Source: an uncultured Cetobacterium sp. (GTDB lineage Bacteria; Fusobacteriota; Fusobacteriia; Fusobacteriales; Fusobacteriaceae). From it: a stretch of DNA of 64,000 nucleotides. Of this stretch, positions 1 to 64,000 are shown piece after piece. Each line of letters begins with the position of its first letter. The first letter of the stretch is position 1. The stretch lies in NCBI GenBank assembly GCA_934085975.1, contig CAKOHT010000002.1, positions 124,001-188,000 on the forward strand. The letters are read 5' to 3'. The position numbers were made by a program, and so were the translations under genes. The notes below the pieces were generated by a model, which worked only from the letters and a program-made list of their open reading frames with translations, searched no databases and was not told where the DNA came from.

Positions 1-1
1 C

Positions 2-61
2 GGAGTAGAGAATCTACCTGTCGGTGTAAGATTTTTTATTATTTTAAAAAAAGGGATATAA
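2..61 (+). CDS. Partial C-terminus of an unidentified upstream protein
   Basis: One frame is open from the window edge to a TAA at 59-61 and would encode about 19 residues ending ...FFIILKKGI. The next gene starts 57 bases later, so an upstream gene of the same operon is plausible. Nothing identifies the family, and the stretch is too short to exclude a chance open frame. Confidence 0.25.
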   Translation, partial: GVENLPVGVRFFIILKKGI

Positions 62-118
62 AAGAGATATTCCTAAGTTAATATAAAACAGACAATAAAG
101 TACAAAAGGAGATTAACT

Positions 119-463
119 ATGAAAAAACTATTATTTTTAATGACAATTATTTCAGCACTATCTTTTGCAAAAAGTTCACCTACTGATATTTTAGAGGATC
201 GTATTGAAAATCATTTAAAAGTTAGAATGGCACCTATTATTAAAAAAGCTGATTATGATGTTACAATTGTTAATAATAGCATGAATATCGAAGTCGAAAT
301 CGAAGGACTTACAGTTCCAAAATTAAACTTTGATCAAGTTGCTCAAGAAATTCTGAAAAATCTTGGAACAGATAACTCAATTGATGATATATATATTGTT
401 ATAAAGCACGATAGCACGATTGGAGAAGATAAAATTCTTTTCTCACAATACTTTAAAAAATAA
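119..463 (+). CDS. Small secreted protein of unknown function
   Basis: Encodes 114 residues. An AAAGGAG ribosome-binding site lies before the ATG. Residues 1-17 form a signal peptide (two Lys, a hydrophobic run, then LSFA with probable cleavage after Ala17), so the product is exported. The mature part is about 97 residues, mixed charged and beta-prone (VDIVEI-type alternation around residues 48-63), with no cysteines and no motif I recognise. It is followed by a strong hairpin terminator at 511-560. A periplasmic or surface accessory protein is likely. The neighbouring chaperone-like gene suggests a fimbrial or surface context, but no function can be assigned. Confidence 0.6.
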   Translation: MKKLLFLMTIISALSFAKSSPTDILEDRIENHLKVRMAPIIKKADYDVTIVNNSMNIEVEIEGLTVPKLNFDQVAQEILKNLGTDNSIDDIYIVIKHDSTIGEDKILFSQYFKK

Positions 464-510
464 TAGAATTTAAATAAATGACATAACAAATTCATGTAAA
501 TAATAAAGCT

Positions 511-560
511 AAAAAACTTCTAGATTGATGGTATAACCTCATTAATCTAGAAGTTTTTTT
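511..560 (+). terminator. Rho-independent terminator after the 119-463 gene
   Basis: A 16-bp stem (AAAAAACTTCTAGATT at 511-526 pairing with 544-559) closes a 17-base loop and ends in a run of T. The A-rich 5' side makes it potentially bidirectional. Confidence 0.85.
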
Positions 561-785
561 ATACTAAAACTATCATCATTCCACTAGTGGAGTGACAGCA
601 TTTGAAGTATTTGATACACTAAAAATATGATACAAAGATTTGTTTGAAGTCTAGTCTAATTTAAAAGGACTCTCAAAACTAAACTATTTCTCTATTCTAT
701 TCCCAGCAAGTTATTCTGGTCACAATTCCATAAAGTCCAATTTTAAATATTCAATCTTCATATAAATAATGAACACATAACTTTT
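561..785. other. Gene-free stretch with a short palindrome
   Basis: No credible coding frame is seen on either strand. An 18-base near-palindrome centred on CCACTAGTGG lies near 580-597. The stretch sits between two terminators and precedes a 5'-truncated gene remnant, so it may be the scar of a deletion or of a lost mobile element. I found no transposase or terminal repeats. Confidence 0.4.
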
Positions 786-813
786 AAGCTATAATTTTTT
801 ATAGCTTTTTTTT
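786..813 (+). terminator. Hairpin with T-run
   Basis: AAGCTATAA at 786-794 pairs with TTATAGCTT at 799-807, followed by a run of T to 813. It ends four bases before the truncated reading frame at 817, which supports that frame being a remnant without its own promoter. Confidence 0.6.
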
Positions 814-816
814 ACC

Positions 817-1017
817 TTGTTATGTTTGCTTAGACTAGGAGCTAAAATAACTCCTAATACAACAATTCCATTAAGTAATATACAGATTAAGGATTTGAAG
901 ACAGAGTCTAACAACATAAATAGTTTTAGAATCTCAGGTGAAGCTAAAACAACATCAAAAACGGAGATAGGTCAATACAAGGGAGAGCTGGATGTTATAG
1001 TTACAGTAATTCCCTAG
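817..1017 (+). pseudogene. 5'-truncated DUF4402-like surface/pilin protein remnant
   Basis: A 66-codon frame that can only start at TTG, with no ribosome-binding site and a terminator hairpin directly upstream. The end (GELDVIVTVIP preceded by polar beta-strand sequence) resembles the C-terminal strand of DUF4402/Csu-type pilin-like proteins, whose last strand reads like a GxxxVxVxY pattern. The N-terminal half with the signal peptide is missing. A chaperone-like gene follows 18 bases later, as expected for a fimbrial cluster. I read it as the 3' end of a pilin-like gene that lost its start. Family assignment rests on a short segment and is weak. Confidence 0.4.
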
Positions 1018-1035
1018 ATTTACTATAAATGGGAG

Positions 1036-1422
1036 GTGAGAATAATAGTACGTAGAACCATATATTTGATGTCATTATTATCCACATTATCTTTTGCATT
1101 TAAAATAGACGAATTAGAATTTGGAAAAGTAGTGGAACAAAATAATAAAGTGGAGAAGGTTTTTAATTTAACAAATAATGATACAGAAGATAAAATTTAT
1201 AAAATATCAATAGAAGGGGATAAAAATATAAAAATAACGCCAGCGTTACTAAATCTATCTCCTCAACAAAATAAAGAGTTTAGAGTGGAGGTAACCGCAA
1301 AGAATTCCAAGGGTGATCATGACTACTTCTTAGTGATAAAAGAAGTAAGAAAAAAACACTTAAAAAAAGGAGTTGCATTGAATAAAGTGGTGAAAATAAA
1401 ACAATCCTATAAGATTAAGTAA
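1036..1422 (+). CDS. Exported Ig-like protein resembling a pilus-chaperone N-domain
   Basis: About 128 residues. A hydrophobic leader (YLMSLLSTLSFA) ends near residue 22 and is followed by a single Ig-like domain of about 90 residues with alternating beta strands and a P.LLNLSP.QNKEFRVEV segment, as in the N-terminal domain of fimbrial (PapD/Csu-type) chaperones. The second chaperone domain is absent, so it is roughly half the normal length. The start is unclear: the near-perfect ribosome-binding site GGGAGGTGAG at 1031-1040 overlaps the GTG at 1036, and at the proper spacing only ATA codons (1042, 1045) occur. Either ATA is used, a later TTG/ATG (1066/1069) is used, or the original ATG has mutated. 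Confidence 0.45.
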   Translation: MRIIVRRTIYLMSLLSTLSFAFKIDELEFGKVVEQNNKVEKVFNLTNNDTEDKIYKISIEGDKNIKITPALLNLSPQQNKEFRVEVTAKNSKGDHDYFLVIKEVRKKHLKKGVALNKVVKIKQSYKIK

Positions 1423-1456
1423 AAGTAGCCTCCTTAAATAAATCCATCAATCCGGA

Positions 1457-1493
1457 GAATCTGCAATCACCATTTGATAATTGCGGATTCTTT
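1457..1493 (+). terminator. Probable hairpin terminator
   Basis: GAATCTGCAAT at 1457-1467 pairs with ATTGCGGATTC at 1480-1490 (one G-U), followed by only a short T stretch. It probably ends the chaperone-like transcript; the weak T-run lowers confidence. Confidence 0.5.
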
Positions 1494-1587
1494 AAACTGA
1501 TGATTCAATAGAAATATAATAACATAATTTAAAATCGTATTAGGTGATGTATTTTTATACAAAACCATTAAAAAGGGAGGAAAAATT

Positions 1588-2247
1588 GTGAAAAGTCAAA
1601 AATTTAAAATTTATTCTTTAATTGCGCTAGGAAGTATCTTTATTGGTAATGTTGCCTATTCAGAAGGGGAAAACAATCTTTATTTAAAAACGGGAATCGG
1701 AATAATTTCAGGATATCATAAATTTGAACCCAAAATAAATGGACAAGAGCAAAAATTATCAAATGGAAGTCCAGATTCTTCTGAGTATGAACTAGGATTA
1801 GAATTTACTAAAGATTTTAACGAAAATGTAGAATTTGGAGTTGGACTAGCCTACCAGTTTAACTCTAAAGTAAAAAAATATAATTCTTCTAAAATGGGAA
1901 AATATAATTCACTTCCTTTGTATGTTCTTGGAAAATATAAATTCGATTCTTCTGATAGCGGTGTTACTCCCTATTTAAAGGCAAATCTGGGATATTCTTT
2001 TAACATTAATGAAAAAGACGGATATGGAAATTTTAATGGAATAAATAAGAAATATAAAGTAAACGCTGAAAATGGTGTATATATTGGTCTTGGTGCTGGT
2101 ATTGAATATAATAATTTTATTGTCGATTTAATGTACCAAGTATCATCATCTAAAACATCTATCAGTGGTGACGGAATAAAATCTGATAAGGATTTTTTCA
2201 ATAGTGGTAAAGTGACTCTTGGAGTTGGATACAAGTTTTCATACTAA
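1588..2247 (+). CDS. Small outer-membrane beta-barrel protein
   Basis: Encodes 219 residues from a GTG start preceded by AGGGAGGA. Residues 1-25 are a signal peptide ending AYS-EGE. The mature chain alternates polar and hydrophobic residues in about eight amphipathic strands (for example YELGLEFTKDF, EFGVGLAYQF, VYIGLGAGIEY) and ends with VTLGVGYKFSY, a typical C-terminal OM insertion strand with aromatic terminus. It matches the general OmpA-like/OmpW-like eight-stranded porin family. It may act in adhesion or small-solute permeation; no specific role is visible. Transcribed alone. Confidence 0.75.
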   Translation: MKSQKFKIYSLIALGSIFIGNVAYSEGENNLYLKTGIGIISGYHKFEPKINGQEQKLSNGSPDSSEYELGLEFTKDFNENVEFGVGLAYQFNSKVKKYNSSKMGKYNSLPLYVLGKYKFDSSDSGVTPYLKANLGYSFNINEKDGYGNFNGINKKYKVNAENGVYIGLGAGIEYNNFIVDLMYQVSSSKTSISGDGIKSDKDFFNSGKVTLGVGYKFSY

Positions 2248-2349
2248 AGAAAAAAAGTCCTCAAATATTCGTGTAATCTTTGATAATTTTTAAATTCAAT
2301 ACTTTTTACTTTAGATGATTAATTTTTTAAAGGTTTTAAGGAGGATTTT

Positions 2350-2427
2350 ATGAGAAAAAGTAAGGTGCTGATTTATATTGTCATTTGAATGGAAATTTTA
2401 ATATTCATCATACTTAGGGCAAAATAA
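2350..2427 (+). pseudogene. Tiny membrane-peptide ORF interrupted by an in-frame TGA
   Basis: A GGAGG ribosome-binding site (AAGGAGGATTTT) precedes ATG at 2350. Eleven further codons give MRKSKVLIYIVI, then TGA at 2386, then the same frame continues MEILIFIILRAK to TAA at 2425. Read through the TGA, the product would be 25 residues with one continuous hydrophobic helix flanked by basic residues, the layout of a single-pass small membrane protein. A bidirectional terminator follows at once. Either a TGG-to-TGA mutation broke it, or two overlapping minipeptides are made. Confidence 0.35.
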
Positions 2428-2461
2428 AAAGAGAAAGGTCACAATTTCCTTTCTCTTTTTC
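2426..2461. terminator. Bidirectional terminator
   Basis: AAAAAGAGAAAGG at 2426-2438 pairs with 2448-2460 around a nine-base loop, with A-run and T-run on the two sides. It serves the tiny ORF on the plus strand and the end of the RpiR operon on the minus strand. Confidence 0.85.
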
Positions 2462-2480
2462 TATTTATTGTATACCCACT

Positions 2481-3188
2481 TTATATAAAATGTAAAATTC
2501 CACCTATCAATAGCGAATATAGAAAAAAATCCTCTGATATTGGCATATTTATATCTAAATCTATATCTAGTAGATGTCTCTCCTCATTTTTTAACTTTCT
2601 TCCTATAAAAATTGTATTCAAACCATTAATTTTATAAGTCTCTAAAAGATTTCTATTATTTTTAGACACTGTCTCCCCCAATATCAATACCACATCATCT
2701 TTTTTAAAATTTTCCAATATTTTAAAATTTTTTTCATAATCTAAACTCAACAAAACATTCTTTCCTTTAAGTAAAAGTTTAGAATATACAAAATCTTTTA
2801 AATTTAAGAAATCATTTTCACATATCAATAAAATTTTATCACTATTTTTTATATATTTGGCAATCACTAGGATATTTTCTAAAGTCACTGTTGGAGGTAG
2901 AGAGAATATCTTTTCTTTACAAAGTTCTAAAAGTTTTTCTAAAAAAGAGTTATCTTCAGCCAAATAATCTTTACTTTTGTTAAGATCTATCTTCATATCC
3001 AAAAAACCACTATACCCAAGTTTTTTAGCTAATCTTATTATAGACGGAGCACTGACACCAGATTTATCTGCTAAATCCATAACATTATATTTTTTTACTA
3101 GCACAAGATTCTCTTTTATATACTCCACTAGCTTTTTTTCACTTTTAGTTAACTCATCCTCTATTCCTTCAACTTTTAAAAAAAACAT
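2481..3188 (-). CDS. RpiR/MurR-family transcriptional regulator
   Basis: Encodes 235 residues. Residues 10-75 form the RpiR helix-turn-helix (LTKSEKKLVEYI ... ADKSGVSAPSIIRLAKKLGY). The rest is a short, divergent SIS-type sugar-phosphate-binding domain: the usual Ser/Thr-rich phosphate loop is replaced by a segment around LILGETVSKNN, and the protein is about 45 residues shorter than typical members. It is the last gene of the PTS/MupG operon and begins one base after the GH4 stop, so it is probably co-translated and controls its own operon. Likely targets are the paired 15-bp palindromes at 8492 and 8673. MurR, the regulator of MurNAc catabolism, belongs to this family, which fits the context. 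Confidence 0.8.
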   Translation of the reverse strand: MFFLKVEGIEDELTKSEKKLVEYIKENLVLVKKYNVMDLADKSGVSAPSIIRLAKKLGYSGFLDMKIDLNKSKDYLAEDNSFLEKLLELCKEKIFSLPPTVTLENILVIAKYIKNSDKILLICENDFLNLKDFVYSKLLLKGKNVLLSLDYEKNFKILENFKKDDVVLILGETVSKNNRNLLETYKINGLNTIFIGRKLKNEERHLLDIDLDINMPISEDFFLYSLLIGGILHFI

Positions 3189-3189
3189 A

Positions 3190-4488
3190 TTACCAACCTT
3201 TTAAATATTTTTTATTCTGATCTATCACCATATCTAAAGCTGTCTTTGCCTTAGTTCCACCTTCTACCAATGGATTTATAGATAGAGCTTGTAGTGCCTT
3301 TCCATAGTCGCAATTTATAGCAGCGTCTATAACTAGTTTTTCAAAAGTTTTAAGTAGTGCAACCTCTCCTTGAGCTGACAATGGAAGTTGTGAACTTGAT
3401 AGTGGTATAGCTCCTGAACTTGTTATATAGGCTGTTGTTTCAATGACACTGTCGTCTGATAGTGATTTTATTATACCATTATTTGGAACGTTTACAACCA
3501 TTAAACTTTTTTTATTGTTATATATTGAAGATATTAATTCACACGCAGCTTCTGAGTAATAAGCTCCACCTCTATTTTCTAACTCTTTTGGTTTCTCTTT
3601 TAGCTCCTCATTTTTATAAAGTTCAAAAAGTTTATCCTCCACACCTTTAACAAACTCTGCCCTAGTTTTATGCCCTTCATAATCCTTTAGCTGTTTTTTT
3701 AGCATATCCCCTCTCATATAGTAGTACTTATGATATGGACAAGGCATCATTCCAATCTCCTCTATCTGTTCAGGTATCCATGGAGTTACATCTATGTTTT
3801 TAGGATTGAATTTTTCTGAAAGCATAAGTTTAGGCAAAATCTCCTTTACCACATCACGGCCTTTAAAATATATATGTTTTCCCCATACATAGTGATTTAA
3901 TCCCACAGCGTGGAATATAAAATCGTCACTTCCTAAAACTTCCTCTACAGCTTTCATCATTCCCACAGGAACATTACAAAGACCTATACACTTTACCTTT
4001 GTGTTATTTAAAACTGCTTCTGTTACCATTCCACTTGGATTTGTAAAGTTTATAAGCCAAGCTTCTGGACATAGTTCCTCTATATCCTTACATATATCCA
4101 AAATAACTGGTATTGTTCTAAGAGCTTTTGCCATTCCTCCAACACCATTTGTTTCCTGTCCCATCATTCCCAAAGATAATGGTATTCTTTCATCTTTTAT
4201 TCTAGCATCTAAAAGTCCCACACGCAACTGTATTGTCACAAAATCTGCATCTTTTAAAGCCTCTTTCCTATCTAAAGTTAAAGTTATCTTCCAGTCTAAA
4301 CCTGCAGCTGCTACCATTCTTCTAGCCAAATTTCCCACAATCTCTAGCTTCTCTTTTCCATCCTCTATATCCACAAGAACTATCTCTTCAATTGGAAGTT
4401 CATCAGCTCTTTTAATAAATCCCTCTATAATCTCTGGAGTATAAGATGACCCACCACCAATTGTAACTATTTTTAATTTTTTATTCAT
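3190..4488 (-). CDS. GH4 family 6-phospho-glycosidase (CelF/LicH-like)
   Basis: Encodes 432 residues, full family length. Residues 6-16 are the NAD-binding glycine loop (KIVTIGGGSSY). C171 in GLCNVP and H199 in GLNHY are the Mn2+-binding pair of GH4, and NFTNPSG at about 147-153 is the family signature. GH4 enzymes use NAD+ and Mn2+ to oxidise C3 transiently and cleave 6-phosphorylated glycosides by elimination, in the cytoplasm after PTS uptake. The substrate is probably a 6-phospho-beta-glucoside or related aminosugar glycoside. A GGAGG site precedes the ATG. The second copy at 40666 is closely related (shared ALRTIPVILDICKD). Confidence 0.88.
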   Translation of the reverse strand: MNKKLKIVTIGGGSSYTPEIIEGFIKRADELPIEEIVLVDIEDGKEKLEIVGNLARRMVAAAGLDWKITLTLDRKEALKDADFVTIQLRVGLLDARIKDERIPLSLGMMGQETNGVGGMAKALRTIPVILDICKDIEELCPEAWLINFTNPSGMVTEAVLNNTKVKCIGLCNVPVGMMKAVEEVLGSDDFIFHAVGLNHYVWGKHIYFKGRDVVKEILPKLMLSEKFNPKNIDVTPWIPEQIEEIGMMPCPYHKYYYMRGDMLKKQLKDYEGHKTRAEFVKGVEDKLFELYKNEELKEKPKELENRGGAYYSEAACELISSIYNNKKSLMVVNVPNNGIIKSLSDDSVIETTAYITSSGAIPLSSSQLPLSAQGEVALLKTFEKLVIDAAINCDYGKALQALSINPLVEGGTKAKTALDMVIDQNKKYLKGW

Positions 4489-4517
4489 GCTAAAACCTCC
4501 ACTTAGTCTGGTCTTTA

Positions 4518-5381
4518 TTAATCTTCTAAAAGTAGTGTTGCTCCGTATTCATTGGTATATTTTCTCTCTACAAACTTTATTCCAAGTGCTTTTAACTCTA
4601 ACAACAAATTTTTTCGAATAATAGTCTCGTTCTCTATAATCCCCCCAACAAAACCGACAGAATTTAAATTTGTAACTCTTTTTAAATCAAGTATTAAATT
4701 TGTCAAAGCAGTTACCGTTTCAACTATAATCTCTTGGCATATTTTATATCCACTATTTTTTAAAACTATTGAAGAAAGCTTAGCAACCTCTCCCTTATCG
4801 CTTCTATAGACCCATTTTAAAAACTCCCCACTGTTTTTACTATTTGTAGCTTCTAAAATTTCATCTAATATCTTTTCAGGAAAAATCTCATCCTTATCTA
4901 AAGAGTGAAATAATTTTTTTCCAAGAGATAGACCCATAAAATATCCACTTCCTTCATCTCCTAAAATATGTCCCCATCCACCTTTTCTATATAAAATAGA
5001 ATCTTTAAGAGCAAACCCTATGCTCCCAGTTCCACTTATTATCATCATTCCATTATTTTTTCCATGAATAGCTAAAAGCCCTATATGTGCGTCATTACTC
5101 ACAGCATATTTTTCAAATCCCACTTCCTTTAAAATACCTTTTAATTTCTCTATATCCTCTGGTCTTCCTGCTCCAGCAGCACCAACTCCAATTTTTATAT
5201 CTTTACTCTCTAAATTAAAATGTTTTAACATCTCTTCAAAAACTTTTTTTACTTCATCCCCACTAACAACTTGGAGGTTCATGGGACCCCCTAAAAAGTG
5301 TCCCAGAACCTTCATTTCGTTGCTATATAAAGTAGCTGTTGTCTTTGTTCCTCCGCCATCAACACCTAATATATACATCAT
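4518..5381 (-). CDS. BadF/BcrA-family amino-sugar kinase (MurK/NagK-like)
   Basis: Encodes 287 residues. The start is placed at 5381 (MMYILGVDGG...), where AGAGGT sits six bases upstream; a longer frame exists but would run into the preceding gene. The start overlaps the mupG stop as TAATG. The protein has the ASKHA phosphate-1 loop (GVDGGGTKT), an adenosine/phosphate-2 segment (MMIISGTGSIG) and GGWGHILGDEGSGY, all typical of BadF/BcrAD N-acetylglucosamine kinases. MurK of Clostridium, which phosphorylates MurNAc and GlcNAc, belongs to this family. In this operon it would phosphorylate the unphosphorylated sugar released when MupG splits an imported 6-phospho-disaccharide. The specific sugar is inference. 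Confidence 0.82.
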   Translation of the reverse strand: MMYILGVDGGGTKTTATLYSNEMKVLGHFLGGPMNLQVVSGDEVKKVFEEMLKHFNLESKDIKIGVGAAGAGRPEDIEKLKGILKEVGFEKYAVSNDAHIGLLAIHGKNNGMMIISGTGSIGFALKDSILYRKGGWGHILGDEGSGYFMGLSLGKKLFHSLDKDEIFPEKILDEILEATNSKNSGEFLKWVYRSDKGEVAKLSSIVLKNSGYKICQEIIVETVTALTNLILDLKRVTNLNSVGFVGGIIENETIIRKNLLLELKALGIKFVERKYTNEYGATLLLED

Positions 5382-6466
5382 TATTTTACCTCTTTTAATA
5401 TAAATTTCTCCCAAGGTTTTATATTGTCAAGAAGATATATCTCATCCTCTTTAACTCTTCCCACAACATTTGTTTTCCCTGTATTTTTCATATCAGTTTT
5501 TGCTATTTGCAGTTCCCCCGCATAGTGCCCATACAAAGAGCTCTCTATTATAATATCCCCTCTTTTTATATCCACAGGATTGAATACCTCAAAGCTATGC
5601 CCCTTATATTTTACTCTTGACTGAGTTGATCTAATTAGATTTTCATTTACATCTCCCCTATTAAAATGTAAGAAATCTAATACAATATTTTTTTCAACTT
5701 CAGGTATATTATCCACTAAAGTTACAGATAAATCTAGTATAGTTCTTTTCAGTTTCCCTAATTTTTTTAATTCCTCTTCACTAGCATAGCAATTTGAAAT
5801 TATAACTGTATCAATCCCCTCTTTAAATAAATCCTTTGCTGCCACTTCTATAGGTAGATATCTATGTTCTTCTAAAGTACACAGTCCCTCATCCACTGGC
5901 CACGGTCCAAAAGTAGCATTTTGTGAATTTACAAAAGCCGCTGTCACCAGTCCGTACTTCATAAAGTTTTTATTACACTTTCTAAAATGCTTTCTTGTCA
6001 GCCCTGTATGACCATGAGGATAGAAGTTATGACATCCTAAAAGATTATCTCTATTAGGTTTATAGTCCATTATTGTATCCACATATTTTGTATCATTACT
6101 CATATTGATTTCAATTTTTAAATCATGCTCATTGAAAGTCATAAGTGATTCCTCATTTCCAGTGTAGCCAACATCTAAACGGATTCCATAGGCATCTAAA
6201 TTTTTAAAAAAACTTAAATCGCTATAAGATATGTTTAAATCAGTGAAAATTCTTGGACTTACATCAGCTATAACTTTAAATCCTAGAGAGTTAGCATATG
6301 CAATTGTTTCTTTAAAATTTTGAACAATCTTTTCCTTATCTCCCTCAATAGATAATAAACACGTAAATATTCTAGTAAATCCATATTTAGAAGCTAACTT
6401 TATATACTCTTTATCCTTTTCAACATCTGAATGTCCTGGATATATTGAAATTCCTAACTCTCTCAT
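5381..6466 (-). CDS. mupG: DUF871 / GH170 6-phospho-N-acetylmuramidase (MupG-like)
   Basis: Encodes 361 residues, the normal length for DUF871. The N-terminus (LGISIYPGHSDVEKDKEYI) begins a TIM barrel; conserved segments include GCHNFYPHGHTGLT at about 144-157 and FGPWPVDEGLCTLEEHR, and a C-terminal domain of about 115 residues (KYKGHSFEVFNPVDI onward) as in MupG. The characterised member, S. aureus MupG, hydrolyses MurNAc-6-phosphate-GlcNAc made by PTS uptake. Here it lies between PTS EIIA and a MurNAc/GlcNAc-type kinase, which fits the same role. No murQ etherase is in the window, so MurNAc-6P use would need a gene elsewhere; a related 6-phospho-disaccharide is an alternative substrate. Confidence 0.8.
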   Translation of the reverse strand: MRELGISIYPGHSDVEKDKEYIKLASKYGFTRIFTCLLSIEGDKEKIVQNFKETIAYANSLGFKVIADVSPRIFTDLNISYSDLSFFKNLDAYGIRLDVGYTGNEESLMTFNEHDLKIEINMSNDTKYVDTIMDYKPNRDNLLGCHNFYPHGHTGLTRKHFRKCNKNFMKYGLVTAAFVNSQNATFGPWPVDEGLCTLEEHRYLPIEVAAKDLFKEGIDTVIISNCYASEEELKKLGKLKRTILDLSVTLVDNIPEVEKNIVLDFLHFNRGDVNENLIRSTQSRVKYKGHSFEVFNPVDIKRGDIIIESSLYGHYAGELQIAKTDMKNTGKTNVVGRVKEDEIYLLDNIKPWEKFILKEVK

Positions 6467-6474
6467 GACATCTC

Positions 6475-6837
6475 CTATCTATTCTCTAATTTTTCTAATC
6501 TTTCATTCATTTTAAACATAGTTTCATACATTTTTATCATTTTTTTAATTAACTCTTTTTCAGAAATTGCAGTCATCAAATGATCTTGAGCATGAACAAA
6601 TACCATAGATATTGGTGTTGGCTCTCCTGCAGCTTCTTTTTGAATAAGGTCTGTTTGAACATAATGTGCTTTATGAATAGCTGCTTCAGCTTCTTTTAAC
6701 TTAATTCCTGCCTCTTCAAAGTTTCCTTTTTCAGCTTCAGCTAAAGCTTCATAAGCTAATCCTCTACACTCTCCAGCTTGTCCCACTATAGTAAATATTA
6801 TCTCCTCTAACTCTTCACTCATCTCTATTACTGACAT
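6475..6837 (-). CDS. PTS lactose/cellobiose-family EIIA component
   Basis: Encodes 120 residues, somewhat longer than the ~105 typical, because of an extended C-terminal helix (KMNERLEKLENR). All-helical LacA/ChbA-type protein; H82 in the FVHAQDHLM motif is the expected phospho-acceptor and D85 the trimer metal ligand. It passes phosphate from HPr to EIIB. It starts three bases after EIIC and precedes mupG, so it belongs to the same transcript. It is the only EIIA in the window, and the second PTS operon at 38973 lacks one. Confidence 0.9.
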   Translation of the reverse strand: MSVIEMSEELEEIIFTIVGQAGECRGLAYEALAEAEKGNFEEAGIKLKEAEAAIHKAHYVQTDLIQKEAAGEPTPISMVFVHAQDHLMTAISEKELIKKMIKMYETMFKMNERLEKLENR

Positions 6838-6840
6838 CTT

Positions 6841-8142
6841 TTACTCCTCCCCTGTTCCTTCTTCTAGTTCTTGTGCAGACATTTTCTTATCATAAGCTTT
6901 CATGAACGGATAATAAACTGCTGCCATTAAAACTATATTAAAAATACACAGTGCAACGGCTCTTAAATCTCCACCTGTTGCTAAGTATGCTCCAATTGGT
7001 GCTGGGAATGTCCAAGGAGCTAATATAGCTGGTCTTGAAACTAAATTTAATGCCATAACTGTATAAGTTACTATTGTTGCCAATACTGGTCCCAATACAA
7101 ATGGTATTGTGAAAAATGGGTTTAACATAATTGGTAATCCAAATATAATAGGTTCATTTATGTTAAATATAGCCGGTAAAATTGTAGCTCTTCCTAAATC
7201 CTTTAGATACTTAGATCTTGCAAATATAAGTAGGAATACCAACCCTAATGTTCCTCCTGATCCCCCTATCCAAATAAACCACTGGAAAAATGGCTCTGGA
7301 GTAATATATGGTAAAACTTTATCTCCAGCTTGCATAGCATCAGCATTGGCTGTTAACATCTCAAGCCAAATTGGTCTAGCCATAGCTCCAATTACTGAAA
7401 CTCCATGTATTCCAGCTGTCCACAATAGTGTTATTAACATAACCATTACCACTGCTCCAACAGGAGTATCAACAATCCCTTTTAAAGGATTAAATATATT
7501 TGCAAAAAGATTATGAATATCTAACTTTAATATTACAAATAGTATCCACGCAATTAAGACCACTGCAACTGTAGGGAAAAGAGCCTCAAATGATCTAGCA
7601 ACTGACTCTGGTACACCTTCAGGCATATTTATTGTAATTCCTTTTACTTTAAAGAATCTTAAAATTTCCACAGCAATTATGGATACCACTATTCCTACAA
7701 AAAGACCTGCTCCACCAAGTTTGCTCATAGGTAAAACAAATCCTAATCCCTCTCCAGTATTTGAAGTGGCAATAGATGGAATTATAGTCATAAAGTATGC
7801 AACTAAAGACAGTGTTCCTCCCGAAACTCCATCTAACTTATAACTTTTAGATAAACTATAACCAATATTATAAGTGGCATAAACCGCTACTAATCCCATT
7901 GTAATTCTAAAAGGTATTAGAATATCTCCAATATTCTTTTGAATCCACATAAACATTCCCACGCTTTCTTTCCATGCTGCTGGCACTGGCGGAGAAGCTA
8001 TTATTAAAAAGAAACTGCCTACAATTGTCAGTGGAATAGTTGAAACCATACCGTCTCTCACTGCTTTTAAGTGTCTTTGTTCAGCTAATTTCGTCATCGG
8101 CTTCATAAAAACATTTTCAATTGCCGTATAAAATTTATCCAT
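6841..8142 (-). CDS. PTS lactose/cellobiose-family EIIC permease
   Basis: Encodes 433 residues with about ten membrane segments. The N-terminal amphipathic helix plus RHLKAVRDGMVSTIPLTIVGSFF is the classic CelB/ChbC start, and FNINEPIIFGLPIMLNPF at about 327-344 is the conserved substrate-binding loop. It imports a disaccharide-type sugar while EIIB phosphorylates it on O6. Together with MupG and a kinase, the substrate may be a MurNAc-GlcNAc-type disaccharide, although known MurNAc transporters (MurP) are of the glucose PTS family. Paralogous to the EIIC at 39315. Confidence 0.92.
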   Translation of the reverse strand: MDKFYTAIENVFMKPMTKLAEQRHLKAVRDGMVSTIPLTIVGSFFLIIASPPVPAAWKESVGMFMWIQKNIGDILIPFRITMGLVAVYATYNIGYSLSKSYKLDGVSGGTLSLVAYFMTIIPSIATSNTGEGLGFVLPMSKLGGAGLFVGIVVSIIAVEILRFFKVKGITINMPEGVPESVARSFEALFPTVAVVLIAWILFVILKLDIHNLFANIFNPLKGIVDTPVGAVVMVMLITLLWTAGIHGVSVIGAMARPIWLEMLTANADAMQAGDKVLPYITPEPFFQWFIWIGGSGGTLGLVFLLIFARSKYLKDLGRATILPAIFNINEPIIFGLPIMLNPFFTIPFVLGPVLATIVTYTVMALNLVSRPAILAPWTFPAPIGAYLATGGDLRAVALCIFNIVLMAAVYYPFMKAYDKKMSAQELEEGTGEE

Positions 8143-8166
8143 TTATTTTATCTCCCCTGTTTTATT

Positions 8167-8472
8167 TTATTTCAACATCTCTTTAACTTGAGCAAGTAAA
8201 AACTTTCCACCCAATGGACTATATCCTTTAGTTTCAATAACTTCTACTGGAACATCATTCTCCTTTCCAAGTCCCTTAAACTCATCTATTTTATGTCTGA
8301 TTTGTGGTGCCACTAAAGCCCCATCCCATCCATTTTTTAATTCCGCTTCAAACTCTCCAGTTCCAACAGCTTTAGATACAATCTCTAATCCTTCTTTTTT
8401 TCCTTCATTTACTAAAGCTTTTACAACCATTGCACTTGACATTCCACCTGAACAAACTAATAATATTTTCAT
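8167..8472 (-). CDS. PTS lactose/cellobiose-family EIIB component
   Basis: Encodes 101 residues. Residues 1-12 (MKILLVCSGGMS) carry the phospho-cysteine C7 in the family CSxGMS loop. A single Rossmann-like domain follows, ending with the helix FLLAQVKEMLK. First gene of the minus-strand operon EIIB-EIIC-EIIA-mupG-kinase-GH4-rpiR, with promoter elements and a palindromic operator candidate in 8492-8558. Confidence 0.92.
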   Translation of the reverse strand: MKILLVCSGGMSSAMVVKALVNEGKKEGLEIVSKAVGTGEFEAELKNGWDGALVAPQIRHKIDEFKGLGKENDVPVEVIETKGYSPLGGKFLLAQVKEMLK

Positions 8473-8491
8473 TTTTTATCCTCCAATTTTA

Positions 8492-8506
8492 TGAAAAAAT
8501 TTTACA
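8492..8506. promoter_or_regulatory. Candidate RpiR operator in the PTS operon leader
   Basis: TGAAAAAATTTTACA fits the pattern TGWAAA-NNN-TTTWCA. It lies between the EIIB start and its likely promoter, roughly +17 to +31 of the minus-strand transcript. A matching site sits in the divergent leader at 8673-8687. Some RpiR-family repressors, such as HexR, bind 15-bp palindromes of this kind. Assignment to the local RpiR is inference. Confidence 0.5.
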
Positions 8507-8529
8507 TTTTTTATTTTTCATCTATATTA

Positions 8530-8558
8530 CTTTTACTATTTTTTTAAAAATTTGTCAA
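8530..8558 (-). promoter_or_regulatory. Probable promoter of the PTS/mupG operon
   Basis: On the minus strand TTGACA (8553-8558) is followed 17 bases later by TAAAAG (8530-8535). The -35 is perfect and the -10 weak, which would suit a regulated promoter. Confidence 0.5.
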
Positions 8559-8626
8559 TATTTTTATTTAATTAAACATATTTTGTGCTATAAAAGAATA
8601 AAATAAAAATAAAACAAACATTATAG

Positions 8627-8655
8627 TTGATTTTTTGTAAAAGTTATAGTATAAA
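8627..8655 (+). promoter_or_regulatory. Promoter of the OM barrel/lysozyme/autotransporter operon
   Basis: TTGATT (8627-8632), a 17-base spacer, then TATAAA (8650-8655). Transcription would begin near 8662, placing the palindrome at 8673-8687 just downstream. Confidence 0.65.
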
Positions 8656-8672
8656 TATCTAGCGAATTAAAA

Positions 8673-8687
8673 TGAAAAAAATTTTCA
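8673..8687. promoter_or_regulatory. Candidate RpiR operator in the divergent leader
   Basis: TGAAAAAAATTTTCA is a perfect 6-3-6 palindrome at about +11 to +25 of the plus-strand transcript, matching the site at 8492-8506. Its position suggests a transcription roadblock. It links the secreted hydrolase operon to the PTS/mupG operon. Confidence 0.5.
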
Positions 8688-8717
8688 TTCGTTTAGGATT
8701 TTAAGGAGGGATTTATT

Positions 8718-9934
8718 TTGACAAAATTAAAGTTTTTTTTATTTTTAGTAGCATCTCTTTTAATTTCAACTGGAAGTTATGCTAATGTTGCGGGGGAAGA
8801 CGCCAATACCGAATCTTTTGTTTTGGATATTTTTGATGACTTAGAAGCTGAAGAAAAAGAAGCTGAAACAAATCCAAAAGTTTTGGAGTTAAAAAAGGAA
8901 ATTTCTTATTTAGAAAGTGCATTAGAAAAATATATGAACACTCCGATGAACAGTAGCTCTGGGTCAGCCTACAGAACAACCTTATCATTCGGTGCTGAAG
9001 ACGAGCTCACATCAACTCAACATTATAGATATAATGACAATAGTCATACTATATCTCCTAGAATTGGATTCACAACTCAAAAAAAAGGTAGTCATTTTTT
9101 ATTTGATGGATATTACAGCCAAACAATCTGGTCTGGAGAATCTAAAAAAGAAATACAGAAGTTTGATATTGGTGTTACTTATATGAAGCCTACTACACTT
9201 CTAAGTATGCCATTTAGATATGGGGGAAGAATAGGGTTTAGAAACCATACTGAATCTACTCCACTTAGACTAGTTGATATTAATAGCTCGTATGTTAATT
9301 ATCACAGAGGACATCAAAGAAGATACGAATATTGGTTTGCTCCAGCCGTTTCTTTTGATCCTATTCCAAAGTTAAATGTAGCTCTATCTACAACTCTAAG
9401 AATTATAGATCATAGATTAACTTGGGATATTTTTGATAAAAACCCCAATGGACCTGCTGGCTATAATTGGAACGTTGAAACAACTGAAACAAGTAAAATT
9501 TTACAATACTACTTCAGAACTAGATATCAATTAACAGAAAATCAAACTTTTGGAGTTGAATATCTTTATGTGGAAGAAGATTTAAAAAGAATTATTCTCA
9601 ACAAAGAACATTTTATATTATTTAGATATTCATATAAACTTCCTAATAAAAAACAACTTTATCGCCGTATGTGCGATTACCAATTAAGGATAGAGATTGG
9701 ATAACTATGTTACCTACAACAGGAGATATGAGTGAAATTAGAAGAGGAGAAAGACCTAGATATGGATTTGTTCTTGGACATTCTTTTGGTGGTGGACTGT
9801 CGTTTAGAATAGATGCTCATATGAGAGCTGACTCCGAAAAATATCTTTCTACTGGCGATCCTGGTGTAACTATCGGAAAAACAAGAAAAGAAAATCTTTA
9901 TAATATTGATTGGAGTTTTAATTATACATTTTAA
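8718..9934 (+). pseudogene. Outer-membrane beta-barrel protein gene with a -1 frameshift
   Basis: Starts with TTG at 8718, seven bases after AAGGAGGG. A signal peptide (to about residue 22, ...GSYA) is followed by an acidic segment, a short coiled coil (LELKKEISYLESALEKYM, about 55-72) and then amphipathic beta strands: a porin-like barrel. The frame is lost after about residue 311 and stops at 9702-9704. The remaining barrel (RYGFVLGHSFGGGLSFRID ... WSFNYTF) lies in another frame to 9934. Adding one base to the A6 run at 9648-9653 joins the frames smoothly (PNKKTTLSPYVRLPIKDRDW) to give about 405 residues ending in the Phe of an OM protein. First gene of the plus-strand glycan operon; it probably admits glycan fragments. 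Real mutation, phase variation and sequencing error cannot be separated here. Confidence 0.75.
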
Positions 9935-9968
9935 TTAACAAATCATATAAAAATGGAGGGATTAATTT

Positions 9969-10808
9969 ATGAAAAATACATTATTTATCTTGTCATTAAT
10001 TTTATCAATAGTCACTTATGCAAATACAGCTAGTACAACAACTACTCCTACTAAATCAACAACTTCTAAATCAAGTTCTGTTAATTTTGATATCTCAAAA
10101 GAAGAATTAACAAAAATAGGAGATCAAATATTCTTTAATGAAGCTAGTTCAAAACCAGAAAAACTAGTTTGGTGGAATGATGGAGAAGACTTCCCATCAC
10201 TGGGAATAGGTCATTTTATTTTGTATCCTGCTGGATACAATGGACCTTTCGATGAAAGTTTACCAAAATTGAAACAGTACTATATCCAAAGAGGTATTAA
10301 ATTACCTAAAATTTTAGCTGATAACGCTCACGCCCCTTGGAAAAATAAAGCTGAGATGGAATCCAAACGAAACACACCTGAATTTAAGGAGCTTATAGAC
10401 TTTTTCAATAATACAAAAGACACTCAGGTTACGTATATTTTTAGAGTCCGTTTAACCGCAGCTTTAGCTAAAATGTTAGAAAAAACAGAGAATAAAAAAC
10501 ATGTTCAGGAACAATTTAAAAGAATGGCTATGTCTACAAATGGACTATATCCTTTAATTGACTACGTTAATTTTAAAGGTGAAGGTGTTATGATTACTGA
10601 AAGATACAAAGGTCAAGGCTGGGGATTATTACAAGTTTTAGAAGAAATGAAGGGAACTCAAACTGGGCAAGCTGCATTGGATGATTTTTCAAGAACTTCA
10701 ATTGTTGTTTTAACTAACAGAGTCAAAAACTCTCCACAAGAAAGAGGGGAAAATAGGTGGCTTCCTGGTTGGACTAATAGATGTAATACTTATAAAACTT
10801 TTAAATAG
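9969..10808 (+). CDS. Secreted lysozyme-like protein
   Basis: Encodes 279 residues. A signal peptide (residues 1-19, ending TYA) is followed by a Thr/Ser-rich linker of about 25 residues and a globular domain. That domain opens with FFNEAS and WWNDGEDFPSLGIGHFILYPAG (about residues 55-85). A Glu followed by GxGH recalls the active-site entrance of T4-type lysozymes (E...IGIGH), so a muramidase-like fold is my inference; the rest matches no family I can name. It lies 34 bases after the OM barrel and 30 before the autotransporter, in an operon with two GHL10 hydrolases, which also suggests glycan-strand cleavage. Confidence 0.6.
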   Translation: MKNTLFILSLILSIVTYANTASTTTTPTKSTTSKSSSVNFDISKEELTKIGDQIFFNEASSKPEKLVWWNDGEDFPSLGIGHFILYPAGYNGPFDESLPKLKQYYIQRGIKLPKILADNAHAPWKNKAEMESKRNTPEFKELIDFFNNTKDTQVTYIFRVRLTAALAKMLEKTENKKHVQEQFKRMAMSTNGLYPLIDYVNFKGEGVMITERYKGQGWGLLQVLEEMKGTQTGQAALDDFSRTSIVVLTNRVKNSPQERGENRWLPGWTNRCNTYKTFK

Positions 10809-10838
10809 AATACAATGCTAAATTTTGGGGAGGATTAA

Positions 10839-13800
10839 ATGCTTAATAAATACGAAAGTTTATTAAAAAGATTTTTAAAAAATAAAATAGAGCTATCCAC
10901 AGCTACTATTGTAGCCATATGCATAGGTAACAATATCGCTTATGGTGCTACAGCTGCTATAACTCCATCTGGAAATACTAATAGTGAGAATGTAGTAATC
11001 ACTGGCGCTACACTAAATCCAACAACTACGGAGGGACAAGGGTATATCCACTTTTCAAGTACATCTAATATTTTAAATACTGGAAACATCACTGCTGAAT
11101 TTATAGGCGGGCAATATAGTAGAAAGATATATGGTTTAACGACTGAAAGTACATACAATCCTAGTAACACTCTTTCTAATTCTGGAAATATAACTATAAT
11201 AGCAAACAGTAATCAAGCCGCTAAACCTGATGGCAGTGGTTGGGGAGGATTGGATATAAGAGGTATTTCAACTAAAGGTAGTGTTGAAAATTCTGGAAAT
11301 ATTAATTTAACTTTGAATAACTTTGCCTCTAGAACATCCATTGCTGCATATGGAATACTTGGAAGTGATTCTCAAACAACTGGAAATACTATTAATAATG
11401 GAGAGATTACTCTTACTATCAGTAACACTGGTGACATTTTATCCTCTACACCTACAAGTAGTTCGGCAGTTTCTACAATTGCTGGAATAAAAGGTAAATT
11501 TGTTGAAAATAATAAATCTGTTACAGTCAATGTAAATAATTCTGGTTCCATCAGAAATGATCCAAGTGGTACAGCAAACTTCTTAGTTTCTGGTCTACAA
11601 GCTAGTGGTACTACAACTAATAATGGTGTTGTTACAGTTAATTACAATAATTCTGGCTCTATTAGTGGAACTATTCCTGAAAAAGTATCTGGAATATACC
11701 TTACAGGTAATGCTAGTGCTATAAATAACGGAATTTTAGATGTCAGTTATTCCTCTAATGTAGTTGGTGGAGAAGCTTATGCTATAAGAATTGAAGACTG
11801 GAATGGAAATATTAGTACAGATGAATCTAAAGCTACCAATAATGGTATCGTTGTTATTTCTGGAAACGTTAATATCGATAATATCGCAAATGATGACGGC
11901 ATGATTTATAACAAGGATACAGGAATAGTGATTTCTGCTGGAGGTGTTATTGCCGAAGGTACTGATAGAAATATGAGTGCTGATGATCTAAACGGGGCAC
12001 AGACTATCAATAAATTTAGTTTAAACTTAACTACAGGAGTTTCTAATAATGCTCAAATAAATGCTATTGCTGGAGAAAATGCTCTTTTAAATGTTTTAGC
12101 TGACCAAGATGTTACTTTAAATGGAACTAGAATATTGTCTTACTCTCCTAGTTCACTACTAAAAACTTCTGATTTAAGTGCTCTTATTACTACACAATCT
12201 GGCAGTGTTTTGACTGTAAATGATGTAGATTTTACAACTTCTGCTCTAAATGCGATTTACGCTTTTGGGAATACTATAAATATTGGACAAAATTCTATAG
12301 TAAATGCCACTTATGCAGTTAAATTATCCGACGATATCTTTGATAACACTGAGTATAGAAAAGTTTCTATCGATTCAAGCTCCCAAATCAATGGTAAGCT
12401 ATCCGGAGGTCTTAACTCTATGGATGCTTTGATTCTAAAAGATACTACTGAAACCGATGGAACAATCTCAAATGAAGTCAGTGGATTCGAAGCTCTTGTT
12501 GCCGAAAGCGGGAACTGGAACATTTCGAATGTTATTAATTTAAACGCACACAATACATCAGTTATCACAGATTTGTTCAATGCTGATGGAAATATCACAA
12601 TTTCTGAAGGTGGAGTTTTAAATTTAGCAATTGATGCTGACAATAGATATTCTTCATCTGTTTATGCCAATGATTTACAGATTTCTGAAGGTGGAAAATT
12701 AAATATTAATATAAAAGGATCTACTTTGATATCAAAAGAAACGACTATAAATCTATCTATTTTAAATCTAAATCAAGACTTCTCAACTTCAGACTCTATT
12801 CAAGAAGCTATGGATAATTCTATTGCAGCTGGATTGATATCTACTAATATAGTTGGTTCACCGTCTTGGCAAGATTCACTTTATAATTTAAGTTATAATT
12901 GGAGTTTTGAAGATGGACAACTGAAATTAAATTTAATTCAAGCTAATGGACCTACTTTGGTAGGAGGATACAACCAAAGTATTAACAATTATCCTCAATC
13001 TAACCTTAACGAATTAGCTATGGATTTAATTGATTCAGCTGGTTCTAAGATACTTCGAAATTCAAAAATTCAAGCTATGAGAAATGGGAAAACGCAACAA
13101 CCTATATTTGCTGAATTTTTAGGAATGATTGGAGACTACACGGGAAATAACCAAGATTATAAATATAGTTCTGTTGGATTTTTAGTTGGAGGAGCTAAAG
13201 AATTAACTTCTAATCTAACTCTTGGAGCTACTTTTGGACAACTTTCATCTGACGTTGATTATAAGGATGGCGCAAATGCAGGAACTTCTCAAAAACCAAA
13301 TATTAGAGATAGCAATGAAGATGTTAAAACGTATGCTTTCAATACCTATTTAAACTATAATTATAAAAATTGGTTAGGAAATGTTAGTGCTGGAATATCT
13401 AATAATGAACATGACTTAAGTAGAAAAGTTATTGATACAGATAACAATACTTTTAGAGAATTAACTTCTAACTTCGATTCTAACATAACAAAATTTGGTG
13501 TTGAATTCGGATATGTCAAATCTTTTGGGGAATCATCGTTTCTTTATCCATATGCTTCATATCAACACTTAACTATTACTAGAGATGCCTATCAAGAAAA
13601 AAAGACAGAGGATACATATTTAGATTTAGCTGTTAAAAAGAATAAATTTTCTACAGGTAGAGGCATCCTTGGGTTAAATCTTCAAACTAAATATAATTCT
13701 TGGAAATGGTCTGCTGATTTAGCTTATATCTCTAATTTCTCAGAAAGAAAAGCAGCCGATGCCAGTTTCATAGATATTGGTAATGATGTTAGCTTCTCTA

Positions 13801-13958
13801 TTCCTGAATTAGAAATTGGTAAAAATACTCTAAAAGCTTCACTAGGATTTGATTGTGAATGGACTGAAGCTTTTAGTATAAACGGAGCTTATGAGTTTTC
13901 TGACAATTCATCCTATAGTAACAACACTCTTTCTTTTGGAGCTAAATATACGTTTTAA
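10839..13958 (+). CDS. Type Va autotransporter
   Basis: Encodes 1,039 residues. The N-terminus has a long basic leader before a hydrophobic core (FLKNKIELSTATIVAICIGNNIAYG), the extended signal form common in fusobacterial autotransporters. The passenger (about 40-740) is a low-cysteine, Asn/Ser/Gly-rich repeat of beta-helix type with recurring SGNI, NNGxI and NSGSI rungs. Residues from about 765 (QPIFAEFLGMIGDY) to the end form the 12-strand autotransporter domain, ending SFGAKYTF. The passenger has no visible protease or lipase motif, so adhesion or carrying enzymes at the surface is more likely. It is embedded in the glycan-hydrolase operon with a 20-base gap to the next gene. Confidence 0.88.
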   Translation: MLNKYESLLKRFLKNKIELSTATIVAICIGNNIAYGATAAITPSGNTNSENVVITGATLNPTTTEGQGYIHFSSTSNILNTGNITAEFIGGQYSRKIYGLTTESTYNPSNTLSNSGNITIIANSNQAAKPDGSGWGGLDIRGISTKGSVENSGNINLTLNNFASRTSIAAYGILGSDSQTTGNTINNGEITLTISNTGDILSSTPTSSSAVSTIAGIKGKFVENNKSVTVNVNNSGSIRNDPSGTANFLVSGLQASGTTTNNGVVTVNYNNSGSISGTIPEKVSGIYLTGNASAINNGILDVSYSSNVVGGEAYAIRIEDWNGNISTDESKATNNGIVVISGNVNIDNIANDDGMIYNKDTGIVISAGGVIAEGTDRNMSADDLNGAQTINKFSLNLTTGVSNNAQINAIAGENALLNVLADQDVTLNGTRILSYSPSSLLKTSDLSALITTQSGSVLTVNDVDFTTSALNAIYAFGNTINIGQNSIVNATYAVKLSDDIFDNTEYRKVSIDSSSQINGKLSGGLNSMDALILKDTTETDGTISNEVSGFEALVAESGNWNISNVINLNAHNTSVITDLFNADGNITISEGGVLNLAIDADNRYSSSVYANDLQISEGGKLNINIKGSTLISKETTINLSILNLNQDFSTSDSIQEAMDNSIAAGLISTNIVGSPSWQDSLYNLSYNWSFEDGQLKLNLIQANGPTLVGGYNQSINNYPQSNLNELAMDLIDSAGSKILRNSKIQAMRNGKTQQPIFAEFLGMIGDYTGNNQDYKYSSVGFLVGGAKELTSNLTLGATFGQLSSDVDYKDGANAGTSQKPNIRDSNEDVKTYAFNTYLNYNYKNWLGNVSAGISNNEHDLSRKVIDTDNNTFRELTSNFDSNITKFGVEFGYVKSFGESSFLYPYASYQHLTITRDAYQEKKTEDTYLDLAVKKNKFSTGRGILGLNLQTKYNSWKWSADLAYISNFSERKAADASFIDIGNDVSFSIPELEIGKNTLKASLGFDCEWTEAFSINGAYEFSDNSSYSNNTLSFGAKYTF

Positions 13959-13978
13959 ATATAATCAAGGAGAGTAAT

Positions 13979-15481
13979 ATGAGTTTAAAAAATAAAATTT
14001 TAATTTCAACTTTTTTAGCTAGTATTTCTGTTTTGGGAAATACTACAGAAACAATTAAATATAAAGATATTTCTATTCCAAAAACGGCTCCATCTGCTAA
14101 AAGAGAACTTAGAGCTGCTTGGATTGCTTCTGTTTTTAATATTGACTGGCCCTCTACTCAAGGGCTTTCTGTACAAGACCAAAAAAATGAATTAATAAAA
14201 CTTCTTGACGAAATAAAATCCATGAATATGAATGCCGTTATTGTCCAAATTAGACCCACAGCTGATAGATTTTATAGTACTCCTACAGATGAACCTTGGT
14301 CTAAATATTTAACAGGAATTGAGAATCAAGATCCTGGATATGATCCTTTAGCTTTTATGATTGAAGAAGCCCACAAAAGAAATTTAGAATTTCATGCTTG
14401 GTTCAATCCATATAGAATAACAGCCACAAAAGGAGCTACTCTATCAGAAAACCATATTGCTAAAAAAAATCCTGATTGGGTTATTGAATATGACGGTAAA
14501 TTATATTATGATCCTGGTAATCCGGAAGCTAAAAAATTTACACAAAAAATTATTTTGGACGTTGTAAAAAATTATGATTTAGATGCAGTTCATATGGATG
14601 ACTATTTCTATCCATATCCAACTATCGTTAATGGAAATCCTCTTCCTTTTCTTGACGATAAATCTTTTAGAGCCTCAGGAACTTCTTTTTCTAAAGAAAA
14701 ATGGAGAAGAGAAAACGTAAATACATTTGTAAAAGAAACTTCAGTACTTATAAAAAAAGTAAAACCTTATGTTAAATATGGAATTAGTCCTTTTGGAGTC
14801 TGGAGAAATGCTTCCGTCGATAGAACTGGCTCTAATACATCTGCTGGGCATAGTAACTACGATTCTCTCTATGCTGATACTAGAAAATGGATTAAAATGG
14901 GGTGGGTTGATTATATAACTCCTCAAATCTATTGGGAATTTGATTTAAAAGTTGCTCCATACGCTGGACTAATCGATTGGTGGTCTAAAGAAGTTACTGA
15001 AAACGACAATGTTCACCTGTATATTGGGCAAGGAGCATATAAAATTGGAAGCAATGAAAAATGGGGAGCTGAGGAAGTTCCAAACCAAATTAAATATAAT
15101 CGAACTTCCGAAAGAGTTTCCGGAAGTATGCATTATGGTTTAAAAAATCTTGTTAATAACAACCAAAATATAAAGACATCTTTAATTACTGATATATATA
15201 CTAAAAAATCTTTGATTCCTACTATGCCTTGGATTGATAATATCGCCCCTGAAGCCCCTATCGATATAAAACTAAAAAATGGGATTCTTACTTGGAAAGA
15301 TGATAGTAAAAATGATTCTACGTACTATGTTATATACAACGGTGACGAAATTATTGATACTGTCCCACGTTTGAGAAACAATAATTTTAGTTATAACTTA
15401 GGCAATAATCTTACAAATATCAGAATAAGCTCTGTTGATCGACTACACAACGAATCCGATATAATCGAAGTTAATCAATAG
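13979..15481 (+). CDS. GHL10-family (DUF187) glycoside hydrolase-like protein, copy 1
   Basis: Encodes 500 residues. Signal peptide to about residue 20. The GHL10 TIM barrel starts at RELRAAWIASVFNIDWPS (about 41-58) and contains NAVIVQIRPTADRFY, FHAWFNPYRI, DAVHMDDYFYPYP and ITPQIYWEFD, all family hallmarks; the HMDDYFYP and QIYW segments lie where the catalytic acids are expected. A fibronectin-like C-terminal domain (about 410-500) follows. The E. coli member DigH cleaves denuded peptidoglycan glycan strands. The protein would act in the periplasm or outside. Paralogous to the next gene, ten bases downstream. Confidence 0.85.
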   Translation: MSLKNKILISTFLASISVLGNTTETIKYKDISIPKTAPSAKRELRAAWIASVFNIDWPSTQGLSVQDQKNELIKLLDEIKSMNMNAVIVQIRPTADRFYSTPTDEPWSKYLTGIENQDPGYDPLAFMIEEAHKRNLEFHAWFNPYRITATKGATLSENHIAKKNPDWVIEYDGKLYYDPGNPEAKKFTQKIILDVVKNYDLDAVHMDDYFYPYPTIVNGNPLPFLDDKSFRASGTSFSKEKWRRENVNTFVKETSVLIKKVKPYVKYGISPFGVWRNASVDRTGSNTSAGHSNYDSLYADTRKWIKMGWVDYITPQIYWEFDLKVAPYAGLIDWWSKEVTENDNVHLYIGQGAYKIGSNEKWGAEEVPNQIKYNRTSERVSGSMHYGLKNLVNNNQNIKTSLITDIYTKKSLIPTMPWIDNIAPEAPIDIKLKNGILTWKDDSKNDSTYYVIYNGDEIIDTVPRLRNNNFSYNLGNNLTNIRISSVDRLHNESDIIEVNQ

Positions 15482-15491
15482 GAGACCAACT

Positions 15492-17219
15492 ATGAAATTA
15501 ATAAAAAGTTTAACTTTTATTTCATTAGTTTCTCTAACATCCTCTTTAGTTGCTGGAGAACAACAGCAGCTAAAAGTTTTTAAAGAGATTGATAACAATG
15601 GAAAAATTATTTATTCGACAGAAAATGTTTTAATTGATACAAAATCTTTAGACAAATCAGTTACAATTCCAAAAAGTTACGAAATACCTAAAGAGATGAT
15701 GAGAACAACTTGGGTTGCAACAGTTGACAATCTTCACTATCCAAAAGTTGTAAATGGTAAAATTCGTAACTCTGTTGAAGAGTTGAAAGAGGATTGGATT
15801 GAAATTTTAAATAATCACGAACAGATGAATTTTAATACTGTTATATTTCAAGTAAGTCCTACTTTAGACGCTGTATATGAATCTGAATACAGACCATGGT
15901 CTCATGTGTTAACTGGAGTTCAAGGACAAAAACCAGAGTGGGCTAATAATTTTGATTTAGTAAATTGGATGATAGAAGAAACTCACAAAAGAGGTATGGA
16001 ATTTCATGCTTGGTTCAATCCATATAGAGTAAGTCACAAGTATATTCCTGATACAACTTATGACAAAGAGATTGAAAAATTGAGTTCTAATAACTTTGCA
16101 AGACAAAACCAAGATTTAACATATATGTTTGACCAAAAACTATATTTAGATCCTGGAAATCCTAAAACTATTGAACATATAACAGGTACTGTCAATGAAT
16201 TTATCAACAAATATGATGTTGATGCTATTCATTTTGATGACTATTTCTATCCGTACAAAGTTACTAGAAATGAGGTTACCTCATATTTTGGTGATAATTT
16301 AGAAGATGAAAAAACTTTTAAGGAAAATTCTAGAGGTTTTAACGATATAAAAAAATGGAGACAATCTAATAATGACCTAATGGTTATAGCTGTTAAAGAT
16401 ACTATTGACAACTATAATAAGCAAAATAATAAATCTATTCAATGGGGTATTAGTCCCTTTGGTATTTGGGAGCATAAAGAGGAAAACAGTTTAGGTACAA
16501 ATACTCCTATCGCTTCTACAGCTGCCAATAGAGATATCTATGCAGATACTAGAAAATGGGTTGTTGAAGAAAATATTGACTATATCATCCCTCAAGTTTA
16601 TTGGGAATTTACGCAACCAGCTGCACCATATGGAGAAATCACTTCTTGGTGGAACAATGTAGCAGAAAATTCTAGAACTCATCTTTATATTGGCCATGCT
16701 AATTATAAACATATGAATGCTGGCTGGGCTAAACATTGGCAAAATCCTGAAGAGATTGCTAATCAATTAAAATTCAATAACAATTATAAAAATATTAAAG
16801 GAAGCGCTTTTTTTGGTTATACTAGTTTACTAGAGATGGAAAATCCTGAAAATAAACCCGGGATTACAGCTCAAAATGCGCATATAAAACTATTAAAAAG
16901 TAATTACTTTAACAAAAAAGTTTTAGTTCCAGCTAAACCATGGCTGGATAAGCAAAGTACATTACCTATTGAAAATATAAAAATGCAAAATTCAAAGGAT
17001 TCTGTTACCCTGACATTTACAGATAAAATTTCTAATGATTCAAGATTCTATGTAATCTATTCAGGAGATGAAATCTTAAAAGTTGTTGGAAGAGATAAAA
17101 AATCTGATAGACAAGAAATCAACATACCTTTAAAAGAATTAGCAGGTAAAAAAATAACAGGCTTATCTATTAAAGATAGAGCTGGAGTAGAAACACCTAT
17201 AACTAAAATTAATCAATAA
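15492..17219 (+). CDS. GHL10-family (DUF187) glycoside hydrolase-like protein, copy 2
   Basis: Encodes 575 residues with a signal peptide to about residue 21. The barrel shows the same hallmarks as copy 1 (MMRTTWVATVDNLHYP, FHAWFNPYRV, DAIHFDDYFYPYK, IIPQVYWEF) with longer insertions, and a C-terminal beta-domain. The sequences differ enough (for example FDD versus MDD) that a distinct linkage or strand end may be cleaved. Last gene of the original operon: its 3' end and the following terminator have been separated by a module carrying an ATPase gene, with the last 31 bases repeated on the far side at 18592. Confidence 0.85.
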   Translation: MKLIKSLTFISLVSLTSSLVAGEQQQLKVFKEIDNNGKIIYSTENVLIDTKSLDKSVTIPKSYEIPKEMMRTTWVATVDNLHYPKVVNGKIRNSVEELKEDWIEILNNHEQMNFNTVIFQVSPTLDAVYESEYRPWSHVLTGVQGQKPEWANNFDLVNWMIEETHKRGMEFHAWFNPYRVSHKYIPDTTYDKEIEKLSSNNFARQNQDLTYMFDQKLYLDPGNPKTIEHITGTVNEFINKYDVDAIHFDDYFYPYKVTRNEVTSYFGDNLEDEKTFKENSRGFNDIKKWRQSNNDLMVIAVKDTIDNYNKQNNKSIQWGISPFGIWEHKEENSLGTNTPIASTAANRDIYADTRKWVVEENIDYIIPQVYWEFTQPAAPYGEITSWWNNVAENSRTHLYIGHANYKHMNAGWAKHWQNPEEIANQLKFNNNYKNIKGSAFFGYTSLLEMENPENKPGITAQNAHIKLLKSNYFNKKVLVPAKPWLDKQSTLPIENIKMQNSKDSVTLTFTDKISNDSRFYVIYSGDEILKVVGRDKKSDRQEINIPLKELAGKKITGLSIKDRAGVETPITKINQ

Positions 17220-17221
17220 AA
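17191..17221 (+). repeat. 31-bp direct repeat, left copy
   Basis: The last codons of the GHL10 gene and its stop (17191-17221) recur exactly at 18592-18622 beyond the ATPase gene. The repeat includes the final residues TPITKINQ and the TAA. Confidence 0.9.
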
Positions 17222-17277
17222 TAAAATTTCACACTATCAAATCTATTTTTGGGTTATAACCTATAAAACTTTATAAT

Positions 17278-17319
17278 TCAATATAATTTTTAGGGTTATA
17301 ACCCTAAAAATTATATTGA
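17278..17319. repeat. 42-bp perfect palindrome upstream of the ATPase gene
   Basis: A perfect inverted repeat centred between 17298 and 17299 on GGGTTATAACCC. It could fold as a terminator-like hairpin for the upstream operon and also serve as an operator. The core motif GGTTATAA recurs at 17252, 17294 and 17336, at exact 42-base spacing. Confidence 0.9.
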
Positions 17320-17344
17320 TTTTATATCTATTTAAGGTTATAAT
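17316..17344 (+). promoter_or_regulatory. Promoter of the ATPase gene
   Basis: TTGATT (17316-17321), 17-base spacer, TATAAT (17339-17344). The -35 overlaps the right arm of the 42-bp palindrome and the -10 overlaps the third GGTTATAA motif, so a protein binding these motifs would block transcription. Confidence 0.75.
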
Positions 17345-17363
17345 ATACCAGAGGTGGTCGATT

Positions 17364-18578
17364 ATGATTAAAAGAGAAATGTATTTAAAAAAAATAAGAC
17401 CTTATGTAGATAAACCCTTTGTAAAAGTAATAACAGGAATGAGAAGATCTGGAAAATCGGCTATTTTACAAATATTAAGAAATGAATTTATTGAAGGTGG
17501 CGTTTCAGAAAAAAATATTATTTTTATAAGTTTTGAATCAATGAAATATGATTATATTGAGAATGCCTCTACTTTATACGAAGAGATTTCTTCACTTATA
17601 AAAAATAAAAAAAAGTATTATCTTTTCTTAGATGAAATTCAAGAAGTTAAGGATTGGGAAAAAGCTATAAATTCGTTTCTGGTAGATTTTAATATTGATA
17701 TCTACATAACAGGTTCAAATTCTAAATTATTATCTTCTGAGCTTGCAACATATATAGCTGGGCGTTATATAGAAATTTCAATATATCCACTTTCTTTTAA
17801 AGAACATCTTTTATTTAAAAAAGAAGTTGGTGAAGAAGACATTCTCCCCTTAGAAAAAGAATTAGAACACTACATTAGATTAGGTGGATTTCCAGTTGTA
17901 CATACTTCTAAATATTCACCAGATGATGCATATAAAATTATTTATGATATCTATTCGTCTATAGTTTTAAGAGACATTATTCAAAGAAATAATATTAGAA
18001 ATATAGAACTCTTAGATCGAATAGTAAAATTTGTATTTGATAACATAGGGAATACTTTTTCTGCTAAAAAAATTGCTGATTATTTTAAAAGTCAACAAAG
18101 AAAAGTGGATTTAAATACTGTTTATAATTATTTAATAATGCTTGAGGCTGCATTTATAATCCAAAAAGTATCAAGATATGACCTTAAAGGAAAGAAAATT
18201 CTTCAAACTAATGAAAAATTTTTCTTAGGGGATCCCTCTTTAAAATATGCTGTAATGGGATTTAAAGATAGAGATATTTCAGGTATTTTAGAGAATATAA
18301 TCTATTTAGAACTAAAAAGAAGAGGATACAATGTATACATTGGAAAACTTAATGATAAAGAGATTGACTTTATTGCTGAAAGGAAAGAGGAAAAAATCTA
18401 TATTCAAGTTGCGTATAAAATGTCTTCTGAAGAAACGATCCAACGAGAGTTCTCTCCTCTTTTAGAAATTAAAGATCATTACCCAAAATTTGTTATAACC
18501 ATGGATGAATTTTTTCAAGACAATATTCAAGGCGTTAAACATTTAAAACTTTTAGATTTTTTATTGGAAACTTTTTAA
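17364..18578 (+). CDS. AAA_14/DUF4143 family ATPase
   Basis: Encodes 404 residues. The ATG at 17364 follows GAGGTGG; a longer frame starting at 17316 would begin inside the promoter and is rejected. Domains: AAA ATPase (about 10-160) with Walker A GMRRSGKSAIL at 24-34, Walker B YYLFLDEIQEV at about 88-98 and sensor ITGSNSKLL; a winged-helix-like middle (FSAKKIADYFKSQ); and a C-terminal DUF4143 domain with a PD-(D/E)XK-like core (LELKRRGYNVYIGK, EIDFIAE, YIQVAYKM). The function of this very common family is not established. It has its own promoter and operator-like motifs and sits between 31-bp direct repeats, so it looks like a recently inserted cargo gene. Confidence 0.88.
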   Translation: MIKREMYLKKIRPYVDKPFVKVITGMRRSGKSAILQILRNEFIEGGVSEKNIIFISFESMKYDYIENASTLYEEISSLIKNKKKYYLFLDEIQEVKDWEKAINSFLVDFNIDIYITGSNSKLLSSELATYIAGRYIEISIYPLSFKEHLLFKKEVGEEDILPLEKELEHYIRLGGFPVVHTSKYSPDDAYKIIYDIYSSIVLRDIIQRNNIRNIELLDRIVKFVFDNIGNTFSAKKIADYFKSQQRKVDLNTVYNYLIMLEAAFIIQKVSRYDLKGKKILQTNEKFFLGDPSLKYAVMGFKDRDISGILENIIYLELKRRGYNVYIGKLNDKEIDFIAERKEEKIYIQVAYKMSSEETIQREFSPLLEIKDHYPKFVITMDEFFQDNIQGVKHLKLLDFLLETF

Positions 18579-18591
18579 TCATTATTAGTTA

Positions 18592-18622
18592 AAACACCTA
18601 TAACTAAAATTAATCAATAAAA
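18592..18622 (+). repeat. 31-bp direct repeat, right copy
   Basis: Exact copy of 17191-17221. It is directly followed by the hairpin terminator that would originally have ended the GHL10 operon. Confidence 0.9.
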
Positions 18623-18624
18623 AT

Positions 18625-18677
18625 AAAGCTGGTTTGAATAAATGAAGATTCACTCTGTTATTCTCACCAGCTTTTTA
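18625..18677 (+). terminator. Terminator originally belonging to the GHL10 operon
   Basis: AAAGCTGGT at 18625-18633 pairs with ACCAGCTTT at 18666-18674, with a further inner GAATAA/TTATTC pairing, then T-run. It now also ends the ATPase gene. Confidence 0.75.
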
Positions 18678-18741
18678 CTTAAATATTAAATCTAGATAAT
18701 TTTTTATAAACTTACCTAGCTAAATTGGAAAATTTGAACTT

Positions 18742-19455
18742 TCACCAATTATCTTTTTCAGAAATTAGTTGAACTTTTTCTTTATTTAAAAATTTTTCCA
18801 TCCTCTCAAGTTCTATTTTAGATAAAGATATAGCCCACTTTGTGAAATCTTTTACATTTTCTGTGGTTAAGTAATTTATATACTTTCCCTTTTCTTCTTT
18901 TGTAATTATGAACGGGGGAATATTTTCTTTTATACAACTATCTATCATCAAAATTCTCCCAGTTCTTCCATTCCCATCACTAAAAGGATAAATTTTTTCA
19001 AATTTAATGTGCTGGTCAATTATTATCTCAATTTTTTCTTCAATTGTTTTAGAATTTTTCATTCTGAAATTGTAGTTATCGCACCATTCTTGTAGTAAGT
19101 ATGGGACTTGATAAGGTTTTGAAGTTTCAAAATCTACTCCTAATATTATATTGGATATTTTTTTAAATTCTCCATTATCGTCTGCTAAATTTTGCATAAT
19201 CTCCTTGTGATAGGATTTTATCAATTTGGGAGACATCTCCTCTTCGTTACTCAATAAAAAATCAACAGTTTTTTTATAATTTTTAACTTCATGGTACTCT
19301 CGTTCTGTCATATCACGAGGAATATAATTATATATTAAAATTGATAAAGTATCAGCTTGTGTTAGTGTATTCCCTTCAATTGCTGTTGAATGATGTGCCA
19401 TTCTAACTAATAAATCATCTAAATATTCATTGGACATCTTTTTTATTATTGGCAT
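18742..19455 (-). CDS. Fic-family protein with Tyr in place of the catalytic His
   Basis: Encodes 237 residues; the start is placed at MPIIKKM (19455), where GGAGAG has proper spacing. Fic proteins transfer AMP or other phospho-groups to target hydroxyls. The N-terminal STAIEGN matches the (S/T)xxxE(G/N) inhibitory helix of class II Fic proteins. The Fic loop reads YPFSDGNGRTGR: everything after the first residue fits HPFxxGNGRxGR, but the catalytic histidine is Tyr (TAT codon, seen in the DNA). The protein is thus probably unable to AMPylate by the usual mechanism, or uses a different chemistry. It is transcribed alone; no partner antitoxin is adjacent. Confidence 0.82.
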   Translation of the reverse strand: MPIIKKMSNEYLDDLLVRMAHHSTAIEGNTLTQADTLSILIYNYIPRDMTEREYHEVKNYKKTVDFLLSNEEEMSPKLIKSYHKEIMQNLADDNGEFKKISNIILGVDFETSKPYQVPYLLQEWCDNYNFRMKNSKTIEEKIEIIIDQHIKFEKIYPFSDGNGRTGRILMIDSCIKENIPPFIITKEEKGKYINYLTTENVKDFTKWAISLSKIELERMEKFLNKEKVQLISEKDNW

Positions 19456-19629
19456 TTTTCTCTCCATTTTTTATTTTATTATATCCTATTTTATATAGAA
19501 AATCAAACTCTTCACACTTATAAGTTCTTCAACGTGAATTCTCGTAAATTTATAGATTTTTTAAAAGAAATTTTTACTTTTTGACGAATATAAATCATAA
19601 TAAAAATATATTTGCAGGAGGTTTGTTCT

Positions 19630-19881
19630 ATGGGATTATTTTCATGGATTATCTTAGGACTCTTATCTGGAGCATTAGCTAGGCTTATGGTACCAGAAGT
19701 ATATACAGCTGGAATTGTTGCTACTACAATTCTTGGAATTGTTGGAGCATTGGTCGGTGGTTTTATAGGTAGCGTTTTTGGGATAGGATCAATTACTGGT
19801 CTTAATCTTGGAAGTCTTTTTCTATCTGTAATTGGCGCTTTTATTGTTCTGTTCCTATTTATAAAGTTTAAACCCAAATAA
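19630..19881 (+). CDS. GlsB/YeaQ/YmgE-family stress membrane protein, copy 1
   Basis: Encodes 83 residues. The start at 19630 follows GCAGGAGG with correct spacing. Three hydrophobic Gly-rich helices (WIILGLLSGALARL, GIVATTILGIVGALVGGFIGSVFGI, LFLSVIGAFIVLFLFIKF) match the transglycosylase-associated/GlsB family of small inner-membrane proteins, whose role in envelope stress is poorly defined. A paralogue lies at 24319. The next gene begins 17 bases later, so co-transcription with the formate dehydrogenase-like gene is possible. Confidence 0.88.
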   Translation: MGLFSWIILGLLSGALARLMVPEVYTAGIVATTILGIVGALVGGFIGSVFGIGSITGLNLGSLFLSVIGAFIVLFLFIKFKPK

Positions 19882-19898
19882 ACTTAAGGAGGATTTTA

Positions 19899-22559
19899 AT
19901 GGTTAATATAACTATTGATGGAAAAAATTACTCAGTTGATGAAAAATTACCTGTTCTAGATATTTTACAATCATTGGATTTAAATATTCCAACTTTTTGT
20001 AACGATGAAAGATTCGAAAGAAAACTTGGAATTTGTGGAATGTGCTCTGTTTTAATTGATGGAACTATCACAAAGAGTTGCAAGACTCTTCCTATTGAAG
20101 GAATGATTATAGATACCCAAACCTCTGAAGTTATTGAAAACAGAAGAAAAATACTCCAAAACTATATCGATAATCACTATGTTAACTGTCTTGTTTGCCA
20201 AAAAGCAGGACAATGTGAACTTCAAAAATACTGCTATGAATATGGAATAGATAAAACCATTCCAAATAACCCAAATCTTTTTGAAATTGATGATTCCAAT
20301 CCATTTTTTCAAATAGATCCCAATAAATGTATTGGTTGTGGAAAATGTGCTGAGATTTGTAGAAACCTTCAATGTAATCATGCTTTAAAATTAAAAACTA
20401 CCAATGGAAAAATACATACTTGGGTAAATAAAGCTGATAATATCAATAATTCTACTTGTGCTTCATGTGGTAACTGCGTGAGTTTTTGTCCAACTGCTGG
20501 ACTTCTTCAAAAATATAAAAATGAGTTTAGGCACTGGGAAACAAAAATGGTAAAAACAACTTGTGGATACTGTGGAGTTGGCTGCCAAATTGACTTTGAA
20601 GTTAAAGACAATACTGTTGTTGCCGCTCACCCTGTTTTGGTTAAACCTAACGCTGGACTTCTTTGTGTTAAAGGAAAATTTGGATACTCATTTATAAATC
20701 ATCCCGATCGTTTAACTCATCCCCTTATAAAAGAGAATGGTGTTTTTAGAAAAGCTAGTTGGGATGAAGCTTTAACTTTAATCACTAAAAAATTAAGTTC
20801 TACCATGAAAGAATATAATAACGAGGGAATTGCGGCTTTTTCATCCGCCAAATGTACAAACGAAGAAAACTACCTATATCAAAAATTTTTTAGAGGTGTT
20901 ATAAAAACAAATAATGTAGATCACTGCTCTCGTCTATGTCATAGTTCATCATCTGCAGCTTTGGGAAAAACTTTAGGATATGGAGCTATGTCAAATAGTG
21001 TTAGTGAAGGTTTTGAATCAAAGGTTGTTCTAATTAGTGGTGAAAATATAAGAGAATCTCATCCAGTTTTAGGAACTAAGATTAAACATTCCGTACAAAA
21101 TGGAGCTAAACTTATAATCATAGATATTAGAGATATTGATATTTCTGAAATTGCTGATGTATTCCTTAAAATAAATCCCGGAACTGATATAGCTCTAATC
21201 AACGCTATGATTAATGTTATTATTTCAGAGAATCTTCATAATAAAGAGTACCTGGCTAATAATACTATTGGCTTTGAAGCGGTAAAAGAGTGTGTTAAAA
21301 ACTATACTCCTGAATACGCCGCAAAAGTTTGTGGAGTTTCAGCGGATGATATTATCAAAGCGGCAAGAATATATGCCAGTGATGTTGCTTCAATATATTT
21401 AGGAATGGGAAATACTCAACATATAAACGGAACAGATAACGTTATCTCTCTTTCAAATCTAGCTCTAATTTGTGGAAACGTTGGTAAGGAAAAAGGAGGG
21501 GTAAATCCATTAAGAGGACAAAACAACGCTCAAGGGGCTTGTGATATGGGTGCATTTCCAGAAATCTATTCGGGATATCAAAAAGTTGATGATCCTAAGG
21601 TTAGAGAAAAAATGGAAAAATACTGGAATGTCGAGAATCTCTCTCCATTCGCTGGAATAACAATCGTAGAGATAATAGATAAAATCGCTGAAGGAGAAAT
21701 AAAGTTTTTATATGTTATGGGAGAAAATCCACTTATGACTGACCCTAATGTTAACCATGTTAGAAAAGCTCTTAAAAAATTGGATTTCTTTGTTGTTCAA
21801 GATATATTTCTAACTGAAACTGCCCAAATGGCTGATGTTGTTCTGCCAGCTACATGTTTTGCTGAAAAAGTTGGAACTTTTACCAATACTGGTAGAAGAG
21901 TTCAAAGAGTTAGACAAGTTGTAACACCACCTGGTGAAGCTAAGACGGATTTAGATATAATAATAGAACTTATGGATAGAATGGGGTATAAACAAACTAA
22001 TCGAACTCCCGAGGCTATCTTTAATGAACTTTGTGAAGTCACTCCACTTTATAATGGATATAACTATGCTATGCTAGAAAAAGAGGGACTTCAATGGCCA
22101 GTTATTGATGGAAAAGGAACTGAATTTTTATATGAAGACCTTTCTGATTTAAAAAGAAAATTCGAACTGATTCCCGTGGAGTTAGTTAACTCTGTAGAAG
22201 TCATCCACGAAGAATACCCTTACTATCCTTCAACTGGAAGAGTGCTTTATCAGTTCCACACTAGAACTATGACTGGTAAAGTTGAGGGACTAAATGAAAA
22301 ATGTCCTGAACCTTATGTTGAGATGAATCCAATTCAAATGGCTGCACTTTCTAAGAAGAATGGAGATATGGTAAAAATTCAATCGCGTCGTGGTGAGATT
22401 AATGTTAAGATAAAACAGCGTGACGGAATTAAAGATGGAGTAGTTTTTGTACCATTCCATTTCTCTAGTGCTTTGGTTAATGAACTTATTGAAAGTGACT
22501 TCTTAGGACCTCTTTCCAAAACACCTGAGTATAAAATTTGTCCTGTTAAGATAGTTTAA
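19899..22559 (+). CDS. Formate dehydrogenase-like molybdopterin oxidoreductase, Cys form
   Basis: Encodes 886 residues, full length for FdhA/FdhF-like proteins with an N-terminal iron-sulfur arm. Residues 1-75 are a [2Fe-2S] ferredoxin domain (C34, C46, C49, C61). Then come a His/Cys3 [4Fe-4S] site (CLVCQKAGQCELQKYC), two [4Fe-4S] motifs (CIGCGKCAEIC, CASCGNCVSFC) and the CGYCGVGC cluster of the molybdopterin domain. The active-site position is Cys347 in DHCSRLCHS (TGT codon), where some homologues carry selenocysteine. GPLSKTPEYK near the end is the typical cofactor-binding C-terminus. No NADH-binding or hydrogenase partner lies beside it. It probably oxidises formate to CO2 in the cytoplasm. 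Confidence 0.85.
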   Translation: MVNITIDGKNYSVDEKLPVLDILQSLDLNIPTFCNDERFERKLGICGMCSVLIDGTITKSCKTLPIEGMIIDTQTSEVIENRRKILQNYIDNHYVNCLVCQKAGQCELQKYCYEYGIDKTIPNNPNLFEIDDSNPFFQIDPNKCIGCGKCAEICRNLQCNHALKLKTTNGKIHTWVNKADNINNSTCASCGNCVSFCPTAGLLQKYKNEFRHWETKMVKTTCGYCGVGCQIDFEVKDNTVVAAHPVLVKPNAGLLCVKGKFGYSFINHPDRLTHPLIKENGVFRKASWDEALTLITKKLSSTMKEYNNEGIAAFSSAKCTNEENYLYQKFFRGVIKTNNVDHCSRLCHSSSSAALGKTLGYGAMSNSVSEGFESKVVLISGENIRESHPVLGTKIKHSVQNGAKLIIIDIRDIDISEIADVFLKINPGTDIALINAMINVIISENLHNKEYLANNTIGFEAVKECVKNYTPEYAAKVCGVSADDIIKAARIYASDVASIYLGMGNTQHINGTDNVISLSNLALICGNVGKEKGGVNPLRGQNNAQGACDMGAFPEIYSGYQKVDDPKVREKMEKYWNVENLSPFAGITIVEIIDKIAEGEIKFLYVMGENPLMTDPNVNHVRKALKKLDFFVVQDIFLTETAQMADVVLPATCFAEKVGTFTNTGRRVQRVRQVVTPPGEAKTDLDIIIELMDRMGYKQTNRTPEAIFNELCEVTPLYNGYNYAMLEKEGLQWPVIDGKGTEFLYEDLSDLKRKFELIPVELVNSVEVIHEEYPYYPSTGRVLYQFHTRTMTGKVEGLNEKCPEPYVEMNPIQMAALSKKNGDMVKIQSRRGEINVKIKQRDGIKDGVVFVPFHFSSALVNELIESDFLGPLSKTPEYKICPVKIV

Positions 22560-22567
22560 AATAAAGG

Positions 22568-22609
22568 AAAAGAGATTAAGGTTTCTAACTAAACTTTAAT
22601 CTCTTTTCT
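22568..22609. terminator. Bidirectional terminator
   Basis: A 17-bp stem (22568-22584 with 22591-22607, one G-U) with a six-base loop and A/T-rich flanks separates the formate dehydrogenase-like gene from the convergent uvsE remnant. Confidence 0.85.
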
Positions 22610-23272
22610 ATTTTATATTTTTTATATCTATCGTATCTACAATTTTTTTCAATGCTTTCTCTTTTTTTTTAGCTTCAACTTCATAGTTTTCATCCTTTGT
22701 AACCCTTGCATGATGTACATCTAAAACCATTCCTACTCCTAGTCTTTCACATAGTTCTAACACTTCATTAACTTTATAATAATGACAATTTTCCAAAACT
22801 AATATTTTTTTGTATCCTTATCTAAACGATTATATGTTTCAATAAATTTATATACTCTCTCCTTTTTCCCAATGTGAAGAACTAAATCGCTTATTCCTGC
22901 TAATTTTGCAAAATCTACTTGATTTTTAAGTATTTTCAAGGAGTTTTCAATGACCTCCGAATTATCACTATTTAATACCACAAACTGATCTGGATGAATT
23001 ATAAGTCTTATTTTAAAACTATGTTCTTTTATAATTTTTAGTTTTTCTAAAATATCTTTATCCTCTTTCCAATTCCAAAGATTAGGATATGGAATCACAG
23101 AGGACGAAACCCTATAGATATATCCATTTTTCAAGCAAAACTTTATACATTCTAAAGTGTAATCTAAATTAAATAGTGCTGCTTCTTTAACTTTTTCCAA
23201 GTTAAAATTTTTAAGTGCATTAACACCCTTTTTCATGCCTTTTCCATCTAACATACAAACAAGCCCTAGCAT
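22608..23272 (-). pseudogene. uvsE: UV damage endonuclease UvsE/UVDE, frameshifted and C-terminally truncated
   Basis: Two frames encode adjacent parts of one UVDE protein. Residues 1-157 (23272-22799) include NLDYTLECIKFCLKNGYIYR, RVSSSVIPY and IHPDQFVVLNS, hallmarks of the TIM-barrel repair enzyme that nicks DNA 5' to UV lesions. A separate 62-residue frame (22796-22608) carries LENCHYYKVNEVLELCERLG and VLDVHHARV, the next conserved block. An additional base in the seven-T run at 22805-22811 joins them (KKILVLENCHYY). Even joined, the protein is about 230 residues and lacks the final ~60-70 residues of usual UVDE, ending against the terminator. It therefore looks inactive by two independent faults. 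Confidence 0.78.
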
Positions 23273-23328
23273 TTTATCACCATCCTTTGACAGTTTATAC
23301 TGGAACTTGCTATTAAATCTTTTTTCTA

Positions 23329-24168
23329 TTAAAATCTATATCCTAAATCTATGGCTAAAGTTTTTCTATCTCCAAATGAATATTCTAATAAAACTGTGAA
23401 ATTATTTTTTATAACTGTAAAAACTCCAGCTGATGGAGTTACCTCTTCTAAATCCATTTGAAACTTATAATTTAAAGTTGTGCTTGGAATAACTCCTGAA
23501 ATCTCACTATCTGTTTTTTGATATGATGCACCTAAATATGGTGTTATTGAGTAGTTGCTATCTCTATATACAACATATCCAAGTCTTGCTGCTGCTACCT
23601 CTGCACTTTTTGCTGCAACATCTCCATCCATCTCTATCTTAATATAAGTATATTGTAATGAAGTAAAAACTTTTTTATACTCTCCAGCTATTAAGGCTCC
23701 TCCACCAAAAAGTTTCCCCTCTGATTTTTGTTTTATATGAAAATTTTTAGGCATAACTCCAGATATTTTATCTGCAAAGTTTCCTAGTATCGTATCATGA
23801 AATTTATTTCCAGTACTATCAAAGTTAAAGCTTCCTCTACCTAAATCAAACTTAGCTTCAGCTTCTAACTTTCCAGCTATTCCATAGATATTTAAAAATG
23901 GTAATATAAAATAATCTACTTTCACTAGCTGAACTTTAGCGTCAACTTCCATATCGTGAGGATTTAAAAAGTCTACATTGGCATTTGGTATCTTTCCACC
24001 TATTTCAATACCATTTACACTAGCACTTTTTAAATCTCCTTTTTCCTTTTGATCTACTCCCATAACTGATACACCCCAACGATTCATTGGATATGGAATT
24101 CTATTCCAATACTCCTGTGCTAAAACCAGTTGTGATAGTAAAAATAATAATCCCGTTGTTCTTTTCAT
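23329..24168 (-). CDS. Outer-membrane beta-barrel protein of unknown function
   Basis: Encodes 279 residues. Signal peptide 1-17 (LLFLLSQLVLA-QEY). The mature chain begins with a tryptophan-containing segment (YWNRIPYPMNRWGVSV), then an exposed region rich in charged residues and amphipathic strands (VDYFILPFLNIYGIAGKLEAEA, YKKVFTSLQYTYIKIEMDG, SITPYLGASYQKTDSE), ending LAIDLGYRF, an OM barrel C-terminus. It resembles MipA/OmpV- or autoaggregation-type barrels in general design only. Transcribed alone. Confidence 0.68.
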   Translation of the reverse strand: MKRTTGLLFLLSQLVLAQEYWNRIPYPMNRWGVSVMGVDQKEKGDLKSASVNGIEIGGKIPNANVDFLNPHDMEVDAKVQLVKVDYFILPFLNIYGIAGKLEAEAKFDLGRGSFNFDSTGNKFHDTILGNFADKISGVMPKNFHIKQKSEGKLFGGGALIAGEYKKVFTSLQYTYIKIEMDGDVAAKSAEVAAARLGYVVYRDSNYSITPYLGASYQKTDSEISGVIPSTTLNYKFQMDLEEVTPSAGVFTVIKNNFTVLLEYSFGDRKTLAIDLGYRF

Positions 24169-24318
24169 GCATTCTCCCTTAATTTCTACTTTTCATTTTA
24201 AACCCATTTAAACCCTTTTCATTGTATCATAATTCCCCTTTCTCAATGGTTATTTATTTTTAAGTATCTCAGAATAAATGATTAGAAAATAGAACTATTT
24301 TAGAAGGAGGTTTGTAAA

Positions 24319-24564
24319 ATGGGAATTTTAACATGGGTCATCCTTGGTATTTTAGCTGGTGCTTTAGCTAAGTTCATCATGCCTGGTATTCAAGGTGGAG
24401 GTATAATTGCCACTATGATACTTGGTATTATTGGAGCCTTCGTTGGAGGATTTTTAGGTAGTATTATCGGTATTGGTTCTGTTCATGGATTAAATATTGG
24501 TAGTATCTTTACTGCAGCTTTTGGAGCCATTGTAGTTTTATGGCTTTTCAATAAATTCAGATAA
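24319..24564 (+). CDS. GlsB/YeaQ/YmgE-family stress membrane protein, copy 2
   Basis: Encodes 81 residues after AGAAGGAGG. Same three-helix pattern as the protein at 19630 (WVILGILAGALAKFIMPG; IIATMILGIIGAFVGGFLGS; IFTAAFGAIVVLWLF), with charged ends. The two copies differ mainly in the loop (IQGGG versus VYTAG). Single-gene unit with a strong terminator immediately after. Confidence 0.88.
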   Translation: MGILTWVILGILAGALAKFIMPGIQGGGIIATMILGIIGAFVGGFLGSIIGIGSVHGLNIGSIFTAAFGAIVVLWLFNKFR

Positions 24565-24571
24565 ACAAAAG

Positions 24572-24612
24572 AAGAGAGATTTCGGCCCCTTCCCCGAAAT
24601 CTCTCTTTTTTT
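24572..24612 (+). terminator. Strong terminator after the second GlsB gene
   Basis: AAGAGAGATTTCGG at 24572-24585 pairs with 24594-24607 around CCCCTTCC, then a T-run. It overlaps the end of the convergent Fic gene. Confidence 0.88.
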
Positions 24613-25519
24613 AATTTAAAAATTTTTTTATAACTTCTTTATAATTATCTTGCATAGCTAAACAAGTCTCTTCTAGAAATCCTTTCTCCTCTTCATAGTT
24701 TGAAAGCCCTCTATAGTAAAAAGCTTTAAAACTATCCTCTATAATAAAAGGAACAATATTATTCTTTAAACACTCTTTAAACATTAAAGCTCTTCCAACT
24801 CTTCCATTTCCATCTTGAAAAGGGTGAATTTTCTCAAATCTATAGTGAAATTCCACTATATCTTTAAATGTTACAGTTTCTAAAGAACTATACCATAATA
24901 AAAGTTTTTTTATCTCTTTTTCAACATCTTTTGGTTTCGCAGTTTCCTTTCCACCAACCTCATTTGGTAAAGATTTATACTCTCCTACTTTAAACCAACC
25001 TTTTCTAGAATCCTCAGTTCCACTCTTCAGTATTTTATGATACTCTTTTATTAAATCTTGACTCAAACCAACATCTACTTTATCAAGCATATAATCAAAA
25101 AGATAAAAGTGATTTGCGGTCTCTACAATGTCATCCACATTCTGTGTCTCATCTTTTGAAATAAGGGTATTTGTTTCAAAAATAAATCTAGTTTCATCTT
25201 CACTTAGTTTACTTCCCTCAATTCTATTGGTATTATATGCAAACTTTATTTGAGTATAGTGATATATATTTCCTTTTAGTTTCATATTCTTTTGCTCTTT
25301 TAATATATCTGCTAAAGTCTTTTCCTCTTTATCATTTAAAATTTTAAAAACTTCATCTAAAGTTTTATCTAGATATTGTGATATTTTATAGAGATTTTCA
25401 ACTCTCATACTCTCTGGCTTTTCAATTCCACTAACTAAAGTAGAGTATGGAATCCTTGTATCTTTGGATAATTTCAATAAAGAAATTCCTTTTTCTTTTA
25501 AATAATCTTTAAAATTCAT
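24611..25519 (-). CDS. HTH-Fic fusion protein
   Basis: Encodes 302 residues. The start is ATG 25519 (MNFKDYL), five bases after GAGGTGA; a GTG nine bases upstream lies inside that site. Residues 1-62 form an XRE-type helix-turn-helix (GISLLKLSKDTRIPYSTLVSGIE). Residues about 90-300 are a Fic domain with inhibitory-helix-like TNRIEGS and a complete active loop HPFQDGNGRVGR, including the catalytic His. It is likely an AMP-transferase that regulates its own transcription or a DNA-associated target. Unlike the Fic protein at 18742, the active site is intact. No antitoxin gene is adjacent. Confidence 0.88.
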   Translation of the reverse strand: MNFKDYLKEKGISLLKLSKDTRIPYSTLVSGIEKPESMRVENLYKISQYLDKTLDEVFKILNDKEEKTLADILKEQKNMKLKGNIYHYTQIKFAYNTNRIEGSKLSEDETRFIFETNTLISKDETQNVDDIVETANHFYLFDYMLDKVDVGLSQDLIKEYHKILKSGTEDSRKGWFKVGEYKSLPNEVGGKETAKPKDVEKEIKKLLLWYSSLETVTFKDIVEFHYRFEKIHPFQDGNGRVGRALMFKECLKNNIVPFIIEDSFKAFYYRGLSNYEEEKGFLEETCLAMQDNYKEVIKKFLN

Positions 25520-25601
25520 AAAAATCACCTCATATATATATTATCAGTTTTTCGTGAATTTTTCAAATGTTAACTATATTTAGTGAATTTTACCTCAATT
25601 T

Positions 25602-28600
25602 TTACATAGTCCCAATTATATTTAAAAACCATCCCGTAGTTTTATAGTCCTGTTCTCCCAAAGAGTCCTTGAACCCAGAGAAGTTATATCCCCCTCCTAG
25701 CTTCATGTTTCTATCTATATTTTTATAAACTCCAAAGATAGCTCCACTTAAAACATCCTCATTAGCACGATCCACTAACCACTGATACTGTCCAAAAACT
25801 TCCCAACTATTCATTACACTATAGTTAGCCTTAAACCCTAACATATAAAGATCATTTAAATAGTTGTTTTTCTCACGTCTATACCCATTTTTCATAGATA
25901 TATCAAGAGTCCTTGTAAAGGAGTAGATTGTTTCAAACTCCCCTATATGAGCACTAAAATCCTTATTAGTTTTACTATCCTTATCTAATATCACTGTATA
26001 TCTCGATAGATAGTTTAACCTATCATTGTCTATAGGTCTATAAGCAAGTCCCATACTACTCTCTAAATAACTAGTTTTAAAACTATCATCTGTAAATGAA
26101 TAATTGACTTTTCCTGCAAAAGTATACTCTTTGTTATATCTATACGTAAAAGAGTTCGTTGTTAAATACTGCTCTATATCCTCTGAACCTTTGTCTTCTC
26201 TATATTCAACTCTGTTTCTTAAAGTTAAACTCTCTAATTCAGCTCTTAAATATAGGGAACCTCCTCTTCTACGACTTCTCTCATCATTTGGTAAAATTAA
26301 CTCACCATGTTGAATCGCTCCACCTAAAGTTACTCCTCTTCTCAAATCGTAATCTATACCATACCCTTGAAGAGTAGCATTTTTTCCTCTCTCTTTTACA
26401 AACTGATTCTCTTGGTATATACTAGTTCTCTCTCCAATTCTAGCTCTTTGACCAACAGTGTATCTATCTCTAGATATCTCTCCATCTGAACTATACCCTG
26501 AATAGATATTGTAGTTATCGAAAAGTTGATAATCTCCTCCAAGCTCAAAATAGTTTCCTGAATCTCCAAAAGAGGTTCTACCATTAACTTTTAATCTATC
26601 GTTTATTCTTTTTTCAGCTCCTAAAGACAATGCGTTACTAAGTCCAGCTTTTATCTCGCTATATAGTTTTGTGCTCTCATTTAAAATATACTCTAACTTA
26701 GCACTAGTTACTGTTCCTGTTTCTCTTTTCTCTCCCCACTTCATCTGATCTACATATTGAAATTTTAAATAGCTTTTTAGATTTTCAGAGTGACTATATT
26801 TTAATTCACTTCCAAAAGTTTCTAAAAATCTATCATCTAAATCTGAAGCAAAAGAGTATCCACGCTCTTTTCTTTCATACCAGGTTTTTAGTTCCGCCTC
26901 TTCTAAAAGTTTTAAAGCTCCTGTAATTCTATAGGCATTTCCTGATATTTTACTATCATCTCTATCTACCTCTTGGAAAGTTAATCCTCCATCAAAAGAC
27001 AAATAGTTACTTATATTTGAAACTCCAGAGCTAGTACTAAACTCACCCTTTATATAGTTTCCCTTTTCATCTTTTAACTTAACCTCTACACCCTTTAAAT
27101 CGTAGTCTGTTTTCCCACGACTTTCATGGACAACAGTTACTCCTACACTTAGATTTTCATTTATATCTTTTACAGTTTTTACACCGTAATTAGATGAATC
27201 TACAACCTCTCCATCTTTAGGAAGATAACTATAATCAACTACTAAATATGCATAGTAATCTGTAGAGCTTCCACCACTTAAAGGTGTTGTAAGTATAACT
27301 CTTCCTATAAAAGGGTCAATCTCATAGTCTCTTCCCTCTTGTAAGTAGATTACTTTTTCAACAACATAGGTATCTGCATCAACAATTTTTATCCAAACTT
27401 TTTGGCTACCTTTTAGTACTTCACCATTTTTTAGAAAGTATAAACTTCCACCAGTTCCTAAAAATTCATCATGACCATACATAGTATCTGGAGTACTCAT
27501 AAAGACTTTTACATTTATATCATCCTCTTTGTACTCACCTTTAAATCCATCCAACTCTTTGTTATAATCCATAAACTTTGTTCCTACAAAACCAGTTTCA
27601 TAATTACCCCACATTAGGTATGATTTTTTATGCTCTAACTTTAGATAAAGTTTTCCATTTGTATTTACCTCTTTTCTAATTTTAGAGTCGTCTCCATACG
27701 TTGGATAATAAATATAGTCATCATCTGTGACTCTTTCCAAAAGTGTCTGATTTTTTTTATCCTTAGTATCAAAATGCAGTGTTAGCTTATAGTCACCATA
27801 GCTACCCTTACCAAAATATGTAGCTCTTGGTTTATCGCTATCTTTTCCTATATATGCATCCACTAATCCTGTTCCCATATACGTATATTTTTTCTCGGAT
27901 TCTTTTTCCTCTGTCTTCTCCTCTTCCTCTACACCTTTTTGAACTATAAAGTTAAACTTTGTTAAAGAGTATGGAGTTATTCTTTTTACAAGAGGGTTTT
28001 CACTTTTAATTACACTTCCCTTTGGCAAACTACTTTCATCAAGTTTTACTGTAAAATTTTCACCAAAAGCTTTATCCACCCACTGATCTGGAAGATGGAA
28101 TCTACCAAACTCGTCAGCTTGAACTACAACTCCACTTGGAGTATAAACAACTGCATAAGGTATTCCCTTATCCGTTGCCTCATCTATTACTTTACCTATT
28201 ATAGTAGCTGTATTTAAAAGAGAATCTCCCTTTACATCAACACTTGTTTCACCTATATTTGATATCTTACTATTTCTATTGGCTACATAACTTTGGAAAA
28301 TATTTTTTCCCATATTAGCTCCAACAGTTGCTTTCATATAGAAAGTTTTACTATATTTTTCCCCTGGTTTTAAACTAAATTTTTGAAACTCCTCATCTAA
28401 ATATCTAAAACCTTTTGGAGTGGTATTTTTTAAACTTAGATTTTCGTAACTCTCTTTATCTAAATTTTCCACATTAACAGTAAATCCTACAACCTCTCCA
28501 AGTTTTATCTCACTCTTTGTAGAACTTAAACGAACTCTAACTCCCTGCTCAACCTTCTCATCTTCTGAATACTCAGATAGTGGTTTTAAATAGATTGTTT

Positions 28601-31292
28601 GATTATCATTTGTTCCACCAGCTATTTTAGCTTTACTTTCAATAACTCCAATAGCACTACTATCTATATCAGCTTCAACTAAAAACTCTATAGTTACTCC
28701 AGGACCTATATCTACCTTTGTATTTAAATCCTCTCTTCCTGATATCTCATTTTTTAAATATGTATGCTTTTTAAATCTACTCGATTCATCCTTAGCTCCT
28801 AAATACGTTACCTTCCAATTGGAGAAAGCTCTTCCATAACGCTTCCCCTCTTTCTCAGTTGTAACTTCAGAAAGTATGTCCTCTATAGGAATAGAACGAC
28901 CATATCCATCACCTTTATTTTTGATAGTAAGCATGTACTTAAGTTTATCTCCTGGTTTATATATACCATTTTCAGGTTCTAAAAGAGTCTTTTCTCCACT
29001 TATAGAACCTCCAACACTCCCTAGTTCATCGGTAGTTTTACACATTCCATTGACAACAAAATTCATCCCACTTAAGGTTCCAATAGCTTTGTCTGAAACT
29101 ATCCCTGTTATCTCAAAAGTTATACTACTTTTAGGAGCAAAATCTACACTCTTTTTTATATAACTTCCTGTATCTCCCATCTTAGATGTTATTACTGTTC
29201 TTGGGTCACTGCTTTTTACGCTTATATTTATTCCCTCTAAAACTTTCTCTTTAACATCTGATCCAGCTACTAAAGCTTTTATCTCATCAAGATTACTTTC
29301 AACACTTAGATTATCTAAAAATCCATCTCCTATGTTTTTTAAAGTAGCCTCATAAGTTACCATATCACCTGGTTTATACTTCACTCCACTAGTTACTATT
29401 TTTCCATTTACACTCTTTAAACTACTTGTAAACTCTAGCTTTCCAGGTAGTGACTTAACTTCACTCTCTTTTACATCTTCACCATAAATAGACTTCATAT
29501 GTATACTATCAAAAATACTATTTTTAGTGATTCCTTTAAAGCTATATTTTATCTCCTGTCCTGGATATATAACTGGAGTCTTCTCAATTGGTGAGTCATT
29601 CTTAAAGGCATTTACTTTTTTGTTTTTAACACCAGAAGCTGAAACTAATGCTCCATCTACATTTAATTTGTATTTTTGTTCATATGCAGTTCCATAACCT
29701 TTATTTTTCAATGTGATAGTATAACTAATCTCTTCACCAGCTTTATAACTCTCTTTTGAAACTTTTAAACTATGAACTACATCACTTTTTTCCATCTTTG
29801 CAATAGTACTATGCTTAATAATATTTCCCACTGCTTCTTTAGATATTTTTCCTCTTACTTCGTACTCTATAAAACCTCCTGGTAAGATATTTAAAACATC
29901 CTCTCCTTCTGAAGTTTCATCCACTATTAAACCCTTTTCTCGAGATATTTTTTTATCACTAGATGAAAAAGCTAAAATCTCTTTTCCATTTATAGATTTT
30001 GTTTTTAAATAATCTATATTACTATTAAATCTATAGTTATTTAAAATTCCAAGACCTGTATTTTCAACTTTAAATAGATATTCTACATAACCTTCTGATG
30101 TATATCTCTTTAGTTTTTTATTTCCACTTTTATCCAAATAGCTCTCTAATTGGTAAGTTATCTTAGGCTCTGAACTATGTGATGAAATTTTATTATTGAC
30201 CGTATGACTACCAATCAATAATTTTGATTCTATATCACTAACACTAAAATCATCTACATATACACTATATTTTTTTATAATCTTTTTACCTTTTCCCAAA
30301 GCAATTATATCTTTTAAACTAGTCTCATTTTTAGGAAAAGCTTTAACAACCTCTCCCTTCCAGTTTACTACTTCACTTTTATCCACTAAAAACTCTAAAG
30401 GAATATTACTACCATTTCCTTTTCCGCTATTTTTTATCTCTATCTCATATGTATACTCTTTTCCAGGAGTGTACTTTTCACTATTTAAAAACTTTACATC
30501 TAATTTATATGGCTCACTTTTAGTAACTAAACCTTTATATTCAATATCACCTAAAATATTCTCATTTATTTTACCTTTAATCTCATAGATTAAGCTTTCT
30601 CCAAAGGGGATATCCATCTCATTTTGAACATTTTCTCTATTACTTTTAACCTCTATATTTGAAAGTAGTAGCTCTTTTTTTCCATTTAAAGTAGGTACTA
30701 AAATTTTATCTATACTCTCATCTAACTTGAAGTTATTCAAATATCCTGGCCCATCAGGTTCAACTACTACTTTATACTTTATGTAGTCTCCAGGAGAGTA
30801 AGTTTTTAAATCTACCTCTCTTTTTACTTTAGGTTTTGAACCTAAAACTTCCCCTTTATATGTTCTTTTTTCTAAAAGCTGATTATCCTCATAAATTGTA
30901 ACTATGTTTTTTATCTCTTGAGATAAAAGTCTTGGATTTGGTGTAGCTACAATCTCATATTTTATACTTTCCTCTGGCAATAACTCCACTATCCAATCAT
31001 CCAATAAATCTCTATCTCCTACACTAATTTTTTCTCCATTTTTATATATCTGCCAAGATGTAAAAGCCTCTCCTTCAATATCTGAGAAATTTTTACCATT
31101 ATTTGCTAACTGCCCCTTTATTTTCGTTAAATCATTCACAATTCTAAGGTTTCTCTGGGAACTACTTTCATAGTTGGAAATTATAATATCATATGTGAAG
31201 GTCTTCAATGGATTGATCTCCCTACCATAGAGAGTCTCTAACAGAACTATTAAAATTATTGAAATTTTTAATAAAAATAGTAACTTTTTCAT
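25602..31292 (-). CDS. Giant DUF11-repeat outer-membrane/surface protein
   Basis: Encodes 1,896 residues; the ATG at 31292 follows GGAGGAGAG, whereas a GTG 15 bases upstream is inside it. Signal peptide to about residue 24. Residues 30-1000 hold at least seven DUF11/CARDB-like repeats of 120-140 residues, each opening with Y.PG...Y...V.N.G.G (for example YKPGDMVTYEATLKNIGDG). Then comes a carboxypeptidase-regulatory-like domain (TIIGKVIDEATDKGIPYAVVYT, about 1020-1100), an acidic linker, a domain with YLQEGRDYEIDPFIGRVIL, and about 500 residues of amphipathic strands ending in a probable C-terminal barrel. The design suggests a surface stalk anchored in the OM by its own barrel, perhaps an adhesin. 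Single-gene unit. Confidence 0.78.
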   Translation of the reverse strand: MKKLLFLLKISIILIVLLETLYGREINPLKTFTYDIIISNYESSSQRNLRIVNDLTKIKGQLANNGKNFSDIEGEAFTSWQIYKNGEKISVGDRDLLDDWIVELLPEESIKYEIVATPNPRLLSQEIKNIVTIYEDNQLLEKRTYKGEVLGSKPKVKREVDLKTYSPGDYIKYKVVVEPDGPGYLNNFKLDESIDKILVPTLNGKKELLLSNIEVKSNRENVQNEMDIPFGESLIYEIKGKINENILGDIEYKGLVTKSEPYKLDVKFLNSEKYTPGKEYTYEIEIKNSGKGNGSNIPLEFLVDKSEVVNWKGEVVKAFPKNETSLKDIIALGKGKKIIKKYSVYVDDFSVSDIESKLLIGSHTVNNKISSHSSEPKITYQLESYLDKSGNKKLKRYTSEGYVEYLFKVENTGLGILNNYRFNSNIDYLKTKSINGKEILAFSSSDKKISREKGLIVDETSEGEDVLNILPGGFIEYEVRGKISKEAVGNIIKHSTIAKMEKSDVVHSLKVSKESYKAGEEISYTITLKNKGYGTAYEQKYKLNVDGALVSASGVKNKKVNAFKNDSPIEKTPVIYPGQEIKYSFKGITKNSIFDSIHMKSIYGEDVKESEVKSLPGKLEFTSSLKSVNGKIVTSGVKYKPGDMVTYEATLKNIGDGFLDNLSVESNLDEIKALVAGSDVKEKVLEGINISVKSSDPRTVITSKMGDTGSYIKKSVDFAPKSSITFEITGIVSDKAIGTLSGMNFVVNGMCKTTDELGSVGGSISGEKTLLEPENGIYKPGDKLKYMLTIKNKGDGYGRSIPIEDILSEVTTEKEGKRYGRAFSNWKVTYLGAKDESSRFKKHTYLKNEISGREDLNTKVDIGPGVTIEFLVEADIDSSAIGVIESKAKIAGGTNDNQTIYLKPLSEYSEDEKVEQGVRVRLSSTKSEIKLGEVVGFTVNVENLDKESYENLSLKNTTPKGFRYLDEEFQKFSLKPGEKYSKTFYMKATVGANMGKNIFQSYVANRNSKISNIGETSVDVKGDSLLNTATIIGKVIDEATDKGIPYAVVYTPSGVVVQADEFGRFHLPDQWVDKAFGENFTVKLDESSLPKGSVIKSENPLVKRITPYSLTKFNFIVQKGVEEEEKTEEKESEKKYTYMGTGLVDAYIGKDSDKPRATYFGKGSYGDYKLTLHFDTKDKKNQTLLERVTDDDYIYYPTYGDDSKIRKEVNTNGKLYLKLEHKKSYLMWGNYETGFVGTKFMDYNKELDGFKGEYKEDDINVKVFMSTPDTMYGHDEFLGTGGSLYFLKNGEVLKGSQKVWIKIVDADTYVVEKVIYLQEGRDYEIDPFIGRVILTTPLSGGSSTDYYAYLVVDYSYLPKDGEVVDSSNYGVKTVKDINENLSVGVTVVHESRGKTDYDLKGVEVKLKDEKGNYIKGEFSTSSGVSNISNYLSFDGGLTFQEVDRDDSKISGNAYRITGALKLLEEAELKTWYERKERGYSFASDLDDRFLETFGSELKYSHSENLKSYLKFQYVDQMKWGEKRETGTVTSAKLEYILNESTKLYSEIKAGLSNALSLGAEKRINDRLKVNGRTSFGDSGNYFELGGDYQLFDNYNIYSGYSSDGEISRDRYTVGQRARIGERTSIYQENQFVKERGKNATLQGYGIDYDLRRGVTLGGAIQHGELILPNDERSRRRGGSLYLRAELESLTLRNRVEYREDKGSEDIEQYLTTNSFTYRYNKEYTFAGKVNYSFTDDSFKTSYLESSMGLAYRPIDNDRLNYLSRYTVILDKDSKTNKDFSAHIGEFETIYSFTRTLDISMKNGYRREKNNYLNDLYMLGFKANYSVMNSWEVFGQYQWLVDRANEDVLSGAIFGVYKNIDRNMKLGGGYNFSGFKDSLGEQDYKTTGWFLNIIGTM

Positions 31293-31354
31293 TCTCTCCT
31301 CCTTCACAATTTTGTATCTTTATTATAACATTTTTGGAGGCTAACAATGAAATA

Positions 31355-31386
31355 AAAAACTAGGAGAATTTACACTCCTAGTTTTT
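31355..31386. terminator. Terminator after the decarboxylase gene
   Basis: AAAAACTAGGAG (31355-31366) pairs with CTCCTAGTTTTT (31375-31386) around an eight-base loop; it ends the minus-strand decarboxylase transcript. Confidence 0.82.
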
Positions 31387-31399
31387 CTGATATATTTAT

Positions 31400-32671
31400 T
31401 TATTTATTTTTTGTTTTTACAGTTGCCAAATGTGCATTTACAGGAATATTTGAGCTATCAAGTCCAGGAGTTTGATTATGTAAATTAAACTCTAACTCAA
31501 CCTGAGGTCCAAAAAATAGACAATGAGTTGATCCACCAAAATGGAACATTCCTAACTCTTGACCTTTTTTAACATGTTGTCCTTCAAAAACACGTATATC
31601 ACATGTTGAACATTCAGCCATTCCAACCGCCATAAAACAGAATAAACCTATATCTGGATTGTCCGCTTCGATAAAAATTAAGGCACGTGTTGCAATTTCA
31701 CAGATATAACCTTGTGATTCATTTGGACCTGCTGGATCAGCTCCTACACTAAGTGCTTGAGAAAAATATGTTCCATCAATAATTTTTGTTTTTACAATTT
31801 TTCCAGAAATTGGTGCATGCCAACGATGGTAACTAAGAGCACTTAGGAATGCTTGATAAACAGTTCCACCAACAAAATTTTCAGTCAATGGATCATTATC
31901 TAACATAAATTGTAATGCATAAGGCTGTGCCTTTATCCAAAATTTTTCATATGGTTGAACATTCTGAACTAATCTATATGGAGCGGATTCACAAGCATTT
32001 ATAACAATAGTATCATCTTCAGGCATAGCAATAGGTCTAACTCCATCTTTAAAATGACGTGTGAAAAAATTATCCCATGAAGTAAAACCATAGTGAGGTA
32101 AACTTGGATCGCAAATAAAATCATCAACAAATGTTGGCATTGCTTTTTTAGCATCCTCTCCAAACCAACCTGTTTTAGGATCATCATTCAAAACATAAGC
32201 ACTTTCTGGTGAAGAAAGATATACAGCCCATTCATCTAAAATAGTTTTAAGATATGAATTAATTTTCTCATCTAAAAATCCTGCCCAACCACCAGTTGTA
32301 GCCATAGACCAATCTAAGATAGCATTAAAAGGAAAACCTACAAGTCCAGTTTCATCAAAATCTGGAGAATGAGTCATAATTACATTGAAAAGAGCTAACA
32401 TATGCTGATAGTCACGAACTTGAGGTAAATTAGAAGGCGATTTTGTTTTATTTTTTGCAACTTCATCAAACATTTGAGTAAAAAACATATAAGCTTTTGG
32501 GTCCGTTTCAATGAAGTTTTTTAAATTTTCAACAGCTGGCAATAATGGTCCAGTTTGCTTATCTGCCTTTGCCATAATTTTTTTCATCCAACTAACTAAT
32601 GTTTCTTGATCTGAAGGCATCCATTTTCCTGCCATAAATGTTTTATCAATTGGTTTAATACTTCTTTCCAT
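31400..32671 (-). CDS. Phosphatidylserine decarboxylase-related pyruvoyl decarboxylase (PsiD-like)
   Basis: Encodes 423 residues, much longer than bacterial phosphatidylserine decarboxylase (about 290). The N-terminal ~170 residues (WMKKIMAKADKQTGPLL, FNAILDWSMATTGGWAGF) match the extra domain of the PsiD-type subfamily, which includes fungal L-tryptophan decarboxylase. The catalytic half has SWDNFFTRHFKDGVRPI, YHRWHAPISGKI (His of the catalytic site) and FGGSTHCLFF, where self-cleavage between G380 and S381 would form the pyruvoyl group. No hydrophobic membrane anchor is present. The subfamily and the neighbouring amino-acid transporter suggest decarboxylation of a free amino acid, but lipid decarboxylation is not excluded. 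Confidence 0.82.
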   Translation of the reverse strand: MERSIKPIDKTFMAGKWMPSDQETLVSWMKKIMAKADKQTGPLLPAVENLKNFIETDPKAYMFFTQMFDEVAKNKTKSPSNLPQVRDYQHMLALFNVIMTHSPDFDETGLVGFPFNAILDWSMATTGGWAGFLDEKINSYLKTILDEWAVYLSSPESAYVLNDDPKTGWFGEDAKKAMPTFVDDFICDPSLPHYGFTSWDNFFTRHFKDGVRPIAMPEDDTIVINACESAPYRLVQNVQPYEKFWIKAQPYALQFMLDNDPLTENFVGGTVYQAFLSALSYHRWHAPISGKIVKTKIIDGTYFSQALSVGADPAGPNESQGYICEIATRALIFIEADNPDIGLFCFMAVGMAECSTCDIRVFEGQHVKKGQELGMFHFGGSTHCLFFGPQVELEFNLHNQTPGLDSSNIPVNAHLATVKTKNK

Positions 32672-32768
32672 TTTAACACTCTCCTTGATTTGAATTATAA
32701 AAAAAAATTTTTTATATAACCTGTTTACAATTTTCTTTTTTATTTTCCTTGTAATTTATAAAAAATAA

Positions 32769-32796
32769 AAAGCACAGACTTTAATCTATGCTTTCA
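32769..32796 (-). terminator. Possible weak terminator after the NSS transporter gene
   Basis: An imperfect hairpin (AGCA..AGA with TCT..TGCT) with A/T-rich flanks lies downstream of the transporter on the minus strand. Weak pairing leaves read-through into the decarboxylase gene possible. Confidence 0.4.
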
Positions 32797-32809
32797 AAAC
32801 AATTATCAA

Positions 32810-34231
32810 TTAAGTTGTTTTTACTCTTTTTCTATTTCCTAATATATCAAAGAAAATTTGAAGCATAAATACAGTCGCTAATGAAAAACTCAAAGTACTG
32901 CTCTGAACTCCAAGTGCTTGAAGCAAAATCAATGCTAGAAGTTGAATACCTAAATATTTAACTCCAATCATCCACAGTGAAAAAAATGGGAATCCTACTT
33001 CTCCGTCATTTGTAATCTCTTTTTTAATCTCCTCTTTGTCCCAAATAAATCCAAGAAATATACAAAGTAATAATCCACCTAATGGCAACAAAATATTATC
33101 TGTTAAGTATCCTAAGAAATCAAAGAAATTCAATCCGAAGAACACTTCTAACTTTGCTAATGGTCCAAAAGAGTGTGAATTTGGAATTGCAAATACTGCA
33201 ATTAAAGCACTCACTAAAATTGTTGCTTTCTTTCTATCTAACTTTATTTGATCTACAACATACGATACAACCACTTCTAATAAAGAAATCGTTGATGTCA
33301 GAGCTGCAAATAACACAAGTACGAAAAATATAATTCCAAACATATTTCCCATAGGCATTGAAGCAAATACTTTTGGTAAAGTTATAAAAATTAGTCCCGG
33401 TCCAGCTGTTGGCTCAAGGCCAAATGAGAACACCGCTGGTAGAATAGCAAGGCCTGCAAGTAAAGCAATTAATGTATCCAGTACAGGTATATAAAAAGCA
33501 CTTTTAACTAAATTGGTATCCTTTGAAAGATAACTACCGTAAGTTATCATCGCACCCATTCCTAAACTTAATGAGAAAAAAACTTGTCCTAAAGCTGCAA
33601 TTACAACTGAAGGAGTAATCTGTGAAAAATCAGGCTTTAAAAAGTATTTAATACCTTCCATCGCATTTGGAAGAGTTACTGATCTCACAACTATGATTAA
33701 CATGAATATAAATAGAACTGGCATCATTATTTTACTCGCTTTTTCAATTCCACCAGACACACCTTTTAAGACAATCAATGCTGTTACGATAATAACAATG
33801 AAACTATATACAATTGGCGAAGTTCCTGAAGAGATAAAGTTTCCAAATGTTGCCACTGGATCCTCTGTAAGACCACCTCTAACAAACACCCCTATGTACT
33901 TCACAATCCATCCAGCAATTACAACATAGTATGAATAGATGATAAAACAACATAAAATCCCAAATATTCCGATAAATCCCCAACCTTTTTTTATATTATT
34001 GTATGACCCAAAAGCATCTGATTTTCCTCTTCTACCAATTACCATCTCTCCTAACATAAGGGAAAAACCTAGTATTACTATCAAAGATAAATAAACAATT
34101 ACAAATGCCCCTCCTCCATTTTTTCCAGCCAAGTAAGGAAACTTCCATAAATTTCCAAGTCCTATAGCTGATCCAGCTGCTGCTAAAACAAATCCAACGC
34201 TTGATCCCCAATTACCTCTTTCACTACTCAT
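32810..34231 (-). CDS. NSS/SNF-family Na+-dependent amino-acid transporter
   Basis: Encodes 473 residues with about 11-12 membrane helices. TM1 region WGSSVGFVLAAAGSAIGLGNLWKFPYLAGKNGGGAF is the LeuT-fold signature containing the Na+ and substrate sites, and the unwound TM6 region appears as FFSLSLGMGAMITYGSYL. Bacterial members import amino acids such as tryptophan (TnaT) or leucine. It is 138 bases upstream of the PsiD-like decarboxylase on the same strand, suggesting supply of the decarboxylase substrate. Its helix count and length are typical for the family. Confidence 0.9.
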   Translation of the reverse strand: MSSERGNWGSSVGFVLAAAGSAIGLGNLWKFPYLAGKNGGGAFVIVYLSLIVILGFSLMLGEMVIGRRGKSDAFGSYNNIKKGWGFIGIFGILCCFIIYSYYVVIAGWIVKYIGVFVRGGLTEDPVATFGNFISSGTSPIVYSFIVIIVTALIVLKGVSGGIEKASKIMMPVLFIFMLIIVVRSVTLPNAMEGIKYFLKPDFSQITPSVVIAALGQVFFSLSLGMGAMITYGSYLSKDTNLVKSAFYIPVLDTLIALLAGLAILPAVFSFGLEPTAGPGLIFITLPKVFASMPMGNMFGIIFFVLVLFAALTSTISLLEVVVSYVVDQIKLDRKKATILVSALIAVFAIPNSHSFGPLAKLEVFFGLNFFDFLGYLTDNILLPLGGLLLCIFLGFIWDKEEIKKEITNDGEVGFPFFSLWMIGVKYLGIQLLALILLQALGVQSSTLSFSLATVFMLQIFFDILGNRKRVKTT

Positions 34232-34421
34232 AGTTCTTCACCGTCCATTTTGAAATTTTATTTTCATTTTCAAGAATAATAACATATCTAAAATTAAATT
34301 ACAATAGTTTTTTACATTTTTTTAGTACTATTGTCTGTTATACGAGAACTTTAATAAAACATCAGATTTTAATACTATTTTTTAATACAAAGCATCCTCT
34401 AAAATATTTTTTCAAAATAGT

Positions 34422-34451
34422 TTGACATTTTTTATTAAAATGTTGTATACT
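34422..34451 (+). promoter_or_regulatory. Consensus promoter and internal palindrome for the NhaC-argH operon
   Basis: TTGACA (34422-34427), 18-base spacer, TATACT (34446-34451). The spacer holds the inverted repeat ACATTTT-TTATT-AAAATGT (34425-34443), a likely repressor site. Confidence 0.75.
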
Positions 34452-34457
34452 CACTCT

Positions 34458-34626
34458 TAACAAAAACAAATAGAGGTTAGTTCACTTCCATATACGGAGC
34501 CTAAGGCCGACGGCGATGATGTTATGACCCTGTGAATTAAGTATTGTGACGCTGCCATAACAATACGCTTATTAACTTTAATTAAGTTCTCTAGGGCATA
34601 CCATTCTTTGGCATGCCTTTTCTTTT
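34458..34626 (+). ncRNA. Structured leader RNA with terminator: candidate riboswitch, class unassigned
   Basis: About 170 bases of leader, GC-richer than its surroundings, precede the NhaC-type gene. Pairings visible by eye: TAGAG 34471-34475 with CTCTA 34589-34593 (closing stem); TTCAC 34481-34485 with GTGAA 34532-34536; GCC/GGC pairs in 34499-34515; GTTATG 34521-34526 with CATAAC 34556-34561, mutually exclusive with GTATTGT 34541-34547 pairing ACAATAC 34560-34566. It ends with a terminator hairpin, 34595-34603 with 34609-34617, followed by a T-rich run. I see no T-box motif and no lysine, S-box, glycine, guanidine or Mn2+ riboswitch core. Confidence 0.6.
34594..34626 (+). terminator. Leader terminator upstream of the NhaC gene
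   Basis: GGCATACCA pairs with TGGCATGCC (one mismatch) around a five-base loop, followed by TTTTCTTTT. Because it lies before the first gene, it is probably a regulated attenuator. Confidence 0.75.
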
Positions 34627-34663
34627 GGGGTAGTAATTTTTTACTAATTTAGGGAGGATTTAA

Positions 34664-36202
34664 ATGGTTTCATATGGGGTATTATCTATAATTCCAATTT
34701 TAATTGCAGTTTTTTTATCTATCAAAACTAAAAATGTAGTTTTGTCACTTTTTTCCAGTGTATTTTGTGGTATTTTCATTTTAAACGGTTACAATCTTCT
34801 AGAGACTACAAAGGTTCTAGTGGGAAAATATTTTATCAATCAACTTACAGATAGTTATAACGCTGGAGTTATTGTACTTATGATCTTTATTGGTGGATTT
34901 ATTGAGCTTATGATGATGTCTGGTGGAGCTTACGCTTTTGCTGAGAGTTTTAAAAACTCTATAAATTCTAAAACTAAGGCCCAACTTTTAGCTTATTTTA
35001 CAGGGATTATGATATTTTTCTCTGACTTAGGAACACCGTTAATTGTTGGACCAATCTTTAGTCCATTTTTTAAAAGATTAAAGCTTTCTAAGGAGAAACT
35101 AGCTTTTATACTAGATTCTACATCATCACCTGTGGCTGTTTTAGTCCCTTTTATTGGATGGGGAGTTTTTATCATAGGACTTTTACAAAAGGAGTTTGAG
35201 CTTTTAAATCTGTCTCTTTCAGACTATGAAAGCTTCATAAAATCTATTCCTTTTAACGTTTATCCAATATTAGCACTGACTATTATTCCAGCTTTAACAC
35301 TACTAAAGCTAGATTTTGGAGCTATGAGAACTTTTGAAAATAACCCAATTGATGAAAGTTCTTTTGAAATAGATAACTCAAAATATCATGTAGAAAATGC
35401 TAAAGGATCTTTTGTTTGGATGCCAATACTAGTTCTTTTAGGAACTCTATTTTCAATGCTTGGTGTTTCTTTTATAACTTCTAGAGTTTCAGGAAGTGCT
35501 TTTAGAACAGCTCTAACAAGTGGTTATTTATATGCAGCCCTTGTTTTAATGGGACTTATGCTTTTTTATAAAAGTAAAACATTTAAAGAGATATTTTCTA
35601 TCTATCTGAATGGTATGAAAAAAATGAGTGAGATTGTTATAATTCTAATTTTAGCTTGGTCATTAGGTGTTATTAATAAAGACCTTGGAGCTGATCAATT
35701 CTTAATTGGATTTTTAAAAACTTTAGATATTAATTCTGGATTTATTCCAGCTATTGCTTTTATATTTGGTGCTGTTATCTCCTTTTCAACTGGTAGTTCT
35801 TGGGGAACATACAGTATTATGGTACCACTAGTTATACCTATGGCTGTAACTTTCAACGCTCCACTTTATGTAACAATTGGAGCTATACTTTCAGGTGGAC
35901 TTTTTGGAGACCATGTTTCACCAATTTCAGATACAACTATACTTTCATCAGCAGGAGCTGGATGTGATCATATAAATCACGTAAAAACTCAAACTCCATA
36001 TGCTATAGTAAATGCTATTTTGGCTATATCAGTATTTTTAATCGGTGGATTTACACAAAATAGTTCGTTAATCCTTTTTGCAATAATTTCACAAATTGCA
36101 ATTTTAATAGGAATAAAAATCTTTACTAAAAACAGATTCTATAAAGGAGATGACAAATGCAGTACTTTTCAGGAAGATTTAAAGAAGCAGCAAGTGAACT
36201 AA
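34664..36202 (+). CDS. NhaC-family Na+/H+ antiporter-type transporter
   Basis: Encodes 512 residues with about 11-12 membrane helices; starts after GGGAGGA. NhaC-superfamily features include GGFIELMMMSGG, FFSDLGTPLIVGPIFSPF, FSTGSSWGTYSIMVPLVIPMA and GAILSGGLFGDHVSPISDTTILSS. Although named for Na+/H+ exchange, several family members import amino acids in exchange with Na+ or H+. The overlap of its end (46 bases) with argH and the shared leader RNA suggest transport of arginine, citrulline, argininosuccinate or a related compound. This is inference from context. Confidence 0.85.
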   Translation: MVSYGVLSIIPILIAVFLSIKTKNVVLSLFSSVFCGIFILNGYNLLETTKVLVGKYFINQLTDSYNAGVIVLMIFIGGFIELMMMSGGAYAFAESFKNSINSKTKAQLLAYFTGIMIFFSDLGTPLIVGPIFSPFFKRLKLSKEKLAFILDSTSSPVAVLVPFIGWGVFIIGLLQKEFELLNLSLSDYESFIKSIPFNVYPILALTIIPALTLLKLDFGAMRTFENNPIDESSFEIDNSKYHVENAKGSFVWMPILVLLGTLFSMLGVSFITSRVSGSAFRTALTSGYLYAALVLMGLMLFYKSKTFKEIFSIYLNGMKKMSEIVIILILAWSLGVINKDLGADQFLIGFLKTLDINSGFIPAIAFIFGAVISFSTGSSWGTYSIMVPLVIPMAVTFNAPLYVTIGAILSGGLFGDHVSPISDTTILSSAGAGCDHINHVKTQTPYAIVNAILAISVFLIGGFTQNSSLILFAIISQIAILIGIKIFTKNRFYKGDDKCSTFQEDLKKQQVN

Positions 36203-37572
36203 TCCTAGATTTTCACTCCTCTATTCACTTTGATCAAAGGTTATATAGATACGACATTATGGGTAGTATCGCCCATGTGAGAGGTCTTTCTAAAATGGGG
36301 ATTATTTCAAAAGAGGATGGGGACCTTATTGAAAAAACTCTTTTAGAAATTCTAGAGGATATTGAAAATGGAAAGATTACTTTCTCTACAACTTATGAAG
36401 ATATTCATATGAATATTGAAAAAATTCTTATTGATAGAATTGGTGATGTGGGAAAAAAACTTCACACTGGACGTAGTAGAAATGACCAGGTAGCTGTGGA
36501 TATGAGGCTTTTTACAAAAGATGAGGTAAAAAAAATCCAGTCCTATTTAATTGAACTCATTGAAGTTTGTACTAACTTAGGAAGTGAACATTTAGAAACA
36601 TATATGCCTGGGTTTACTCATCTTCAAAAGGCTCAACCAATATCATTTGGACACTATATGTTTGCATATTCTGAGATGTTTAAAAGAGACTTTATACGTT
36701 TAAATAACGCTTTTGAACTACTTGATTACTCACCTCTTGGATGTGCAGCTCTAGCTGGTACAACTTATCCTATTGATAGGGAGTTTACTGCTCATACTTT
36801 AGGATTTAAAGGTCCAACTTTAAACTCTTTAGATGGAGTTAGTGATAGAGACTACTTAATTGAGATTATGTCTGCTCTTTCAATTGTTATGATGCATCTT
36901 TCAAGGTTCTCTGAAGAGATTATTATCTATACTTCAAATGACTTTGGATATATTGAATTAAGCGATGCTTTTTCAACTGGAAGTAGCATAATGCCGCAAA
37001 AGAAAAATCCTGATGCAGCTGAACTAGTTAGGGGAAAAACTGGTAGAGTTTATGGGGATTTAATGGCACTTTTAACAACTATGAAGGGGATTCCTTTAGC
37101 ATACAACAAAGATATGCAAGAGGATAAAGAAGTTTTCTTTGATGCTATAGACACTGTGAAGGGATGTTTACAAGTATTTGTTGGGATGGTTAAGACGTTA
37201 AAGGTAAAGGATGAGGTTTTACTTTTAGCTTGTAACGATGGATTTATCAATGCCACTGATGTTGCAGACTACCTAACTGTTAAAGGAATGAGTTTTAGAG
37301 AAGCTTATAAAATAACTGGGGAGATTGTTAGTTACTGTATTGATAATGGGTTAAATTTAGAAACTTTACCACTTGAAAAATACAGAGAGTTTTCATATAT
37401 TTTTAACGGGGATATATATGAAACAATAGCTATTAAAAATTGTGTTGAAAAAAGAAAGTCCTTAGGTGGACCAAGTAAAGAGAGTTTACTCTCTCACTTA
37501 GAAAGATTAAATGAATTTTTGGATGGGGCCAAGATAGATCTTATTAACTATAGATTAAACGAAATAATGTAA
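36157..37572 (+). CDS. argH: Argininosuccinate lyase
   Basis: Encodes 471 residues, the normal length. The start ATG follows AAAGGAGAT inside the end of the transporter gene. Fumarase/aspartase-superfamily features: DIHMNIEKILIDRIG, HTGRSRNDQVAVDMRL, TYMPGFTHLQKAQPISFGHY and the signature GSSIMPQKKNPD (catalytic Ser loop). It splits argininosuccinate into arginine and fumarate. No argG or other arginine genes are nearby, which is unusual; pairing with a transporter suggests use in salvage or breakdown rather than the complete biosynthetic pathway. Confidence 0.95.
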   Translation: MQYFSGRFKEAASELILDFHSSIHFDQRLYRYDIMGSIAHVRGLSKMGIISKEDGDLIEKTLLEILEDIENGKITFSTTYEDIHMNIEKILIDRIGDVGKKLHTGRSRNDQVAVDMRLFTKDEVKKIQSYLIELIEVCTNLGSEHLETYMPGFTHLQKAQPISFGHYMFAYSEMFKRDFIRLNNAFELLDYSPLGCAALAGTTYPIDREFTAHTLGFKGPTLNSLDGVSDRDYLIEIMSALSIVMMHLSRFSEEIIIYTSNDFGYIELSDAFSTGSSIMPQKKNPDAAELVRGKTGRVYGDLMALLTTMKGIPLAYNKDMQEDKEVFFDAIDTVKGCLQVFVGMVKTLKVKDEVLLLACNDGFINATDVADYLTVKGMSFREAYKITGEIVSYCIDNGLNLETLPLEKYREFSYIFNGDIYETIAIKNCVEKRKSLGGPSKESLLSHLERLNEFLDGAKIDLINYRLNEIM

Positions 37573-37576
37573 TAAG

Positions 37577-37610
37577 AAAAAAGGTATACTGGGGAGTATA
37601 CCTTTTTATT
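37577..37610. terminator. Bidirectional terminator between argH and the Rep_3-like gene
   Basis: AAAAAAGGTATACT (37577-37590) pairs with AGTATACCTTTTT (37595-37607) around GGGG, with T-runs on both strands. Confidence 0.88.
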
Positions 37611-38729
37611 TTATAATAAAAATATTTTTATTGTTGATTCCTCATTTTGTTTCCAGTTTATAAATAAAGACATTTCAGAGTTTCTAAAACTTAAAACCTT
37701 ATCCTCTTTTAATAAAATAAAGTCTTGTAAGAATTTTTCACAGAAAAATGATGTATCTAAAATTACACCTGGTTTTACTTTTTCCAACTCATTCATAAAC
37801 TGTTTTCTTAACTCTTTTGGTGAAGAGAAATGTTTTTTTATAATAACTATAGGTTCTACGTCTTTTAAGTCTAATTTCTTAAAACTAATTTTTAAAACTT
37901 CATCAAAACTCATATTTATACTTTTATATCTTTGCTTTACTTTAAAACAAGTACGATAAGTTGTTTCATAACCATGATCTTTTATTCCATTTTTTAATAT
38001 TGTATAAACTTCAGATATATCATCAATATCCCCTTTTATCATAAATAGAATACTTTTTAACTTCATATCGTCATCATCTTCCCATACAGGATCTTTAAAC
38101 TTAAAATCTATAGCTATTACCTTATTATTTAAATTTGTTCCTACTTTTACCTTATCAAATTCTATTTTATAAGGTATTTCTAAATCTTTTATTAAAGGTT
38201 TTAGTATATTCTTCTCAAAATCAAAGAATCTTTCATACCTATTATCTATTTTTAATATATCTTTAAAATCTTCAATTTTCACTCGAAAATTTTTCTTCAA
38301 TATAAAATTTTTAATAAAGTATCCATAAAATTTATATGTTATCCTATTTTGAAAGCTATAAATCACCTTTATATATTTTGAATATTTTATATCTCTGGGC
38401 ATATTTATAATAAAGCTCTTCTGAGTTATCATATATGAATTTATAAAGTTAAAAGATCCATTTATTTCATCTAATGAATCTATAAAAGAATACCCTATAT
38501 TTTTTTTAGATAATTTTTCTAAAAATGAATTTAATTCTTCTGAATCTATTTTAAAATTTTCAAAAAACTCATCTTTAGATATTTCAATTTTTAAATCTTC
38601 CATTTCTATATATTTTTTTAAAAGATAATTTAAAAAATATCTCTCATTTTTATTTAAACTTGAATATATATCTAAATAAAAAGTAGAGTTTCCTATTCTT
38701 TTTTTTAAATTTTCTATGTCGTAAAACAC
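37611..38729 (-). CDS. Rep_3-like winged-helix protein, initiator-type or regulator
   Basis: Encodes 372 residues from a GTG preceded by GGGGGAG. The first ~215 residues look like the two winged-helix domains of Rep_3 plasmid initiators: a basic start with LNKNERYFLNYLLKKYI, then SKYIKVIYSFQNRITYKFYGYF, IEDFKDILKID and FDFEKNILKPLIKDLEIPYKIEFDKVK. The remaining ~155 residues (KLKSILFMIKGDIDDISEVYTILK ... SFKKLDLKDVEPIVIIKKH) match nothing I recognise. It is divergent from a PTS operon across a region with direct and inverted repeats. It could be a relic of an integrated plasmid or an initiator fold recruited as transcription regulator. Family call is by pattern only. Confidence 0.55.
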   Translation of the reverse strand: MFYDIENLKKRIGNSTFYLDIYSSLNKNERYFLNYLLKKYIEMEDLKIEISKDEFFENFKIDSEELNSFLEKLSKKNIGYSFIDSLDEINGSFNFINSYMITQKSFIINMPRDIKYSKYIKVIYSFQNRITYKFYGYFIKNFILKKNFRVKIEDFKDILKIDNRYERFFDFEKNILKPLIKDLEIPYKIEFDKVKVGTNLNNKVIAIDFKFKDPVWEDDDDMKLKSILFMIKGDIDDISEVYTILKNGIKDHGYETTYRTCFKVKQRYKSINMSFDEVLKISFKKLDLKDVEPIVIIKKHFSSPKELRKQFMNELEKVKPGVILDTSFFCEKFLQDFILLKEDKVLSFRNSEMSLFINWKQNEESTIKIFLL

Positions 38730-38795
38730 TTAACTCCCCCTATTTTCTAAAAAAATATCTTTTTTTAAAATTTTTTTAACTTTTTTTTCTAATAT

Positions 38796-38874
38796 TTTCA
38801 TTAAATCAAACGAAAATAATATATTTTTTTTGAAACCATATGATTATTATAAATTAAAACAGACGAAAATAATA
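38796..38874. promoter_or_regulatory. Repeated ACGAAAATAATA motif between Rep_3-like gene and PTS operon
   Basis: ACGAAAATAATA occurs at 38810-38821 and 38863-38874, 53 bases apart (about five helical turns). An inverted, slightly diverged copy (TATTTTCATT) lies near 38793-38803. The second copy ends 16 bases before the -35 of the PTS promoter, a position suited to an activator or to iteron-like binding. Confidence 0.55.
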
Positions 38875-38890
38875 GCTATTTTTTGTAAAA

Positions 38891-38920
38891 TTGACTTATT
38901 TTGTTAAAAAATGGTATCTT
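38891..38920 (+). promoter_or_regulatory. Probable promoter of the second PTS operon
   Basis: TTGACT (38891-38896), 18-base spacer, TATCTT (38915-38920). The -10 is imperfect, consistent with dependence on an activator bound upstream. Confidence 0.5.
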
Positions 38921-38972
38921 AGAACTAAGAATAGAACAAAATTTAAAAAAATATATATCGGAGGTATTTATT

Positions 38973-39299
38973 ATGATTAAAATTTTATTAGCATGTAATG
39001 CAGGTATGTCTACAAGTCTATTGGTTAACAAAATGAAAAAAATTGCAGCGGAACATAAGTTAGAAGCAGATATAAAAGCAGTTCCTGAGATTCAAGCTCC
39101 AAGTCATTTTAATGATATACACATATTATTGTTAGGACCACAAATTAAATTTTTAGAAAGTAAAATGATTGAACTTGCTGATGGGCGATTCCCAGTTGTT
39201 ACTATAAATACACAAAAATACGGTATGATGGATGGTTTAGGAGTTCTAAAAGATGCTATTTTAGCAATAAAAGAGTTTAGAAAAGCAAATACACAATAA
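38973..39299 (+). CDS. PTS cellobiose-family EIIB component, second operon
   Basis: Encodes 108 residues. The ATG at 38973 follows GGAGGT; a longer frame from 38901 begins inside the promoter and is rejected. MIKILLACNAGMSTSLLV carries phospho-acceptor C8 in the CxAGMSTS loop, closer to classic cellobiose EIIB than the copy at 8167. First gene of EIIB-EIIC-GH4-GH1-SemiSWEET. No EIIA accompanies it. Confidence 0.92.
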   Translation: MIKILLACNAGMSTSLLVNKMKKIAAEHKLEADIKAVPEIQAPSHFNDIHILLLGPQIKFLESKMIELADGRFPVVTINTQKYGMMDGLGVLKDAILAIKEFRKANTQ

Positions 39300-39314
39300 A
39301 TTAGGAGGTTATCT

Positions 39315-40646
39315 ATGAAAAAATTTAATTACTTTAATGTATTTTTAAATAAACACTTTATACCCATAGCCAATAAAATAGCTGCTCAACGACACGTTGT
39401 TGCTATTAAAGATGGAGTAGTTGCTACAATGCCTCTTACTATAGTAGGATCGCTTTTTCTAATTTTAAGTTTCTTACCTATTCCTGGATACTCTGATTTT
39501 ATAGTTAATAGTGGAATTGGAAAATACTTTTCTTTTATATCTGATGCTTGTTTTGGGATTGTTGGAATGATAGCTTGTTTAGCGGTTGCTTATCGATTAA
39601 CTGTTGGCTATGGAATGCATGATCTTGCTCTATCAAATGCTATCATAGCTGTTTCTAGTTTCTTTGTTACTATGATTCCTTCAGCTGTGAACGGAACTAT
39701 AAGTATGGGATATCTAGGAGCTAAAAGTTTATTTACAGGGGTTATTATAGCTCTTATAACAGTAGAATTTATCAATAAAATTTTAAAAAGAGGACTCGTT
39801 ATAACTCTTCCTGAAAGTGTACCTCCAGCTATATCAAAAACTTTTATGTCATTAATTCCTGGAGTTATCGTTATCAGTTTTTGGGGAGTAGTTACAGCTC
39901 TTTTGGCTAATACAAGTTTCGCTAATTTCCATGATGTTGTAAATATAATTGTTGGTACTCCATTAAGATTTGCCAGTACATCACTAGTTGGACAACTTAT
40001 AGCGGTACTTTTAACAACTATTCTTTGGTGTGCCGGAATACACGGTGCTACAATTGTCGGCGGAATTATGGATCCTATTTGGCTTGATAATACGCTTCAT
40101 AATGCAGCTTTAGCAGCTCAGGGAATTGAAAATATATATTCTAATGGTTTTATTATTTCAAGTGCTGTGTTCACAGATATGACAATTAAGATTGGTGGAA
40201 GCGGATCTACTATTGGATTTGTTTTACTGATGCTTTTTAGAGCTCGTTCTAAACAACTAAAAGAGGTTGGAAAACTAGCTATAACACCATCATTATTCAA
40301 CATTAATGAACCTGTTATTTTTGGAACTCCTATAGTTATGAACCCTATACTTATAGTTCCGTTTATATTAAATCCAGTTTTAATCACAATTATCAGTTGG
40401 TTTTTAATGAAATGGGATCTAGTTAAAATACCATTTGTTATGGTTCCTTGGACTACTCCACCTATTATAGCTGGTTTTTTAGCTTCTGGCTTCTCAATTT
40501 CTGTAGTTTTGCTTAATATTTTTAGTATTATTTTATCGATAGTTATTTTCTATCCTTTCTTTAAAATTTATGATGCTCAGTTGGCGGTTGAGGAGAGCAA
40601 TGTAAAAAAAGAGGAAAGTTTAGAATCACTATTAGATGAGATTTAA
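39315..40646 (+). CDS. PTS cellobiose-family EIIC permease, second operon
   Basis: Encodes 443 residues with about ten membrane helices. IAAQRHVVAIKDGVVATMPLTIVGSLFLI at the N-terminus and FNINEPVIFGTPIVMNPI at about 325-342 are the family's conserved segments. It takes up a beta-glucoside such as cellobiose, phosphorylated by EIIB. Starts 15 bases after EIIB with GGAGG. Diverged from the paralogue at 6841 throughout, so the two systems probably prefer different sugars. Confidence 0.92.
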   Translation: MKKFNYFNVFLNKHFIPIANKIAAQRHVVAIKDGVVATMPLTIVGSLFLILSFLPIPGYSDFIVNSGIGKYFSFISDACFGIVGMIACLAVAYRLTVGYGMHDLALSNAIIAVSSFFVTMIPSAVNGTISMGYLGAKSLFTGVIIALITVEFINKILKRGLVITLPESVPPAISKTFMSLIPGVIVISFWGVVTALLANTSFANFHDVVNIIVGTPLRFASTSLVGQLIAVLLTTILWCAGIHGATIVGGIMDPIWLDNTLHNAALAAQGIENIYSNGFIISSAVFTDMTIKIGGSGSTIGFVLLMLFRARSKQLKEVGKLAITPSLFNINEPVIFGTPIVMNPILIVPFILNPVLITIISWFLMKWDLVKIPFVMVPWTTPPIIAGFLASGFSISVVLLNIFSIILSIVIFYPFFKIYDAQLAVEESNVKKEESLESLLDEI

Positions 40647-40665
40647 TTCAAGGAGGATACATATT

Positions 40666-43459
<2,794 letters not shown>

Positions 43460-43744
43460 ATGAGAATTATAGGTATAATAGCAGCTACTCTAACTACTAT
43501 TGCCTTCTTTCCTCAAGTTATACAGGTTATAAAAAGTAAGGATACAAAAAGTATCTCATTAACTATGTATATCTTATTTGTAACTGGAGTTTTACTTTGG
43601 GTTTTATATGGATTTTATCTAAATGATTTACCTATTATAATTGCTAACTCAATTGTTGCTGTGGCTTCAACTATTATTCTTTGTTATAAAATAAGAGAGA
43701 TTCGAAGTAACTTAAAAACAGATAAGGAATCACTTAAATTTTAG
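43460..43744 (+). CDS. SemiSWEET (MtN3/PQ-loop) sugar transporter
   Basis: Encodes 94 residues in three helices. Its ATG directly follows the GH1 stop (TAAATG), so it is translationally coupled. PQ motif FFPQVIQVIKSKDTKSISL and a third helix ending ILCYKI match bacterial SemiSWEETs, which dimerise to form a facilitative sugar pore. In this operon it could export glucose or disaccharide released in the cytoplasm, or provide non-phosphorylating flux. Direction and substrate are inference. Confidence 0.88.
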   Translation: MRIIGIIAATLTTIAFFPQVIQVIKSKDTKSISLTMYILFVTGVLLWVLYGFYLNDLPIIIANSIVAVASTIILCYKIREIRSNLKTDKESLKF

Positions 43745-43819
43745 TTAATAATTTTTTAGCTATTGTATTTATAATAAAAATATGGTTAAATTAGAAAAAT
43801 GTTTTTTAGGGGGAATGTC

Positions 43820-44203
43820 ATGAAAATAGATCACATAGCAATTTACACAAATGATTTAGATAGATTAAAAGATTTTTATGAGAAATACTTTTCTGCAATT
43901 TCAAATAGTAAATATCATAATCCTAAAACAGGATTAGAAACATATTTTTTAAGTTTTGAAAATGGAGCAAGACTAGAGATAATGACAAGACCTAATTTAA
44001 ATATTAATGAAGCTATCTCTCCGTTCTGTGGTTTTATACATTTAGCTTTTTCCTTAGGAAGTAAGGAAATCGTGGATACTCTTACAAATAAACTTGTAGA
44101 AGATGGGTATACTCTTTTAAGCGGGCCAAGAACAACAGGAGATGGATATTATGAAAGTTGTATTCTTGATCCAGATGGAAATCAGATAGAACTAGTTGCA
44201 TAA
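43820..44203 (+). CDS. VOC/glyoxalase-family protein
   Basis: Encodes 127 residues; starts at MKIDHIAIYTND (43820) after AGGGGGA. Two beta-alpha-beta-beta-beta modules are visible; metal ligands are likely H5 (IDHIAIY), E in LEIMTR, H in GFIHLAFS and E in QIELVA, so the metal site seems complete. Similar proteins include lactoylglutathione lyase-like and fosfomycin-resistance-like enzymes; the specific substrate cannot be told. Single-gene unit before a bidirectional terminator. Confidence 0.85.
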   Translation: MKIDHIAIYTNDLDRLKDFYEKYFSAISNSKYHNPKTGLETYFLSFENGARLEIMTRPNLNINEAISPFCGFIHLAFSLGSKEIVDTLTNKLVEDGYTLLSGPRTTGDGYYESCILDPDGNQIELVA

Positions 44204-44228
44204 TCTAAAATTTTTAACTTATATAATA

Positions 44229-44269
44229 AAAATAAAAGTCCAATCTTAAATTGATTGGACTTTTATTTT
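44229..44269. terminator. Bidirectional terminator
   Basis: A 17-bp perfect stem (44229-44245 with 44253-44269) and a seven-base loop. It ends the VOC gene and, on the other strand, overlaps the last codons of the Nudix gene. Confidence 0.9.
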
Positions 44270-44656
44270 ACGTAACTTCTCTACTGTTGGAATATCTGTT
44301 GGAACCCAATTTAAAGTCATTAAAGACTCTTTTTTCATCCACTTAAACTCTTGATGTTCCATTAATTTAAAATCTGAGAAATCTAAAACTGTACAGTTAT
44401 ATGTAGATAATTTTATAACAAACTCTTCATACTCTTTTTGAACTTCATCAAAAAGTTTATCTGCTCTTATATCTATATTTAACTCCTCTTTAATCTCTCT
44501 TTCCAAAGCTCTTTTAGGTTCCTCTCCATCTTCAATCTTACCACCTGGAAACTCCCACATCCCTGGGAAAGTTTTATCCTTTGGCCTCATAGCACAAAAT
44601 ATATCACCATTTGGATTTTCTAAAATAGCTCCTACTACTTCAATAATTTTTTTCAT
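44246..44656 (-). CDS. MutT-like Nudix hydrolase
   Basis: Encodes 136 residues. The Nudix box is present (GGKIEDGEEP ... REIKEEL), with GMWEFPGGK before it, as in MutT/8-oxo-dGTP diphosphatase. The final Gly of the classical box is Asn (EELNI). It would remove damaged or modified nucleotides. It is third in an operon with a PLD-helicase and a HepT-like protein, nine bases after the latter. In that setting it may act on a modified or signalling nucleotide instead of a housekeeping substrate. Confidence 0.88.
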   Translation of the reverse strand: MKKIIEVVGAILENPNGDIFCAMRPKDKTFPGMWEFPGGKIEDGEEPKRALEREIKEELNIDIRADKLFDEVQKEYEEFVIKLSTYNCTVLDFSDFKLMEHQEFKWMKKESLMTLNWVPTDIPTVEKLRKIKVQSI

Positions 44657-44665
44657 TAATTTCTC

Positions 44666-45073
44666 CTACCCAATACTCTCTATTCTTTTAACAATATATA
44701 TAAATTCATCTAAATTTTTTTCTATTATTTCTTGTAAAATATCCATATTTAAATTTTGATTATCACTAACAGCTATATTTTTTACTTCTATAATTTTTCC
44801 CATATTTATTAATATCTTTTTATCAATAACTCCATTTTTTTCTAAAACCTCAAATATCTGTTTGCTTGTTTGAGGAATTTCTAATTTCTTTATTTTTATG
44901 TAATGAAGCCCTAAATCTAATGTTACTTCACACATTCTTTGTAAATTTAAAATTATAGAATCTTGTTTTGTATAATTTTCTAGATTACTAGGTGTATTTG
45001 CATACTCCTCTTCTATTCTCTTTATACATTTTTTTATAGTTTCAATTTTATTAATAATTACATCATCTTTCAA
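44666..45073 (-). CDS. HepT-like (DUF86) protein with altered active-site motif
   Basis: Encodes 135 residues, all helical. Layout matches HepT/DUF86: DVIINKIETIKKCIKRIEEEY, then QDSIILNLQRMCEVTLDLGLHYI, then the position where HepT RNases carry Rx4-6HxY. Here that segment reads KIIEVKNIAVSDNQN, so the Arg is Lys and both His and Tyr are absent. No MntA nucleotidyltransferase partner is nearby. It lies 12 bases after the helicase gene. Probably a catalytically dead HepT-like subunit that serves as a binding or regulatory module, or a diverged HEPN protein. Confidence 0.7.
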   Translation of the reverse strand: MKDDVIINKIETIKKCIKRIEEEYANTPSNLENYTKQDSIILNLQRMCEVTLDLGLHYIKIKKLEIPQTSKQIFEVLEKNGVIDKKILINMGKIIEVKNIAVSDNQNLNMDILQEIIEKNLDEFIYIVKRIESIG

Positions 45074-45085
45074 CTTAATTCCTCC

Positions 45086-47968
45086 TTAGATCAACTCTCT
45101 TTTTTCCTCTCCTACTTCTGCTACTTGTAGCTCTTTTTCTACTCTTTCAGTAAGTTCAATATATATATCTTTAGAAAGTGGATTCTCTAGCTTTAAAGTT
45201 GTAGTTATAGGTTTTTCGTTCTTATAATCTACGCAATCCCCTTTTCCTATATAGATATATGGTTGAACTATACCGTCACTCTCTTTACATTTTCTCACAA
45301 AAATATGAATTTTTATATCTTTCTCTCTATTTTTAACTATTCTCTGTCCTATTTCACTATCTACTCTAGTGGCATTTGGAGTTTCCCATTGAAAATGATA
45401 TCTATCTAATATTTTATCTTTATACTTTATACTCTCTTTTATATTCTCATCTTTATGTAAATCTATAAATACAAAATAATCCTTATCTTTTTTTAAAAGT
45501 CCACTCCCTCTAAAAGCACTATGTTTTTTATCATAATTACATAATAGTGCAACATCTTTCATAAAATAGTTTTCATATAACTTTAAAAATGGAAAACCAT
45601 AATCCTCTGTTCCAAAACTTTCTTTATATTTTAAAAGTCCATAATCTAAAACCTCTAAAATATAATCTTTTATATCTTTATTTTTTAAAACTTCATTTAA
45701 TAACTCTGTTTTCTCTATAGTTTCACCAAAAACTTGAAAAAGCTTTCCACATCTTTTCAAATCTTGTGAATCATAATAATCTCCATTTAAATATCTCATA
45801 GCATGGTCTATATTATCGACAGTGTGATTAACATCAGATATCTCAATATATTTTCCAACTACTCCTAAAATATTACTTTTTGATAATTTTTTATCCTTTG
45901 CTATTAACTCACGAATTATTGCAAACTCATACACTCTTTTTATAGGTAAAAATCTCTCTATCTCACGAATAACCACTCTTTCTTTTTCATTTAATGAAAA
46001 TAGATTATCCTTTACTTTATCTAGAAAATCTAAATATGATTTTTGAAGTCTTACATATTTATAAAAATTAGGAGCATCCTCATACTCAATAAAATCTAAT
46101 GGTCTTGGAATTTTTCCCTTTAGATAATCTTTAAACTCATCATACTCAGCTTTTAAATACTTTAAACTATTAAAATTTTCATTATCTAGTTGTTTCAATA
46201 TCTCTTGTTTACAAATCTCTTCCATCTTTACATGAATAGATTTAGAAAGATTATCAAAATCTCTTTTTACAGCTATTTTTATACTCTCTTTATCATAACC
46301 TTTTCTTCCCATTAGTGCCAATGCAATTAAAAAAGCTCTAGAATGGTTTCCTATAAAATCTATAACTGTTAAAAACTCCTTGTTTTCATAATGTCTTAGC
46401 CCTCTTCCCAACTGCTGTGTAAATATAATTGGTGAAGCTGTTGGTCTTAGCATTAAAATACTATTTATACACGGAATATCTATTCCTTCATTAAAAATAT
46501 TAACTGTAAATATAACTTCTAAATCCTGTGTATCTTTGAATTTTTTTATTATATCTTCTCTTAAATCTTTTCCATGATTTCCTGTTATAGTTGCTGCTTT
46601 TATCCCTTTTTTTAAAAACTCTTTAGTCATGTATTCACAGTGCTCAATAGAAACGCAGAACCCTATAGTTTTTCTTCTCTCTCCACTATATCCATAAAAA
46701 TTCATCTTCTCTATAATAAAATCCACTCTTTTTTCCAAATTTAAAGCCTTAGTCACTGCAGCAATATCATTTAAATCTATTCCTTCTAAATTTACATCTG
46801 ATATATCCTTTACTCCATAATAATGAAATGGTGTTACAAGCTCTCTATCTAAAGCCTCTTGCAAACGAATTTCCACAGGTACATTCATATGGAAAATCTC
46901 ATATATATTTCCACCATCACATCTTTCAGGAGTAGCTGTTAGTCCTAGTAAAAACTTTGGTTTAAAGTAATTTATAACCTTTTCATAACTTTTAGCAGTT
47001 ATATGATGGGCTTCATCAACTATTATATAATCAAACTCATACTCATTAAACTCTTGGTATCTATTATTTAAGCTTTGTATTGTGGCAAAAATATAATCTC
47101 TATCCACATTTTTTATACTTCCTGTAAAAAAACCCATAGTTTTTTCTGGCAAAATATTTTTAAAAGTTTCCATAGCAGATTTTAAGATATCTTCATTGTG
47201 AACTATAAAAAGCATTTTCTTAGCTTTAAATGCCTTTACATCAAAAGCTCCTAAATATGTTTTTCCTGTTCCTGTTGCTGCAATACAAAGAGCTCTTTTC
47301 TCCCCATACATTCTAGTTGTTTCTAAATTTTTTAAAGCTATCTCTTGCATATAATTTGGTTTTATATCCGACTCTTTATAGATCCCAAACTCATGGTCCT
47401 CTGCTGCTAAAAAATATTCATCTCTAACTTTTTTTCTTACAACTATCTCCTCTTTTTTTACATATGAAACTATATATGGATTTACATTTTCAACACCTTT
47501 TTCCCAAAGGTAATTAAACTCATTTAAAACCCCTTTTATGAAGTCACTATTTTTTTCTGTAGTAACTGCTGTATTCCATTCAATATTGCTTTTAAGCCCA
47601 CTTTTAGTAAGATTAGAAGAACCTATTATAGCTTTATAGCAATCATCATACTCAAAGATATATCCTTTAGTATGAAATCCTTCCATCTTGTCACTATCAA
47701 AAAATTTAACCTCTATATTTTTAAATCTTTTTAAAAACTCTATAGATTTCAGTTCTGTAAAATGAAGATAGTTTGTTGTTAAAATTTTACCTTTTATATT
47801 ATGTTTTTCACTTTTTTTCAAAATATCTAAAATTATTTGTACTCCTGCAAAGTTAATAAATGCCACAGAGAAACAGAAACTTTTAGCTTTTTTAAATCCA
47901 TTTTCTATATATCTATATAAATTTCCATTATTTTCTAAGTTAGTATTACTTATAAATTCATATTTCAT
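45086..47968 (-). CDS. PLD-nuclease/SF2-helicase/DUF3427 fusion protein
   Basis: Encodes 960 residues. Residues 1-160: phospholipase-D nuclease domain with FHTKGYIFEYDD and GSSNLTKSGL (one HxK half-site plus the GSxN motif). Residues ~205-560: SF2 helicase with Walker A AATGTGKTYLG, DEAH box IIVDEAHH, motif III LGLTATPERCD and motif VI QQLGRGLRH. The C-terminal ~300 residues match DUF3427 (SAFRGSGLLKKDKDYFVFIDLHKDEN). Such fusions resemble restriction-type defence proteins that translocate on DNA and cut it. First gene of an operon with HepT-like and Nudix genes; the promoter carries a palindrome suited to repression. Confidence 0.85.
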   Translation of the reverse strand: MKYEFISNTNLENNGNLYRYIENGFKKAKSFCFSVAFINFAGVQIILDILKKSEKHNIKGKILTTNYLHFTELKSIEFLKRFKNIEVKFFDSDKMEGFHTKGYIFEYDDCYKAIIGSSNLTKSGLKSNIEWNTAVTTEKNSDFIKGVLNEFNYLWEKGVENVNPYIVSYVKKEEIVVRKKVRDEYFLAAEDHEFGIYKESDIKPNYMQEIALKNLETTRMYGEKRALCIAATGTGKTYLGAFDVKAFKAKKMLFIVHNEDILKSAMETFKNILPEKTMGFFTGSIKNVDRDYIFATIQSLNNRYQEFNEYEFDYIIVDEAHHITAKSYEKVINYFKPKFLLGLTATPERCDGGNIYEIFHMNVPVEIRLQEALDRELVTPFHYYGVKDISDVNLEGIDLNDIAAVTKALNLEKRVDFIIEKMNFYGYSGERRKTIGFCVSIEHCEYMTKEFLKKGIKAATITGNHGKDLREDIIKKFKDTQDLEVIFTVNIFNEGIDIPCINSILMLRPTASPIIFTQQLGRGLRHYENKEFLTVIDFIGNHSRAFLIALALMGRKGYDKESIKIAVKRDFDNLSKSIHVKMEEICKQEILKQLDNENFNSLKYLKAEYDEFKDYLKGKIPRPLDFIEYEDAPNFYKYVRLQKSYLDFLDKVKDNLFSLNEKERVVIREIERFLPIKRVYEFAIIRELIAKDKKLSKSNILGVVGKYIEISDVNHTVDNIDHAMRYLNGDYYDSQDLKRCGKLFQVFGETIEKTELLNEVLKNKDIKDYILEVLDYGLLKYKESFGTEDYGFPFLKLYENYFMKDVALLCNYDKKHSAFRGSGLLKKDKDYFVFIDLHKDENIKESIKYKDKILDRYHFQWETPNATRVDSEIGQRIVKNREKDIKIHIFVRKCKESDGIVQPYIYIGKGDCVDYKNEKPITTTLKLENPLSKDIYIELTERVEKELQVAEVGEEKRELI

Positions 47969-47995
47969 ATATCCCCCATAAAAACTTATATTTTA

Positions 47996-48038
47996 ACTTT
48001 ATACTATAAAGTATACCATATTTCTAATGTAAGATTAA
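47996..48038 (-). promoter_or_regulatory. Promoter and palindromic operator of the helicase operon
   Basis: On the minus strand TTAATC (48033-48038), 17-base spacer, TATACT (48010-48015). The 17-base palindrome ACTTTATA-C-TATAAAGT (47996-48012) overlaps the -10 and start-site region, suggesting tight repression. Confidence 0.55.
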
Positions 48039-48048
48039 TTGAGATTAC

Positions 48049-48086
48049 AAAAATGGAGAAACTAAAAGTAGTTTCTCCATTTTTTA
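48049..48086. terminator. Terminator after uxaC
   Basis: AAAAATGGAGAAACT (48049-48063) pairs with AGTTTCTCCATTTTT (48070-48084) with a six-base loop; it ends the minus-strand uronate operon. Confidence 0.88.
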
Positions 48087-48090
48087 TCTA

Positions 48091-49491
48091 TTATTTCACT
48101 ATATAGTTCTCAATATTGTTATAACATATATTTTGAACCATTTTCCCCAATTTATCTACATCATTTGGAATCTCTCCATTTTCTACCCACTCCCCAAGTA
48201 GGTTACAAAGTATTCTTCTGAAATACTCATGTCTTGTATAAGATAGGAAACTTCTAGAATCTGTTAGCATTCCAACAAATCTTGAAAGTAATCCTAAATT
48301 AGCTAAAGCTGTCATCTGCTTTATCATTCCATCCTTTTGATCTAGGAACCACCATCCAGATCCTAATTGAATCTTTCCTGGAATTCCCCCTCCTTGGAAA
48401 CATCCTATTAATGTTCCTAAAGTCTCATTTTCTCTAGGGTTTAAATTATACAGTATTGTTTTTGGTAACTCATTTGTATCATCTAAAGCATCTAAAAACT
48501 TTGATAGTGAATGCACAAAGATATCGTCTGCAATACAATCAAATCCAGTATCTGGTCCTAGTTTTTTAAACATTCTAGTTGAGTTATTTCTAATAGTTCC
48601 CATATGAAGTTGCATTACCCAACCTCTTTTATTGTACTCTTTTCCTAAGAACATCATAATATTTGTTTTAAACATCTTAGCCTCTTCTGAAGTTAAAGTT
48701 TCACCAGCTACTCTTTTCTTAAGTATAGCGTCCACTTCATTCTCACTTCGCATTACAAAAACAACAGGATCTAAAGCATGATCTGATATTCTACATCCTA
48801 CTTCGTGGAAAAAGTCTATTCTCTCTCCTAAAGCTAATTTAAACTCAGCTAATGAATCAATCTTTTTTCCATGTAACCCTTCTAATTTCTCTAACCAAGG
48901 TAAGAAATCATCTTTTTCGATATTAAACCCTTTATCTGGTCTAAATGCTGGGTTTACAACAACTTCAAAATCATTATCCTTTTTTAAAGCTATATGGTAC
49001 TCTAGTGAATCTAATGGATCATCAGTTGTACAAAGTGCTTTTACATTGGCTCTTTTTATTAACTCTCTAGCTGTAAACTCATCTTTTTGTAGCATCTCAT
49101 TTGTCTTTTCCCAAATCTCTTCAGCTGTTTCTTTAGAAAGAATTGTATCTATTCCAAAGAATTTTTTTAACTCTAAGTGAGTCCAGTGAAACAGTGGATT
49201 TCCGTAACACTCATCCATTGTTTCAGCCCATTTCATAAACTTCTCTTTATCCTCTTTATCTCCAGTAATGTAGTCCTCAGAAACTCCATTACTTCTCATT
49301 ACTCTCCATTTATAGTGATCTCCACCTAACCAAATCTCAGTTATAGATCTATATTTTTTGTTCTCATATATCTCTTTTGGATTTAAATGACAGTGGTAAT
49401 CATAAATTGGCATATCTTTTGCATAATCATGATACAGTGTCTTTGCTATATCACTATTCAATAGAAAATTTTCACACATAAACTTTTTCAT
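48091..49491 (-). CDS. uxaC: Uronate isomerase
   Basis: Encodes 466 residues. Start placed at MKKFMCENFLL (49491) after GGAGGAG. UxaC hallmarks: IYDYHCHLNPKEI near the N-terminus (metal-binding HxH), WTHLELKKFFGID, RISDHALDP, GWVMQLHMGTIRNNSTRMF and MLTDSRSFLSYTRHEYFRRILC near the end (catalytic Asp). Converts D-galacturonate to tagaturonate or D-glucuronate to fructuronate. With uxaB/uxaA in the same operon, the galacturonate route is encoded; uxuA/uxuB for glucuronate are not here. Confidence 0.95.
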   Translation of the reverse strand: MKKFMCENFLLNSDIAKTLYHDYAKDMPIYDYHCHLNPKEIYENKKYRSITEIWLGGDHYKWRVMRSNGVSEDYITGDKEDKEKFMKWAETMDECYGNPLFHWTHLELKKFFGIDTILSKETAEEIWEKTNEMLQKDEFTARELIKRANVKALCTTDDPLDSLEYHIALKKDNDFEVVVNPAFRPDKGFNIEKDDFLPWLEKLEGLHGKKIDSLAEFKLALGERIDFFHEVGCRISDHALDPVVFVMRSENEVDAILKKRVAGETLTSEEAKMFKTNIMMFLGKEYNKRGWVMQLHMGTIRNNSTRMFKKLGPDTGFDCIADDIFVHSLSKFLDALDDTNELPKTILYNLNPRENETLGTLIGCFQGGGIPGKIQLGSGWWFLDQKDGMIKQMTALANLGLLSRFVGMLTDSRSFLSYTRHEYFRRILCNLLGEWVENGEIPNDVDKLGKMVQNICYNNIENYIVK

Positions 49492-49513
49492 CTTTAACTC
49501 CTCCATTTTAGTT

Positions 49514-50821
49514 TTATATCAATCCAAATACTTTAGGTAAGAATAAGCTTATTGCTGGTATGTAAGTAACTAGAAGAAGTCCTATTAACATTACAATAAA
49601 GTATGGTAAAATCGTTTTTATTATCTCCTCTATTTTCAAATCTGCAATGGCACAACCTAAGAATAGTGCGTTTCCAACAGGTGGTGTACAAAGTCCTATA
49701 CAAAGGTTGTAAACCATTAAGATTCCAAAATGTACTGGATGCATTCCTAAAGATGTTACCACAGGTAGGAATATTGGTGTGAATATAAGCACAGCTGGTG
49801 TCATATCCATAAATGTTCCAACAACTAGTAGTAACATATTTATGATAAGTAAAATAACATATTTATTATCTGAAATTCCAAGCAGTAGATTTGTTATATA
49901 CTGAGGAATTTGAGAGTACGCCAAAGCCCAAGACATAATGCTTGAAGCTGCCATTAAAAACATGATAATCCCTGTCATCTTAATTGTTTCATCCAAAATC
50001 TTTTTTATAACTTTTGCATTTAAGTTTTTATAGATTAAAGATAAAGCTAGTGTGTATATTACTGAAATTCCTGATCCCTCAGTAGCTGTAAATACGCCTT
50101 TTATAATTCCCCCAATAATAACTATAATTAAAAATAAACTTGGTAACGCCTCTAAAGTTGTTTTTATGACAAAGGACATCTCTGGTTTTGGTTCTACAGG
50201 ATAGTTATTCTTTTTAGCAAATATATATGCTAAAACCATAATCCCTAATCCCATAACTATTCCTGGCAAATATCCAGCTATAAATAGAGCTCCAATAGAA
50301 GTTCCACCACTAACTAATGCAAATACTATAAGTACATTACTAGGTGGAATAAGTAGTCCTGTTGGACAAGATGTTATATTTACTGCTGCACAGTACTTTG
50401 GATCATACCCCTCTTTTTTCTGTAGTGGATATATTGTTCCTCCAATAGCTGCTTCTGCTGCAACTGCTGAACCAGATATAGCTCCGAATAACATATTTCC
50501 TAAAATATTTACCTGAGCTAACGATCCTGGCAATCTTCCCCCAATCAGTTTAGCAAAGTTAACTAATTTTATTGCTATACCACCATTGTTCATTATATTT
50601 CCTGAAAGTATGAAAAATGGTATTGCCAATAACGCAAAATTATCTAGTCCAGTTATCATCTTTTGAGCTGATGCTATTATCGTCATATCAAGTGGTAACG
50701 ATAAAAGTATTGCTATAAATGATGCTAAGCCTATTCCTACTGATACTTGAAGCCCTAAAATTAAAAATACAAAAAAACTCGCAAATAGTGCAATTGCTAC
50801 TATTCCTATATTAACTCCCAC
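49514..50821 (-). CDS. TRAP transporter large permease (DctM/UxuM-type)
   Basis: Encodes 435 residues with about 12 membrane segments, typical DctM length. Conserved parts include IPFFILSGNIMNNGGIA, LAQVNILGNMLFGAISGSAVA and LIPPSNVLIVF. It forms the Na+-driven membrane channel of a TRAP system with the DctQ and DctP genes upstream. Its position inside the uxa operon indicates uptake of galacturonate or related hexuronates. Its start overlaps the DctQ stop by one base. Confidence 0.92.
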   Translation of the reverse strand: MGVNIGIVAIALFASFFVFLILGLQVSVGIGLASFIAILLSLPLDMTIIASAQKMITGLDNFALLAIPFFILSGNIMNNGGIAIKLVNFAKLIGGRLPGSLAQVNILGNMLFGAISGSAVAAEAAIGGTIYPLQKKEGYDPKYCAAVNITSCPTGLLIPPSNVLIVFALVSGGTSIGALFIAGYLPGIVMGLGIMVLAYIFAKKNNYPVEPKPEMSFVIKTTLEALPSLFLIIVIIGGIIKGVFTATEGSGISVIYTLALSLIYKNLNAKVIKKILDETIKMTGIIMFLMAASSIMSWALAYSQIPQYITNLLLGISDNKYVILLIINMLLLVVGTFMDMTPAVLIFTPIFLPVVTSLGMHPVHFGILMVYNLCIGLCTPPVGNALFLGCAIADLKIEEIIKTILPYFIVMLIGLLLVTYIPAISLFLPKVFGLI

Positions 50822-51300
50822 TATCTATCACTCCCCTTCACTACTAACTCATCTGTTATACAAGTTACGAAATAGAGTATGTTTATCACTCCAGTTATTG
50901 GAAGTATTGAATACACAGCCCCCATAGGAACATATAAAACTGGTGATAGTTGCTTCATTGTATTTAAAGTTAGTAGCGTTCCACCCCAAACCATAACAAA
51001 TCCCATAAAAACGATACTTAATATTGGAAGTATTATCTTTATAATTTTTACTGTATCTGCCTTTAAAAAAGTATGCAGATAATCCATTGAAAGGTGAGCT
51101 TTAGAACCAAAAGCATAAGTAGTTCCAAGCATTCCTATCCACATTAATAAAAATCTAGCAAGTTCATCTGTAAAAATACTTGGCGAATTAAATACATATC
51201 TCGATGTAACCTGCCAAGCTACAGTTGCTACCATAACTGTTAAAAGTAGCGAACTCACTATAAATATAACTCTATTTACATATTCTCTTAATCTATCCAT
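50821..51300 (-). CDS. TRAP transporter small permease (DctQ-type)
   Basis: Encodes 159 residues with four membrane helices. The DctQ signature WQVTSRYVFNSPSIFTDELARFLLMWIGMLGTTYAF spans helix 1-2, including the (R/T)E-type DELARF motif. It scaffolds DctM in the inner membrane. Confidence 0.92.
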   Translation of the reverse strand: MDRLREYVNRVIFIVSSLLLTVMVATVAWQVTSRYVFNSPSIFTDELARFLLMWIGMLGTTYAFGSKAHLSMDYLHTFLKADTVKIIKIILPILSIVFMGFVMVWGGTLLTLNTMKQLSPVLYVPMGAVYSILPITGVINILYFVTCITDELVVKGSDR

Positions 51301-51311
51301 ATTTTCTCCTG

Positions 51312-52289
51312 CTATTCAAAATTTCTTATTCTTTCAATATAATCTTTAATCAGTGGCTCTTTTGTAACTTCATCATAAAGAGGTTGAACTTTCTCTACGA
51401 ACTCTATCTTGTCCACTTGGAAAAACTCTACGCCTTTATCTTTTAAAGAATCCATTAACTTATCCTCTGTTTCAGACCATATCTCATTTTGATAGTCAAA
51501 AGAGTTTAAAGCTGCTGTTTTTACTATAGCTTTTTCATCATTTGATAATTTGTTCCAAGTTTTTGTATTCATAACCAATACATCTGGTGATATTGAGTGC
51601 TCATCAAATGTAAAATATGGTGCTGTTTCATAGTGTTTTGACTCAGCATAAGAGATTAAATTATTCTCTGCTCCATCAACTACACCTTGTTGTAATGCTG
51701 TATAAATCTCTCCAAAACTTAATGGTGTTGGACTTCCTCCTAAAAGATTAGTCATTCTTACCATAGTTTTACTTGTTTGTACTCTAATTTTCATTCCCTT
51801 TAAATCATTTGTATTTCTAACAGGCTTCTTTGTGTAAAAGTTTCTTGTTCCTGAGTTATAAAATGTTAATCCTATAAATCCTCTATCCTCTGTTGCTGCT
51901 AGAATCTCCTCACCGATTGGTGATTTTAATACTCTTAAATTGTGATCCATATCTTTAAATAAATATGGTAGTGGTAAAACTGAATACTCTTTTGCAAAAC
52001 TCTCTAATGGTCCTGCATTAGTTTTTATAATATCAATAGCTCCTGCTTGCATTAGCTCGGTGATCTCTCTTTCTCCACCTAGCTGTCCATTTGGAAATAT
52101 TAAAACCTCAATCTTTCCATCTGTTTTTTCATTTACTTCCTCTGCAAATTTAACCATTGCTAAATGCACAGGATGACTCTCTGTCAAAGCATGTGCTAAT
52201 TTGATTTTTTTTGTTGATGTTTCCTCACTCTTACCACATCCTGTTAAAAACACTAGGATTAGAGTTAGAAAACCGATAATTCTTTTCAT
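51312..52289 (-). CDS. TRAP substrate-binding lipoprotein (DctP-type, probable uronate binder)
   Basis: Encodes 325 residues from ATG 52289 (after GGGGGCACC); a longer frame overlaps uxaA. A lipobox (LVFLTGC) at residues 9-15 indicates membrane anchoring, uncommon for TRAP binding proteins of Gram-negatives, which are usually soluble. DctP features: KLAHALTESHPVHLAMVKFAEEV, IKTNAGPLESFA, MKIRVQTSKTMVRMTNLLGGSPTPL (Arg binding the carboxylate) and GVVDGAENN. It delivers a uronate to the permease. Confidence 0.9.
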   Translation of the reverse strand: MKRIIGFLTLILVFLTGCGKSEETSTKKIKLAHALTESHPVHLAMVKFAEEVNEKTDGKIEVLIFPNGQLGGEREITELMQAGAIDIIKTNAGPLESFAKEYSVLPLPYLFKDMDHNLRVLKSPIGEEILAATEDRGFIGLTFYNSGTRNFYTKKPVRNTNDLKGMKIRVQTSKTMVRMTNLLGGSPTPLSFGEIYTALQQGVVDGAENNLISYAESKHYETAPYFTFDEHSISPDVLVMNTKTWNKLSNDEKAIVKTAALNSFDYQNEIWSETEDKLMDSLKDKGVEFFQVDKIEFVEKVQPLYDEVTKEPLIKDYIERIRNFE

Positions 52290-52305
52290 TGGTGCCCCCT
52301 GTTGA

Positions 52306-53796
52306 TTATAACGTAACTCCAGATTTAAAAATCGCAATCTCTTGGAATCTGTTTAGTTCGTTGTTTACTTTTTTTCCATTTATTACTTCAATTATATATT
52401 CCACAAACTCTTCTAGTAGCTCATCCATTGTAATATCTTCTGATACTAATCTACCTGCATCAAAATCTATCCATCTTCTTTTCTTATTGTACAGCTCACT
52501 ATTTGTAGATATTTTTACAGTTGGAACATATCCTCCATATGGATTTCCTCTTCCAGTTGTAAATAAAACCATATGACATTTTGCTGCTGCAAGAGCTGTA
52601 GTAGCAACTGAATCATTTCCAGGAGCACTTAAAAGATTTAAACCTTTCTCTTTTAAAATCTCTCCATACTTTAATACATCTATAACCTTAGAAACTCCAG
52701 ATTTTTGAGTACATCCTAAAGATTTATCCTCTAAAGTTGTGATTCCACCAGCCTTATTTCCTGGAGATGGATTTTCATATATCTCTTGGTCATTTTTTAT
52801 AAAATACTCTTTGAAGTCATTTATTAGTGATACACACTTTTCAAAAACCTCTTCATTTTTACATCTTTTCATAAGAAGAGTCTCTGCTCCAAACATCTCT
52901 GGAACCTCAGTTAAAACTGTTGTTCCACCTTGAGCAACAATATAATCTGAAAACTCTCCTAACATTGGATTTGCAGTTATTCCAGAAAGTCCATCTGATC
53001 CACCACACTCTAATCCAAAGTTTATCTCACTTAAACTAGCACTTTCTCTTTTATCTTGAAGCATCTTCTCATATAACTTTAAAAGTATATTTTTTCCAGC
53101 TTCAACCTCATCTTCAACATCTTGAGTTACTAAAAACTCAACTCTATCTTTATCGTACTCTCCTAAAGTTTTTTCAAATTCACCAATTTGGTTATTTTCA
53201 CACCCTAGTCCTAAAACAAGTACTCCTCCAGCATTTGGATGTTTAACTGTATTTTGTAGTATTACTCTTGTATTTACATGGTCCTCCCCAAGTTGTGAGC
53301 ATCCATAGTTATGAGTTAAAACATTGATATTGTCTATTTGAATATCTCCAATCTCATTTAAAAACTCATCTTTTATCAATTGAGCAATTCCATTTACACA
53401 TCCAACTGTTGGAACAATCCATAACTCATTTCTTATTCCCACGTCTCCATTTTTTCTTTTATAAACTTCTACACTTCTTTTTTCTAAGTCTAGAACTCTC
53501 TCTTGAAACTCTGGAGTATAAACGTAGTTATTAAGATCTTTTAAGTTTGTTTTTGTATTATGAGTATGTATCCATTCACCCTTTTTTATAGGTGTTGTTG
53601 CATGACCAATAGGCATTCCATATTTTATTACATCTTCATCTTTTCCAATGTTTCCAAGGGCAATTTTATGCCCTTTAGAAACATCCTCTAACAATGTTAA
53701 ACTATCTCCATCTAAAGCTATAGTTTCACCTTTTTTATAGTTTTTTAAGGCGATAATTACATTATCCCTTGTATTTATCTTTATAAACTCTTTCAT
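52306..53796 (-). CDS. uxaA: Altronate dehydratase
   Basis: Encodes 496 residues. An N-terminal SAF domain (residues 1-95: NVIIALKNYKKGETI, GMPIGHATTPIKKGEWIHTHNT) is followed by the UxaA/GarD catalytic domain with NYGCSQLGEDH, LGLGCENNQI, FGLECGGSDGLSGITANP and LFTTGRGNPYGGYVPTVKI. Fe2+-dependent dehydration of D-altronate to 2-keto-3-deoxygluconate. Its start overlaps the uxaB stop by one base (TAATG). Confidence 0.95.
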   Translation of the reverse strand: MKEFIKINTRDNVIIALKNYKKGETIALDGDSLTLLEDVSKGHKIALGNIGKDEDVIKYGMPIGHATTPIKKGEWIHTHNTKTNLKDLNNYVYTPEFQERVLDLEKRSVEVYKRKNGDVGIRNELWIVPTVGCVNGIAQLIKDEFLNEIGDIQIDNINVLTHNYGCSQLGEDHVNTRVILQNTVKHPNAGGVLVLGLGCENNQIGEFEKTLGEYDKDRVEFLVTQDVEDEVEAGKNILLKLYEKMLQDKRESASLSEINFGLECGGSDGLSGITANPMLGEFSDYIVAQGGTTVLTEVPEMFGAETLLMKRCKNEEVFEKCVSLINDFKEYFIKNDQEIYENPSPGNKAGGITTLEDKSLGCTQKSGVSKVIDVLKYGEILKEKGLNLLSAPGNDSVATTALAAAKCHMVLFTTGRGNPYGGYVPTVKISTNSELYNKKRRWIDFDAGRLVSEDITMDELLEEFVEYIIEVINGKKVNNELNRFQEIAIFKSGVTL

Positions 53797-55232
53797 TACT
53801 TAACCTCTTCTAAAGCTTTCTTCACTCCATTTTTATCTATATTTTCTAAGTATTTTGCCACTAACTCAGTCATTCCCTCCACTGAATTTAAATCCATATC
53901 CCAGTGATTTTCTAATCCTAATACAGATTTAACTATGTTTTCATAGTTATTCTCTTGCCATAAATCTGCATACATATCTAAGTGATGTCTATCATCTCTT
54001 AACTGGATAGCATCTCCATTTTCTCTAACACCTTTATAGAATCTTATTAAAGCTGCTAAAGAGAATAGAAGTCTCTTAGGTAGTTTTCCTGTTCTTTTGT
54101 ATGTCTCTAAAATTTGTGGAAGTATTCTAGATTTATACTTAGCCATTGAGTTTAATGAGATATCCATTAACATATGTTTTACATATGGATTTTTAAATCT
54201 ATTGATTACAGCATCTTTAAACTCTTTTAACTCCTTCTCATCCATATCTAAAGCTGGAATAATCTCCTCATCTATTGCTAATTCAATGAAGTTTCTAATA
54301 TCATCATTTTCCATAGCTTCTCTAACTGTATCTATTCCATATAGGTATGAAACTGGAACCATAGCTGTATGAGCTCCATTTAATATTCCTACTTTTCTCA
54401 TTTTATATGGTTTTAAATCGTCAACTATTAAGATATTTAGATTTAATCCCTCTAACTTTAACTCTCTTGTTAATATATCTTTTGGTCCTTGAATTACAAA
54501 TAGGTAGAAGTATTCTCCAGTTGTTATAAAATTATCCTCATAACCTAACTCTTTTGTTAATTCCTCTTTCTCACCTCTTGGGTATCCTGTAACAATTCTA
54601 TCAACTAATGTTGAACACCAGATATTTCCATTTATTAACCAGTTTTTAAAGTCCTCTCCTAAGTTCCAAAGATCAGCATATTTTAGAACCATCTTTCTTA
54701 ACTCTTCACCGTTATAATCGATTAGTTCACATGGCATTAAAATAAATCCTTTAGTCATATCTCCATTGAAAGTTACAAATCTTTCATGCATCAATCTTGT
54801 TAACTTTCCTGGGAATGTACTTTGAGGAGCATCCTCATATTTATCCTCTGCACTAAAAGCTATTCCAGCTTCAGTTGTATTAGATACAATAAATCTCATC
54901 TCTGGGTTATGAGCTAGTTGTAAATACTCTTGGAAGTTTTTATAAATAGGTATCTCTCTATTTATAGATGAGATTACAGTGTAATCTTTAACAACTTCTC
55001 CACTTTCATTTATTCCTCTAATTATTGCTGTATATAATCCATCTTGAGTATCTAATAGTGGAACTGCATCAAAATCAATTGGTCTTACTACCGCTACTCC
55101 AGCGTTTAAATCTGTATTTTTATTTATTATGTCTAATTGCCAATCAAAGAAACATCTTAAAAAATTTCCCTCTCCAAATTGAATTACTTTCTCTCCATAT
55201 TTTGGTAAATTTAACTCTTCTCTAGTTAACAT
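53796..55232 (-). CDS. uxaB: Tagaturonate reductase (altronate oxidoreductase)
   Basis: Encodes 478 residues. Mannitol-dehydrogenase/UxaB family: nucleotide-binding VIQFGEGNFLRCFFDWQLD (16-34), FIVSNTTEAGIAF, CELIDYNGEELRKMVLKYA, KVGILNGAHTAMVPVSYLYG and the C-terminal LFSLAALIRFYKGVRENG. NADH-dependent reduction of tagaturonate to altronate. First gene of uxaB-uxaA-dctP-dctQ-dctM-uxaC, with a promoter upstream and a divergent GntR gene. Confidence 0.95.
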   Translation of the reverse strand: MLTREELNLPKYGEKVIQFGEGNFLRCFFDWQLDIINKNTDLNAGVAVVRPIDFDAVPLLDTQDGLYTAIIRGINESGEVVKDYTVISSINREIPIYKNFQEYLQLAHNPEMRFIVSNTTEAGIAFSAEDKYEDAPQSTFPGKLTRLMHERFVTFNGDMTKGFILMPCELIDYNGEELRKMVLKYADLWNLGEDFKNWLINGNIWCSTLVDRIVTGYPRGEKEELTKELGYEDNFITTGEYFYLFVIQGPKDILTRELKLEGLNLNILIVDDLKPYKMRKVGILNGAHTAMVPVSYLYGIDTVREAMENDDIRNFIELAIDEEIIPALDMDEKELKEFKDAVINRFKNPYVKHMLMDISLNSMAKYKSRILPQILETYKRTGKLPKRLLFSLAALIRFYKGVRENGDAIQLRDDRHHLDMYADLWQENNYENIVKSVLGLENHWDMDLNSVEGMTELVAKYLENIDKNGVKKALEEVK

Positions 55233-55273
55233 TTTTTTCTCCTTATTCTGTGATATATCAGTATTATATTACA

Positions 55274-55302
55274 AATATATTATAAATAAAAATAAAAATC
55301 AA
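55274..55302 (-). promoter_or_regulatory. Probable promoter of the uxaB operon
   Basis: On the minus strand TTGATT (55297-55302), 17-base spacer, TATATT (55274-55279). Confidence 0.5.
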
Positions 55303-55338
55303 GCTTTTTAGAAAAATTTAATCAATAATTATAGTTTA

Positions 55339-55399
55339 CGTTCTTTTTAAGAACGATTTTTTATTTTGTGTTGGTTTTTTAAAAAAAATATTATATACT
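55339..55399 (+). promoter_or_regulatory. Inverted repeat and promoter upstream of the first GntR gene
   Basis: CGTTCTT-TTT-AAGAACG (55339-55355) is a perfect 7-3-7 inverted repeat between the divergent promoters and a good candidate operator. TTGGTT (55371-55376), 17-base spacer, TATACT (55394-55399) form the GntR promoter. Confidence 0.55.
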
Positions 55400-55427
55400 A
55401 TTAATATAAAAAAATAGGGAGTTATAT

Positions 55428-56072
55428 ATGAAAAGTTTAAAAGACAAAGCTTATGATGAGTTAAAGGAGTTAATTATTTCTGGAAAATTAGAAGCAAATG
55501 AAAGAATTGATGAAGATTTCTTATCAAAATCACTTAATGTCAGTCGTACTCCTGTTAGAGAAGCTATCAATCGACTTGAACAAGAGGGCTGGATTAATAT
55601 AGTTCCAAGAAAAGGGATGTTTGTTAACAATATCTCACTTAAAGAGATTAATGATATTTTCCAAGTTAGAAGTAATCTAGAGCCTATCATTCTTGAAATG
55701 GCTTTCTATAAAATTAATAGAGAAGATTTAATCAGTTTAAAAGAAAAATTTTTAGATTTTTCAAATAAAAATTCTTTAACACCTGAAGAGAAAAAGGAGT
55801 TAGATACTTTAGACAATGAGTTGCATCTATTAATTTTAAGAAACTGCAACAACAATTTTATTATTAAAATGATGGAAAATGTTTATGAGCATAATATGAG
55901 AATTAGAAATATAAGTTCTCAGCCACCAATTAGAAGATTTGATGCTATTAAAGAGCATATCAACATCATTGAATCAATTTTAAATGACAATCTTCTAAAT
56001 GCAATAGAGGAACTAAAAAATCATAATTTAAAAGCTAAAGAGGGATTCTTCCATAGTTTAATTGAACAATAA
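55428..56072 (+). CDS. GntR-family (FadR/FCD) regulator, probable uxa regulator
   Basis: Encodes 214 residues. N-terminal winged helix with LKDKAYDELKELIISGKL and LSKSLNVSRTPVREAINRLEQEGWINIVPRKG (residues 1-65), then an FCD effector domain with metal ligands expected at D, H and H (LDNELHLLILRNCNNNFI; IKEHINIIESIL). UxuR/ExuR-type regulators of hexuronate genes belong here. Divergent from uxaB across a shared palindrome, so it probably represses that operon until a uronate binds. Confidence 0.9.
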   Translation: MKSLKDKAYDELKELIISGKLEANERIDEDFLSKSLNVSRTPVREAINRLEQEGWINIVPRKGMFVNNISLKEINDIFQVRSNLEPIILEMAFYKINREDLISLKEKFLDFSNKNSLTPEEKKELDTLDNELHLLILRNCNNNFIIKMMENVYEHNMRIRNISSQPPIRRFDAIKEHINIIESILNDNLLNAIEELKNHNLKAKEGFFHSLIEQ

Positions 56073-56106
56073 AAAAAGAGATTTGATAGCCCAAATCTCT
56101 TTTTTA
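56072..56106. terminator. Bidirectional terminator
   Basis: AAAAAAGAGATTTG (56072-56085) pairs with CAAATCTCTTTTTT (56092-56105); it lies between the convergent GntR and kduD genes. Confidence 0.88.
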
Positions 56107-56115
56107 TTTTAATAA

Positions 56116-56877
56116 TTATCTAACTAACCATCCACCATCGATAGCTAAAATATGTCCATTTATATAATCTGCTGCCTTTGATGATAAGAATATTGCTCCT
56201 CCAACGAGATCTGATGTTTGTCCCCATCTTTCTGCTGGTATTCTTCCTAATATCTCTGCATTTCTTTTCTCGTCAGCTCTAATTGGTGCTGTATTTGCTG
56301 TTTCTATATATCCTGGTGCTATTGCATTTACTTGGATATTATCTACTGCTAACTCATTTGCAAAAGCTTTTGTAAGTCCAGCTACTCCGTGCTTACTTGC
56401 TGTGTATGATGGAACGAATTTTCCACCTTGGAATGATAACATTGAAGCTATGTTTATTATCTTTCCTCCACCTTGCTTTTTCATCTCTATTGCTGCAGTT
56501 TTACTTAAATAATAAATTGATGATAAGTTTAAATCAATAACTTGCTGCCAGTCACTATTTGGTCCCTCTAAAATTGGTGATCTTTTTATTGTTCCAGCAT
56601 TATTTACTAGGATATCAACTCTTCCAAAAGCTTCCATACATTTACTAACTGCTTCCATAGCTACATCTTCTTTTGATAGATCTCCAGTTGCATAAGCAAC
56701 TTTTCTTCCTAGTCCTTCAACCTCTTTTATAACATTTTCCATATTATCATCATTATATGTGAATATGAATAGATCTGCTCCTGCTTTTGCAAGTCCCATT
56801 GCTAGTGCATTTCCTATTCCTACATTTCCTCCAGTCACCATTGCAACTTTTCCCTCTAAATTAAACATATTTAACAT
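56116..56877 (-). CDS. kduD: 2-dehydro-3-deoxy-D-gluconate 5-dehydrogenase
   Basis: Encodes 253 residues, classical SDR. Cofactor loop VTGGNVGIGNALA (15-27), NNAGT, catalytic Ser in IINIASMLSFQGG, YTASKHG (Tyr/Lys pair), and C-terminal GHILAIDGGWLVR. Reduces 2,5-diketo-3-deoxygluconate to 2-keto-3-deoxygluconate, downstream of KduI in breakdown of unsaturated uronates from pectin or glycosaminoglycans. Third gene of gntR-kduI-kduD. Confidence 0.93.
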   Translation of the reverse strand: MLNMFNLEGKVAMVTGGNVGIGNALAMGLAKAGADLFIFTYNDDNMENVIKEVEGLGRKVAYATGDLSKEDVAMEAVSKCMEAFGRVDILVNNAGTIKRSPILEGPNSDWQQVIDLNLSSIYYLSKTAAIEMKKQGGGKIINIASMLSFQGGKFVPSYTASKHGVAGLTKAFANELAVDNIQVNAIAPGYIETANTAPIRADEKRNAEILGRIPAERWGQTSDLVGGAIFLSSKAADYINGHILAIDGGWLVR

Positions 56878-56918
56878 TTATTTCTCCCTCCTTAATTAAA
56901 ACCTTGTAACCTATTATT

Positions 56919-57755
56919 CTATTTTAACTGATCCATTGGAACATGATCCATATCAGTAAATGTTTGATTTTCTCCAGCCATTCCCCAGATAAATGTATAG
57001 TTTTTAGTTCCTACACCTGAGTGAATTGACCAAGATGGCGATATTACCGCTTGCTCATTAGCCATTACAATATGACGAGTTTCTTGAGGTTGTCCCATTA
57101 AATGAAATACTCTTGAATTCTCATCCATATCAAAATAGAAATAAACTTCCATTCTTCTCTCATGTGTATGTGTAGGCATAGTGTTCCACATGTTGTTTGG
57201 ATCTAACTCTGTCATTCCCATTACAAGTTGACACGATTTACAAACTGCAGGGTGAACATATTGGAATATAGTTCTCTTATTTGAATTTTCTAAATCCCCT
57301 AACTGAACTTTATTAGCTGTTGTTCTATCGATTTTTACAGTTGGATATCCTACGTGTGCTGGCGATGAGTTTATATAAAATTTAGCTGGCTTATCTCCAG
57401 AGTTTGATATAAATGTTAACTCTTTATTTCCCATTCCAACATACAATCCATCTTTAGCTTCCATGTTGTACTCTGTTCCATCAATGATTACTTTTCCAGC
57501 TCCACCAACGTTTATAATTCCAAGCTCTCTTCTTTCTAAGAAAAACTCAGATCCTAACTCTTTACACCCTTCTAATTTTACTTCAGTTTCAACTGGCATA
57601 ATTCCTCCAGCTATAACTCTATCCACATGAGAATACATTAAGTTAACTTCATCAGCAACGAAAACTGTTTCCATTAAATAATGCTTTCTTAACTCCTCTG
57701 TTGTATAGTGTTTTGAATCCTCTGGATGATTTGCATATCTTATATCTAATCTCAT
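56919..57755 (-). CDS. kduI: 5-dehydro-4-deoxy-D-glucuronate isomerase
   Basis: Encodes 278 residues, normal length, double cupin. The zinc site is visible as [17 protein letters not shown] (two His and Glu) with the final His in [24 protein letters not shown]-terminus [23 protein letters not shown] is typical. Converts 5-keto-4-deoxyuronate to 2,5-diketo-3-deoxygluconate. 22 bases after the second GntR regulator and 41 before kduD. Confidence 0.96.
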
Positions 57756-57777
57756 TTTACACTCCCTATCTAAATTT

Positions 57778-58446
57778 TTATTTTTTAAAATATTGTGAAA
57801 ATTCCCCCTGAATTAACTCTTGTAATCTTTTTATTCCACTATATAGATGTTCTGTTATTATCTCCTCAACTTTTTCTACGTTTTTATCTTTTATAGCATC
57901 TACTAACTTTTTATGATCTTCGTAGATAGCTTTAAAATTCTTTACCTCAAGTATATCTAACATCTTAAATCTTTTATAATGTATTTGAGCCTTCTCTAAC
58001 TGTTCCCAGATAAATATATTTTTAGTTAGTTCATACCAAAGTTTATGGAGCTGGCAATCTAAATCGTAAAACTCCTTTGTTTCAAACTCTCTCTTTAAAA
58101 GAAGCTCTTGCAGTTTTAAGTTATACTCCATTTCTGCAATAAATTTATCGTTCATCATCTCTATAGCATCTTTTATAATTTGTTTTTCCAAGACAACTCT
58201 CATGTAGATACTTTGCCTTATAATATCCATATCTAATAGACTCACATAGCTCGATTTAAACGGCTCACTTTCAACCAACCCTATCGAATTTAATTTTCTT
58301 AGTATGTCTCTACTTGGAGTTCTTGAAACTCCATATGTTTTACTTATCTCTTGCTCTGTAATTATTTGACCTGGTTTATATTCTAAATTCATTATTTTTT
58401 CTTTTAAATCTTCATAGATATTTTCTGTACTATTTCTTACTGACAT
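57778..58446 (-). CDS. GntR-family (FCD) regulator of the kdu operon
   Basis: Encodes 222 residues. Winged helix at 1-65 ([44 protein letters not shown]) with an FCD domain behind ([27 protein letters not shown]). First gene of gntR-kduI-kduD; the -10 of its promoter lies inside a large inverted repeat, so autorepression relieved by a KDG-type metabolite is likely. Distinct from the regulator at 55428 (little identity outside the HTH). Confidence 0.9.
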
Positions 58447-58463
58447 TTTTAACTCCTCACATT

Positions 58464-58508
58464 CATATACTATTTTTAAAATTGTATACTATATTTAATT
58501 TAGTATAC
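58464..58508. promoter_or_regulatory. Operator of the kdu regulator: TATACTA half-sites
   Basis: GTATACTA (58484-58491) and TAGTATAC (58501-58508) form an 8-9-8 inverted repeat; a third TATACTA lies at 58466-58472, 19 bases from the second. The right arm contains the -10 of the promoter. Confidence 0.65.
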
Positions 58509-58530
58509 GTTTTTGTTTCTGTTTTGTCAA
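58502..58530 (-). promoter_or_regulatory. Consensus promoter of gntR-kduI-kduD
   Basis: On the minus strand TTGACA (58525-58530), exactly 17 bases, TATACT (58502-58507). A near-consensus promoter overlapped by the operator implies strong expression unless repressed. Confidence 0.82.
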
Positions 58531-58569
58531 TTCTTTATTTCTATATTGCATCTTATTAGCGAGTACACA

Positions 58570-58606
58570 AAAATAGAGAAAATCTTTATCAGATTTTCTC
58601 TATTTT
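58570..58606. terminator. Terminator after the lipoprotein gene
   Basis: A perfect 16-bp stem (58570-58585 with 58591-58606) with a five-base loop, T-run on both strands. Confidence 0.88.
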
Positions 58607-58643
58607 GAACCATTTAAAACTTTTCAATCAGCCTCTTTTTACA

Positions 58644-59270
58644 TTACCATTTAGTTGCTGTATACTTCCCCGTTTTAGAGTTTTTTACAACATTGATATA
58701 TACAACTTTTCCAGAACTTCGATCTATATAATCAGATATTCCAGATATTAAATATGGATAATCTTGATTCAAATCGGGAGTTTCCGCTTGTACATGACTT
58801 TTTACTCTCCATAGAGGAACAGTATCTTCATAAGCCGACAAACTTAAAGCTTTGACAAAATAGTTCACATACTGAGTATTATCACTATACCACGCTTCTT
58901 CAAACATTCCATTGTGAACTCCAGCATACGTCTGCTCCACTCCCCACCATTCGTTCACAGGAGCCGAAAAACTCTCCTCTGCTGTAAATGGTCCTGCCAC
59001 ACTATAATCATACACTATATTATAACTAGCTCCTTTATTAACAAAAGTTCTTGTATAACCTTTTGCTGCTAACATATTCTGTAATGAATTTTCAAAGCTC
59101 TGTTTTTGTAATCCAGCTACTGCACTCTTTGATGAAAGATAATATGTTCCCGCTGTAACTGATTTTGGAGCATATGAATCCACAGCCACTAAATGTCCAT
59201 CCATTAAGGAAGTACATCCTTGAAATAATAGTAAAGTTAATGGAAATAGATAGGTTAATTTTTTTAACAT
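58644..59270 (-). CDS. DUF4136-like lipoprotein
   Basis: Encodes 208 residues. A lipobox (LLLFQGC, Cys19) marks a lipoprotein. The mature domain begins YAPKSVTAGTYYLSSKSAV and continues with a helix LQKQSFENSLQNMLAAKGYT and beta strands (SYNIVYDYSV), the layout of DUF4136-type envelope lipoproteins, with a longer aromatic insert (NEWWGVEQTYAGVHNGMFEEAW). Role unknown. The same-strand patatin gene does not precede it closely enough to show co-transcription. Confidence 0.7.
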   Translation of the reverse strand: MLKKLTYLFPLTLLLFQGCTSLMDGHLVAVDSYAPKSVTAGTYYLSSKSAVAGLQKQSFENSLQNMLAAKGYTRTFVNKGASYNIVYDYSVAGPFTAEESFSAPVNEWWGVEQTYAGVHNGMFEEAWYSDNTQYVNYFVKALSLSAYEDTVPLWRVKSHVQAETPDLNQDYPYLISGISDYIDRSSGKVVYINVVKNSKTGKYTATKW

Positions 59271-59352
59271 AATAAAAGCCTCCTTGAACTTATCTTCTTT
59301 AGAATAACTTTACTATAAGCTCTTTACTCTTCCTTTATTTCTTTTTTACAAA

Positions 59353-61662
59353 TTAAAATACATATCCTATATGTACTTGAAATAACATTTCATTGTTTAA
59401 AACATTGTTTGAAATTGAAAAGTCCATCGGTCCTAAGAATGTATCCCAACCAATTCCAACTCCATACCCTTGCTTTTTCATATCCCAAATCTCTTTTTCA
59501 CTTTCAAAACCTGAATAATAGTTGTATGTTCCCACATTGTAGTTAAAACTTAAATACAAATTTTGTGCAACCGTATATTGAAGTCCCAAACTTCCCATGA
59601 AAAAGTTATCTGTGTACACTGATGATATCGGCAAACCTACAAAAGCATAGTTTCTTCTCATTGGGTCACTTTTTAATCCTCCTAAATTGAAAAGTTCAGA
59701 TAGAGGTGTATTCCTAGCATTATACATCTGTCCCCCGTTTATTCCAGTGTTTAGGGACCATTTACTACTCAGTTGAATATATTTCATCACCATCATTGAA
59801 TATCCTTCAAAAGAGTTCCCCTCTTTTGCGTTTGTTTCAGAGAACACTTGTAATAGACCTTGCCCTCCTTTTGTCGCATATTCTGACTGATTCATTGTAT
59901 CATAGTAAAAACTAAATGTGTTTGTAAAGTATGAGCCATCCTTTTTAAAATAGGAAAAATTTTTAATTTTTTCTCCAGAGGAATAATTTGTTTGCATATT
60001 TTTATAGCTCAGTGTATATCCCGCAATTATATTATTAAGTATAGTTGTCCCGATCGATAAGTTAGTTTCGAAGGTATTATTTTCATAGGTTGAAACATTG
60101 TCTCCACCTTTATATAAAAATATAGGATTTAAACCGTATCCCAATTCTACTGAAACCAGCAACTTATAATCCCAAATATTATACTGAGTCATATCTGTCA
60201 ACGATATTTTAGGGTATCTCGAAAATTCAGCTTTCAGAGTATAATTTTTTTGAGAAAGATTAAACTTATTAAATACTGGTATCTCTGCCACAGCCCCCAA
60301 TCCAGCACCATAGTTTGAAACATAGGACATTCCAACCTTTAATTTTGTATCCAATTTTTCTCTCACAGTAAAGTTGACTGTATCACCATCAACTGTATAG
60401 AAGACTCTATCTACAAAGTTTTTAGCAAATATCTTCTCTGTCCATAAGTTTAAATCACTTACAGTCATTTCACCTTTTTCTGGTCTTAACTTTTCTACCT
60501 CTTTCATTGTCAATAGGTCATTTCCATGAATATTTATATTTTTTATATCAAATTTTCTACTTTTCATCCTCTCTTTCTTTAAGTTTATCTCTGCATATCT
60601 CTCTTTATCAGTCAATTTAGTAAGAGCATAATCCAATTTTTCTGTTGCAATCTCCCCCTCTTTTACCAATTTTAATAGATTATCAAAATCTAAAGTGCTA
60701 TGTTTTTTTACATCAGGAGTAATTAAAATATCTGGATAGTGTGTTTGAATCTCAGTATTTTTATCACCATTATATGTCGATAATTTATCCAGTATTTGAA
60801 TTATATTTGAGTTGTCGGTTATAACAATTGGTTCCGCAGCTATATCTACCCCTATAACTATATCCGCCCCCATATTTATAGCTTGTAAAACTGGAAAATT
60901 ATCTGCAACACCTCCGTCCACATAGTAGTTATCATCCTCTCTTATAGGATCCAGAAATGTTGGAATAGCCATACTTTTCAAAGTTGCTAAAGCTAAATCC
61001 CCACTATTTAGTTCCACTGATTCACCAGTTTGTAAGTTTGTTGTCATGGCTCTAAAAGGTATTGGGAAATCTTTAAATTCATTTATATTCTCCGCTCTAG
61101 CAAAAATCTTTTTTAATTCCAAGTATATATACTCCCCATTTAATACTCCCATTGGCAATGAAAGATTGTACTCTTTTGTCAATGAAACGTACAGAGGATA
61201 TTTATTTGATTGCGTCTTTTGAACGATTCCCTCCAAATCTCTATTTGAAGAATTTCTAAACAAATCATAAAACTGTAAATCTGTCACTATTTTTTCAATC
61301 TCATCTGGTGTATACCCAACAGAGTACATAGCAGCTATTATACTTCCTGCACTGGTTCCAACTATATAATCTATTGGTATTTGATATTTTTCCAATGTTT
61401 TTAAAACACCAATATGTGCAGCACCCTTAGCTCCACCGCCACTCAGTACCAGCCCTATTTTAGGTCTTGCCACATTCTGATTTTTTATGAAAGTTTGCCT
61501 TAAAGCCTCCAAATTTTTTCTCTTTAATTCCAACTCCTGTATCTGTTTATCAATTTCTTTTATCTTCTCCGCCGTTGTATTGACTCTATTTTCTGGACCC
61601 TCAACTGCAAAAATAGACAAAGAAATTGCTAAAAACAACACTATTTTTTTTAGATTTCCCAT
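59353..61662 (-). CDS. Patatin-like phospholipase autotransporter (type Vd, FplA/PlpD-like)
   Basis: Encodes 769 residues. Signal peptide 1-20, coiled-coil helix about 30-60 (EKIKEIDKQIQELELKRKN), patatin domain about 67-350 with oxyanion loop GLVLSGGGAKG (70-80), nucleophile S104 in GTSAG and catalytic D249 in DGG, then a POTRA domain (MKSRKFDIKNINIHGNDLL, about 360-440) and a 16-strand Omp85-type barrel to the C-terminal HIGYVF. This is the type Vd secretion design; Fusobacterium nucleatum FplA is an A1 phospholipase with lipid-binding roles at the surface. All catalytic residues are intact. Confidence 0.93.
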   Translation of the reverse strand: MGNLKKIVLFLAISLSIFAVEGPENRVNTTAEKIKEIDKQIQELELKRKNLEALRQTFIKNQNVARPKIGLVLSGGGAKGAAHIGVLKTLEKYQIPIDYIVGTSAGSIIAAMYSVGYTPDEIEKIVTDLQFYDLFRNSSNRDLEGIVQKTQSNKYPLYVSLTKEYNLSLPMGVLNGEYIYLELKKIFARAENINEFKDFPIPFRAMTTNLQTGESVELNSGDLALATLKSMAIPTFLDPIREDDNYYVDGGVADNFPVLQAINMGADIVIGVDIAAEPIVITDNSNIIQILDKLSTYNGDKNTEIQTHYPDILITPDVKKHSTLDFDNLLKLVKEGEIATEKLDYALTKLTDKERYAEINLKKERMKSRKFDIKNINIHGNDLLTMKEVEKLRPEKGEMTVSDLNLWTEKIFAKNFVDRVFYTVDGDTVNFTVREKLDTKLKVGMSYVSNYGAGLGAVAEIPVFNKFNLSQKNYTLKAEFSRYPKISLTDMTQYNIWDYKLLVSVELGYGLNPIFLYKGGDNVSTYENNTFETNLSIGTTILNNIIAGYTLSYKNMQTNYSSGEKIKNFSYFKKDGSYFTNTFSFYYDTMNQSEYATKGGQGLLQVFSETNAKEGNSFEGYSMMVMKYIQLSSKWSLNTGINGGQMYNARNTPLSELFNLGGLKSDPMRRNYAFVGLPISSVYTDNFFMGSLGLQYTVAQNLYLSFNYNVGTYNYYSGFESEKEIWDMKKQGYGVGIGWDTFLGPMDFSISNNVLNNEMLFQVHIGYVF

Positions 61663-61688
61663 CTAGTTTTTAATCCTCCCATATTATT

Positions 61689-62432
61689 TTAATCTTTTGA
61701 TGATAATATTCCTGATCCAATTATAAGTCCTAATATTACATTAGTAAGTAAAATTCCAGTTATTACCTCTATAACAACCAAGAATTGTGCTAGCATCGTC
61801 AGCGGATACACATCTCCGTATCCTACTGTTGTTATCGTTATAAAGCTAAAATAGATATGTTTAAAATAAAACTCAATCTGTGGTAAATCTTGAGTTATAC
61901 CATTAAAAACCTGCTTTGAACTAAATAAACTAAGTATAGTATATAGTAGTCCAAAACTTATAGCAATAGTTATATAAGTGGTTATTACGACAACTACATC
62001 TTTTGGAACCACTTTTCTCCTCCGCCTTAGGAAATCCGCAAAAACATACTTCAATATTATTATATGACAAGCTATTAAAAGAAGTATATTTATGAAAGAT
62101 AAAAAATAAAAAAAATATTTTAAACTGCTCTCATTCTCATTTATATTCAAAGAATAGTTTACAATCGGTACCAGTATTAAGTAATAAAAAATTAAAGCTG
62201 TAGCTTTTAACGGTCCATCTCTAAATAAAAAATTTTTTTGTTTTAAAAATACTATCGGCAGTATACTAAAAAATATTTTTACTGCACTCAGTCCTATTTC
62301 CAAAAAATCTATCCTCAATTTATTTTTATCCACTAATATATGTGCCACTATTGATATTAAAACTGCTACCACTCCAGATAAAGTAGCACTTTTTAAAAAA
62401 TTGTGTATCTGTTCTTTTTTGTATAATTTCAT
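61689..62432 (-). CDS. Two-pore-helix type potassium channel (Ion_trans_2)
   Basis: Encodes 247 residues with about six membrane helices. The selectivity filter TTVGYGDVYP lies between the last two. No RCK/KTN regulatory domain follows, so gating is not ligand-controlled by the usual route. Its start is directly next to the stop of the ABC ATPase gene, in a probable operon with an amino-acid importer, an unusual partner. Confidence 0.88.
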   Translation of the reverse strand: MKLYKKEQIHNFLKSATLSGVVAVLISIVAHILVDKNKLRIDFLEIGLSAVKIFFSILPIVFLKQKNFLFRDGPLKATALIFYYLILVPIVNYSLNINENESSLKYFFYFLSFINILLLIACHIIILKYVFADFLRRRRKVVPKDVVVVITTYITIAISFGLLYTILSLFSSKQVFNGITQDLPQIEFYFKHIYFSFITITTVGYGDVYPLTMLAQFLVVIEVITGILLTNVILGLIIGSGILSSKD

Positions 62433-63152
62433 CTATCCTCCTAGGAACTTACATAGTTCTACAGTTTTTGGATTTTCAAATACTGTTCCCGGCGGTCCCA
62501 TTTCGACTATTTTTCCTCCGCTTACAAATATTATGTAGTCGGCTACTCCCTTAGCAAACCCCATCTCATGAGTCACTAAAATCATATCTTTTTTTTCTTT
62601 CCGCAGTTCTTTAATAACTTCTAGAATCTCTTTTGTTAACGCTGGATCTAGAGCTGAAGTTGGCTCATCTAAAAGTAGAAATCTTGGTTTTAATGCCATT
62701 GCTCTTACTATTGCTACTCGTTGCTGTTGTCCTCCCGATAATTGATGTGGATATTTCTCTTTATGCTCATAAAGTTCAAATCTTTTAAGCAGTATCTCCG
62801 CTCTTTTATTTGCACCTTTAATAGACATTTTATGGACTTTTTCCAAAGGTAAAGTTATATTTTTCAAAGCTGTTAAATGTGGAAATAGATTAAATGCTTG
62901 AAACACTACTCCTATACCTTTCCTGTATTCATGAAGTTCTTTTTCCTCTTTTGGAATTTTCTCCCCATTTATCTCAATTTCACCACTATCACTCACTTCC
63001 AACCCAGCTAAAATTTTTAAGAGTGTCGATTTTCCTCCGCCAGATGGTCCTATTATAACAAGAGAATTTATATTTTTTATAGCTAAATTTAATTTGTTTA
63101 ACACAATTTGTTCTCCAAAACTTTTATATAAATTTTCAATTTTAATTTCCAT
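62433..63152 (-). CDS. Polar amino-acid ABC transporter ATPase (GlnQ/HisP-type)
   Basis: Encodes 239 residues. Walker A GPSGGGKSTLL (about 36-46), Q-loop VVFQAFNLFPH, signature LSGGQQQRVAI, Walker B FLLLDEPTSALD and H-loop THEMGFA, the last characteristic of polar amino-acid importers. Overlaps the permease gene by 11 bases. Confidence 0.95.
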   Translation of the reverse strand: MEIKIENLYKSFGEQIVLNKLNLAIKNINSLVIIGPSGGGKSTLLKILAGLEVSDSGEIEINGEKIPKEEKELHEYRKGIGVVFQAFNLFPHLTALKNITLPLEKVHKMSIKGANKRAEILLKRFELYEHKEKYPHQLSGGQQQRVAIVRAMALKPRFLLLDEPTSALDPALTKEILEVIKELRKEKKDMILVTHEMGFAKGVADYIIFVSGGKIVEMGPPGTVFENPKTVELCKFLGG

Positions 63153-63933
63153 AACTAAATCTCCTCTCTAAATACTTAGAAAGATGTGAAATTGGATATG
63201 TCATTATTAGATATCCCACCGCTAAAATACAATAGTTTTCTATTGGTGAAAAAGTTAGAGAGTCAACTTCTTGAACATTTTTTGTAAACTCATTCACTGC
63301 TATTACTGACAATAGTGAAGAATCTTTAATTAAGCTGGCAAATTGTCCTGCAAGCGGTGGCATAACTCTTTTTATAACCTGTGGCAGTATTATATACCTA
63401 TATGTTTGAACTCTTGTGAAAGCTAAGGATTTTGCAGTTTCAATTTGAATTTTATTTACACTTTCAATTCCAGCACGAATAATTTCCGAAACGTAAGCTC
63501 CCGAAAAAATTCCCATTATCAAGACCCCCATTATATAGCGATTTTCTATTCCAAACGCAGTTCCTATCACATAATAAAATAGATATATTTGAACTATCAG
63601 CGGAGTTCCACGAATAACTTCGGTGAATCCTTTAGCAAAATAATAGGTCGGCAAAAAACTTCCTCTCTGTCCTAAAACTAAAAGTCCACCAATTATCAAA
63701 CTCGCTATTAAAGAAAATATTGATATTAATAGAGTCATTGTAAAACCAAATATGAACTTGTATCTATATTTTTCAATTATTTCTGTCCAGTTATATGGAT
63801 AATCTAGTCTGCTAAAAGCAAAATGAAAAACTTGCAAAACTATTACAGTTACCAAAACTATATTTACCCACTTCACAGCTGTAGTTTCGCTTTCAGTTTT
63901 CGGTTTAAAAAATAAAGTTTTTAGTATGCTCAT
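63142..63933 (-). CDS. Polar amino-acid ABC transporter permease (HisM/GlnP-type)
   Basis: Encodes 263 residues. An extra N-terminal helix precedes the usual FGFTMTLLISIFSLIASLIIG start; EAA-loop SGAYVSEIIRAGIESVNKIQIETAKSLAFT and GTPLIVQIYLFYY are family hallmarks. The single permease probably forms a homodimer. A substrate-binding protein gene is expected upstream, beyond 64000. Confidence 0.94.
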   Translation of the reverse strand: MSILKTLFFKPKTESETTAVKWVNIVLVTVIVLQVFHFAFSRLDYPYNWTEIIEKYRYKFIFGFTMTLLISIFSLIASLIIGGLLVLGQRGSFLPTYYFAKGFTEVIRGTPLIVQIYLFYYVIGTAFGIENRYIMGVLIMGIFSGAYVSEIIRAGIESVNKIQIETAKSLAFTRVQTYRYIILPQVIKRVMPPLAGQFASLIKDSSLLSVIAVNEFTKNVQEVDSLTFSPIENYCILAVGYLIMTYPISHLSKYLERRFSYGN

Positions 63934-63941
63934 TTTATCTC

Positions 63942-64000
63942 CTAATCAAAAAAGAAAGGTACATTTTTTTCTTGAAAGAAAGCTCTCTCCTTGCCTAAAT
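63942..64000 (-). CDS. Partial C-terminus of an upstream gene
   Basis: On the minus strand a frame open from the window edge ends ...FFQEKNVPFFFD and TAG (63942-63944), eight bases before the permease start. A position just ahead of the permease is usual for the substrate-binding protein. The 19 visible residues do not identify it. Confidence 0.35.
   Translation of the reverse strand, partial: LGKERAFFQEKNVPFFFD

Follow-up and report, generated by a model that had tools for sequence, protein, structure and literature searches.

In the window, i.e. the whole 64-kb stretch of DNA that was analysed, a DUF4143-type ATPase gene lies behind a GHL10 gene, whose last bases are found again on the far side of the ATPase. 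The reading that best fits the sequence data is that of an autoregulated one-gene cassette, which probably enters gene ends by recombination. Its components would be an operator array, a promoter and an ATPase of the DUF4143 / PDC-S01 family with AAA+, wHTH and PD-(D/E)xK-like parts. Duplicated DNA flanks roughly one in five of the examined relatives. This suggests that a gene which is very common, and supposed to serve in phage defence, may move in this form.

The features of the locus are reported in Table 1. The first-pass annotation had placed the ATPase between the GHL10 stop codon and the terminator, with 31-bp direct repeats on either side; coordinates and ORF scan agree with this description, as the GHL10 end is repeated exactly 3' of the ATPase, and the displaced copy stands right before a hairpin followed by a T-run. 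The repeat has a period of 1401 and can be extended to 41 nt at 90% identity (17186-17226 and 18587-18627). Besides the pair at 14387/15999, corresponding to two GHL10 paralogues, it is the sole exact same-strand repeat of at least 22 nt in the window. In 60 Markov shuffles of both 500-nt flanks the longest repeat was 13 nt, as compared to 31 nt in the real sequence. A chance origin of the 31-bp repeat and of the 42-bp palindrome described below was ruled out, both being far beyond expectation by Markov shuffles, repeat scan and expected counts. Unlike the right copy, the left one is not followed by a hairpin with T-run, and the hairpin at the right fits the original terminator of the GHL10 gene. 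The ATPase is the sole ORF of at least 100 aa within the insert, where no tyrosine or serine recombinase was found; an inverted pair of at least 14 nt linking both insert ends was not found either.

Table 1. Features of the ATPase locus, in window coordinates.
Feature	Position	Strand	Evidence or remark
GHL10 (glycosyl hydrolase-like) target gene, kept whole	15492..17219	+	Pfam PF02638, E 6.8e-57; C-terminal ..ETPITKINQ-stop inside repeat
Left copy of exact 31-bp direct repeat; holds final GHL10 codons and stop	17191..17221	+	Exact and extended repeat search, shuffles
Inserted segment, 1370 bp	17222..18591	+	Lies between repeat copies
Operator-like site 1, GGTTATAACC	17252..17261	.	Motif search
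42-bp perfect palindrome around operator-like site 2 (GGTTATAACC, 17294-17303)	17278..17319	.	Palindrome and motif search
Promoter-like TTGATT-N17-TATAAT of ATPase	17316..17344	+	Direct reading of sequence
Degenerate operator-like site 3, GGTTATAATA, contains -10	17336..17345	.	42 bp beyond site 2
ATPase, 404 aa from ATG: AAA+ (AAA_14), winged-HTH-like stretch, DUF4143 with PD-(D/E)xK-like C-terminus	17364..18578	+	Pfam, PADLOC PDC-S01, alignment; ORF scan
Right (displaced) copy of 31-bp repeat	18592..18622	+	Exact and extended repeat search
Hairpin with T-run, intrinsic-terminator-like	18625..18674	+	-19.2 kcal/mol
Fic gene, neighbour, outside cassette	18742..19467	-	PADLOC PDC-S04

Contigs of the Logan type, for which assembly with k=31 is assumed, contain five clusters of ATPases (P0121 and P0125-P0128), in each of which the longest contig is exactly 1430 bases. 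Since 1430 equals 1401 - 31 + 60, this length would match the result of a k=31 assembly at a 31-bp repeat.

Sequences upstream of the ATPase were analyzed for operator-like motifs. The sequence GGTTATAACC occurs twice in the window, where 0.05 occurrences are expected, and both occurrences are at the ATPase locus, 42 bp apart. The second forms the centre of the palindrome, the right end of which overlaps the -35 box of the ATPase promoter. Among loci whose ATPase shows at least 54% identity, an operator-like site, with up to 2 mismatches, was found upstream in 21 out of 21, window counted, and in 15 of them the sites are paired at 41-42 bp. The palindrome belongs with the ATPase; a role as insertion site is not evident from the upstream sites of the relatives, which rather indicate an operator-like element conserved in the promoter region. 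Binding of the phased sites by the ATPase, via its winged helix, is probable; it would thereby regulate its own promoter, and we infer that it is autoregulated. The 31-bp core CCTATAACTAAAATT resembles CCTATAACCATAAAT, an operator variant found at locus L105.

The ATPase matches the PADLOC PDC-S01 profile over its full length (E 4.5e-161), and the GK and DE columns of the Walker A/B motifs are present in the family alignment. A canonical PD-(D/E)xK motif is absent from its C-terminus, where D335 and E310 are present and QxA replaces ExK. In the alignment of 148 family members, ExK is found in 82 sequences and QxA/S/C/T in 59; the replacement of (D/E)xK by QxA makes a nuclease role doubtful for the window's subfamily. 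No PDB entry was matched at E<=0.01 when the ATPase alignment was used for a sequence search, and residues 307-404 were barely tested by structure comparison. The archaeal proteins SSO1545 (2FNA) and PAB2304 (2QEN), which we take to be MNS-type ATPases, differ in that coverage is limited to residues 1-299; we know of no mobility for either of them. PDC-S01 models were also the best match for all 8 further ATPases scanned, 7 of them located beside a duplicated gene or gene end, the other being that of L208. When five nearby window proteins were scanned by PADLOC, two Fic genes matched PDC-S04, another candidate, with SoFic matching more weakly, while neither GHL10 gene nor the autotransporter had a match.

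PDC-S01 is a very common defence candidate of predicted function. According to the accessible text of PMC12988326, it was found through 'guilt-by-embedding', an approach for which validation is still pending for most candidates; it is described as a fusion of an ATPase with a PD-(D/E)xK domain, and ranks as the fourth commonest defence across all prokaryotes, with 29,494 bacterial and 9,986 archaeal systems counted. Gene-end duplications, operator arrays and mobility, by which the present locus differs, are unmentioned in that text; more generally, mobility or operators of DUF4143/AAA_14/PDC-S01 ATPases are not described in the accessible parts of PMC8195603, PMC12988326 and PMC13356809.

In order to evaluate how often such ATPases are flanked by duplicated DNA, 152 DUF4143-type ATPase genes from 115 loci were surveyed, with 368 other ORFs at the same loci as controls; the 12 survey genomes were chosen rather than random. 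Strongly self-similar matches were removed before counting. Non-tandem direct repeats, between 26 and 247 bp, flank 32 of the 152 ATPase ORFs versus 14 of the 368 controls (Fisher p 3e-9), 14 of the 32 positives coming from two genomes (G335 and G285) and therefore not being independent. A translated search gave 23/152 versus 8/368. When only ORFs with both flanks intergenic are considered, repeats are found at 30 of 126 ATPases and at 11 of 167 controls (p 3e-5). A repeat copy touches the terminus of a neighbouring ORF for 14/152 ATPases versus 2/368 controls (p 1e-6); with a neighbour of at least 300 aa, these cases are 9 and 0, respectively. The other 120 ATPase ORFs lack a repeat of this kind, and are counted against the cassette reading.

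Some of the assignments call for a comment. Repeats that are short or intergenic, at L147 (=L112), L137 (=L102) and L135 (=L100), were not removed by the filter and count as positives. The ORF at 15458 of L163 was one of 12 positive controls in an earlier count and was later assigned to the ATPases by profile; at this locus, each 33-bp copy lies at the end of another gene, the two genes being convergent, and a shared terminator is possible. Low-complexity repeats near the Bacteroidales loci L096, L102, L109 and L118 were treated as unrelated. Clustering of mismatches, leaving an 'identical core', was nominally unusual at 12 of the 32 loci (permutation p<0.05, uncorrected), and no general pattern is claimed.

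At individual loci, the duplicated sequences belong to different genes. Ends of TPR histidine kinase genes are duplicated twice at L148 and once at L206, where the kinase gene is truncated by the contig end, behind three different ATPases of one genome. The 3' ends of a sensor/AraC gene, of an AAA_16/TPR/cyclase-like gene and of a GHMP-kinase-like gene are duplicated at L189, L149 and L175, respectively, and an entire small gene at L136. A duplicated end together with an intact target gene is found in the window, twice at L148, and at L149, L189 and L175. L208 was considered as a case of a spared gene start and rejected, both copies being fragments of the start of a DegT-like gene, with no gene spared. 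Empty sites, without the ATPase, were identified in congeners for L189 (G908, G903 and G180) and for L175 (G905 and G902); for the first L148 kinase the search found none. Judged from one locus only, such a pattern could result from local slippage or tandem duplication of a gene end, with the ATPase there by coincidence; its recurrence at several genes and genomes, the empty sites, and three cases in which the copies diverge like coding alleles make this explanation highly improbable.

Differences between copies, by codon position, are biased toward the third position at L189 [3,0,7], L206 [5,4,19] and L175 [3,0,8], as if the cassette had brought its own version of the gene end; the bias is weak for L148 and L149 ([5,7,11], [12,10,17], [10,8,12]). 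At L189, a 53-nt identical core is surrounded by diverged edges. The same allele-like divergence would also be produced by passive acquisition, in which a selected ATPase, for example one active in phage defence, is received from a donor carrying 'homologous gene end + ATPase' and joined by ordinary homologous recombination, with no self-mobility. This is a serious possibility, albeit held at somewhat less than even chances: it agrees with the absence of a recombinase from the insert and with the standing of the family as a defence candidate, but it is opposed by the rarity of such duplications at other genes of the same loci, and by three different ATPases standing behind paralogous kinases of one genome, with kinase ends displaced.

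Within the window's own subfamily the evidence is thin. Among the 20 other loci of at least 54% identity, one other clear gene duplication was found (L101/L136); the others have no repeats, repeats of low complexity, intergenic repeats that are unexplained (L100, L107) or ATPase paralogues on their flanks (L097). At L091 (64%) the operator is present and no flanking repeat of at least 12 nt was found in 900-nt flanks; L119-L121 (63%) also have the operator and no flanking repeat, and the same was seen at L086 (58%), where just 148 nt of the downstream flank were covered. The first-pass suggestion of a mobile gene sparing its target is sustained in part: gene-end duplications around other DUF4143 ATPases, at different genes, and the two sets of congener empty sites speak for it, while the lack of flanking repeats at several of the closest homologues (L091, L119-L121) speaks against it.

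In a first search of genome contigs with the GHL10 protein no relative was found, and in a second one no Fusobacteriota, by title, were among the 80 best matches listed, out of at least 587; an empty site for the window's locus was not seen in these searches. Fusobacteriota DNA was reached in the plasmid collection only, as an Ilyobacter plasmid and a 2.1-Mb Fusobacterium vincentii record, and a 25-kb stretch of the window produced a single match to this collection, 166 bp long and away from the ATPase locus. Viral contigs yielded 2 loci by ATPase search and 2 more by alignment, and no match to the palindrome or to the repeat. All ATPase homologues from plasmid and phage collections are below 60% identity. 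A flanking repeat was observed at one of six plasmid loci examined (L250; 1500-nt flanks, E<=1e-3).

Integrases usually leave a duplicated gene end around the insert, and the arrangement seen here could be the product of an element moved in trans, at gene-end sites, by a site-specific recombinase that is supplied by the host or is resident there (of Xer type, or an integrase encoded elsewhere), the ATPase being cargo or target selector. A recombinase or integrase is indeed annotated at about 2.5 kb or less from the ATPase in four of seven annotated plasmid loci (L084, L246, L247 and L249; not L248, L250 and L251). The wide range of repeat lengths, in which no shared core was noticed, and a Pfam scan of ten proteins encoded in the window from 9969 to 25528, two of them without any match, in which no recombinase was found, render this explanation unlikely.

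Known elements resemble the proposed cassette in some respects. The e14 element and phage 21 integrate into the 3' end of icd and bring a replacement end; a duplicated gene end, a whole target and silent differences between the ends, here at L189, L206 and L175, are shared features. Elements of this type are many kilobases long and carry an integrase, whereas the window insert is 1.4 kb, with one ATPase and no recombinase ORF. IS21/Tn7-type transposons carry an AAA+ regulator, and TnsA of Tn7 has a restriction-enzyme-like fold; the likeness lies in an AAA+ protein linked to DNA insertion. They differ from the window insert, which has neither a transposase ORF nor an inverted pair joining its ends, and their short, fixed duplications contrast with the long and variable ones described here. 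The hallmarks of DDE-type transposons are lacking, as there are no terminal inverted repeats of at least 14 nt, and the duplication is 31 bp here and 26-247 bp in relatives.

For the cassette reading, the following course of events may be proposed. The cassette would have arrived as a circle or as a fragment with a gene-end piece, and a crossover would have occurred between the GHL10 3' end and this short homologous piece. A complete GHL10 end would be left on one side, and the displaced copy, before the old terminator, on the other. The joining could be the work of the ATPase, of a recombinase of the host, or of homologous recombination of the ordinary kind. The window cassette presumably arose like those at the other loci.

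A stronger version, which we consider doubtful, would see in DUF4143/PDC-S01 ATPases autonomous mobile elements that consist of one gene and form a new class. Integration into gene ends would be driven by the AAA+/winged-helix/nuclease-fold protein itself via the carried end copy, phased self-operators would set copy control or immunity, and embedding in defence operons would reflect mobility, not defence. A habit of inserting behind genes could in itself generate 'embedding' in operons, as an alternative to a defence role. If one-gene mobile cassettes do replace gene ends, the guilt-by-embedding case for defence would need to be re-examined, and minimal mobility without a recognised recombinase would become testable. 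Paralogue-specific phased operators would then offer a direct handle on an ATPase family of predicted function only.

As the first-pass annotation had stated, the last 31 bases of the GHL10 gene, which terminates within the left copy, recur exactly behind the ATPase gene; after shuffling of the ATPase's 500-nt flanks, the longest shared word was 13 bp. With mismatches allowed, the repeat extends to 41 bp at 90% identity (17186-17226 vs 18587-18627). The 1370 bp between the exact copies contain, also as described, a palindrome (42 bp, perfect) and the ATPase, the single ORF of at least 100 aa, whose 404-aa product carries the domains AAA_14 and DUF4143. Next to the right copy stands a stable hairpin with a T-run (-19.2 kcal/mol), and none is found behind the left one, so that it fits, as had been proposed, as the original terminator of the GHL10 gene. 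The ATPase gene is AT-richer (25.7% GC) than the five other window genes measured (27.5-33.5%); among named sequences, those closest to the GHL10 protein come from Cetobacterium and Fusobacteriaceae MAGs, a hint at the host group. Judged from the sequence, this anatomy is best explained by a one-gene cassette, inserted through a crossover in the end of the gene.

Table. Features of the window around the cassette
Feature	Position	Strand	Remark
Autotransporter gene	10839-13958		Pfam; upstream of the GHL10 pair
GHL10 paralogue	13979-15481		tandem pair with the next; common 22-bp exact stretch at 14387/15999
GHL10 gene	15492-17219
Repeat, left copy	17191-17221		31 bp, exact, direct
ATPase gene	17364-18578	+
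Repeat, right copy	18592-18622
Fic-domain gene	18742-19467	-	directly after the cassette; matches PADLOC candidate PDC-S04
157-aa ORF	22799-23272	-	matches only positions 32-178 of 275 of UvdE (UV endonuclease)
Second Fic-domain gene	24611-25528	-	matches PADLOC PDC-S04

The 157-aa ORF may be a gene fragment, since its match is partial. On the Ilyobacter plasmid pILYOP02, a DUF4143-type ATPase likewise adjoins Fic genes.

Repeats in the flanks were then counted at related loci. At the 65 GHL10 control loci used, 3 had a flank repeat at E<=1e-3 and none at 1e-6, and the ATPase loci differed. In 34 regions plus the window, a non-tandem repeat was present at 9 of 44 ATPase-like ORFs vs 12 of 269 others, one of these 12 being an ATPase according to a later profile. 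DUF4143 domains among the matches listed in 12 genomes of the Bacteroidales order gave a further 80 stretches; these genomes, each matched in the Bacteroidales homologue search, were not random, having been chosen because they offered numerous candidates or one striking locus. A profile from one alignment (A2) recognised ATPase ORFs with 156 matches. Counting ORFs of 200-800 aa that had flanks of 250 nt or more on either side, and removing repeated ORFs and strongly self-similar matches, a direct repeat between the 700-nt flanks (E<=1e-5) was found at 32 of 152 ATPase ORFs, 14 of the 32 coming from two genomes (G335 and G285), vs 14 of 368 others, over 115 loci (Fisher p 3e-9). The difference persisted in a translated search (23/152 vs 8/368), when at least 60 nt of intergenic sequence was required on either side (30/126 vs 11/167, p 3e-5) and in the 80 survey stretches alone (22/98 vs 3/109). 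For 14 of the 152 ATPase ORFs vs 2 of the 368 others, a copy was located at one terminus of an adjacent mechanical ORF (at least 60 aa), that neighbour being at least 300 aa long in 9 of the 14 and neither of the 2. Within the window's own subfamily (20 other loci, at least 54% identity), a clear gene duplication was seen at one locus only (L101/L136). One non-ATPase control gene (L153, 13719-15488) lies between copies of a 135-bp perfect repeat, and is perhaps another mobile element.

Targets are varied. L148 (G335) carries two paralogous genes for TPR histidine kinases. Behind each stands a DUF4143 ATPase, different in the two cases (parallel in one, convergent in the other), and behind that the displaced 3' end of the kinase gene; L206, from the same genome, adds a third such case, with the kinase gene truncated where its contig stops, and at L171 the ATPase is convergent with the end of a fourth kinase gene. 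Other ATPases lie behind a sensor/AraC gene (L189, G285; copies of 102 bp, 90%), an AAA_16/TPR/cyclase-like gene (L149) and a GHMP-kinase-like gene (L175). L136 lies between two complete copies of a small gene (220 bp, 98.6%); L208 has only fragments on both sides, which repeat the start of a gene judged DegT-like by eye, and L163 has 33-bp copies at the ends of two distinct convergent genes, perhaps a shared terminator. At L149 one gene end occurs three times (8447-8517, 8848-8918, 10328-10398), two copies being displaced, the pattern that two insertions in succession at one gene end would leave. DUF4143-type ATPase ORFs are clustered at L146 (G229:C74) and L133 (G337:C1), six and five of them within 18-20 kb, which suggests insertion hot spots or serial insertion side by side.

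Differences between copies fall mostly in third codon positions at L189 (3, 0, 7), L206 (5, 4, 19) and L175 (3, 0, 8), and the bias is weak at L148 and L149. Such a bias implies that both copies were coding after their separation, a misfit with fresh local duplication followed by decay; it fits a cassette that would supply the gene end in a version of its own.

Empty sites were sought in congeners. The joined flanks of L189 matched G908 without interruption (75%, 746/791 bases) and G903 and G180 partially, across the junction; in the alignment the gene continues into the right flank, without the ATPase, which may have been lost from the congeners rather than gained in G285. For L175, both neighbouring genes are close together in G905 and G902. 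None of the eight congener loci examined, some not covering both flanks, had an ATPase ORF, and for the first L148 kinase no congener match spanned the junction.

GGTTATAACC occurs twice in the 64-kb window, both times upstream of the ATPase, the second occurrence forming the centre of the palindrome; a degenerate third copy overlies the -10, the three sites being spaced by 42 + 42 bp. Homologues came from three sets of genomes, those sharing the order of a Caloramator genome (99) or of a Bacteroidales genome (393) and those sharing the phylum of a Clostridiales genome (398), as well as from collections of plasmid, phage and viral sequences. At least one similar site (up to 2 mismatches, within 200 nt upstream) was present in 33 of 48 loci, window included, matches in the more distant ones being less certain because 2 mismatches permit chance matches in AT-rich DNA. 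At identities of at least 54%, all 21 loci (window included, some closely related to each other) had a site, and 15 a pair spaced by 41-42 bp. More generally, of 153 ATPase ORFs whose upstream 130 nt were available, 59 had an upstream direct repeat (at least 15/18 bases, offset 20-70), a few of the 59 being low-complexity. Offsets pile up at 23 (12), 32-33 (17 and 17, certain ORFs entering both counts) and 39-42 (13 in total), vs 0, 2 and 2 for 407 control ORFs, and the repeated word varies from paralogue to paralogue. HTH_11 scored above cut-off in the L175 ATPase, in the part of the protein where the HTH lies. Since these promoter-covering sites are helically phased and specific to each gene, and the protein has an HTH, we infer probable autoregulation. 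Other promoter palindromes, such as TTTGAAGTTAACTTCAAA and TTTTTAGTATTAATACTAAAAA, were spotted, mainly by eye, in more distant members from Enterococcus (L248), Listeria (L250), Lactobacillus (L249) and Fusobacterium (L085/L089). The earlier idea of a mobile gene that spares its target stands in part: displaced gene ends in relatives and the empty sites at L189 and L175 favour it, but the palindrome belongs to the control region of the ATPase.

The one-gene cassette would enter by a crossover within the end of its target gene. Integrase-carrying prophages in gene ends, such as e14 in icd, give a similar outcome; the prophage has an integrase, whereas the window insert has none. A recombinase acting in trans may insert the cassette, and one is annotated (recombinase or integrase) within about 2.5 kb of the ATPase in 4 of 7 plasmid-borne relatives (L084, L246, L247, L249). 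Passive carriage, in which ordinary recombination brings in a gene under selection, is a serious rival, to which we give a substantial though minority chance. The sequence does not tell ATPase-driven insertion, a recombinase in trans and passive carriage apart. The bold reading, somewhat unlikely but tenable, would make the cassette a one-gene mobile element that is autonomous, from a family currently classed as defence.
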